Shown one piece after another: positions 1 to 30,409 of a DNA stretch of 30,409 bases. Numbering within the stretch: the first letter of the stretch is position 1; every line of letters starts with the position of its first letter. The translations under genes were made by a program, and so were the position numbers. The notes below the pieces were generated by a model. It had not been told where the DNA came from. It ran no database searches and was given only the letters and a program-made list of their open reading frames with translations. Source of the stretch: a virus. The stretch is taken from positions 1 to 30,409 of IMG/VR virus record IMGVR_UViG_3300032163_000074; one strand, written 5' to 3'.

Positions 1-127
1 CCATGTAGGCTAGGCCTAGGGTTGGACCGCCTGACTGGTCTCGCTAGGGGTACGTTGGTGTAGGCGTGGGGCTAGCTCCTGGAGTAGAAGCGTGCAGGTC
101 GGGGTAGTGATCAGAGTGAGGCCTGCT
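1..127. repeat. Left copy of a perfect 127-bp inverted terminal repeat
   Basis: Bases 1-127 are the exact reverse complement of 30283-30409; identity breaks at base 128 (A here, C expected from the other end). The repeat holds a 10-bp palindrome CTAGGCCTAG at 10-19, three closely spaced TAGG units within 7-19, and one copy of the dispersed motif GGTACGT at 49-55. On the minus strand it encodes the last 36 codons and stop of the lipoprotein gene. It could be a true linear-genome terminal repeat, an inversion-site repeat, or the inner edge of a longer repeat cut by assembly. Confidence 0.97.
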
Positions 128-486
128 AGCCCAGCTCCGCTGGGGTGTGGGGCCAGCTTGGTCCTGATGGTGGTGCCGTCAGGGAGGCTTGGGCAAGTAG
201 CTTCTAGGAGGCAGCTAGACGACAAGGAATAGGGGCAGTCCGTACCGCCGATAGATAGGATGCCTGTTGGGAGGACGAATAGGGTGTCGTCGCCTGTGAC
301 CATGTCCTCAGGACAGGAGCCGGCTTTGTACTCGTGGTGGAGAATGTATTCGCCAAACACAGCCCGGCAGGGGGCCGGTTGCGCCAATGTCAAAGGCTTG
401 GGTGGTAGTGGTGGGTTGGTTTTAGCCGCCGGTGTGGTTGAGCAGGCCGTCAGTGCCAGGAGTGCTGCTAGGAGGGGTCTGTGCAT
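16..486 (-). CDS. Putative small lipoprotein ending inside the terminal repeat
   Basis: A 156-aa product with an N-terminal signal (basic MHR, hydrophobic LLAALLAL) followed by a lipobox-like LTAC. It is therefore predicted to be lipidated on Cys15 and exported. A proline-rich linker (about residues 23-34) leads to a body with several Cys (about 40, 58, 84, 92, 97), suggesting disulfides in the periplasm or outer membrane. No family was recognised. It is the last gene of the leftward cassette and its last 36 codons lie in the inverted repeat, so the same codons occur without a gene start at the right end. A Shine-Dalgarno is only weakly present (GGGAG directly before the ATG). The role could be host-surface modification or lysis; both are guesses. 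Confidence 0.75.
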   Translation of the reverse strand: MHRPLLAALLALTACSTTPAAKTNPPLPPKPLTLAQPAPCRAVFGEYILHHEYKAGSCPEDMVTGDDTLFVLPTGILSIGGTDCPYSLSSSCLLEATCPSLPDGTTIRTKLAPHPSGAGLAGLTLITTPTCTLLLQELAPRLHQRTPSETSQAVQP

Positions 487-511
487 ACTCCCAGTATTGC
501 ACCGGAAGTTG

Positions 512-538
512 GTTACGGAAAGTAACGGAAAGTGTTAC
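512..538. promoter_or_regulatory. Short symmetric repeat in the gap before the lipoprotein gene
   Basis: In the 48-nt gap between two minus-strand genes lies GTTAC-GGAAA-GTAAC-GGAAA-GTGTTAC. The GTTAC/GTAAC arms form a perfect 5-bp inverted repeat and the GGAAA spacer is repeated. It could be a small operator or a weak RNA hairpin controlling the lipoprotein gene. No T-tract follows, so it is not a convincing terminator. Confidence 0.3.
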
Positions 539-702
539 TTTGGGCCAAACTTTTGGTCCTCGAGCGCATCAATGGCCTTGTCAGCCGCGTCGATTACCGC
601 TTGTGGGGGCGCTTCAGGATGGTGCTGAAGCAGTTCTATGATGGCGGCGTATGGGACAAGTGGCAGGAGCAGTCGCAGGGCATCTAGGACGGCGGTTAGC
701 AT
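535..702 (-). CDS. Short hydrophobic-start protein, 55 aa
   Basis: The start codon overlaps the previous stop (TGATG at 704-700), a strong sign of translational coupling, and the frame runs 55 codons to TAA. The N-terminal half (MLTAVLDALRLLLPLVPYAAI) is hydrophobic enough for one membrane-associated helix; the C-terminal half is a charged helix (AIDALEDQKFGPK). No family is recognised. Its place in a lysis-type cassette makes a small membrane accessory (for example an antiholin) possible but unproven. Confidence 0.65.
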   Translation of the reverse strand: MLTAVLDALRLLLPLVPYAAIIELLQHHPEAPPQAVIDAADKAIDALEDQKFGPK

Positions 703-1034
703 CAGATGCCTTTACCGAAGAAGTCTTCGAGGTTGAACATGATGGTTTCCTCGGCTCTGACTTGGTTCATGTGTGCAACGAAGTCATTGACGTCGTCCTC
801 ATTGGTATCAGCCGGGTCAAGCCACTCAGCCATTCGTTCGGCTCGGTCTATGTACTTGGTAGCCAAACCCAACTCATCTCGCTCCCACGCAGTCTCGATA
901 TGGTCTTGTGCACGGCCTTCGGTAACGTGGTTCAGGTGCGTTAACAAGTCTGGGTCCGTAGCAAACATAGCGTAGGCCAGGTCATGAGTTTCGGTAGACA
1001 TGGGAACCTCGTAGACAAGTGTGTGGTGGATCAT
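702..1034 (-). CDS. Hypothetical protein, 110 aa
   Basis: An acidic, mostly helical soluble protein of unknown function. The start at 1034 overlaps the preceding TGA as ATGA, which supports it. A second in-frame ATG at 1001 has a better Shine-Dalgarno (GAGG, 5 nt spacing) and would give a 99-aa form. There are no membrane segments and no Cys. The downstream gene overlaps its stop. Confidence 0.65.
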   Translation of the reverse strand: MIHHTLVYEVPMSTETHDLAYAMFATDPDLLTHLNHVTEGRAQDHIETAWERDELGLATKYIDRAERMAEWLDPADTNEDDVNDFVAHMNQVRAEETIMFNLEDFFGKGI

Positions 1035-1180
1035 TTTCGTTTCTCTCTGCGCTGGTAGCGCTCGTACTCATAAATAGGTTCGAAGGCCATGTCTCCAGGG
1101 TCTTTCAGGCTCTGCATGCTCCGGATGATGAGCAGGGCGCTTCGTAGGGCAGCTCTGAGCAGTTTCAGTTCTTCATCCAA
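1031..1180 (-). CDS. Small TTG-start protein, 49 aa
   Basis: The frame opens with TTG three nucleotides after the previous stop. An AAGGA Shine-Dalgarno lies 8 nt upstream, and the frame ends in an ATGA overlap with the next gene. The product begins DEELKLLRAALRSALLIIRS, an amphipathic helix, and ends in a very basic tail (YERYQRREKRK). No family recognised. The gene is supported by context rather than homology. Confidence 0.55.
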   Translation of the reverse strand: MDEELKLLRAALRSALLIIRSMQSLKDPGDMAFEPIYEYERYQRREKRK

Positions 1181-1183
1181 GCG

Positions 1184-1447
1184 CTATTCCTTTCCAGCAT
1201 CAACTGAGGGATGTTTCGCCCACTCGGCCAGGATACGAGCACGCACCGCTCGGCGGCAATCATCCGCCTCTTGTCTAGTCTTGCTGATCTCCACGCAGAT
1301 GATCTGCTCTGCGCTGTAGGCGGCTACGTCCGGCGCAGGGGTAGCGCAGCCGGTGATGGCTCCAGCTACACCAACGACAGTCGCTGTGGCGATGATAATT
1401 GCGCCAAGGACCAGCACAACCCAGCCAACCCCTTGCTTGGCGGTCAT
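1184..1447 (-). CDS. Putative lipoprotein or spanin-like membrane protein, 87 aa
   Basis: A long hydrophobic N-terminal stretch (about residues 7-33) ends in a lipobox-like ITGC with Cys at about 34. A short extracytoplasmic domain with Cys pairs follows (IICVEISKTR, DDCRRAV) and is predicted helical. The size and layout suit an outer-membrane spanin subunit (Rz1-like) or another small phage lipoprotein; if the Cys is not modified it would be a single-pass membrane protein. Its ATG overlaps the stop of the two-helix membrane gene (ATGA). Context with endolysin and holin-like genes supports a lysis role, but no sequence signature proves it. Confidence 0.7.
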   Translation of the reverse strand: MTAKQGVGWVVLVLGAIIIATATVVGVAGAITGCATPAPDVAAYSAEQIICVEISKTRQEADDCRRAVRARILAEWAKHPSVDAGKE

Positions 1448-1602
1448 GGCAAATCCTTGTGGGTGTCAAGAAGAAACGCGGCAGCGGTTGCCAGAATACC
1501 GAGCAACGTACCCGGCACAGGAAGCCCTTTCCACTGCAACACAACTACCGCCGCAGTAAGGGAGACCACCAACGTGACGTTCATCCAATTGAGATTTTTC
1601 AT
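1444..1602 (-). CDS. Two-helix membrane peptide, holin-like, 52 aa
   Basis: The gene is locked to both neighbours by ATGA overlaps (1599-1602 and 1444-1447). The product has two hydrophobic segments, about residues 9-23 (TLVVSLTAAVVVL) and 30-45 (PGTLLGILATAAAFLL), joined by a short turn, with a charged end DTHKDLP. This is the topology of small class II holins. The reading frame includes one copy of the GGTACGT motif. The holin call rests on topology and the lysis neighbourhood only. Confidence 0.6.
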   Translation of the reverse strand: MKNLNWMNVTLVVSLTAAVVVLQWKGLPVPGTLLGILATAAAFLLDTHKDLP

Positions 1603-1805
1603 CCTAGCTCCAGTTTCAGTTCCAGCACCTCGGCCAGAAGTTGTTGTTTATCGTGTGCAACTTTGATTAGCCTGGCAACAGCGAAGTCGAAGGCTAGGGA
1701 CGCGTTGGGTACATCAACCGTAGCCAGGATCTCCTGGGCTTTGCACGGGGTGCGCCGTAGTGCTTGGGTTAGGTACGTTAGGGCTGAGTGCTCGACTAGG
1801 TTCAT
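1599..1805 (-). CDS. Small helical protein, 68 aa
   Basis: The start overlaps the previous stop as ATGA (1802-1805). The product is almost wholly predicted helix, with a leucine-rich C-terminal end (QQLLAEVLELKLELG) that could form a short coiled coil. There is no membrane segment. Function unknown. Confidence 0.6.
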   Translation of the reverse strand: MNLVEHSALTYLTQALRRTPCKAQEILATVDVPNASLAFDFAVARLIKVAHDKQQLLAEVLELKLELG

Positions 1806-1996
1806 ACCGGACCCCAGACCACACCAAGTCTTTTGAAGGGGCGTTTTTCATACCGCAGTTTACAGAGTGCGTGGTTTTTGGCGTCGTTTAGGGTGTATAT
1901 GCCAGCAAGCCTCTTTACGGTTGTCCATTCAGCGTAGCTGGTCCTGTACCACCGAATATTATCTTCATCTACCATGTAGACTACCGCTCTCATCAT
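1802..1996 (-). CDS. Small basic hypothetical protein, 64 aa
   Basis: I chose the ATG at 1996 because it overlaps the TGA of the preceding gene (ATGA) and has a GAGGGG Shine-Dalgarno just upstream. A second ATG at 1993 is equally placed. The longer open frame reaching back to 2071 would overlap the preceding gene by 79 nt and is unlikely. The product mixes aromatic residues (WYRTSYAEW) with a basic C-terminal half (KLRYEKRPFKRL). No family recognised. Confidence 0.6.
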   Translation of the reverse strand: MMRAVVYMVDEDNIRWYRTSYAEWTTVKRLAGIYTLNDAKNHALCKLRYEKRPFKRLGVVWGPV

Positions 1997-2370
1997 TTGC
2001 CCCTCAATAGGTAGGACATGGTCCAGCCAACTACATTGGATATGACCACGGCTAGTCCTGCGATACCCCACCTAGTCCAGTACTTGAAACTCTCCTGGCT
2101 AGCGTCGCGCTCTGCCTTGATACGGTCTACTCGCTCCTGTTCCGTCTCTTCAACAGTGGCCTCAAGCCCCTCAACCTTTTTAGCAAGCGCTACTACACGC
2201 GCCCTAGAAGCGCGCCGGGTGTCAACCAGGCTATCTCTAATCTCGGCCACTTCTTGCTCAAGTCTGGCTTGACCCTTGACCAGGTTCTGTACCTGTTCAT
2301 ACATGAGCTCCAGTAGGGTACGTTCAGGTAGCTGCTCGTACGATAGTTTTGGTTTTTCATGGTCAGTCAT
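1993..2370 (-). CDS. XhlA-like coiled-coil protein with C-terminal membrane anchor
   Basis: The ATG at 2370 overlaps the oligoribonuclease stop (ATGA) and follows AAGGGG by 5 nt, so the upstream ATG at 2388 is rejected. The 125-aa product has a charged heptad-like helix (about residues 25-95) and one C-terminal membrane span (about 99-119, WGIAGLAVVISNVVGWTMSYL) with a basic tail (RGK). A coiled coil followed by a single C-terminal span is the layout of XhlA-type haemolysin/holin accessory proteins. An i-spanin would have its span at the N-terminus, so that fits less well. The neighbours (endolysin, small membrane peptide) support a role in lysis. Confidence 0.65.
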   Translation of the reverse strand: MTDHEKPKLSYEQLPERTLLELMYEQVQNLVKGQARLEQEVAEIRDSLVDTRRASRARVVALAKKVEGLEATVEETEQERVDRIKAERDASQESFKYWTRWGIAGLAVVISNVVGWTMSYLLRGK

Positions 2371-2897
2371 GACAACCCCTTGAGCCATCGAAAGCAGGAC
2401 TTGGCGTGTTCCACGCTTGCCACGATGTCGTCATGGGCTCGGTGCGCCGGGGTTCGCTTCTCAAGCGGCATCCCGACTGATCGGCAGAAGAGCCATACAG
2501 CAGACACATCAAAGAGCTGATGCGTAAATCGAGCTGCGAGCTTAGGCATGTGGGCTCTAAGAAACCCCATGTCGAAATGCACTGAGCTTCCCGCGAGCAC
2601 CGGCCGCTCGTACCGGTCGAAAGCGGGCAAAACTCGCTCAAGAAGGGCACCCTCCGCCTTAGCTGCTGTACACGACGATCGCTTACACTCATCTAGCAAC
2701 CCGCTCTTGGTGTGCATTTTCAGCACAAACGTGTCCATCTGCTCCGAGCCGTCTGTCTGTAAAACCCACGTACCCAAACTCTTGGTGTCGAACGGGCGGT
2801 CGAAGTTTGCCTCAAGTACAGCCACTTCAAGGATCTTATCCTTGGCTGGGTCCAGTCCTGTGGTTTCTAGGTCCAGCCAAAAGATCTTGCGGGTCAT
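2367..2897 (-). CDS. orn: Oligoribonuclease-like DEDDh 3'-5' exonuclease
   Basis: The 176-aa product matches the length and motif order of oligoribonuclease. Exo I is DLETTGLD with D9 and E11. HTKSGLL at about 62-68 corresponds to HTASGL of E. coli Orn. Exo II is SVHFDMGFL with D109, followed by MPKLAARFTHQLFDVS, equivalent to the Orn segment MPELEAYFHYRYLDVS. Exo III is HRAHDD with H152 and D157. All four acidic residues and the His are present, so it should be active on 2-5 nt RNA, or on short DNA. It starts in an ATGA overlap with the endolysin gene. An RNA-turnover enzyme between endolysin and holin-type genes is unusual; it may recycle nucleotides or clear pGpG-type dinucleotides. Confidence 0.9.
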   Translation of the reverse strand: MTRKIFWLDLETTGLDPAKDKILEVAVLEANFDRPFDTKSLGTWVLQTDGSEQMDTFVLKMHTKSGLLDECKRSSCTAAKAEGALLERVLPAFDRYERPVLAGSSVHFDMGFLRAHMPKLAARFTHQLFDVSAVWLFCRSVGMPLEKRTPAHRAHDDIVASVEHAKSCFRWLKGLS

Positions 2898-3538
2898 GCG
2901 CTGCTTTCTGATCCGTCAGACGTAGGATCGGTTGGTCCTAATTCATGGTTGGGGGCTTTATCATCAAACCAACCTACCAGCGCAGCTTCGATTTGTGGTT
3001 GAAGCGTGGACAAGGACTTACCGTAGTCGGCTATGTTGCTGGCTGCATCTTGATGTACCCCAGTGTAGTATCTGGAGTTGTACATCTCTTTGGCAAGGTC
3101 CTGGACACCGCAGTCCGCGATCGCCGAGGCCAGGCATCTGGGGCGCTGTTTGTATAGCATCTTTACCAGGTATTCTGCGCCGTCAACGTCGTACTTGAAG
3201 GAGGCGAAGTAGGTGTAGTACCAACCCTGTTTCGGTGCGCTGTCTCGGTGCAGCGCCAGGCCGGGTTGATCTAGGAGTTTCTTAGCCTTGGGTTCGTCTT
3301 TGGGTTCGCCTGGTTTCAGTCCGGCCTGCATATACTTGGCGATCTCGGACAGTTTCAGCGGCCGGGCCGTGCACGCCCCCCAGTTATGCTCCCCAGGCCA
3401 CGCATCTCCACACCTGGTCTCGTGCTCAGCCACACATAGCGCGTAGATGATAACCGACCTGGGTGGTTCGGTTGTGAACTGCCGCAGGTAACCGTCGAGG
3501 CATGCTTGGGCTTTAGTAAGCATTCGTGCATTGTCCAC
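2894..3538 (-). CDS. Putative endolysin of the lysozyme/glucosaminidase fold
   Basis: The 214-aa product lacks a signal peptide. It has a catalytic-Glu-type segment CVAEHETRCGDAW, then HNWGAC (like the NNWG of glucosaminidases), and a later YYTYFASFKYDVDGAEYLV motif resembling the substrate-groove region of lysozyme-superfamily murein hydrolases. The C-terminal 30 residues are acidic and probably disordered. I chose GTG at 3538 because GGAGG lies 8 nt upstream; the longer frame from 3595 would overlap the divergent terminase gene. It is first in the leftward cassette. The exact bond cleaved cannot be told from sequence alone. Confidence 0.65.
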   Translation of the reverse strand: MDNARMLTKAQACLDGYLRQFTTEPPRSVIIYALCVAEHETRCGDAWPGEHNWGACTARPLKLSEIAKYMQAGLKPGEPKDEPKAKKLLDQPGLALHRDSAPKQGWYYTYFASFKYDVDGAEYLVKMLYKQRPRCLASAIADCGVQDLAKEMYNSRYYTGVHQDAASNIADYGKSLSTLQPQIEAALVGWFDDKAPNHELGPTDPTSDGSESSA

Positions 3539-3546
3539 GGGTAACG

Positions 3547-3573
3547 CCTCCAGGGAGGAGTATACTCGGTGCA
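3547..3573. promoter_or_regulatory. Divergent promoter with palindromic -10 box
   Basis: The short region between the leftward endolysin gene and the rightward terminase gene contains AGTATACT (3559-3566), an 8-bp palindrome giving TATACT as a -10 box on both strands. It ends 7 nt before the terminase ATG. Next to it lies CCTCC-AG-GGAGG (3547-3558), which provides the leftward gene with a well-spaced Shine-Dalgarno. The rightward GGAGG sits 15 nt before the ATG, too far for normal use. No good -35 was found for either direction. Confidence 0.4.
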
Positions 3574-4896
3574 ATGAGGCAAAGCGAGCTATCACTGGTC
3601 GAGTTTATCCCCGCGGTAAACCCTCGTATGACTGCGCCTTACCATATGAAAGCGTTCGCAGAGTTGCTAGAGGGGGCGGATGGCGGAAGCGTGAGGGCAA
3701 TGTGTAGCATGCCGATCCGGCACTACAAGACCGAAACAGTCAAGCACGCAATCGCGTGGCTGCTTCTGCGTAATCCGGAACTGCGCATCATCTTCATGAC
3801 GCACTCCGCCCTGTACGCCCAGAATCGTGGGCGAGAGATACGAGACTTGTGTATGCAACTTGGTGTACGCGTGCGCGACGGACACAGCACTATCTCTGAG
3901 TGGCGCACTGACGAGGGTGGGGGAGTTCGGGCCATGAGCGCGCAGCAGTCTGCGCTTGGCGGCGACGTTGACATCCTGGTGGTTGATGACCCTTTCGAGA
4001 GCCAGGAAGCCGCAGATTCTGGGGACGTGCGTCAGATTGTTGACGACACGATAGCGTTTTACACGGCGCGCTTGAGCCGCGGCGGATCGGTGTTCCTGGT
4101 CATGTCTCGGTTCCACAACGACGATGCTATCGGTCGCCGCCAACGTAGGACGGCGGTGAAGTGGGAGTACATCCACCACCGGGCCATTATCGACGAGGGG
4201 TTAGAAACCGAGCAAGCTCTAGCTCCCGAGGTACGTACCCTTGAGGAGCTACACGCCATACGGGCTGAGCTCAAGGAATCCGATCCAACAGAACGTACCT
4301 GGTGGGGGCAGTTCCAGAACGAACCGCGCACGGATATGGGCGACCTGTTCAAGGCGCCTGCACGATACGAGCAGCTACCGGAGTGGCCGGGGTTCAGGGA
4401 CTTCATTGGTGTTGATATGGCATACAGCACCGGTAAGCGTTCGGACTGGTTCGCCCTGGTAGCCGTCCGAGCGTGGCGCGGTCAGTTCTTCGTACGTGAG
4501 GTTCAGAGGCTCAAGGCCGACCTAGGTGACTTGGAGCTGACCATACGCACGGCCTGGGAACGTTACGGTAGGTGTCCTGTGTACTCATACATGTCTGGTC
4601 CCGAAAAGGGGGCAGCTCATTACTTGAATGAGAAGGGTATACCTATCTACGTAATGCCAGCTAGATACGACAAACGTACGAGGGCGCAGAAGACCATCAA
4701 CCTGTGGAACGTTGGTAAGGTCATGGTGCCACAACACGCGCCTTGGGTGGAAGGGTTTCTGTCTAGAATACTTGCATTCCGAGGTGTGGAGGGGGATGAT
4801 GACGATGAGGTAGACGCCTTAGTTAGCGCACATGATGGGGGAGTTTTCTCGTCCGTTACTGCGCCTCAACGACTAGGGAAGCCTTTGTTTGGATGA
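3574..4896 (+). CDS. terL: Terminase large subunit
   Basis: This is the ATP-driven DNA packaging motor with headful or end-cutting nuclease. In the 440-aa product, PIRHYKTE (about 47-54) is the Walker-A-like P-loop, with Tyr where most relatives have Gly. ILVVDD (134-139) is Walker B. MSRFHNDD (about 177-184) matches the coupling motif usually written TRWHxDD. The C-terminal RNase-H-like nuclease starts at FIGVDMAYS (D281) and ends with the acidic DDDDEVDALVSA. The domain order suits the TIGR01630-type terminases. The ATG at 3574 is preferred over GTG at 3526 because homologous terminases begin close to it. It lacks a properly spaced Shine-Dalgarno and may be leaderless. No small subunit is recognisable. 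Confidence 0.93.
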   Translation: MRQSELSLVEFIPAVNPRMTAPYHMKAFAELLEGADGGSVRAMCSMPIRHYKTETVKHAIAWLLLRNPELRIIFMTHSALYAQNRGREIRDLCMQLGVRVRDGHSTISEWRTDEGGGVRAMSAQQSALGGDVDILVVDDPFESQEAADSGDVRQIVDDTIAFYTARLSRGGSVFLVMSRFHNDDAIGRRQRRTAVKWEYIHHRAIIDEGLETEQALAPEVRTLEELHAIRAELKESDPTERTWWGQFQNEPRTDMGDLFKAPARYEQLPEWPGFRDFIGVDMAYSTGKRSDWFALVAVRAWRGQFFVREVQRLKADLGDLELTIRTAWERYGRCPVYSYMSGPEKGAAHYLNEKGIPIYVMPARYDKRTRAQKTINLWNVGKVMVPQHAPWVEGFLSRILAFRGVEGDDDDEVDALVSAHDGGVFSSVTAPQRLGKPLFG

Positions 4897-4929
4897 TATC
4901 GAGGGGTGTGCCGCCCCGAGGAGTTGACC

Positions 4930-5307
4930 ATGGGTGACAATCTGTATGAGACGTATGAAAAGGCCAACGAAGAGGCTAAAAGAATGCTGGCGTCCCCTAC
5001 GCCGGCGGACCGTATGCCTGTGCTTGTTCCTTGCCTTGACGAGGAAATTGGGGTCACGTTTACGGCCGAAGTAGCCAAAAGCAAAACGTTCCCTGATGGT
5101 CGAGTTGTGTGTATACACGACTTTCGCTATCCCAAGAAGCCCGATGGTTTGCCCTTAGATGACACCAAGGAGGCGTGTAAGCTTTGGCGCTGGGAGGTTT
5201 ACCAAGCGGTTTTGAAACGGGTTGTGGGTAAACCGCTTAGCCGTTACATGCGAGCGGACTATCAGTTGAAAATGAAGGTTGACGAGGATAAACAAGCAAA
5301 AAAGTAA
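4930..5307 (+). CDS. Hypothetical protein between terminase and portal, 125 aa
   Basis: The ATG at 4930 follows GAGGAG with 6 nt spacing, which rules out the upstream in-frame start at 4906. The product is soluble. It has a helical N-terminus (YETYEKANEEAKRM), a central β-rich part (CLDEEIGVTFTAEVAK...GRVVCIHDF) and a lysine-rich helical C-terminus. No family recognised. Its place in the packaging block suggests a packaging or head-assembly accessory, or a divergent early gene. Confidence 0.7.
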   Translation: MGDNLYETYEKANEEAKRMLASPTPADRMPVLVPCLDEEIGVTFTAEVAKSKTFPDGRVVCIHDFRYPKKPDGLPLDDTKEACKLWRWEVYQAVLKRVVGKPLSRYMRADYQLKMKVDEDKQAKK

Positions 5308-5309
5308 CA

Positions 5310-5338
5310 TTGCTTCCTTCCCTTACCTACCGTATGAT
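5310..5338 (+). promoter_or_regulatory. Sigma70-type promoter for the portal/head operon
   Basis: TTGCTT (5310-5315), a 17-bp pyrimidine-rich spacer and TATGAT (5333-5338) form a near-consensus vegetative promoter. Only 8 nt separate the -10 box from the portal ATG at 5347, and no Shine-Dalgarno is present. Transcription should therefore begin at or within a few bases of the ATG and give a leaderless mRNA. Confidence 0.6.
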
Positions 5339-5346
5339 TGCGTTGT

Positions 5347-6732
5347 ATGGCTATCAACGGTGGTCCCCCGCCGGGCAGCGTTCTCGCCCACCCTAAAGCC
5401 CAGAGATTCGAGGTGGAGAATATGTTGGGCGGTCCCCAGCAGATCACCACCTCGGATCCGGCCTTTCAACCCCCCGCCGACCCTCTAGACGGGAGCCCCA
5501 CGGCCCGGGCCGGCCTCGTATACCGAGAGCTTCCGCTAGTTACCATCCAGAACTCTTGGACGGTCGAGGGCACTCGGGCGGCATTATGTGCCCACAACAC
5601 CGGAATTTTTTACGATTCTGGTCAGCTGTGTGACTCGATAATCGGCGACGACCGCGTACAGGCCACCATGAATTCCCGGGTTGGTGGGTTGTTCGGTTGT
5701 AGGGTTGTGCACCGCCCTGCAGACAGTTCGGATGAGGCTAAGGCGTGTTACGATGCTTGGGTCGGTTCCTGGTCCAGAATCGCCCCTGAACCCGCTCTGC
5801 GCGAGCTAACGTTCCGTTCCACGATGATGGGCTTCAGCATTGCCCAGTCGGTTTGGGATACTACTGGGGATCTCTGGGTACCGCAGATACGCCCCTGGCA
5901 TCCCTCATACTCGTATTACCACTGGAACCTTCGCAAGTACGTAGCCATCACACTTGATGGGCAACTTCCGGTTATCCCTGGAGATGGTAAATGGCTTCTC
6001 CATTCTCCCTACGGGGACTACCGCGGCTGGATGTATGGCGCCATTCGCGCCCTTACCGAGCCGTGGCTGATCCGCCACTTTGCCATTCGAGACTGGGCTA
6101 GGTTCAGTGAAATCCACGGTCTACCTACGCGCGTTGGTATGGTGCCCGCGGCTAGCGATCCTGCGGAGCGGGCAGCATTCGAGAACAGCATCGGTAACCT
6201 GGGGTCGTCCACGGCGATGATCCTCCCCACCGGGGTGGATGGTATCAACGGGTACGATTATAAGCTGATTGAAGCTACGGATGCCGCGTGGCAATCCTTC
6301 CCCGGCTTGCGGGACCACTGCGATAGTGCCATCACTTTGGCGATCCTTGGCCAAAACCTCACTACGGAAGTCAAAGAGGGATCATTTGCCGCGGCCCGGG
6401 TACACGGGGACGTGCGGCAGGGGATCCTGCAGGCAGACAATAGGGCCCTTAGCCAGACGATTCACGAGCAGTTGGCGCGCCCATTCGCCCTCTACAACTT
6501 TGGCAACGCTGACCTAGCCCCCTGGACTGAGTGGGAAGTAACTCCTTGGGAAGATTTCGACATGAAAGCCAAGATGTTCCAGGCTTTTGGAACCGCGCTT
6601 GAGGTTATGCGAAGGGGAGGGGTTCAGTTTCAGAGCGAAGAGGACATCTCCAAGATGGCTAAGTCCTTTGGTTTAGACCTACCCGAAGTAAAGCTGGTTG
6701 ACCCGATCTCGGGTGGCCTAGGAAGCAAGTGA
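5347..6732 (+). CDS. Portal protein, DUF935 / Mu gp29 family
   Basis: This protein forms the dodecameric ring at the head vertex through which DNA enters and leaves. The 461-aa product carries the DUF935-type signature WLIRHFAIRDWARFSEIHG followed by LPTRVG, a preceding WLLHSPYGDYRGWMYG segment, and DHCDSAITLAILGQNLT downstream. The length is close to Mu gp29 (about 510 aa). The ATG at 5347 has a promoter directly upstream and no Shine-Dalgarno; a TTG at 5338 is also in frame but lies inside the -10 box. The stop overlaps the next gene as GTGA. Confidence 0.9.
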   Translation: MAINGGPPPGSVLAHPKAQRFEVENMLGGPQQITTSDPAFQPPADPLDGSPTARAGLVYRELPLVTIQNSWTVEGTRAALCAHNTGIFYDSGQLCDSIIGDDRVQATMNSRVGGLFGCRVVHRPADSSDEAKACYDAWVGSWSRIAPEPALRELTFRSTMMGFSIAQSVWDTTGDLWVPQIRPWHPSYSYYHWNLRKYVAITLDGQLPVIPGDGKWLLHSPYGDYRGWMYGAIRALTEPWLIRHFAIRDWARFSEIHGLPTRVGMVPAASDPAERAAFENSIGNLGSSTAMILPTGVDGINGYDYKLIEATDAAWQSFPGLRDHCDSAITLAILGQNLTTEVKEGSFAAARVHGDVRQGILQADNRALSQTIHEQLARPFALYNFGNADLAPWTEWEVTPWEDFDMKAKMFQAFGTALEVMRRGGVQFQSEEDISKMAKSFGLDLPEVKLVDPISGGLGSK

Positions 6733-7334
6733 TCGTCAATTGCGGTGCGTATAATGATATCGACTTCTTGGGGGGACTGCCCTATCAGACGGCTAACACA
6801 ATTGACCTGACCGGCATTACGGGTGCGCTGCCTCAGGAGTATTACCAGACATGCCGCTACGGTACAGCGACATTTGGTTATGTGATACCTGGGCTTATTG
6901 CCGGCGCCACGTACGATTTTAGGCTTCATTTTGCCGATCCCTACTTTGCCGCCCCCGGCAACCGCGTGGGGAAGTTCTCGGTAAACGGCACAGTTGTTGC
7001 AGCAGCGTATGACATTGTCGCTGCCGCGGGGGCAATAAACAAAGCGTCTGTTCTGTCGTTTAGTGCCGAGGCTAACACGGATGGTGCGCTGTTCTTGGTA
7101 ATTGACCCTATAATCAGTAATCCCCTAGTGTGTGCAATAGAGCTGAATGCAGCTACACCTATTCCTGGAACTCCCCCGTCAACAACAGAACAAAAAACAG
7201 CCTGGGTCAACTTCGCCGCGCAATGCTACGCAGAATTCCTGCATCAGGGCCTGCCTACGGATCGGGCGGGGGCTCAGGCAGTAAAGGCAGCAGACCTACT
7301 TCTGAGCGGCTATAGGTCGAGGTGGACCACATGA
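6729..7334 (+). CDS. Malectin-like carbohydrate-binding domain protein in the head operon
   Basis: The 201-aa product starts at a GTG that overlaps the portal stop (GTGA). Residues 2 to about 140 look like a malectin-type β-sandwich: IVNCGAYNDIDFLGG near the start, YYQTCRYGTATFGYVIPGL, then TYDFRLHFADPYF and GKFSVNGTVV, the usual order of ligand-loop strands. The C-terminal about 50 residues form a separate helical tail (CYAEFLHQGL, AADLLLSGYRSRW). The slot after the portal is where Mu-like phages carry a MuF-type minor head protein, which is absent here. A capsid-associated glycan binder is a reasonable inference; an internal role cannot be excluded. Confidence 0.75.
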   Translation: MIVNCGAYNDIDFLGGLPYQTANTIDLTGITGALPQEYYQTCRYGTATFGYVIPGLIAGATYDFRLHFADPYFAAPGNRVGKFSVNGTVVAAAYDIVAAAGAINKASVLSFSAEANTDGALFLVIDPIISNPLVCAIELNAATPIPGTPPSTTEQKTAWVNFAAQCYAEFLHQGLPTDRAGAQAVKAADLLLSGYRSRWTT

Positions 7335-8959
7335 AATTCAGAGAGACACCCAAAGCTGGAGAGGCCCTGGCGATCTACCGGGACGCTATGTTCTGGGACC
7401 AGGCCCTAACCGTACCCCCGAACGAGATGTGTGGTGCGGCTGAGGTGGTGTACTTGCGGGGGTCTCTTGAGCACCACCCAACCGAGGGGTGTGACTCATA
7501 CGACGCGCTAAAGGCTCGTCTTTCCTTAGCATTCGCTAATCGCGAATCAAAGGTGGTCGTACTGCGCATAGACTCCCCCGGAGGTGTGGTAAGCGGGCTC
7601 AACGAGACGGTTTACGCAATGCGCAAAATGAGCAAAGACGCCGGCAAGCCGCTAATCGCCTATGTGGATGAACTTTCGGCCAGCGCGGCTTATGCCATCG
7701 CCTGCGGCTGTGAGGAGATTTTCGTTCCCCCGTCGGGAATCTGCGGCAGCGTCGGTGTGATCAGCACCATGTATGACCAGGTTAGTGCTGACAAGAAGCA
7801 GGGGGTGAATTTCGTCACCATCACTAGCGGGGCGCGTAAGGCAGACGGTCACCCCCACGTCGCTATCAGTCCTGAAGCTGTTTCTGCCGAACAAAAGCGG
7901 GTGAATCAGCTGGCTCAGCAGTTCTACAAGATCGTGTCTAGTGCTCGAGGAATCGGCATCAGCGCCATCAAAGGACTTCAGGCGGGGATCTTCTTGGGTC
8001 CAGAGGCGGTCAAACTGGGACTTGCGGACGGTGTGCTGGGATGGGATACTCTTCTCGAAACGATTTCACTTGTCTACGGCGTGCCCAATGGTGGACAATC
8101 AAACGCTGTCGCTAAACCTACTGAGGAAACGGATATGTCGCTAACCCTGACCGCACTCATAAGCAAGCTCGAGTCGAAGATCAAGGCGGAGAAGGACCCG
8201 AAACGGCTCCTCTCCTTCAAGGCCGAACTCGAGGCGGCCAAGACCATCAAGAAGTCCGTCGAAAAGTACGAGGAGTCCTCAGACGAGGGCGATGAGGAAG
8301 ACGACGAGGAGGAAGAAGCCAAAGGCAACGAGACCGACCGCAAGGAAGAAGACTCGAAAGACGACGGCGACGACTCTGGCGACTCCAAAGATGACGATTC
8401 GAAAGACGAGGATGACGAGGAGGACGATGAGGAAGAGGCTGCCGCGGCTAAAGCCGTTCTGGCTCTCGTTCGTAAGCAGACGGGGAAGAAGTCCTCGGCC
8501 TCTGTTCTTGGTGCTCTCCGAGCCGCTTTTGACAAGTCTGCCAAGTACGACGCCACGGCGAAAGACGTTGCGAAACTCAAGGCCGACGCAGCTAAGTCCC
8601 GAGTGACCTCATTGGTCTCGCAGGGCCTCAAGGCGGGAAAGCTCACCCCTAAGGCTGCGGAGTGGCTCAAGGCTCAACCCGAAGCGACGGTAAAGAGTTA
8701 CATCGAGGCCATGCCCAAGGACGCGGTTGTTACCACAGAAGAGACGGTTCGGGTTCCCGGTAAGGGGCTCAACACCTACGAAATGGGGGTCTCGTCAGGG
8801 AACGTACCTGGAGACTTTTCGGGCCTCTCGGCCGAAGAGGCGAAGGTTCTTGAGATGGGCTATGCCAGTGCAGTTTCGGCAGGCATGAAGATCACCAAGG
8901 AGCAATTTCTCAACAACTGGCGACAGGCGCAGAATGGCGCCGGGATGAAGAGGTACTAG
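7331..8959 (+). CDS. S49-family head maturation protease fused to scaffold
   Basis: This 542-aa protein resembles lambda gpC. It has an N-terminal serine protease of the SppA/ClpP fold, then an acidic scaffold-like tail. Visible protease elements are VVLRIDSPGGVVSG, the nucleophile region DELSASAAYAIA (Ser at about 118) and TSGARKADGHP (Lys at about 170) for the Ser-Lys dyad. From about residue 269 the sequence becomes helical, and around 305-380 it is dominated by Asp/Glu runs. The ATG at 7331 overlaps the malectin-gene stop as ATGA. An internal in-frame start probably yields a separate scaffold. The end of the protein (LSAEEAKVLEMGYASAVSAG) is helical and may bind capsid. Confidence 0.88.
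   Translation: MKFRETPKAGEALAIYRDAMFWDQALTVPPNEMCGAAEVVYLRGSLEHHPTEGCDSYDALKARLSLAFANRESKVVVLRIDSPGGVVSGLNETVYAMRKMSKDAGKPLIAYVDELSASAAYAIACGCEEIFVPPSGICGSVGVISTMYDQVSADKKQGVNFVTITSGARKADGHPHVAISPEAVSAEQKRVNQLAQQFYKIVSSARGIGISAIKGLQAGIFLGPEAVKLGLADGVLGWDTLLETISLVYGVPNGGQSNAVAKPTEETDMSLTLTALISKLESKIKAEKDPKRLLSFKAELEAAKTIKKSVEKYEESSDEGDEEDDEEEEAKGNETDRKEEDSKDDGDDSGDSKDDDSKDEDDEEDDEEEAAAAKAVLALVRKQTGKKSSASVLGALRAAFDKSAKYDATAKDVAKLKADAAKSRVTSLVSQGLKAGKLTPKAAEWLKAQPEATVKSYIEAMPKDAVVTTEETVRVPGKGLNTYEMGVSSGNVPGDFSGLSAEEAKVLEMGYASAVSAGMKITKEQFLNNWRQAQNGAGMKRY
8135..8959 (+). CDS. Nested in-frame capsid scaffold (Nu3-like), alternative start
   Basis: An ATG inside the protease gene at 8135, in the same frame, is preceded by GAGGA with 7 nt spacing. 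It would produce a 274-aa protein starting MSLTLTALISKLESK. It holds only the helical, acidic scaffold part, with no protease domain. Lambda and many relatives make a scaffold this way (gpNu3 within gpC). The arrangement is inferred from the Shine-Dalgarno, the domain boundary and that precedent. Confidence 0.6.
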   Translation: MSLTLTALISKLESKIKAEKDPKRLLSFKAELEAAKTIKKSVEKYEESSDEGDEEDDEEEEAKGNETDRKEEDSKDDGDDSGDSKDDDSKDEDDEEDDEEEAAAAKAVLALVRKQTGKKSSASVLGALRAAFDKSAKYDATAKDVAKLKADAAKSRVTSLVSQGLKAGKLTPKAAEWLKAQPEATVKSYIEAMPKDAVVTTEETVRVPGKGLNTYEMGVSSGNVPGDFSGLSAEEAKVLEMGYASAVSAGMKITKEQFLNNWRQAQNGAGMKRY

Positions 8960-8963
8960 GATC

Positions 8964-9422
8964 ATGGCACTCACCAAAGACGCTAAAATTACTCGGTTTG
9001 GGGTCCCGTCCCTACACGAACCGCTGAGCATCCCGCTCCACGCAAGCACCACGGTGTACGCTGGGTCGTTTGCTCTTACAGCCACTGCCGACGGACTCGT
9101 CAAGAACTCGGCTTCGCCTGCCAGCACCGATACGGTCTGGGGTGTTATCCAACGTCAGGTTACCTGCGGATCGTCTTCGGCTTCGGTTAGCGCCGAGATC
9201 GAGACGGGTTCGTTTTACTTCGCCGCGGGCGCCAATTCCGATGCTCTTGTTCAGGCCGATATCGGAAAGGTTGTGTACGTCATCGATGAGGTCACTGTCG
9301 GTAAGACCACCGGTAGCGGCACACGCCCCGTTGCTGGGACGCTTCTGAATATCGACACTACACTACCTGGTGGGTATGCCGTAAAGGTAGGCAGCGCACC
9401 TCCTGGCACTGGGAGCCCGTAA
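8964..9422 (+). CDS. Putative capsid decoration/stabilisation protein
   Basis: The 152-aa product is β-rich, with features reminiscent of DUF2190-type capsid cement proteins: an opening MALTKDAKITRFG, then YAGSFALTATADGLVKN, and later GKVVYVIDEVTVG. It stands directly before the major capsid gene, the usual slot for a decoration protein. AGGA lies very close to the ATG (2 nt); GAGG further up may help. It has no signal peptide. Its role on the capsid surface is inferred from position and composition. Confidence 0.65.
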   Translation: MALTKDAKITRFGVPSLHEPLSIPLHASTTVYAGSFALTATADGLVKNSASPASTDTVWGVIQRQVTCGSSSASVSAEIETGSFYFAAGANSDALVQADIGKVVYVIDEVTVGKTTGSGTRPVAGTLLNIDTTLPGGYAVKVGSAPPGTGSP

Positions 9423-9425
9423 CAA

Positions 9426-10409
9426 ATGATCACCGACTCGTCGCTTCAGTTTTTCTTTACCAACCTCAACACCATGTTGGGCGAGGCGTACACCACGACG
9501 CCAATCGTCCACGACAAGTTCGCCTCTGTTATCCCGGTTACCAGTGAAGACTGGAAAGCGGGCTGGACTGGGCGAATGGATAAGATGCGCGTTTGGGCTG
9601 GTCCCCGCGTCACGGAAGAGCCGGCACCGCAGACGTACACGGTGTCGATGATTCCTTTCGAGCAGACCCGGAAGATTGACCGGTTCCGCCTTGATGACGA
9701 CACGATGGGCCTGTACTACCGCATGCTTCCCGACATGGCTGTTCAGGCGAAACGGCTCCCGGACTTCCAAATCCGAGACCTTCTCCAGAACCTCAACGCC
9801 TATGTGGGTATTCGCCAGAACGGCCTCGACGGGCTCACGCACTTCAACACGGCGCACCCGGTTGACTTGTTTGACGCAGGTAAGGGAACGTACTGTAACG
9901 ACTTCACCGGCGGCGGCGTGTCTATCGGCGGCGTGACTGTCGGAGGTGCGATGAGCCCAACGGCAGTTAGCACACTCTGGACGTACATGAGTGGGTACAA
10001 AGCGGAAGACGGGGAACCGCTCGGCATTGAACCTAACATGATCCTCGCACCATCCACGATGAAACTTGAGGTTGACCTCATCCTCAAGTCTACGTTCTTC
10101 GCGCCCCCCAGCTGGGGTACGGTTACGGGGCAAGTCGGTGCGGCAGATAACCCCCTACAACGCTTCGGTATGGAGCCGCTGTACTGGCCCCTCCTGAACA
10201 ATGCCCAAGGTACGAACTGGTACATGCTGGACACTAATCATGCGATGAAGCCGTTCACGTGGCTTCAACGAACGGCGCCTGTTTTCCAATACCTCATTGA
10301 TGAGAACAGCGCTCCGGTGTTCAACGAGCACTCGTACGTCTACGGCGCCTGGGCGCGAGGCTCGGCCGCGTGGTCGTTTGCCTGGCTCTCGGCTCGTTCG
10401 GGCCCGTAG
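9426..10409 (+). CDS. Major capsid protein, Mu gpT-like (HK97 fold expected)
   Basis: The 327-aa product resembles Mu gpT-type head subunits: an N-terminal helix (LQFFFTNLNTMLGEAY), the EDWKAGWTG segment, a DRFRLDDDTMGLYYRML region matching the 'DDxxGxY' part of the family, and NLNAYVGIRQNGLDGLTHFN near the middle. The length is close to gpT (about 305 aa). No clear Shine-Dalgarno precedes the ATG, which lies 3 nt after the previous stop, so it probably relies on coupling. There is no N-terminal prosequence resembling an HK97 delta domain, consistent with a separate scaffold. Confidence 0.85.
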   Translation: MITDSSLQFFFTNLNTMLGEAYTTTPIVHDKFASVIPVTSEDWKAGWTGRMDKMRVWAGPRVTEEPAPQTYTVSMIPFEQTRKIDRFRLDDDTMGLYYRMLPDMAVQAKRLPDFQIRDLLQNLNAYVGIRQNGLDGLTHFNTAHPVDLFDAGKGTYCNDFTGGGVSIGGVTVGGAMSPTAVSTLWTYMSGYKAEDGEPLGIEPNMILAPSTMKLEVDLILKSTFFAPPSWGTVTGQVGAADNPLQRFGMEPLYWPLLNNAQGTNWYMLDTNHAMKPFTWLQRTAPVFQYLIDENSAPVFNEHSYVYGAWARGSAAWSFAWLSARSGP

Positions 10410-10849
10410 TGAGTCAGTACTGCCAACCCTCGGACTTGGTGCTCTATGGCCTGCCTGCGCAGGCTATAGCGCCAATCCCTGGGGCTACGCAGACAGCGCA
10501 GTGTATTGCCGCCAGCGAGTTAGCGGACAGCTATCTTCGGGGACGCTACCCGCTCCCACTAACCGCATGGGGCGTCGATCTTACGATGAAGGTCTCGTAC
10601 GTAGCCTCGTACCTACTCTTAGCTCAACGAGGTTACAACCCCGCTGCGGGGGCAGACCCCCTCATCAAGCTGCGCTATGATGACGCCATTCGGTGGTTTG
10701 AGGGTATTCAGAAGCAGGCGGTGCATCCGGACGTAACTAGCACCCCGTCGCCACAAAACGACCCCACCTACGGATTACCGCAGGTGCACTCAAGCCAACC
10801 TCGCGGATGGGGTACCAACAACTCCTCCGGGACCCCAACGATCGGGTAA
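10409..10849 (+). CDS. Head-tail connector, Mu gp36 / DUF1320-like
   Basis: The start is GTG at 10409, overlapping the capsid stop as TAGTG. The 146-aa product shows the DUF1320 pattern: QPSDLVLYGLP, then AASELADSYLRGRYPLPL, a helix MKVSYVASYLLLAQRGY, and LRYDDAIRWFEGIQKQ. The family sits under the portal and joins head to tail. The last about 35 residues are a flexible Pro/Ser-rich tail. The order capsid, connector, tail completion matches Mu. Confidence 0.82.
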   Translation: MSQYCQPSDLVLYGLPAQAIAPIPGATQTAQCIAASELADSYLRGRYPLPLTAWGVDLTMKVSYVASYLLLAQRGYNPAAGADPLIKLRYDDAIRWFEGIQKQAVHPDVTSTPSPQNDPTYGLPQVHSSQPRGWGTNNSSGTPTIG

Positions 10850-10854
10850 TAAAA

Positions 10855-11166
10855 ATGTCGATGTGGGCGGGTTTACTAGGAAAAGTTCAGTATGCTTCTG
10901 GGACGTCGGGCACATTGACGCTCAATGCCGGAGCGCGTGTTCTTCAGATCAAAGCGGCTAACGTGTCCGCCGGTTCCGTAGTTATTTTTGGCGGCGCTAC
11001 GATTGTCCTACCAGCAATTACCGGCGGGGGTTGGGGTTTCAACCTACAAGAAAACCACACCAACCTGGTGGCACCCACTGGAGCTACTACCATCGTGTTT
11101 GCTACCACCACTTCCTACTACGTAGAATACGTGGATGCTGCTGGCAGGACGGCCCCAACGGCATGA
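10855..11166 (+). CDS. Small β-rich structural protein, 103 aa
   Basis: The ATG at 10855 (MSMWAGLLGKVQYASG) lies 5 nt after the connector stop; an earlier in-frame start inside the connector is unlikely. The product is rich in Gly, Thr and Val, with alternating β-strand patterns (VLQIKAANVSAGSVVIFGG, TTIVFATTTSYYVEYVDAAG). It could be a minor virion protein such as a spike or decoration. No family recognised. Its stop overlaps the next start as ATGA. Confidence 0.6.
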   Translation: MSMWAGLLGKVQYASGTSGTLTLNAGARVLQIKAANVSAGSVVIFGGATIVLPAITGGGWGFNLQENHTNLVAPTGATTIVFATTTSYYVEYVDAAGRTAPTA

Positions 11167-11570
11167 GTTTCTCCGCCGACATAAAGCGGATGCAGGAACA
11201 GCTCAAGGCCGCAGGTCAGGTACTACCCAAGGCGGGAATTACTGCAGCTAAGCTCATCACTGGTCTGCTCCAGGATGAGTTCACCGCCAGCAGAGACCCC
11301 TATGGCCAAACTTGGGCTGAGCTCAAGGTTAGGGCAGGACGGCCCTTGGTTGCCACCGGCGCGCTCATGTCCGAGACCAGAGCCGAGTTCCGATCACCGT
11401 CATCGATCGTAGCCTCAGTCGAGGACTATGGCGTATACCACCAGTTTGGTACCTCAAACGTACCCCAGCGTAAGATTATCCCCGACGACACGACGCCTTC
11501 GTCCTGGGAGAAAACTATTCAGGACAGTCTCGATACAGAACTCCGGCAGGTCTTCGGGGAGGGTACGTGA
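11163..11570 (+). CDS. Tail completion / virion morphogenesis protein, gpS-like
   Basis: The 135-aa product starts in an ATGA overlap. It has the family pattern FTASRDPYGQTWAELK, then GRPLVATGALMSETRAEF and YGVYHQFGTSNVPQRKIIPDD, as in phage virion morphogenesis proteins (Mu gpG, P2 gpS; PF05069). These proteins act at the head-tail junction when the tail is finished. The gene ends in GAGGGTACGTGA, where GGGGAGGG also supplies the Shine-Dalgarno for the next gene. Confidence 0.82.
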   Translation: MSFSADIKRMQEQLKAAGQVLPKAGITAAKLITGLLQDEFTASRDPYGQTWAELKVRAGRPLVATGALMSETRAEFRSPSSIVASVEDYGVYHQFGTSNVPQRKIIPDDTTPSSWEKTIQDSLDTELRQVFGEGT

Positions 11571-12176
11571 TTGCCTGGGATAGTTTCACTGGTGTCGCAG
11601 ATATCGACGGACGTAACGTCGAAGCTGGCGGGGCTTGGGCTACCCCCTTTGGTGGATGGGGCGATCTTGCTGGGTCGTCAACACATCAGGGTAGAGTCGA
11701 GTCCTCCCAGGATAGTGTTCATCCCTATGGGCAGTTCATTCACGGCCAAGAGCCTGAGTGCGCGCTCACAAGTGTCGGGGAATCCGTCAGCAAACGAGGT
11801 ACTGCAATGGCAGCAGCGTTCGGTTATGACCGACGTTACTCGCTTCGAGGTTCAGGTCTGGGGTGTTTTGGACGCTTCGAACCCCGATCCGAACAACGAC
11901 ATGGATGCCACTCAGCTACTCTATCAGCTGCTGCTGTCCTCGATACACTTGCTTACAGTAGGCAGGTATCGGATAATCTCTGGGGAATGGGTAGACCAAC
12001 AGCCCAACGCAGCACAGATGATCAAAATAGGGCATTTGTATACCCTACAGCTAGAATTCCAGACCCCGGTACTTGCCGAGGCATTACCCCTAGTACCGAG
12101 CGGAACCAAACCAAACCCAACAACGAAGATTCAGCCCGCCGACGGTGGCACCCCAGAGACCGGATGCTCCGGGTAG
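11571..12176 (+). CDS. Putative tail terminator protein, TTG start
   Basis: The frame opens with TTG directly after the upstream TGA, with GGGGAGGG 7 nt ahead. The 201-aa product begins IVSLVSQISTDVTSKLAGLG and contains a central β-part with TRFEVQVWGVLDASNP, followed by LLYQLLLSSIHLLTVGRYRIISGEW. This pattern suits a gp37/tail-terminator-like protein that caps the tail tube and sheath. Position between tail completion and sheath agrees. A second long frame (11567-12184) across the same DNA has no family features and is taken as a shadow. Confidence 0.68.
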   Translation: MPGIVSLVSQISTDVTSKLAGLGLPPLVDGAILLGRQHIRVESSPPRIVFIPMGSSFTAKSLSARSQVSGNPSANEVLQWQQRSVMTDVTRFEVQVWGVLDASNPDPNNDMDATQLLYQLLLSSIHLLTVGRYRIISGEWVDQQPNAAQMIKIGHLYTLQLEFQTPVLAEALPLVPSGTKPNPTTKIQPADGGTPETGCSG

Positions 12177-12187
12177 GAGAATGACAG

Positions 12188-13693
12188 ATGACTACCGGTA
12201 ACGTTGAAATTACAATTCTGGACTTTCAGGGCGGCTCTGTCGTAACTCCGGCGTCTTCCGTCCAGGTTGTAATCGGTACGTGTTGCGCTGGGTCTGCCTC
12301 AGCCAATTCGATCATTTCCACACGCAGCCTACAGACATTGACGACCCAGATGGGCTACGGTCAGATTCCGGAGTACGCTGCGCTGGCTGTTCAGGCGGGT
12401 GGTACGGTGCTCGCTATCAAGGCCACCCAGAACGCGGCGGGGACGGCCAGTGGCGTAGTCAGCACCTCCGGCAACACGGGGTCCTCCACGGTTACTGTAA
12501 CCTTGGACGGGACGTATGGTGCTTACGATGACTACTACGTCAAGCTCAAGGTCGTGGCGGGTGGTACGCGGGGGACGACGGGTATCACGGTTCAGGTCTC
12601 GCTAGACGCCGGGCGCACCTATGGGCCTGTCCTAGCTCTGGGGACCGCCGTGACGCTCGCTATTGCTAATACAGGGGTTACTATCGCGTTTGGCGCCGGT
12701 ATCCTGGTGGCTGGCGATACCTACACCTTCGCTACAGCGGCACCGACGGCTGCGGTTGCTGGTATCTCGTCGGCACTGACTGCTCTGCAAACGTCCCCTT
12801 ACGCCATTACTGGGTGGGGCTCTATTCACGTCCTTGGTACGTGGTCGGCGGCGGATGCTGCAACTATTCAAGGGTATCTCAACACGCTGGCCACGGGCTA
12901 CATCTTCACACGTACCCTGTTGTCTGCACGTGACGCTTCACCACAGTCAAAGTGGGGCGGGTCGGGGGAGTCTGACTCGTCTTGGGTTACTAGTCTTACA
13001 ACCGACTACGCCACCGCGTCGGCTAAGCGCGTCGACGTGTCCGGAGGCTTCTACAACATGCCGACGGCCATTACCAACTCGACGGCCGGTACCCCCCGCT
13101 ACAGGCGCAGCGGACAGTGGGCGGCAGCAGCCAGGCAGGTGGCCATCCCGCCGCAGCGACATGCTGGGCGAGTTCGAGACGGCGCGCTGGCCCAGATTGT
13201 CATCGACGCCCCCAACGACCCGTTGGACGGCTTCGTGTACCACGACGAGCGCCTAAACCCGGGACTCGACGCTGCGCGGTTCACAAGCTACACGACCAGG
13301 GTCGGTCTCCCGGGCTACTACGTGGTGAACCCTAACCTGATGTCACCCCCTGGCTCGGACTTCTCCTTGCTGCCTCTGGGTCTGGTCATGGACGTAGCCT
13401 GCGACATTGTACACCAGGTAGGTCAGCTTGAGATCAACTCGGACGTGCGGCTGAACCAGAACGGAACCCTATATGTGAACGAGGCCGTGTCGCTAGAGTC
13501 CACCCTGCTCTCTGCCCTGAACAATGCCATGACCAACGTCGGGATGATCTCCAGCGCTAGCGTAGTCGTGGACCAGACCAACAATGTTCAAGTCAGCAAG
13601 ACCGTCAACATCGCGGTCACCATCACGGCCCGCGGGTACGTTCTGCAGGAGAACGTCACCATCGGCTTCAATAACCCGAACGCGGCTCAGTAG
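12188..13693 (+). CDS. Contractile tail sheath protein
   Basis: The 501-aa product follows TAGGAG with 8 nt spacing. The N-terminus (VEITILDFQGGSVVTPASSVQVVIGTC) and the C-terminal domain (LLPLGLVMDVACDIVHQ, LYVNEAVSLESTLLSALNNAM, ending in NIAVTITARGYVLQENVTIGF) are typical of myovirus sheath subunits. The middle (about 80-190) carries a Gly/Thr-rich β-domain probably exposed on the sheath surface. The following gene is the tube protein, the usual sheath-tube pair. Confidence 0.85.
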   Translation: MTTGNVEITILDFQGGSVVTPASSVQVVIGTCCAGSASANSIISTRSLQTLTTQMGYGQIPEYAALAVQAGGTVLAIKATQNAAGTASGVVSTSGNTGSSTVTVTLDGTYGAYDDYYVKLKVVAGGTRGTTGITVQVSLDAGRTYGPVLALGTAVTLAIANTGVTIAFGAGILVAGDTYTFATAAPTAAVAGISSALTALQTSPYAITGWGSIHVLGTWSAADAATIQGYLNTLATGYIFTRTLLSARDASPQSKWGGSGESDSSWVTSLTTDYATASAKRVDVSGGFYNMPTAITNSTAGTPRYRRSGQWAAAARQVAIPPQRHAGRVRDGALAQIVIDAPNDPLDGFVYHDERLNPGLDAARFTSYTTRVGLPGYYVVNPNLMSPPGSDFSLLPLGLVMDVACDIVHQVGQLEINSDVRLNQNGTLYVNEAVSLESTLLSALNNAMTNVGMISSASVVVDQTNNVQVSKTVNIAVTITARGYVLQENVTIGFNNPNAAQ

Positions 13694-13704
13694 GAGATAC
13701 ACAG

Positions 13705-14181
13705 ATGAGCACCATTGCCTATCCACTGATCAACGGCGTTCGACACTCTTTCTCGAGTATCGAGCTCAAGATCGCCGGTCAGATCTACGTCGGTTTCAAA
13801 TCTATCAACTACTCGCGCAAGCGTAGTCGCACGATGGTCCGTGGTAACTCACCTGATCCGTTGGGCAAGACCCGCGGTACGAACGAGTATACGGCGGACT
13901 GTGAGATCTTCTTGGCTGAGTGGAATCTGCTCCAGTCTCAGCTTCAGAATCTGGGCGCCGGCTACGGTGACCAGTTCTTCAACATCGTCGTTACCTACAC
14001 CGAGAACGGCTTCGACACTGTCTCTGACACGATCGTGGCGTGTACCCTAGACACAACGGATGTGAGTCAGTCCGAAGGGGCGGATCCGCTGGTACGCAAG
14101 TTCGAACTCAACCCGCTGAAGATTTTATTCAACGGGCTTGATGATCTTGCAAACCCACTTACCGGAGCTCAAACGAGCTAG
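13705..14181 (+). CDS. Tail tube protein
   Basis: The 158-aa product follows GGAG with good spacing. It starts MSTIAYPLINGVRHSFSSIE and contains RSRTMVRGNSPDPLGKTRG and GYGDQFFNIVVTYTEN, a pattern seen in tube proteins of Mu/P2-type myoviruses. It would form the inner tube inside the sheath. Its last 57 nt overlap, on the opposite strand, the 3' end of the HNH endonuclease gene. Confidence 0.75.
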   Translation: MSTIAYPLINGVRHSFSSIELKIAGQIYVGFKSINYSRKRSRTMVRGNSPDPLGKTRGTNEYTADCEIFLAEWNLLQSQLQNLGAGYGDQFFNIVVTYTENGFDTVSDTIVACTLDTTDVSQSEGADPLVRKFELNPLKILFNGLDDLANPLTGAQTS

Positions 14182-14517
14182 TATCAGGTACCGGATAGCC
14201 TGTAACAGGCGTACTACACTGTCGTTGAAATGACCCAGACCGACGTTGCATTCATTACATATTACACCCCGCACATACCCACTAGTGTGACAGTGGTCAA
14301 TTGTAGCCCTGAGGGCATCCAACCCTCGATTACATAGCTTACACTTCCCACCCTGTTTCTGAATGATGGTATAAAGGTTTTTAGAGGACATACCGTAGCG
14401 TCGCTTCAGGTTAGTTTCACGGTCGTACGCTACTCGACATTTTCTGCATTGTCCGCTTTTGACGTAGTGTTCTTCCAGAAGCCCACAGTACTTACAGATC
14501 TTTACAATCTTAGGCAT
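14125..14517 (-). CDS. HNH homing-type endonuclease, endonuclease VII family
   Basis: The 130-aa product has two N-terminal CxxC pairs (CKYC, CRKC), then QGGKCKLC, the active-site TIDHCHTSGYVRG and VICNECNVGLGHFND, the standard order of the endonuclease VII-like HNH family. It sits alone, reversed, between tube and chaperone genes, like many selfish HNH genes in phages. The family normally ends after AIRYL; the extra LARLSSGKW-type tail is read antisense from the tube gene. GC is low: 26 of 60 bases in 14341-14400. A promoter lies directly upstream. The 14182-14611 gap in plus-strand genes is explained by this insertion. Confidence 0.88.
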   Translation of the reverse strand: MPKIVKICKYCGLLEEHYVKSGQCRKCRVAYDRETNLKRRYGMSSKNLYTIIQKQGGKCKLCNRGLDALRATIDHCHTSGYVRGVICNECNVGLGHFNDSVVRLLQAIRYLILARLSSGKWVCKIIKPVE

Positions 14518-14524
14518 GGCTGAT

Positions 14525-14554
14525 ACTATACATGGGCCGGTGTCGACTGGGCAA
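14525..14554 (-). promoter_or_regulatory. Promoter of the HNH gene, probably leaderless
   Basis: On the minus strand TTGCCC (14554-14549), an 18-bp spacer and TATAGT (14530-14525) form a sigma70-like promoter. The -10 box ends 7 nt before the HNH ATG and no Shine-Dalgarno is present. This is the same geometry as at the portal and terminase genes. Confidence 0.5.
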
Positions 14555-14611
14555 GTCTAGGACAGCATCAGGTGTTGATCTGGTGTTCTCCTCTCCTACT
14601 GGAGGGTTGAG

Positions 14612-14929
14612 ATGCTCACAGAAAAACAGATGGCCGAACTTGAGGTCAAGCATGGTCGCATTGCACGTTTGAGGGATCCTCAGGGTAAATGGGAGGTAGT
14701 TCTGCGGAAGCCGACACGCCCCGAGTACAAGGCGTTCAGGGCACGTTCCCACAACCCTGCGCAGATCGCCGACGCGCAGGAGCAGCTGGTGCGGCAGATT
14801 GTGGTGCACCCTACGGCAGAAGCGTTCGGTAGCTTACTGGACGACTACCCAGGTATCGCCGAGAGCCCGGCCGCCAGCAAGGCGCTGCAAGCGTTGACTG
14901 GTATGGCCGCAGAGGAGGACTCAAAATAA
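14612..14929 (+). CDS. Tail assembly chaperone, first frame
   Basis: The 105-aa product lies between the tube and tape-measure genes, the standard slot of the frameshifted chaperone pair (P2 E/E', Mu and lambda G/GT). It follows GGAGG with 6 nt spacing; that GGAGG can pair with CTCC four bases upstream, so start access may be tuned. The protein is helical and charged (TEKQMAELEVKHGRIARLRD; FRARSHNPAQIADAQEQLVR). It ends at AAAATAA, where ribosomes could slip -1 into the next frame. The call rests on position and architecture. Confidence 0.68.
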   Translation: MLTEKQMAELEVKHGRIARLRDPQGKWEVVLRKPTRPEYKAFRARSHNPAQIADAQEQLVRQIVVHPTAEAFGSLLDDYPGIAESPAASKALQALTGMAAEEDSK

Positions 14930-15096
14930 TCAGGGACCTGCGCACAGAGCAGCGCAGGGACCTTGGGGCGTTCGCTGACGGGCTCACGGACTGGATTAAC
15001 CACGTACCCAGTTTCGAGGCTGAAGCCGCCGCCATCAACGTGGCAGACATTCTTCTGGTGCTCCGGGCGGCCAACTTAGCCCAAGGCGACAAGTGA
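14926..15096 (+). CDS. Tail chaperone extension frame, made by -1 shift or AUA start
   Basis: A 56-codon frame in the -1 register opens at the end of the chaperone gene and runs to a TGA that overlaps the tape-measure GTG. The product reads IIRDLRTEQRRDLGAFADGL and so on, a helical protein. It has no ATG, GTG or TTG near its start. Either ribosomes slip on AAAA (14923-14926) before UAA and give a G-GT-like fusion, or they initiate at AUA 14926, which is 7 nt after GAGGAGG. Comparable phages use slippage. Confidence 0.6.
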   Translation: MIRDLRTEQRRDLGAFADGLTDWINHVPSFEAEAAAINVADILLVLRAANLAQGDK

Positions 15097-16727
15097 TAGC
15101 CGAGTTCGTAGTCGAGATGGTGGACAAGATTTCGGAGCCCGCAAAACGGGCGATCGAGAGCTTGTCTGAGCTCGTTCTCGAATCGAATGCGCTGGGGGTC
15201 TCGGGTGAGGAGACTGGGGGCGTTTTTGAGAAGCTCTCTGGATTCTTTTCTGAGAACGCGTTTGCTATAGGGGCGGTGGTGTCTGCCGCGTTGGCGGCTG
15301 CCGGAGTTTTGGCCAAGCTATCCTATGAAGGGTCTAAGTTAGCCCTAGAGGCGACTGACGCCAGCGAGGATATGAAGATCCTCTTTGGAGCTCTAAGCGA
15401 TGGGGCCTTCTCGGGGGAGGACGCGGTCAAGATGCTTGACGACCTCAGCCACCAAACCGGAAAGACCCGCGCTGCTCTAGCCCCGCTTGCTCAAGCGTTT
15501 ATGGCTATGGGCATTCGAGATCTCCCAAAGCTAAATCAAGCTCTACTGGCGTCCGCCTCTGCATCGGCTTTAGCTGGAGAAGGGGGAGCCGACGCGTTCA
15601 AAACTCTGACAGCTAAGATTCAAGAAGCCGTTGAGGCTGGTAAAGGTTTGAAGCTCGCAGATAAGCAGCTGGCAAACCTGTACAAGACCGGCATATCCGT
15701 GGCGGACGTTGCTAAGAAAATGGGGGTCTCTCAAGAGGAGCTGACCAAACAGCTGTCCAAGGGGACGGCAAACGCTAGGGCTTTCGGCGACGCGTTACAG
15801 GCGGCAATCATAGAAAAGGGCGCGGGGCCTTTGGAGCATTTTGCCAACAACCTGGGCCAGATCCTGGACATAGCAAAACAACGGGCAACAGACCTGTTTA
15901 TTTTCGGTCCGGCCCAAACCGGCATCGATAACTTCCTGTCCGGGCTCAAGGACATGCTGTCAATTTTCGATGTAGCTAAGCCAAGTGGTCAGGCTTTGAA
16001 GGCCGCCATCACAGGAGCTTTGAATTCAATCTTCCAAGCCGCGGCCAAGGTTTTTCCCTACATCAAGAAATTTGCTCTGGACCTGGTCATCGTTGGCCTG
16101 AAAATTTACATCGCTTTCAAACCGGTGGTGGCGAAGTTCAAGGAGTTGTTCTCTGGTAAGACTGCGGGTGACGTGTTTGGCACGATGCTAGTTCGTTGCG
16201 CCAATATGCTAATTATCGTGGGTGAGGCTGCTGCTCGTGGCGCCATGATGATCCTCAAGATTGTAGAGGTTTGGCAGACGGTATCCGCTGCCCTGAGTAA
16301 CGCCGAGTCAATCGGTAGTAACTTTATCGCCGGTCTAGTGGCGGGTATTACTGGGGGTCTGGGTGATGTAGTGTCGGCGGCATCCGGAATAGGGCAGGCG
16401 GCCGAAGGGGCCCTAAAGTCCGCCCTTGGTATTGCTTCTCCCTCCAAGGTAATGCTTGAGGCGGGGGCGCACACGGCTGGTGGGTTCGCAAAGGGCATTG
16501 CTGCGGGGACAGGTGCGGTGGCTGATGCTGGTTCTGGGATGGGGGCAGCGGCGTCAGCAGGACCAAGCGCCGCCGCACCAGCCTCTGGGGCCAGTAACAG
16601 CAGCAAGAGTATCACCATCGACGTGGGGGGTATCCACATTGACGGATCGGGTAAGTCTGCCTCGGAGATCACGGAAGAGATGGTCAGCACTATCTTCGAG
16701 CGCATGGCGCTTCAGGTGGGGCTATGA
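15093..16727 (+). CDS. Tail tape measure protein
   Basis: This protein sets tail length and passes into the host during ejection. The 544-aa product starts at GTG in a GTGA overlap. It is long, mostly helical and Ala/Gly-rich, with hydrophobic stretches at about 56-74 (AFAIGAVVSAALAAAGVLA) and in the middle third, and a Gly/Ala/Ser-rich end with repeats of the type GLGDVVSAASGIGQAAEGAL. The segment LASASASALAGEGGADAFKTL is usual for tape measures. At about 0.15 nm per residue the tail would be near 80 nm, short for a myovirus. Position after the chaperone pair supports the call. Confidence 0.85.
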   Translation: MIAEFVVEMVDKISEPAKRAIESLSELVLESNALGVSGEETGGVFEKLSGFFSENAFAIGAVVSAALAAAGVLAKLSYEGSKLALEATDASEDMKILFGALSDGAFSGEDAVKMLDDLSHQTGKTRAALAPLAQAFMAMGIRDLPKLNQALLASASASALAGEGGADAFKTLTAKIQEAVEAGKGLKLADKQLANLYKTGISVADVAKKMGVSQEELTKQLSKGTANARAFGDALQAAIIEKGAGPLEHFANNLGQILDIAKQRATDLFIFGPAQTGIDNFLSGLKDMLSIFDVAKPSGQALKAAITGALNSIFQAAAKVFPYIKKFALDLVIVGLKIYIAFKPVVAKFKELFSGKTAGDVFGTMLVRCANMLIIVGEAAARGAMMILKIVEVWQTVSAALSNAESIGSNFIAGLVAGITGGLGDVVSAASGIGQAAEGALKSALGIASPSKVMLEAGAHTAGGFAKGIAAGTGAVADAGSGMGAAASAGPSAAAPASGASNSSKSITIDVGGIHIDGSGKSASEITEEMVSTIFERMALQVGL

Positions 16728-17290
16728 GTCTTGGTGATTTCAACCCAATAGTATTCCCCCAGCTCTGGGACAACATTGTGATAGCCGAGGTTCAAGGCCC
16801 GGGTATCTGCGAACTTGGTACCTTCAAAAGAGTACACGAGTTTCAGATCAAGAAGGGTAAGGGTACGGTTGGTGCCACAGTAACGTTCACTCAGAAACCC
16901 CCTGCGGAGGGTTCCGCCAAGCTCTTGCTGTGGACTGAGGAGCACTTCGCGCAGCTCGACGACTTCCTACCGCTACTCAAGTACGACCCCACCAAACAGG
17001 GCGTTGAGGCTGTAAGTATTTTCCACCCCACCCTGGCCGCGATCGATATCAGCAGCGTGGTATGCACCAACATTGAAAGCATCACGCACGAAGGTGGCCA
17101 GCTCTACTCAATCAAACTGGACTTCCTGGAGTACTTCCCGGCTAGCCCCAAGAATGCGGTTAGCTCCCCAACTACCACCAACGACAACACTGGGCGCATC
17201 CGAGTGTTCCCTGGAGAGCAACCAAGAACGGTCACGGACGTGCAGGAGAAGACCATACAGGACCTCTTGAACAAAGCAGAGGCCCCGTGA
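16724..17290 (+). CDS. Baseplate/tail-hub associated protein, 188 aa
   Basis: The start overlaps the tape-measure stop (ATGA). The product has the pattern LWDNIVIAEVQGPGICEL, FKRVHEFQIKKGKGTVGATV and LWTEEHFAQLDDFLPLLKYD, seen in a conserved phage family encoded just after the tape measure in contractile-tail phages. The likely place is the inner baseplate, near the tube tip. I recognise the pattern, not a named family. Its stop overlaps the next GTG (GTGA). Confidence 0.65.
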   Translation: MSLGDFNPIVFPQLWDNIVIAEVQGPGICELGTFKRVHEFQIKKGKGTVGATVTFTQKPPAEGSAKLLLWTEEHFAQLDDFLPLLKYDPTKQGVEAVSIFHPTLAAIDISSVVCTNIESITHEGGQLYSIKLDFLEYFPASPKNAVSSPTTTNDNTGRIRVFPGEQPRTVTDVQEKTIQDLLNKAEAP

Positions 17291-17940
17291 CCTGGGCCAG
17301 CTACGGCGGAGTTCCGGTTGTCCGCGGGAGCATCTCGATCCCATACTATGGGACGTTTGCTGCGGACATCACGTTGCCATTGACTACCCACGTACCCCAG
17401 ACAGGATTGCTTGTGGCTGGAGACCTGACCCTACAGTGCGCAGTTTACAGAACGGATTCGTTTGCGGGGCAGCGAGAGGTACGTTTGGTGGGGGGTTTTG
17501 GTGGGTGGCGTAAACCGGTGTCGTCGCAGGCATACAAGAATAGCGCTGGTATCAACGTGTCCTTGGTTCTTGGGGATGTGGCCAACACCGTAGGAGAGAA
17601 GGTCAGCGTCAGCAATGATTCCAGCCTTGGTCAGCACTTTGTTCGGGAGGCGGCCAAGGCGTCTCGGGTGCTGGATCAGCTCAGTGGATCTCTGTGGTGG
17701 TCCAAACCAGACGGGACAACGGTTGTAGGTGATCGTGTTACTGGGTCAGTTACGTCTCAGTTCAACATAGAAGATGAGAAGGGGGACAAGGGCAGTATCG
17801 TTGTGCATACCGAACACCTGGCTGACTGGGTGCCCGGCCTTACCGTAACGTCCCCCACACTTAGTACTAAGACTCTATCCTTCATTCGCCACACGTTCGA
17901 AATGGACGGTAAGGCCAAGATGGAGGTGCTGTATGTCTGA
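17287..17940 (+). CDS. Putative baseplate hub protein (gpD/gp27-like position)
   Basis: The 217-aa product starts at GTG in a GTGA overlap. It is β-rich with an acidic middle (FNIEDEKGDKGSIVVHTEHLADWVPGL) and a C-terminal β-hairpin (SFIRHTFEMDGKAKMEVLYV), as expected for a hub subunit joining tube to spike. It is shorter than P2 gpD (about 390 aa), so it could be one half of a split hub together with the preceding protein. The neighbour downstream is the spike, which fits. Confidence 0.58.
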   Translation: MTWASYGGVPVVRGSISIPYYGTFAADITLPLTTHVPQTGLLVAGDLTLQCAVYRTDSFAGQREVRLVGGFGGWRKPVSSQAYKNSAGINVSLVLGDVANTVGEKVSVSNDSSLGQHFVREAAKASRVLDQLSGSLWWSKPDGTTVVGDRVTGSVTSQFNIEDEKGDKGSIVVHTEHLADWVPGLTVTSPTLSTKTLSFIRHTFEMDGKAKMEVLYV

Positions 17941-18595
17941 ACCTACAGATAAGGACAGACTGCTCTCGGCCTTCCGCGCTCTGGTGCGAGCCGAGTTTCC
18001 AACCCTCACCTATGCGGGAGTGTTCTCATATGCCGTACAGTCCAGTAACGGAACGACTGTGGACGCTAGTCCTACAGATAGCTCTATTCCTCTTCCTGAT
18101 CTGGTCGGTATTGAGATACGTACCGGAATACCTGGGGCAGCTGTAACCCCCTCAACGGGTACGTTGTTGGCCGTAGGGTTTCTGAACTCCAATCCAGCCC
18201 TACCTGTGGTGCTTGGGGCCTTTGATAGTTCTGCCGCGTCCCTAGTCAAATTCGATACGGGTATGGGTGCGGTTGAGCACGTGGCCACGGTAGAGGGGGT
18301 GGTTAACATGTTCATCAACTTTCTGTACCTGATCCAGCAATCGGGGGATCCTAGTACCTGGACTGGCTCTGGAAAGATCTTTTTCTCTAGCGATACCACT
18401 CTTAGCGTCTTGCAGGGTTACCTCAACACCTGGCTAACGGCTTGCGGGACCCTGTCTCTACCTACTCCTGCTGCTGGTGGTGGTATCCTTCCTGTATTGG
18501 TGGCACCAAGCATTGCTGGTACGTTAGCGGCTAAAATTCCCGATATAACCGGTTTCATCCCCAACATAGGTTCACCTAACACGAGGACCGCCTAA
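17933..18595 (+). CDS. Baseplate central spike, gpV-like
   Basis: The 220-aa product starts at an ATG overlapping the hub gene, with GAGG 6 nt ahead. The N-terminal half is an OB-fold-like region: LPDLVGIEIRTGIPGAAVTP, then GTLLAVGFLNSNPALPVVLGAFD. This is the pattern of gpV/Gp45-type spike proteins, where the OB domain sits on the hub. A small helical part and a Pro-rich end follow (LSLPTPAAGGGILPVLVAPS). Its stop overlaps the next start (TAATG). Confidence 0.75.
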   Translation: MSEPTDKDRLLSAFRALVRAEFPTLTYAGVFSYAVQSSNGTTVDASPTDSSIPLPDLVGIEIRTGIPGAAVTPSTGTLLAVGFLNSNPALPVVLGAFDSSAASLVKFDTGMGAVEHVATVEGVVNMFINFLYLIQQSGDPSTWTGSGKIFFSSDTTLSVLQGYLNTWLTACGTLSLPTPAAGGGILPVLVAPSIAGTLAAKIPDITGFIPNIGSPNTRTA

Positions 18596-18978
18596 TGGCC
18601 GTTGATTTCGGTTCCGACCTTAGCTGTGTCTCTGACCTGGACCCGGCACTGATCTCGGTCTCTGGGGACCTGGTAGTGGGTCAGGCCGTAGCACGTCGAT
18701 TGGTCACGGCTAGGGCTACCCTGGTCGAGGACCCAAACTACGGGTTTGACCTGAGACGGTACCTGAACGACGACCTGGGCCCAGCGGATATCGCCCGCAT
18801 CACTGCGGGGGTTCAGGCCGAGGCTCTGAAGGACGAACGGGTATTAGCCGTCGTGGCTACCGTGACCCTGACTCTGAACATCCTGACCATAGGCCTAGCC
18901 CTGACCACAGCCAACGGGCCATTTGACTTGGTTATCGCTGTCTCCGCCACATCAGCTACAGTTCTGGGGATTACATGA
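18595..18978 (+). CDS. Baseplate wedge protein, gpW / gp25-like
   Basis: The 127-aa product has the gp25-like core: VVGQAVARRLVTARATLVEDPNYGFDLRRYLNDDL, then ITAGVQAEALKDERVLAVVATVTL. The length is typical (P2 gpW 115 aa, T4 gp25 132 aa). It is a wedge subunit that touches sheath and baseplate. ATGA overlap follows with the gpJ-like gene, the usual W-J-I order. Confidence 0.82.
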   Translation: MAVDFGSDLSCVSDLDPALISVSGDLVVGQAVARRLVTARATLVEDPNYGFDLRRYLNDDLGPADIARITAGVQAEALKDERVLAVVATVTLTLNILTIGLALTTANGPFDLVIAVSATSATVLGIT

Positions 18979-20402
18979 CACTGAATATCTCAGATCTGTT
19001 TACGCCCGCAACGGTAGCGCAGTGGACCAACACCATCCTGGCCACGGCTTCGGCTCTAGGGTTGCCTGTAACGTCCTGGCAGTCTGGTGGCGTGGGTAGG
19101 ACTATCCTCAGCGTAGTGGCCAGCCAGATGGCTGCCACCGACGACGTGGTTAGCACCATGGCGCAGGCCGGGTTCCTGGACTCCGCGGCGGCCGTTACTC
19201 CGGATCCTTCGACGGGCGGCGACCCTGCTGGGGGTTGGCTGGACCTGCTCGCGGCTAGCGTCTACGACGTCACTCGCATTCCAGCAACCTTCGCTACAGG
19301 TTCGGTGACCATCACCAACACTTCAGCCAGCACGTACGGGCCTTTTGCTGCAGGCACGTACCACGTATCCAATTCCGCCACCAAGTCTACGTTCTCCAAC
19401 GCGTCAGTCCTAACGATTTCGGCAGCCACTACGACTACTGCCGTGTTCAATGCTGACGTAGCTGGCACTACCGGGACGTCGTCTCCGGGGGCAATCAATA
19501 CCCCCGTGACGTCCCTCATTGGCACAACCGTATCCAATGCCGCGTCGTTAGTGGGCACCGCGGCTGAATCGAATACCGCTTTGGTGGCAAGGTGTAGGCT
19601 AAGACTTCAGGCGCTGTCTCCCAACGGACCGTCCGGCGCCTACCAATACTTCGCACTCACGGCATACGATCTCCTCAGGGCAGAGATCCCGTCCGTGCTG
19701 TTGACGGGCGGGCCTATCACAAGAGTTAGCGTGTCCTCAAGTAAGACAACCGGGACAGTGACAACCACCATAGCCAACGTAGGTGGGCAGGTTACCGGAA
19801 TAACCAACTTCCCAATTACCGCAGCCTCCACAGCTACGCCTATCGTTATTACCGCCAACGGACACGGCCTGGCCAATGGTGCTGTGGTAACCATCACAGA
19901 CGTAACCGGAAACACCGCGGCTAATGGAACCTGGGTAATCTCTGCGGTAGCAACTAACACGTTCGAGCTCACAGGTTCCGTCGGGAACGGTACGTATGTT
20001 GGCGGGGGTCAGATCGACGGGGGAGACCTCGGTCAGGTGGATAGGGTGCTACAAGCAAACGCCGTACCCAGCGCCATCACCGCGGTAACCACCTCAGCTA
20101 TTGCCATACCGGTGACAGTAGTTGTCAATGTATGGGTACCGGCTGCGTACGCTTCCGCTGTTACTGGGGTTGTCCAAGCCGCGCTTGCTACTTACTTCGC
20201 ACAGCTGCCCATAGGGGGAGTATCCGTCAACGCACCCAACATCCTACCCTACAACGAGTTCATCGGAGCGGTGTTCACATCAGCTTCCTATATCAAACAA
20301 GTCACCGGTACGTTGAACTCCAGCACATCGGACATTCCGCTTCTGTCTAACCAGGTAGCCACCATCAACGGCTCACCCACCATCAACGTGTTCTCTACAT
20401 GA
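18975..20402 (+). CDS. Baseplate protein J-like, with an inserted FCCH-type domain
   Basis: The 475-aa product belongs to the baseplate J family (T4 gp6-like wedge). Typical parts are the N-terminal helices (VAQWTNTILATASALGLPVT), a β-domain with TTAVFNADVAGTTGTSSPGAI, AESNTALVARCRLRLQALSPNGPSGAYQYFALTA-type sequence around 200-230, and a C-terminal AIPVTVVVNVWVPAAY and YNEFIGAVFTSASYI. Residues about 282-345 form an extra β-domain (PIVITANGHGLANG..., TGNTAANGTWVISAV...) like ubiquitin-activating-enzyme FCCH-type repeats of tail proteins. The same domain recurs in the fibre gene downstream. Confidence 0.85.
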   Translation: MTLNISDLFTPATVAQWTNTILATASALGLPVTSWQSGGVGRTILSVVASQMAATDDVVSTMAQAGFLDSAAAVTPDPSTGGDPAGGWLDLLAASVYDVTRIPATFATGSVTITNTSASTYGPFAAGTYHVSNSATKSTFSNASVLTISAATTTTAVFNADVAGTTGTSSPGAINTPVTSLIGTTVSNAASLVGTAAESNTALVARCRLRLQALSPNGPSGAYQYFALTAYDLLRAEIPSVLLTGGPITRVSVSSSKTTGTVTTTIANVGGQVTGITNFPITAASTATPIVITANGHGLANGAVVTITDVTGNTAANGTWVISAVATNTFELTGSVGNGTYVGGGQIDGGDLGQVDRVLQANAVPSAITAVTTSAIAIPVTVVVNVWVPAAYASAVTGVVQAALATYFAQLPIGGVSVNAPNILPYNEFIGAVFTSASYIKQVTGTLNSSTSDIPLLSNQVATINGSPTINVFST

Positions 20403-21220
20403 GCGCACTAGGGATCAGAGATCTGGTCCAGGCCATATCCCCAACCTGGCTTGCGGGTATTCAGGGGGTAGCTGCTGGGGTAGGTCAACGGCTGCTATAC
20501 GACTTCGGGCTAATGAGCGACGTAGTTTTGGAGAAGCTCAACCAGGGCGTGAAGGCTCGCATGCCTACGGAGTGCGACCCCTCTGCTCTGGCTCTAATTG
20601 GTGCAGATAGAAGCATCCCGCAGGGCCCGAACGAGCCGGATAACTCGTACAGGGTTAGACTTCGTCGATCGTTTGAAACGTGGCAAAAGGCGGGGTCAGA
20701 CCAATCTGTCCTAATCCAGCTGCTGGGGTACCTTAGCCCCAACACCCCACAAGTTACTATCGTAAACGATACCTCAACCTGGCAGACATACCGGGCCAAT
20801 GCTGACCCAGCCTCTGCCCCGTTCACCGTCAAGTCCAACAACTGGACCTGGGACTACCGTACCCAGCAAAAGAACTGGTGGCAGGAGTGGGTTATCTTCT
20901 ACTCGGCAACCGGACCCTGGACTAACGAGGGTACGTGGGGCGACGGACAGTTGTGGGGCGACGGCGGTACCTGGGGTAGCACCGCCACCGAGCAGGATGT
21001 TACCGCTATACGGCAACAGATTGTGAAGCTGTGGAAGGGGGCACACGCCTCTGTGCAGTGGATCATAGTGTCGTTTGATACGACGCTGTTTGACCCCGCT
21101 CAATCTGCGGGGGGTGGGGTAAACCCCGATAACAACTTCGGGCACTGGAGTAAGCTGGTCTCTGGGGTGCAGGTCCCGGCCAGATTCGACACGGCTATTT
21201 ACTGGGATGGTGTGACATGA
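20399..21220 (+). CDS. Baseplate/tail protein I-like
   Basis: The 273-aa product starts in an ATGA overlap. It shows EKLNQGVKARMPTECDPSALALIGADRSIPQGPNEP and YRVRLRRSFETWQKAGSDQSVLIQLLGYL, the pattern of tail protein I-type wedge subunits in contractile phages. A WGDGQLWGDGGTWG tract and a C-terminal segment (QQIVKLWKGAHASVQWIIVSFD) are common to the same family. It links the baseplate wedge to the fibre network. It is the last conserved baseplate gene before the fibre genes. Confidence 0.78.
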   Translation: MSALGIRDLVQAISPTWLAGIQGVAAGVGQRLLYDFGLMSDVVLEKLNQGVKARMPTECDPSALALIGADRSIPQGPNEPDNSYRVRLRRSFETWQKAGSDQSVLIQLLGYLSPNTPQVTIVNDTSTWQTYRANADPASAPFTVKSNNWTWDYRTQQKNWWQEWVIFYSATGPWTNEGTWGDGQLWGDGGTWGSTATEQDVTAIRQQIVKLWKGAHASVQWIIVSFDTTLFDPAQSAGGGVNPDNNFGHWSKLVSGVQVPARFDTAIYWDGVT

Positions 21221-22038
21221 GCACAACGTACGCGGGCGGCAACAACGTAGCCATTCTAAGTTCTACGAACGCTGCGCCCATTGTGGTGACGTTCCAAACC
21301 CCCCACGGCGCCGCTACGGGAGATATTGTGTTTATCTCCGGGCACACGGGTAACGGGGCGGCCAACGGGGAATGGTCGGTAGTAGTCACCGGCGCCTCCA
21401 CATTGCGTCTATCTGGGTCTACGGGGTCGGGGGTTGGTGGAGCAACAGGTACCGGACAGTTTGATTCCTTCCCCACGGCAATCACGATCCCCAGCGACGG
21501 GGACTTGCGCAACGCACTTTCGGTCAATGCTGCGTTTGAGGGTCTGGCCGACAGAACCAAGTGGATCCTAGACCGAACTGGAGACTTCCGCGTCACCGGG
21601 TTTACGTGGGGTGGAACCAATTACGGCTCTTCGGTTCCAGGATCTGCGGCGTGGAGTACGACAGCATATACCAAAGTGGTTGATATCTCAGTACCGTTCA
21701 TTGACCTGACGGCTAAAGACTCGCTGTTGTTCCTGGTGAATGGGGTTATCAACACAATTGAAACAACTACGCACTATGCTCAGTTGAGCCTACAATGGTC
21801 GCCAGACGGGATTACGTACTCACAAGTAGATGACGGGGCTATGGCTACGGCGCAAACCCTGGCTGCTGCTGCAGTACAGGCCTATTACCCGTTCTCGATT
21901 GTGGGGGTATTACCTTCAGTCTCTTCCGTTTTACCGTCTATTGCGCTTTTCGGAAAGTGGGAACTAACCCCCAGCGTAAGCGCGACACTTCAGGCTCCGT
22001 ACCACTTTGCTGTCGTTAGGATCACGTCTAACTACTAG
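21217..22038 (+). CDS. Tail fibre / baseplate-attached structural protein
   Basis: The 273-aa product starts in an ATGA overlap. Residues about 12-80 form a FCCH-type β-domain (APIVVTFQTPHGAATGDIVF, TGNGAANGEWSVVVTGASTL), the same kind as the domain inserted in the J-like protein. The rest is β-rich (YTKVVDISVPFIDLTAKDSL, LQWSPDGITYSQVDDG) with a jelly-roll-like pattern. It probably connects the baseplate to the tailspike encoded next. Receptor binding cannot be excluded. Confidence 0.7.
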   Translation: MSTTYAGGNNVAILSSTNAAPIVVTFQTPHGAATGDIVFISGHTGNGAANGEWSVVVTGASTLRLSGSTGSGVGGATGTGQFDSFPTAITIPSDGDLRNALSVNAAFEGLADRTKWILDRTGDFRVTGFTWGGTNYGSSVPGSAAWSTTAYTKVVDISVPFIDLTAKDSLLFLVNGVINTIETTTHYAQLSLQWSPDGITYSQVDDGAMATAQTLAAAAVQAYYPFSIVGVLPSVSSVLPSIALFGKWELTPSVSATLQAPYHFAVVRITSNY

Positions 22039-22046
22039 GACACACA

Positions 22047-25000
22047 ATGAGCTGGCTTGATAAGACTCTTCAGTTCTTCGGCTACGCCACCATTGAGTCA
22101 AATGGAACGGCGCTACCGGTACAAGCAACGGTAAACTTCATCGGGGCTACTGTTGTTGATAACCCCAGTCTGTCACGGACCGACGTTACGCTACCAGGCG
22201 TCCAAACAGCCTCAGCTGTTCCGGTGTCGGGTACTTGGACAGCGGGTACAATTTTGTTCAATTCCGCTCCGTCGGGGACTATGGATCACGCCGGTTGGTA
22301 CTGCTATCAAAGCGGTACTCCGGGACTCTGGCAACCTTTTGGGAGGGAGGGCGCCTTCGAGTTTGATGTGTCCAAGTTTGGGGCTGTGCCAAATAATATA
22401 AACTTGGACCAGTCCTCCGAGATCCAGGCGTGTATTGACGCAGCAAATGCAACAGCTATCGCGGCGTTCAACCCTAACGGTACGGGCTACTTCACCGAAG
22501 TTATCGTGTACTTCCCAAACGGTAGGTACAAGTGCTGTGTAGACGTACCAGCAAACATAAAGCTGAGAGGAGACCATCAGACCCAACTCATTTCGGCTGA
22601 CGGCATGAACCGCGGTGCGGTGAATTTTGCGGGATACAACAACGTTGTTGAAAGCCTGGGGTTTTTCGGCGAACGTTTCTCGGTAACCGTATTCGGCTGG
22701 TCCGCACACTACGGTGCCTTTATTGGCGCCCCTAGCAACGGTTCCACGGGGCTTACCTGTAGGGACACGCAGATCAGAAGCGAGATCGGGCCTGCACTTT
22801 ATCTGGACGACACCGGACGATTCACTACGCTAGCTACCCCCGCCGTTGCCGGTCAACCCACCATTGTACTCACCGCCGTAGTCAACCCATCTATGGTTGC
22901 CCCCGGATCGCTACTCCTTGTCGAAACGGCCACCGGAACAATGACCGTAGATTATAAGGAAGTTCTATCTGTTTCCGGAACAACGATTACATTCACCACC
23001 AACCTGGACAATTCGTATTCATCGGGAGACTTCGTGGGATATACCACCCAGGCCCGGGGTTCGGCTGCTCAGTTCCTGGTCGTTGGGGCGGAAATTGAAG
23101 GGGCTAGCGCCTTTTACGGCGGAAGTAACGCCGTCGTGTATCGAGACTGTTACGCCGTTCAACGATACACACACAAGTGCAATATCACTACCCCAGCATC
23201 CGCAGGGCAACCTACTGTAGTTGTAGATAGCACCGCCAGTATCTCCCCCGGAGACCTCGTAGCCTTTGGTGGCCCCAGCGTAAAAACCAATCCAGACGGG
23301 TTCAACGTAGAACAAAAGACAGTTCTCAGCAAAACTGTCTCCTCTGTCACATTCACCTCTAACCTGACGTACGCTCACCGGCAGGCGGGAGTGGATGAAG
23401 AGGTGGTGATTGCTCCCGACCTAGACAACCGATGGGGGCTACCACTCCCCCTTTTCGCCACCACCTCTCAGTTACTGCTAGATAGCACTACTATAGCCCC
23501 AAACTATTCCTTCTATTCGCAAAAAGCAGCCTTACTACAGGGGGTTGGCGACTTCAGGACCTGCAATACCCGCTTCGGAGGTGAGAGCGCGGCTGTCCTC
23601 TTCAGGTCTACGAAAACCCTGGCCTACAACAGACATATCTCGCTCATAGACCCGGGGGCCAATACTAACCTATTCTTCGATAAAGACGCCGTTTCGTGCA
23701 CTTCCCGGGACAATTGGATTGAGTGCATGGATCTTATTCCCCAACGAATCTCTTTCGTGAATGAACTGGGTACGGAGACAGGGATCGATAACGCTTACAT
23801 CTCGCTTGGAGCGAACACCGGACAGATTTGGATCAACAGTGATGAGATAGACCTCACTACCTTTGCTACGGACAACGTAAACTTCCCCATATACGACTTC
23901 CAGGCCCTCGGGGACTTTGGGGTATCGATGAAGTATAGGTCGTCCAGCCTAGCTAACCGGAGATTCGTTGGATCGGGTGAGGATGTCACTAGCCTCTTCA
24001 GGCAATGGGCCCGGGGTGCAAATTACAATGGTACACAAATTACTAATCAAGTCGGTTATGCGGGCCACCTACCTAACCTGAACCTGTGGTTTGCTGGTCA
24101 TTACGACTCTGCTCAGAATGTGGGCGGTAGCGCACCTAACATGACGAACGCTGGTTATGATACTGCTACAGGACTCACGCTATCCAAGTGGACAGCCACC
24201 CAAGACGGGTACTACGCACCCCAAAACAGTAGTCTAGACCCCGATGACCCAACGTATATGGCCATAACCCTGAACAACCAGCTTCCCTGGGGCGCTGGGC
24301 TGGCTGCCGGTACCTACACCTTTTCTGCGTACATTTACACTTCAGCAGAGACGGCCTTTGAGTTCAATACGGCACCCCCTGGCACTGGAGGACACTACAG
24401 ATTTCCGTTCATCAGCACTGCCGGATCTTATCGCAGAATATGGTTCCCGTTCCACTTCGACGGGATCAATAGTCCGTCGTTCACCTTCGTAACAGAAGGC
24501 ACCATCAAAAGCGGAGACTATGTCATTCTCGGTCTATTCATGGTCAACCACGGATCCGAACCAGCCCCGTACCTGTATCCGACCGATGTAGCCACCGCCC
24601 CAACGACCAACACAACGGTAGTCAGCCACGTCCCGAAGACGTATTACGCAACCTCCGCCACACCCCCAACAACAGGAACGTACCAGCCCGGAGATGTGTA
24701 CCTGGTACAGCCCCCGCAGGCTGCGACTAATAACGCCTACATCTGTACCGCATCCCCCCACACTTGGGTTGCTATGACGTACTCTGCCATTACGTCTGGA
24801 TCAGCCGGCGGAGATCTGGCAGGCACTTACCCCGCACCCACGGTAGTCAAGCTGACGGGCACTACGGGCCTAGTAGACGGCACTGCTGCTACCGCCGGAC
24901 TAAAACTCGGGACTACCCCCGCAGCTTCCGGTATCCTTAGAGTCCCCAACAATACTTTCGTAAAGGGCCGCCTTGCCGACGATAGTGCTGATGCCACTGT

Positions 25001-26039
25001 AGCTGGGCTAAATTCCTCAAACCACGCTCAGCTCGGCGCTAGTGGTGACGGAGGGGGTACAGACATTCTCTCCGCTGGAAATACCACCATGCAGGCGGCA
25101 GGCAACACAAACATACAGTCGGGGGTGGGCAGTTCTCCATACTCTCAGTTTCAATTGACGTCCTCAGGCTTCACTATTTTCAAATCCACCTCCGGCAATA
25201 TGCCGATCACATGGGATGAAACCAACACCCCCCTATTACAACACAACATCAAAACCTCCAACGTCGCGCCAACCAACTTTAACATCACAACCCAAGCCCC
25301 GTATGCTAGCGCCTCGGGAGCAAACCGAGTTCCAGGCTCGTTTATTGTAAGCATCCCTGTACCCTCTAATAGTGGTACAACCGAAGGCGCGGTTTTGTTT
25401 GAAAGAAACGGCGCGTCCCCATTTACCATATCGTGGGACAACTCAACAGGTCTGCCCTGGGCGGGTATCGGGACCACTGTAGCCGACACGGGTATTTTAC
25501 GGCTCCGATCCAACACCGGGATATATGCAAGAAACTACGGAGATTCCGGCAATATCGCCCTTATGACCTGGAACTCCAGTAACCAGATCCAGATCGGAAA
25601 TAACGACACCTACTTTGTGATTAGACCCGGGGCTAACTGGCAGCTGACAACCGACGGCAGCGAGGGCTACCTCGACGCTAACACGTTCATTTTCCGAACC
25701 TCTGGCGGAAGCGGTAATGTGTTGAAGTTGAATAGCTCAAACACTATGCTTTGGCAGGGGGGCTCAAGTACGGTGGGATTCTACACGCTAGCCTCAGACA
25801 TAGCCCCAGCCAGTATGTCTCTTCTAGCTCAAAGCGCGTATGTATCGGCGGCAACCAACACCACCGGCGGGGACTTGAAAATTGGAGGCGGGGCTAAAGT
25901 TGGGTCAGGAGTCAACGGGTACGTTGATATTCAAAACGCCACCACCCAGGCCGGTGGTGGGTTCGTATCCTGCGACGGTAAGCTGGGCATAAAAATTGGA
26001 GGCACAATCAAATATTTCCCGTACACAGATTCACCCTAA
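22047..26039 (+). CDS. Large tailspike with pectate-lyase-like β-helix
   Basis: The 1330-aa product follows AGGA with normal spacing. Residues 1 to about 50 look like a particle-binding adaptor. From about 105, FDVSKFGAVPN...DQSSEIQACIDAA and VYFPNGRYKC are the classic start of a Pectate_lyase_3-type right-handed β-helix, likely a trimeric surface-glycan depolymerase or binder. Two related β-insertions lie at about 260-334 and 379-458. A carbohydrate-module-like region follows (about 705-850), then the GDLAGTYPAPTVVKL linker near 923, found in many fibres. The C-terminus ends GGTIKYFPYTDSP. Catalytic residues cannot be named. Confidence 0.85.
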   Translation: MSWLDKTLQFFGYATIESNGTALPVQATVNFIGATVVDNPSLSRTDVTLPGVQTASAVPVSGTWTAGTILFNSAPSGTMDHAGWYCYQSGTPGLWQPFGREGAFEFDVSKFGAVPNNINLDQSSEIQACIDAANATAIAAFNPNGTGYFTEVIVYFPNGRYKCCVDVPANIKLRGDHQTQLISADGMNRGAVNFAGYNNVVESLGFFGERFSVTVFGWSAHYGAFIGAPSNGSTGLTCRDTQIRSEIGPALYLDDTGRFTTLATPAVAGQPTIVLTAVVNPSMVAPGSLLLVETATGTMTVDYKEVLSVSGTTITFTTNLDNSYSSGDFVGYTTQARGSAAQFLVVGAEIEGASAFYGGSNAVVYRDCYAVQRYTHKCNITTPASAGQPTVVVDSTASISPGDLVAFGGPSVKTNPDGFNVEQKTVLSKTVSSVTFTSNLTYAHRQAGVDEEVVIAPDLDNRWGLPLPLFATTSQLLLDSTTIAPNYSFYSQKAALLQGVGDFRTCNTRFGGESAAVLFRSTKTLAYNRHISLIDPGANTNLFFDKDAVSCTSRDNWIECMDLIPQRISFVNELGTETGIDNAYISLGANTGQIWINSDEIDLTTFATDNVNFPIYDFQALGDFGVSMKYRSSSLANRRFVGSGEDVTSLFRQWARGANYNGTQITNQVGYAGHLPNLNLWFAGHYDSAQNVGGSAPNMTNAGYDTATGLTLSKWTATQDGYYAPQNSSLDPDDPTYMAITLNNQLPWGAGLAAGTYTFSAYIYTSAETAFEFNTAPPGTGGHYRFPFISTAGSYRRIWFPFHFDGINSPSFTFVTEGTIKSGDYVILGLFMVNHGSEPAPYLYPTDVATAPTTNTTVVSHVPKTYYATSATPPTTGTYQPGDVYLVQPPQAATNNAYICTASPHTWVAMTYSAITSGSAGGDLAGTYPAPTVVKLTGTTGLVDGTAATAGLKLGTTPAASGILRVPNNTFVKGRLADDSADATVAGLNSSNHAQLGASGDGGGTDILSAGNTTMQAAGNTNIQSGVGSSPYSQFQLTSSGFTIFKSTSGNMPITWDETNTPLLQHNIKTSNVAPTNFNITTQAPYASASGANRVPGSFIVSIPVPSNSGTTEGAVLFERNGASPFTISWDNSTGLPWAGIGTTVADTGILRLRSNTGIYARNYGDSGNIALMTWNSSNQIQIGNNDTYFVIRPGANWQLTTDGSEGYLDANTFIFRTSGGSGNVLKLNSSNTMLWQGGSSTVGFYTLASDIAPASMSLLAQSAYVSAATNTTGGDLKIGGGAKVGSGVNGYVDIQNATTQAGGGFVSCDGKLGIKIGGTIKYFPYTDSP

Positions 26040-26061
26040 AAGAAAGGCCCCCGAAGGGGCC
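26038..26061 (-). terminator. Intrinsic terminator of the right-arm leftward operon
   Basis: On the minus strand a GGCCCC-TTCG-GGGGCC hairpin (26061-26046) is followed by TTTCTTTT. This is a textbook intrinsic terminator just after the PC4-like gene and abuts the tailspike stop. It separates the two converging operons. On the plus strand the hairpin is preceded, not followed, by the A/T tract, so plus-strand termination there is less certain. Confidence 0.85.
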
Positions 26062-26068
26062 AGTCCCG

Positions 26069-26317
26069 CTACCGGGGGTCCTCTTCCCCAAGAGCCCGCT
26101 CTGCAGCCGCCCCGAGGGCGGTAGCGAGTCGGGAAAGCTCAAACTTCTTCAAGGCCATGCCCTTCTGAGTTGGCTTCCACTCCCCCTCAATCTCGGTCCA
26201 GACCCGGAGGTCTAGGAAGGGGTTGCCTTGGTACTCGCGCAAAGCAAGAACCAACTTGGTGGGAGCCTTACCATCGAACACTTTACGCACGTTTTCCCAT
26301 AACACCTGATCACTCAT
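26069..26317 (-). CDS. PC4-like single-stranded DNA-binding protein
   Basis: The ATG at 26317 follows AGGA with 5 nt spacing and overlaps the exonuclease stop by 8 nt; the upstream ATG at 26341 is less likely. The 82-aa product has the PC4/p15 pattern: LALREYQGNPFLDLRVWTE, then EGEWKPTQKGMALKK, followed by a C-terminal helix (LSRLATALGAAAERAL). PC4-fold proteins bind ssDNA as dimers and act in transcription, repair and recombination. Next to a RecE-like nuclease it probably serves as the phage ssDNA-binding partner. It is the last gene before the terminator. Confidence 0.75.
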   Translation of the reverse strand: MSDQVLWENVRKVFDGKAPTKLVLALREYQGNPFLDLRVWTEIEGEWKPTQKGMALKKFELSRLATALGAAAERALGEEDPR

Positions 26318-27071
26318 CGCTTTCCTCTTCGCTTTCTGCATATGTGTTGAACCACCCAGGGGCGTCTAGGTCCAACACCTGGTCAGAGTAGCCTGGCCAT
26401 TCGTTGGTACGTTCGCATTCCCTGAGCCTATCGAGCCACTCGTTGCATGAGATTGCGCCAGCAACGATCAACTCGTTGGTAAGACGCAATACCGTAACAG
26501 CGTGTGGCGCTTTAGTCTCTACTCCGAGGATGTAGTATCCGGCAACGGGGTGTTCGTTATGTACGGCCCCCCTTCCGTACCAGAGCAGCTGGGCGTGGTA
26601 GTACATTCGGATACAGTGGACCATGAACTTGGTTGGGCTAGCGTCGGCGGTGACTTTGACGTCTGAAACGAACCCGTCTCCGAGTACGTCCAGTCGTCCT
26701 GCACACTCGACGCCGGTAATTGAATCCTTCCACGCAAGCTCATGCTCTTTGAGCCCCAGGAGATAAGGTGCCGCGGTCTTATTGGTTCGCAAAGCCTCGC
26801 CAGCACCTGCAGCATCCTTGTACTCAGAGGTAGTGAAGATTTCAATTCCGACGTGTTCGGCTTTGAACTGCTTCCACTCGCCCCCCCGCCGGTCGCCGTC
26901 GTACACCGCGTACGAGCCACCCAGCGCGATCTTATGCACCAGAGTACCAACACGCATAGCACGCGTTTCATTACGGGCCCCCTCACACGCACTCTTGTAA
27001 TGAAGCGGCGATAGAGACATCTGCTTTAGGTTGCTGAAGTGAACAGCCCCATCAGCGTTTCGGATCTTCAA
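26310..27071 (-). CDS. RecE-like PDDEXK exonuclease, TTG start
   Basis: A TTG at 27071 overlaps the previous TGA (TTGA) and follows GGGG, giving a 253-aa product; the longer frame from 27158 overlaps the membrane peptide gene. Visible motifs are RVGTLVHKIALGG (H at about 46), DRRGGEWKQFKAE, HELAWKD (E at about 111), GRLDVLGDGFVSDVKVT (D128, D137, K139, the PDDEXK core) and YYHAQLLWYG. This matches exonuclease VIII-like enzymes that resect dsDNA 5'-3' for single-strand annealing recombination. No RecT or Beta annealase is visible in the window. Confidence 0.85.
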   Translation of the reverse strand: MKIRNADGAVHFSNLKQMSLSPLHYKSACEGARNETRAMRVGTLVHKIALGGSYAVYDGDRRGGEWKQFKAEHVGIEIFTTSEYKDAAGAGEALRTNKTAAPYLLGLKEHELAWKDSITGVECAGRLDVLGDGFVSDVKVTADASPTKFMVHCIRMYYHAQLLWYGRGAVHNEHPVAGYYILGVETKAPHAVTVLRLTNELIVAGAISCNEWLDRLRECERTNEWPGYSDQVLDLDAPGWFNTYAESEEESDE

Positions 27072-27196
27072 AACATCCCCACAATCTGGACGGCAACCCA
27101 CGTGAACATGAAGATGATCCAAAGCGCCACAGCCACAGCACCTACACAGAAGATACAAAACACAGCTGCATCACTCGTCTTCTTCCTCACCCACAT
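27068..27196 (-). CDS. Small single-pass membrane protein, 42 aa
   Basis: The ATG follows GAGGAGG with 6 nt spacing. The product begins MWVRKKTSD and then has one strongly hydrophobic helix (about residues 10-41, AAVFCIFCVGAVAVALWIIF and onward). The positive N-terminus points to N-in orientation. It overlaps the upstream gene by 26 nt and the exonuclease TTG by 4 nt. Function unknown; a superinfection or membrane-stress peptide is one possibility. Confidence 0.65.
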   Translation of the reverse strand: MWVRKKTSDAAVFCIFCVGAVAVALWIIFMFTWVAVQIVGMF

Positions 27197-27380
27197 GATC
27201 GTCCTCCTCGTCTTCGTCTGCTTCTCGGTCTGACGCAAGAGACAGCGACTCAATACACTCGCAGCAGTACATGGGTGCGGTGAGGGCGTGCATAGCGGGC
27301 ACCGGGGCACCACACAACGCCTCATCTGAGTCCTCGCAGGCGTGCCACTGTCCGTCGTCGCAGGGGTGCCAAGTGATCAT
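27171..27380 (-). CDS. Cys/His-rich acidic-tailed small protein, 69 aa
   Basis: The start overlaps the metalloprotease stop (ATGA). The N-terminal part has WHPCDDGQWHACEDSDEALCG and a later YCCECIESL, enough Cys and His for a small zinc site. The C-terminal 20 residues are nearly all Asp/Glu. No family recognised. The nucleic-acid-mimic look of the tail is suggestive only. Confidence 0.6.
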   Translation of the reverse strand: MITWHPCDDGQWHACEDSDEALCGAPVPAMHALTAPMYCCECIESLSLASDREADEDEEDDHVGEEEDE

Positions 27381-27913
27381 TTAGCCCTCCGATACCACCG
27401 AACACGATCATACTTGGGAATGAACCCACCCTCTAACGTATCCCTGTTGATGAACTTGTGCATTACTGACACAACTGACGTGTCCTCAGTGTGTCCTAGT
27501 CCCAGAGCATGCCCCAGCTCATGAATCATGACCAAACGTTCCCAGTAGGGACCAGACACTCGGCAGCTCCGGTACAAGACGATAAGATCATACTGAGAAG
27601 AGTACTGCCCACACAACTCTCCCGGCCCTGAGTCCGCCACTTGAACTCGGAGCTCCCTAACCACGCCGGGTCTGGGGAATAGCTGACGGCATATGCGTAT
27701 ACCCGTAGACTTGGACCACACCGCAAATGCCTCGCCGAAGAGCTGCTCCTGGTCCTTTGTCAAACCAGCGTAATGCACATACACCATGTCGGCGCAGAAC
27801 TCGTCTGAACCCGCCAACGCAATAGGGTCAAAACCCTCAGCAACCTTGGGCGTAGGGGTGGCACAACACGCACCCATGAACAGCACCAAACCCGTAATGA
27901 TTCCTAGCTTCAC
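27377..27913 (-). CDS. Metzincin-type zinc metalloprotease with lipoprotein signal
   Basis: The start is GTG 27913 in a GTGA overlap with GGAGG 8 nt ahead. The 178-aa product begins VKLGIITGLVLFMGACCATP, a signal peptide with a lipobox-like MGAC. The mature part carries HELGHALGLGH (about 131-141), the full HExxHxxGxxH zinc motif, and VMHKF about 10 residues later as the Met-turn. This places it with matrixin-like metzincins, which cleave proteins outside the cytoplasm. Four further Cys may form disulfides. It would be anchored in the host envelope. Expression within the recombination operon suggests early timing. No prodomain with a cysteine switch is evident. Confidence 0.85.
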   Translation of the reverse strand: MKLGIITGLVLFMGACCATPTPKVAEGFDPIALAGSDEFCADMVYVHYAGLTKDQEQLFGEAFAVWSKSTGIRICRQLFPRPGVVRELRVQVADSGPGELCGQYSSQYDLIVLYRSCRVSGPYWERLVMIHELGHALGLGHTEDTSVVSVMHKFINRDTLEGGFIPKYDRVRWYRRAK

Positions 27914-28167
27914 TTGAGCATCCTCCACCATTCTGGCCCGTGCCGTTTCTTCATCAACCGTTTAGCCCAGTCTTCACCACACTTGGCGTTGGCCTCAGTT
28001 AGTTCAGCCCACAACGTGGCCGACCTCTCTGCTGCCCTGAGACAGGTCTCACTACAGGTGTGTACTGAGCGGGTAAGCATCAGCCAACCACCGGGCAAAT
28101 AGTACCAGCCACCACACAACGTACGTACGTCTCTGATCTGGTGACACCATATGCACTCGATCCTCAC
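27910..28167 (-). CDS. Putative small zinc-binding protein, 85 aa
   Basis: The GTG at 28167 overlaps the previous TGA (GTGA). The product has IECIWCHQIRDVRTLCGGWYYLPGGW followed by SVHTCSETCLRAAER: two CxxC/CxxxC pairs that could hold one or two zinc ions in a treble-clef-like fold. A basic helical C-terminus follows (WAKRLMKKRHGPEWW). This suggests nucleic-acid or protein binding. No named family. Confidence 0.6.
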   Translation of the reverse strand: MRIECIWCHQIRDVRTLCGGWYYLPGGWLMLTRSVHTCSETCLRAAERSATLWAELTEANAKCGEDWAKRLMKKRHGPEWWRMLK

Positions 28168-28289
28168 GGCCGCCACCAAACACGACAGCCCCTACGACCT
28201 AGCCAGAACTGGTTAGCTTCTAACTCGGTCCTGAACCGAGCCACCTCAACCCAAAGTCCGGTCAGCCCCAGACCCTCAACTACGAACAT
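28164..28289 (-). CDS. Very small basic protein, 41 aa
   Basis: The frame starts in a TGATG overlap with the preceding stop and ends in a GTGA overlap with the next gene, leaving no gap. The product contains VEVARFRTELEANQFWLGRR and ends in WWRP; it is helical and basic with many aromatics. No family. Support is positional. Confidence 0.55.
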   Translation of the reverse strand: MFVVEGLGLTGLWVEVARFRTELEANQFWLGRRGCRVWWRP

Positions 28290-28606
28290 CACTGCGGCAC
28301 CTGCGACCGGATGCGAAGACAGTCCTTACCCTTATCCTTGGTGGCGAATACGGCCACCTTCTTACCCACCCAGCCGGCGTCGTCGCGCCCGTACATGCTC
28401 ATGAGGGTACGTCCGTTGGTCTTGTTCACGATCAGCTTCTTGGTCGTTTCTGAGAACGACACGATTGGGTAGGATTTCATCTCACCACTGATCATGTCCC
28501 TGACCGAGCCCTTTACGACTTTGGTCACGGTCAGCACCAGGTCTTTGCCTTCCAGGTCATAGAAGGCCAGGTACGGGTTATCGTACATCATTCTATAATC
28601 AGTCAT
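28289..28606 (-). CDS. Conserved phage protein next to recombination genes, OB-like
   Basis: The 105-aa product has the recurring pattern DNPYLAFYDLEGKDLVLTVT, YPIVSFSETTKKLIVNKTNG, MSMYGRDDAGWVGKKVAVFA and DCLRIRSQVP. I recall a widespread phage family with this layout, usually close to exonuclease or annealase genes. The β-rich pattern suggests an OB-like nucleic-acid binder, an inference only. Start in ATGA overlap (28603-28606). Confidence 0.7.
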   Translation of the reverse strand: MTDYRMMYDNPYLAFYDLEGKDLVLTVTKVVKGSVRDMISGEMKSYPIVSFSETTKKLIVNKTNGRTLMSMYGRDDAGWVGKKVAVFATKDKGKDCLRIRSQVPQ

Positions 28607-28839
28607 GACAGCCTCGCGTTTTTAGCCGCCTGAAGCGCATCCCTCTGCATCCTAGCCAACCGGGTGGTCTTGTCGGCACATTCCAGTGAGCTCATGGCCA
28701 CCTTTATGAAGATCGCCTGCGATATCTCGTCTGTCTCCTCCGCTGCTGCCTCGAACAGGCCCTGAGCATACGTGGCCAGACTTCTAGCAGTCTCAAGAAG
28801 AGAGAGAACAGATTTAGCGGTAATCTCATCGTCGTCCAT
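28603..28839 (-). CDS. Helical acidic hypothetical protein, 78 aa
   Basis: The ATG at 28839 follows AAGGAGG by 9 nt, which rules out the longer frame from 28968. The product begins MDDDEITAKSVLSLLETARS and is helical throughout, with a basic end (RMQRDALQAAKNARLS). It may form a helical hairpin. No family recognised. It overlaps neighbours on both sides. Confidence 0.62.
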   Translation of the reverse strand: MDDDEITAKSVLSLLETARSLATYAQGLFEAAAEETDEISQAIFIKVAMSSLECADKTTRLARMQRDALQAAKNARLS

Positions 28840-29005
28840 CTCGAATAACCTCCTTAGCCCTGAGAACCAACCAGTCGGGGCTGTAGCTCTTACTGGCCTC
28901 GAAACAGGCCTCTTCCTCATCAACAGCACCAACATGAACCAGTCTAACCGTGCCTGGATACCACTCACTCTTAGTGCTCTTCAGAACCACCATGTAGTCT
29001 TTCAT
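28826..29005 (-). CDS. Small hypothetical protein, 59 aa
   Basis: A 59-codon frame starts at ATG 29005, with GGTGGAG just upstream, and reads MKDYMVVLKSTKSEWYPGTV then VHVGAVDEEEACFEASKSYS. The β-β-α look (strand, strand, helix EEEACFEASKSY, strand WLVLRA) is that of a compact folded domain. It overlaps the preceding gene by 35 nt and the next by 14 nt. No family named. Confidence 0.6.
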   Translation of the reverse strand: MKDYMVVLKSTKSEWYPGTVRLVHVGAVDEEEACFEASKSYSPDWLVLRAKEVIRDGRR

Positions 29006-29222
29006 CTAACTCCACCACTTTCTCCGATAACAGGATCAGGTCTACTACCATCTTGTCCAGCATCTTGGACCGCTCACGTAACGCCAGTATGACGAATTCG
29101 GTCCTCGAATCATTCATTCGCTCCAGACCCAAAGCGAACGCCATATCTGCCATAACCACAGCCTCTACTACCCTAGATAAGGATGCGAAAGTATTGGCCA
29201 GCGCTTTCTCTCTTACGCCCAT
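28971..29222 (-). CDS. Helical hypothetical protein, 83 aa
   Basis: The product is all-helical (KALANTFASLSRVVEAVVMADM, LRERSKMLDKMVVDLILLSEKVVEL) and probably a coiled-coil or helical bundle. No good Shine-Dalgarno precedes the ATG, and the gap to the methyltransferase stop is 17 nt. Its 3' end overlaps the 59-aa gene by 35 nt. No family recognised. Confidence 0.6.
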   Translation of the reverse strand: MGVREKALANTFASLSRVVEAVVMADMAFALGLERMNDSRTEFVILALRERSKMLDKMVVDLILLSEKVVELDERLHGGSEEH

Positions 29223-29239
29223 GAATCTATAGACGGACG

Positions 29240-29782
29240 TCAGCCAGAAACATTCAGAACTGTTCCTAACGAAGAGAAAACCCGTTTGAATTTAGGTGTG
29301 ACATCCACCGTGCCAGTTACATACACGATCGCATTGGAATGCGACGGAGCCATACCGGGTAGGCCATCAGGCCCAATGAAGCGGATGCGCTTGGCGGGCA
29401 CACAGAGGGGAAACTCTCCTATAGCGGGCCACACCTTGTTCTGCGTGCTCTGCAGCGCCTCTACACTGAAGCACATGAACATAGCGTGCTTGAGTTTACC
29501 CTCAGCCCTGTGCTGCATAAGGCGGCCCCAGAACAGCCCTGTCTTGGACTTGTTGCCAACCTTACTGCCAGGGGGGTTGACCCACACCGTAATGTCCTTG
29601 GGCCATGGTCGGGTCAAGCCATCATCCCCCTCGTCATAATAGGTTGTAGCCATAACCCGCTGGTTACCAAACACGTCTGAGGCGGGGTCAAACCCTATAG
29701 GCCCAAGCACAGTACGAGCAGCTATCAGAATGTTGCCGGGGGTATACCACAGGTCTGTCCTACTAGAATGCTGGATGTTCAT
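29240..29782 (-). CDS. dam: Phage N6-adenine DNA methyltransferase (Dam family)
   Basis: The 180-aa product shows the phage DNA_N-6-adenine_MTase pattern: WYTPGNILIAARTVLG (12-27), FDPASDVFGNQ (31-41), TTYYDEGDDGLTRPW and WVNPPGSK with the catalytic NPPG at 69-72 (NPPY or DPPY in most relatives). It methylates adenine, probably within a short palindrome, to protect phage DNA from restriction. The substitution Gly for Tyr at the fourth catalytic position could lower activity. The start overlaps the transglycosylase stop (ATGA). Confidence 0.88.
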   Translation of the reverse strand: MNIQHSSRTDLWYTPGNILIAARTVLGPIGFDPASDVFGNQRVMATTYYDEGDDGLTRPWPKDITVWVNPPGSKVGNKSKTGLFWGRLMQHRAEGKLKHAMFMCFSVEALQSTQNKVWPAIGEFPLCVPAKRIRFIGPDGLPGMAPSHSNAIVYVTGTVDVTPKFKRVFSSLGTVLNVSG

Positions 29783-30234
29783 TCCACCACCTCCGCCGCG
29801 GCTGCCAATAGCTCCGCCTTAGCCCATCGTGCGGCAGCCAATCGCCTAGCCCCTCTATTGCGACAGCCTCCAGCATACGGAGCCAAGGGGGAGTCTATGC
29901 ATGTGGGAGCACTTACGTAGAGATGACCCAGAGCTACGACAGCCCCAACCACGGCATCGTGCTCGACTCCAGGGACGCCCATAATCTGAAAGGCTCCCTT
30001 AGACCGCCCAGAATCGCCAAGAGCGTCCTGGTGGAATCTAGACTCCTCCCAGGCCGTTTCTACCAACACCGCTACGGTGAGTCGCTCTGTCCAGCCGGCG
30101 GGTAGCTTGCCTCGATCTACAGCGAACGCAATACCTGTTGCCACCGCCAAAGCATCCCCAGTCTGTTTAGCTTGAGGGTGAATCAGATCCATCATGGCCA
30201 GGCAAAGTTTGAACAGAACAGTTATGTGTCCCAT
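29779..30234 (-). CDS. Putative lytic transglycosylase, first gene of right arm
   Basis: The 151-aa product follows GGGAGG with 5 nt spacing. The core is AVLVETAWEESRFHQDALGD (Glu63/64 as catalytic acid) followed by SGRSKGAFQIMG, the ESxF...GxFQI pattern of soluble lytic transglycosylases. Cys at 112 and 123 flank SPLAPYAGGC. A hydrophobic N-terminus (ITVLFKLCLAMM) may be a weak export signal. It would cleave murein at entry or lysis, and would be the second murein hydrolase besides the left-arm endolysin. No clear promoter is seen between it and the right repeat (30235-30282). Confidence 0.72.
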   Translation of the reverse strand: MGHITVLFKLCLAMMDLIHPQAKQTGDALAVATGIAFAVDRGKLPAGWTERLTVAVLVETAWEESRFHQDALGDSGRSKGAFQIMGVPGVEHDAVVGAVVALGHLYVSAPTCIDSPLAPYAGGCRNRGARRLAAARWAKAELLAAAAEVVE

Positions 30235-30282
30235 CGGTACCTCCCAGCCAGTCAGACGACCCTACCTAGGAATTCATTCAAG

Positions 30283-30409
30283 AGCAGGCCTCACTCTGAT
30301 CACTACCCCGACCTGCACGCTTCTACTCCAGGAGCTAGCCCCACGCCTACACCAACGTACCCCTAGCGAGACCAGTCAGGCGGTCCAACCCTAGGCCTAG
30401 CCTACATGG
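30283..30409. repeat. Right copy of the 127-bp inverted terminal repeat
   Basis: This is the exact reverse complement of bases 1-127. On the plus strand it carries the last 36 codons and stop of the left-end lipoprotein gene, but no matching gene start, so it is a non-functional partial copy here. It lies 48 bp upstream of the transglycosylase gene and may contain the start signals for the right-arm operon; I see none of good quality. Confidence 0.97.

Follow-up and report, generated by a model that had tools for sequence, protein, structure and literature searches.

Phages of the phi29 group, which are copied by protein priming, possess inverted terminal repeats, and inverted ends are likewise present in the 30,409-nucleotide virus contig analysed here as a whole (hereafter the window). 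The window differs from these phages in its contractile-tailed gene set with a terminase and in that no family B polymerase was recognised in it. With the Mu-like transposable phages it shares a major head protein of the Mu gpT type, but no transposase was recognised among its genes. To our knowledge, the ends of Mu are not long perfect inverted repeats.

Matching contig ends are also left by assemblers: contigs of metaSPAdes and MEGAHIT that end at a break point overlap there by exactly maxK (COBRA; PMC10914622). These overlaps, widespread in the collection, resemble the ends of the window in their exact length k and in the sharp divergence that follows, the difference being that the window overlaps its own reverse, which is rarer than the direct case. 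Contigs with inverted ends have been surveyed before: IMG/VR holds 624 of them vs 15,211 with direct repeats, and according to CheckV 33% of inverted-end contigs look complete vs 90% of direct-end contigs (PMC8116208). Moreover, 87 species-level clusters contain both direct-end and inverted-end members (PMC9610469). These surveys agree that inverted ends are often not intrinsic to the genome. In one study of multiple displacement amplification (MDA), inverted junctions made up >85% of the chimeras (PMC1855051). The inverted-end contigs of IMG/VR and of gut phage catalogues (PMC8116208, PMC9610469) bear the same end signature as the window, with nothing specific to it.

In the window, bases 1–127 (left arm, plus strand) are the exact reverse complement of bases 30283–30409 (right arm, minus strand, i.e. 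the same 127-mer reversed), and the identity breaks sharply at base 128. An exact match of 127 bases cannot be due to chance, and direct comparison of the ends bore out the perfect inverted match and the point of divergence described in a sequence-only reading of this DNA. The arm occurs only twice in the single IMG/VR virus record of 30409 bases; it forms the only substantial inverted repeat of the window, the next-longest one listed having 32 nt at 72%. Inward of both arms, the window has neither further end-to-end similarity nor subterminal inverted repeats. At the nucleotide level the arm had no significant match in any of the relatives described below, and an exact search of IMG/VR (from which the window's own record may be omitted) with the first 28 arm bases gave no match. 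The folding of the arm DNA is not unusual (z +1.3), Rfam and tRNA scans yielded no matches, and the similarity of the arm to the 48 bp preceding the right-end open reading frame (ORF) is weak (score 33, the best of 500 shuffles reaching 34).

Each arm is adjoined by an ORF on the minus strand. At the left end, a 156-aa ORF (16..486) with a lipoprotein-like start heads outward into the arm; its codon score is near zero and it is uncertain whether it is a true gene. The 151-aa ORF at the right end (29779..30234) starts 48 bp inward of the arm and possibly encodes a lysozyme or transglycosylase, as judged by eye only; it had no family match in the profile scans. Homologs of both ORFs were sought in order to tell which copy of the arm is native, and none were found.

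The window carries the genes of a Mu/P2-like contractile-tailed phage, in agreement with the sequence-only reading: large terminase, portal, head protease, Mu gpT-type major head protein, sheath, tape measure and baseplate proteins. Its major head protein matches PF10124 (E 2e-38), a Mu-type family. The packaging, head, contractile tail and baseplate module (3526..26039, plus strand) served to find relatives, and the gene of an exonuclease of the DUF3799/exonuclease VIII type (26310..27158, minus strand) served to draw control contigs. Scans of the predicted genes with PHROGs and Pfam recognised no DDE transposase and, for this contig only, no family B DNA polymerase (PolB), terminal protein or other protein-priming gene; nor was an integrase, telomere resolvase or invertase/recombinase recognised among the scanned genes of the window. 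Three further genes were noted. Between the portal and head protease genes lies one for a malectin-like domain protein (6729–7334; PF11721, E 1e-13), an odd site for a carbohydrate-binding fold. The exonuclease gene is adjoined by that of a 90-aa PC4-type protein (26069–26341; PF02229), which likely binds single-stranded DNA, and the early-gene region includes a small lipoprotein-like metallopeptidase of the matrixin/astacin type (27377–27931; PF00413).

In one JGI paper, bulk metagenomes were assembled with SPAdes --meta at k of 33, 55, 77, 99 and 127, and a MEGAHIT assembly used k from 23 to 123 (PMC6243002). The arm length of the window, 127, equals the largest k of the former setting, from which we infer k = 127 for the window's own record. 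As in de Bruijn end overlaps, the two arms have the length of the largest k, are perfectly identical and diverge straight after k. Among 26 relatives found via the major head protein, two have inverted ends (G023, of 127; G021, of 123, which is the largest k of the MEGAHIT setting), the sizes of this pair being 30.8 and 32.6 kb. Exact direct end repeats are present in three others (G001, exactly 127; G012, 114; G020, 61). Relatives were also sought in bacterial genomes with the single head protein, and none were found.

The controls comprised 39 contigs chosen by the exonuclease gene, of which all but one lack even a weak match to the head protein of the window. Direct end repeats were found in 15 of the 39 (exactly 127 in 11 of these 15), and one control (G031) has inverted ends of exactly 127. 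With a single inverted-end contig among 39 unrelated carriers, the exonuclease gene was rejected as a predictor of inverted ends. Microvirus genomes are circular; the PhiX-type microvirus controls were mostly isolate records without end repeats, together with three metagenomic contigs having direct repeats of 121. In all four inverted-end contigs (the window, G021, G023 and G031) the arm length is a largest k used by the JGI, and contig ends of length k are routine in the IMG/VR collection.

A small de Bruijn unitig simulation was run with k = 127 (its head-to-head dimer case was uninformative owing to the way in which the script closes circles). From a plain circle came a contig with a direct repeat of 127. 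Long contigs whose ends were inverted over exactly 127 were obtained from linear sources with terminal inverted repeats of 127, 128, 150, 400 and 1500 bp, from circles with internal inverted repeats (127 bp or longer) and from an inverted pair within longer DNA. The same ends arose from a repeat-free genome with one inverted chimeric junction extending a dead end. A chimera competing with the true path produced no inverted ends. A 30-bp invertible site led to ends of 30 bp, not 127, and a 300-bp inverted repeat with both orientations present led to inverted ends of length k. Since such varied sources all yield 127, the contig proves only that one 127-mer bounds both of its ends in opposite orientation.

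The 127-bp inverted ends are very probably the signature of de Bruijn assembly with k = 127. As the word size of the assembler is 127, they most likely mark a stop of the assembly and not a new type of phage chromosome end. On this view the contig is a path of 30.2 kb that starts from a single 127-mer vertex and comes back to it reversed, which gives both of its ends exactly k bases of that vertex. This vertex is probably where a larger phage genome (roughly 40 kb or more) was broken, whether by a single inverted junction, chimeric or rearranged, that extended a dead end or by an inverted repeat measuring 127 bp or more. How long any underlying repeat really is cannot be read from the contig. 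The sequence-only reading had pointed out that 127 is a common largest k, which the JGI settings, the relatives, the controls and the simulation all support. Of its two competing interpretations, the same evidence favours a contig bounded by a k-mer (graph node) that is its own partner in reverse. Its title, a perfect 127-bp inverted terminal repeat, is not supported as a feature of the genome: in the simulation the assembler imposes the length and the terminal position on any inverted repeat of at least 127 bp, or on one inverted junction at a dead end. Its expectation of an inverted repeat in the source DNA, unless chimeric reads made one, agrees with the simulated cases. More generally, where inverted end repeats have the length of an assembler k, neither the completeness of a genome nor a new chromosome type should be regarded as proven by them.

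The window itself is probably incomplete. The relatives that circularise through exact direct end repeats measure 41.3, 44.1 and 58.6 kb, and four relatives (G020, G011, G012 and G019) jointly carry a VapE-type protein, ResIII and DnaB helicases, an AAA_25 ATPase, a family A polymerase, a sliding clamp and integrases. None of these replication genes and integrases was recognised in the scans of the window, which has small ORFs of unknown function; replication genes of this type were also not recognised in G001. Because the replication genes of its relatives went unrecognised in it, the window probably lacks a segment of the genome.

As to what created the break point, we lean slightly towards a junction over a true repeat. 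A single inverted junction, whether in a chimeric molecule (formed for example by MDA or by ligation during library preparation) or in a rearranged one, would have extended a dead end to the contig's own other end, the arm being single-copy in the source; we give this a little less than an even chance. It reproduces inverted ends of exactly 127 in the simulation, and it is consistent with the prevalence of inverted junctions among MDA chimeras and with the species clusters containing both end types cited above. It is also resembled by G023, in which one copy of the arm is the native start of the terminase gene and the other lies reversed, 22 nt beyond an HNH-like gene (an identity assigned by eye), an arrangement that looks like a rearranged or chimeric junction. 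However, a junction of this kind requires that the true continuation at that end be absent or weaker than the chimera, as the simulated chimera competing with the true path shows, and its origin by MDA presupposes an amplified sample. Furthermore, in three of the inverted-end contigs (the window, G021 and G031) the arms appear non-coding on both sides, a location that chimeras formed at random would not be expected to prefer in genomes so dense with genes. The non-coding arms fit better with a genuine inverted repeat (127 bp or longer) that flanks a 30-kb segment inside a larger circular or permuted genome, the remainder of which was assembled separately. We regard such a repeat, be it an inverted duplication, a large hairpin between genes or an element present twice, as only slightly less likely than the junction. 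The simulation yields exactly such a contig, and the segment that the window likely misses would be the one assembled separately. Against it, one arm of G023 is a fragment of the terminase gene, and apart from the four terminal cases no inverted repeat of >70 bp was found inside 44 contigs (1.43 Mb), a count in which repeats of at least k are under-represented as they break contigs.

That inverted ends recur in G021 and G023, which are alike in size (30.8 and 32.6 kb), would also suit a true linear chromosome ending in inverted repeats of 127 bp or more and copied for example by protein priming; the simulation is compatible with it. This explanation is nevertheless unlikely: protein-priming genes, a family B polymerase included, were not recognised, nor were the replication genes of the relatives recognised in the window, and other relatives bear direct end repeats. 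In addition, the window, G021 and G023 have arms of unrelated sequence at non-equivalent positions: 3.5 kb upstream of the terminase gene in the window, 8.6 kb upstream of it in G021 and, in G023, within the terminase N-terminus. Least probable is a DNA segment that switches orientation like the Mu tail-fibre region; an inverted repeat of 300 bp could account for the ends in the simulation, but a 30-bp site could not, no invertase was recognised and the ends do not adjoin tail-fibre genes. The broader proposition that Mu-headed contractile-tailed phages of ~31–33 kb possess true inverted repeats of at least 127 bp, either as linear ends or as a large hairpin in a circle, is quite improbable as well. 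Some probability is kept on a real feature mainly because inverted ends are enriched among the relatives: two contigs, vs three with exact direct repeats, are more than the IMG/VR ratio of 624 to 15,211 predicts, a hand calculation, post hoc and based on small numbers, giving ~0.01–0.02. If true, long inverted repeats would constitute an end type new to myoviruses, and it would have to be asked how contractile-tailed phages with such ends copy and package their DNA.

Several minor observations were made in the compared contigs. The longest exact internal inverted repeat in the 44 contigs is a perfect one of 68 bp in G001 (L015, L016; 3251–3318 and 26900–26967). In G023 (L086) the large terminase is encoded by two overlapping ORFs in different frames (31136–32580 in contig coordinates), which may reflect a frameshift, an intron remnant or an assembly error. 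Genes of the PAPS-reductase family are present in both G001 and G023. Tandem or direct repeats were seen at or near the ends of seven contigs (G012, G019, G027, G030, G038, G039 and G051), where assembly seems to halt. Finally, G031 (L238, L239) carries a 37-bp semi-palindromic element with the core CTGTCAATAATTATTATTGGCACC, inverted near both ends (near 459 and 37051, 95%); partial matches to this element occur nearby, and it is perhaps a repeated operator.

Follow-up and report, generated by a model that had tools for sequence, protein, structure and literature searches.

The closest experimentally tested precedent for the protease treated here is Mtz of Listeria monocytogenes (LMRG_00713), a phage-derived secreted metzincin encoded in the mtz-tim pair. 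Mtz cuts the neighbouring TIMP-like lipoprotein Tim, and the two proteins sensitise Listeria to holin-lysin phage lysis, with virion release up about 5-fold (PMC8235301). In prophages mtz-tim is an accessory pair located downstream of the holin-lysin genes; the lysis effect was seen in a Gram-positive bacterium and requires Tim, while Mtz itself is SPI-secreted and unlipidated (PMC8235301).

The window analysed here is a whole IMG/VR virus record (IMGVR_UViG_3300032163_000074; 30,409 bases) from an uncultivated tailed phage with a contractile tail. It encodes a protein that resembles Mtz in its features: both are secreted metzincins with an HExxHxxGxxH/D site and a Met-turn that are encoded in phage loci, and Mtz is linked to lysis. 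They differ in that Mtz is SPI-secreted, acts in a Gram-positive host and has a TIMP-like lipoprotein encoded next door, whereas the phage protease carries a lipobox itself and no TIMP-like partner was recognised for it.

Genome Organization and Probable Host

The plus strand carries genes for a Mu-type portal, an S49-type head protease, capsid, sheath and baseplate, while the lysis region and other genes are found on the minus strand. The virion genes are collinear with those of Myxococcus phage Mx4 (OK085710; identity of 34% for the portal, 29% for the capsid, 30% for the sheath and 45% for the baseplate) and with prophage-like loci of two genomes from the phylum of a Myxococcales record. 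Of 282 genomes in that phylum, 21 contain portal relatives, as against 2 of 191 from the phylum of a Bacteriovoracaceae record (Fisher 0.0009); the comparison covers these two phyla only, and the second is represented by smaller genomes. Because the portal and virion relatives are concentrated in the phylum of the Myxococcales record, the host is probably myxobacteria-like, which is a lean from two phyla and no proof. No integrase was noted among the window proteins scanned.

The Protease Gene and Its Lipoprotein Signal

The features of the gene and its product are the following:

27377-27913, minus strand: matrixin-family (M10-like) metzincin lipoprotein, 178 aa, GTG start (PF00413, ribosome-binding site, overlaps, AlphaFold2 model)
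27866-27913, minus strand: signal sequence through lipobox Cys16 (LFMGAC) (direct reading and hydropathy)
27491-27523, minus strand: HELGHALGLGH zinc-binding motif, residues 131-141 (direct reading; invariant in alignment A1)
27461-27463, minus strand: Met of the Met-turn, residue 151 (SVM) (invariant in alignment A1, at least 90% in alignment A2)

The longest open reading frame extends from an ATG at 27931 (27377-27931, minus strand, 184 aa). Translation more likely begins at the GTG at 27913, which is preceded by a GGAGG ribosome-binding site (ggtGGAGGatgctcaaGTG), while none is found at the ATG. The start of the gene shares GTGA with the upstream gene and its stop shares ATGA with the downstream one; these overlaps at both ends place the protease in a single run of genes read together. 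Its GC3 (0.61) lies within the 0.54 to 0.77 of the neighbouring genes.

The amino-terminal sequence (MKLGIITGLVLFMGAC) has the traits of a bacterial lipoprotein with a Sec/SPII-type signal: a charged n-region (K2), a hydrophobic stretch (mean hydropathy of 1.87 over 19 residues) and a lipobox MGAC with Cys16. It fits the PS51257-type lipoprotein pattern. The protein is thus probably secreted and is predicted to be lipidated at Cys16. An earlier note on this DNA had placed a gene at 27377-27913 and had called its product a secreted, probably lipidated protease with the full HExxHxxGxxH motif and a Met-turn, a description that the start site, the predicted signal and the alignments presented below uphold.

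Catalytic Domain and Fold

The metzincin zinc site HExxHxxGxxH/D is present in the form HELGHALGLGH (131-141), with a Met-turn downstream of it. The motif and Met151 are common to the eight rows of alignment A1; in alignment A2 (37 rows) residues H131 to G138 and H141 do not vary, and at least 90% of the rows have M151. The best Pfam match is the matrixin family (PF00413; 31.6 bits for a cut-off of 24), astacin (PF01400) being also just above its cut-off (23 for 22.5 bits), and phmmer matched MMP-14 and MMP-12 with E about 1e-3. Matrixins carry Ser or Thr after the third His, and the phage protein has Thr at this position (GHT). A cysteine-switch pro-domain is typical of vertebrate-type proMMPs. 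It is missing from the phage protein, in which about 24 residues separate the lipobox from the start of the catalytic domain, and PF00413 has no such requirement; the protein was therefore not classed with the vertebrate-type MMPs.

The AlphaFold2 model computed from the 37 rows has a mean pLDDT of 71.7, with core blocks mostly between 76 and 90 and low values in the signal and the carboxyl-terminus. The best solved structures identified by Foldseek are MMPs (3kej_A; E 6.1e-7, TM 0.48). VIA-align superimposed the model on MMP-11 (1hv5_A) with a Z of 14.6 and an rmsd of 2.6 over 130 residues, other MMPs being tied within 1. The identity to solved structures is about 15 to 21%. The structural comparison with matrixins suggested in the earlier note, which had made its reading depend on a metzincin fold, therefore turned out in its favour. 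The motif, the Met-turn and the fold are shared with the matrixin and MMP catalytic domains (PF00413, M10; 1hv5 of MMP-11, 4in9 of karilysin); the phage protein differs from MMPs by having a lipobox and neither a pro-domain nor a C-terminal domain. Sequence and model together support a minimal matrixin-family zinc protease with intact catalytic residues, whose activity is predicted. Unlike the gene of a virion or head-maturation protease, that of the matrixin does not lie inside the head module: the head protease is the S49-like product of 7322-8959 (phrog_53), and the matrixin gene lies on the opposite strand about 18 kb away.

The Gene Run around the Protease

The minus-strand run that includes the protease gene is composed of a mixture of functions:

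29779-30234, minus strand: probable SLT-type peptidoglycan hydrolase heading the run (via homologue L124)
29240-29782, minus strand: Dam-like methyltransferase (PF05869, 33.2 bits)
27910-28179, minus strand: upstream neighbour of the protease, Cys-rich, 89 aa, overlapping the protease start (GTGA); no convincing family match
27171-27380, minus strand: downstream neighbour, 69 aa, Cys-rich with an acidic tail, ATGA overlap and GGAGG site; no convincing family match
26310-27158, minus strand: exonuclease VIII/DUF3799-like recombination nuclease (PF12684, 80.2 bits; phrog_412, E 1.1e-44)
26069-26341, minus strand: PC4-like protein adjoining the exonuclease (PF02229, 38.5 bits)

Upstream of the protease, the gene at 29779-30234 is the first of the run and is followed by the Dam-like methylase gene, small genes coding unknowns and the Cys-rich 89-aa gene. 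Neither immediate neighbour of the protease has a lipobox when inspected by eye. The product of 29779-30234 has no Pfam match of its own, searches of its own genome with PF01464 and PF01832 were empty, and its AlphaFold2 model from the single sequence was uninformative (pLDDT 40.8). Its homologue L124 (E 1.7e-8, 40% identity) passes PF01464 (SLT) at 45.4 bits; the SLT identity is thus probable and comes from this homologue only. The earlier note had described the protease as coupled to recombination genes instead of virion or lysis genes. The first half of this statement is borne out by the exonuclease VIII-like and PC4-like genes downstream. The second half needs revision because the SLT match of L124 implies that the run is not purely devoted to recombination, and a viral matrixin gene also occurs in a lysis-like cassette (see the next section). 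The presence of the Dam-like, exonuclease and PC4 genes suggests early expression of the run.

The Lysis Region and a Matrixin in a Lysis-Like Cassette

The lysis region of the phage was assigned to 16-3595 from its small lipoproteins and its position:

1184-1447, minus strand: small lipoprotein with the motif CVE...R.E...CR..V (family found in L095 and in the endolysin regions of L129 and L130)
16-486, minus strand: further lipoprotein with lipobox LTAC, close to the left end (weak Pfam match to a LysC-like (Rz1-like) family, E 0.34)

No endolysin was confirmed in 16-3595 by a library match. The product of 2894-3595, which by eye looked like a glucosaminidase-like endolysin, was not supported as such by Pfam, PHROGs or the comparison with L130, whose score was reached in 290 of 3000 shuffles. 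The small lipoprotein 1184-1447 could be an o-spanin or another kind of lysis lipoprotein; neither Pfam nor NCBIfam places it in a family above cut-off, and no phage record matches it. Homologues were found in 3 of the 282 genomes (E up to 0.01; one match with an internal stop). Two of the genomes of the Myxococcales-record phylum (L129 and L130) have them beside proteins matching endolysin families of Pfam and PHROGs, with no matrixin seen in the 8-10 kb inspected.

The same family is found on the IMG/VR contig L095 (IMGVR_UViG_3300046791_000318), which also codes a matrixin lipoprotein (7965-8474; PF00413, 31.4 bits). A 653-aa gene precedes the latter, a tail fibre by eye with no PHROG match. 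The matrixin gene overlaps at its end a gene for a coiled-coil/TM protein (8465-8908), followed, again with overlapping ends, by the homologue of 1184-1447 (8905-9117; score of 70 versus 24 +/- 4.7 for shuffled sequences, reached in 0 of 20,000 shuffles). Further small genes lead to 9461-10171, a GH24-type lysozyme by eye with no Pfam or PHROG match. The matrixin lipoprotein of L095, as read from the sequence, thus heads a lysis-like cassette that includes a homologue of the phage's own lysis-region lipoprotein. Homology between the coiled-coil/TM proteins of the window (1993-2388) and of L095 was not clear, 51 of 2000 shuffles reaching the score. Among nine records inspected (eight viral ones with matrixins and Mx4) the small lipoprotein family is present only in L095's own. 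A DNA-pattern scan of viral contigs for the small lipoprotein gave 0 contigs, a false negative that was discounted as the pattern does match L095 there, and the A3 scan, with poor patterns, found no pairing of a matrixin with the small lipoprotein.

Matrixins in Other Viruses and in Host Genomes

The protease has no clear relative in 50,697 phage records. The only two matches (E 0.4) are in L055 (CAKLQH020000026.1), labelled Acinetobacter phage MD-2021a, whose stretch codes two matrixins and contains dnaK, grpE and purK, genes which give it the look of a bacterial chromosome. No PHROG family rises above noise, a plasmid search gave three weak matches, and viral contigs queried with one protein at a time (protease, exonuclease or portal) yielded no confirmed close relative. 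Phage Mx4 shows no protease relative in the phage-collection search, though its virion module is related. The nearest relative found shares a 52% stretch over 42 residues, and the matrixin alignment has 25% identity over about 130 columns.

The coded motif was matched by 53 IMG/VR contigs, viral according to that database, many of which have Phe in place of Leu as the coded pattern allows. Eight of nine candidates scanned pass the matrixin cut-off (L091 fails). BFVD contains matrixin-like folds in insect viruses and in several tailed phages, including an uncultured Caudovirales phage (A0A6J5P205), Lactobacillus phage 3-521, Maribacter phage Colly_1 and Tenacibaculum phage pT24; they share the fold with the phage protease at 14 to 17% identity. 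Few phage genes of this kind were known to the earlier note, which puts it too strongly: the 53 contigs, the BFVD entries and Listeria Mtz (PMC8235301) show that phage matrixins are rare yet previously known; the present case adds lipid-anchored forms to a scattered set.

The search for lipoproteins with the motif that the same note advised did find them, as a minority of viral matrixins. Lipoprotein-signal starts occur in 6 of 57 viral motif ORFs and in 9 of 1219 other ORFs of the same loci under the same rule (Fisher 2e-5), or in 4 of 50 and 6 of 514, respectively, when only non-overlapping ORFs are counted (p 0.008). The 57 ORFs omit four loci that repeat a contig (L011, L014, L049, L020), ORFs shorter than 100 or longer than 420 aa and off-rule motif variants, and keep the near-identical pairs L093/L094 and L010/L017. 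Three more products (L003, L043, L097) look like lipoproteins by eye, yet fail the lipobox rule. The lipobox matrixins of contigs L098, L095, L009, L030, L035 and L052 are, like the phage protease, small and predicted to be secreted. They differ from it in gene context and have about 22 to 30% identity to it for the members of A2 (L030 is outside the alignment). The neighbours of viral matrixin genes vary: such genes are found next to a DNA polymerase (L098), an opposite-strand terminase (L097) or a tail-spike-like gene (L020). Judged from their sequences, lipid-anchored matrixins recur in viral contigs.

In the Myxococcales-record phylum, only six of the 282 genomes match the protease, and weakly (best E 1.9e-5), so that no recent host donor is seen or named. 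All 21 genomes with portal relatives code matrixins (1 to 11 each) but none of the 21 has one near the portal; only in G180 is a matrixin on the portal's contig, at a nearest distance of about 870 kb, and split draft contigs could hide some. The lack of a matrixin near the portal in these genomes marks the protease, by sequence comparison, as an accessory phage gene.

Possible Function of the Protease

The best explanation, which we hold tentatively and somewhat short of an even chance, is that of an envelope-anchored accessory matrixin assisting lysis and virion release. The protease would leave the cytoplasm via Sec, receive its lipid at Cys16 and stay anchored in the envelope of the host; if the latter is Gram-negative and myxobacteria-like, the outer membrane is the probable site. 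There it would cut envelope proteins. The envelope weakened in this way may allow peptidoglycan hydrolases and other lysis proteins to release virions more completely, as in the case of Listeria Mtz. Assistance to lysis is put first because of the Mtz-Tim precedent, the L095 cassette and the SLT-type gene of the run; the endolysin-family neighbours of the small lipoprotein's homologues in L129 and L130 also speak for it. Its weak points are the location of the protease gene outside the lysis region 16-3595, in a run with the Dam-like, exonuclease and PC4 genes, and the inconsistent context of matrixin genes on the other viral contigs (L098, L097, L020). The dependence of the Listeria effect on Tim, its Gram-positive setting, the unlipidated state of Mtz and the missing library match of the L095 lysozyme-like gene count against it as well. 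The earlier note had offered assisted release and a block to superinfection as two ideas; of these, assisted release is the better supported, through the Listeria precedent and L095.

A block to superinfection would operate by an early surface lipoprotein trimming the phage receptor and thereby keeping related phages from adsorbing. The lipobox, the accessory character of the gene and its strand run with early-type genes are consistent with this mechanism, but the papers brought up by a literature search on the subject appear to include none on phage genes of such kind; we regard it as doubtful, and breakdown of the envelope as more likely. It is unlikely, too, that the gene is a lysogenic-conversion (moron) gene of host origin whose protease serves the host, for instance in feeding or predation, the phage being a mere carrier. 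Matrixins coded by every one of the 21 genomes with portal relatives would suit such an origin, as would the position of those relatives in host genomes, which makes temperate relatives probable; against it stand the weakness of the closest matches in the phylum, the overlap of the protease gene with both neighbours and the lack of an integrase among the scanned proteins.

Two other explanations appear less probable still. A regulatory or processing protease that matures or releases another phage lipoprotein (e.g., 1184-1447 or 16-486) would parallel the cleavage of Tim by Mtz (PMC8235301), and a matrixin lipoprotein does coexist with a small lipoprotein of one family in both L095 and the phage. 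We find it improbable, as that family is also present in the endolysin regions of two genomes with no matrixin seen in the 8-10 kb inspected and, among the nine records, is confined to L095's. Very improbable is an inactive protease or a non-functional gene: the lack of a relative closer than the 42-residue stretch could be read that way, but the zinc ligands, the catalytic Glu and the Met-turn are complete, a ribosome-binding site and gene overlaps are present, and the GC3 is similar to that of the neighbours.

An extension of the lysis-assistance reading, speculative and quite unlikely as it stands, is that in some phages of myxobacteria-like hosts an outer-membrane-anchored matrixin acts as a proteolytic lysis factor, cutting outer membrane-peptidoglycan tethers or a phage lysis lipoprotein, beside spanins or replacing them. 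L095 would be its clearest example. If the enzyme acts in lysis, proteolysis would be added to the means by which phages breach the Gram-negative envelope, and small single-domain proteases would be offered for testing; receptor trimming, if true, would amount to superinfection exclusion by means of an enzyme. Either reading is testable by expressing one 178-aa gene.

Other Features of the Window

Exact inverted repeats of 127 bp are found at the contig ends (1-127 and 30283-30409), covering the C-terminal part of lipoprotein gene 16-486. They may be an assembly effect instead of true terminal repeats, because assemblers often use a k-mer length of 127 and the repeat overlaps this gene. The lysis-side run includes an oligoribonuclease/DnaQ-like exonuclease gene (2367-2897, minus strand; PF00929, 50.3 bits), whose NCBIfam oligoribonuclease score of 105.5 bits is slightly below the cut-off of 106. 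Within the plus-strand tail module, a minus-strand ORF (14125-14517) codes a Cys-rich protein of 130 aa that resembles by eye a homing endonuclease of the HNH/endonuclease VII type.
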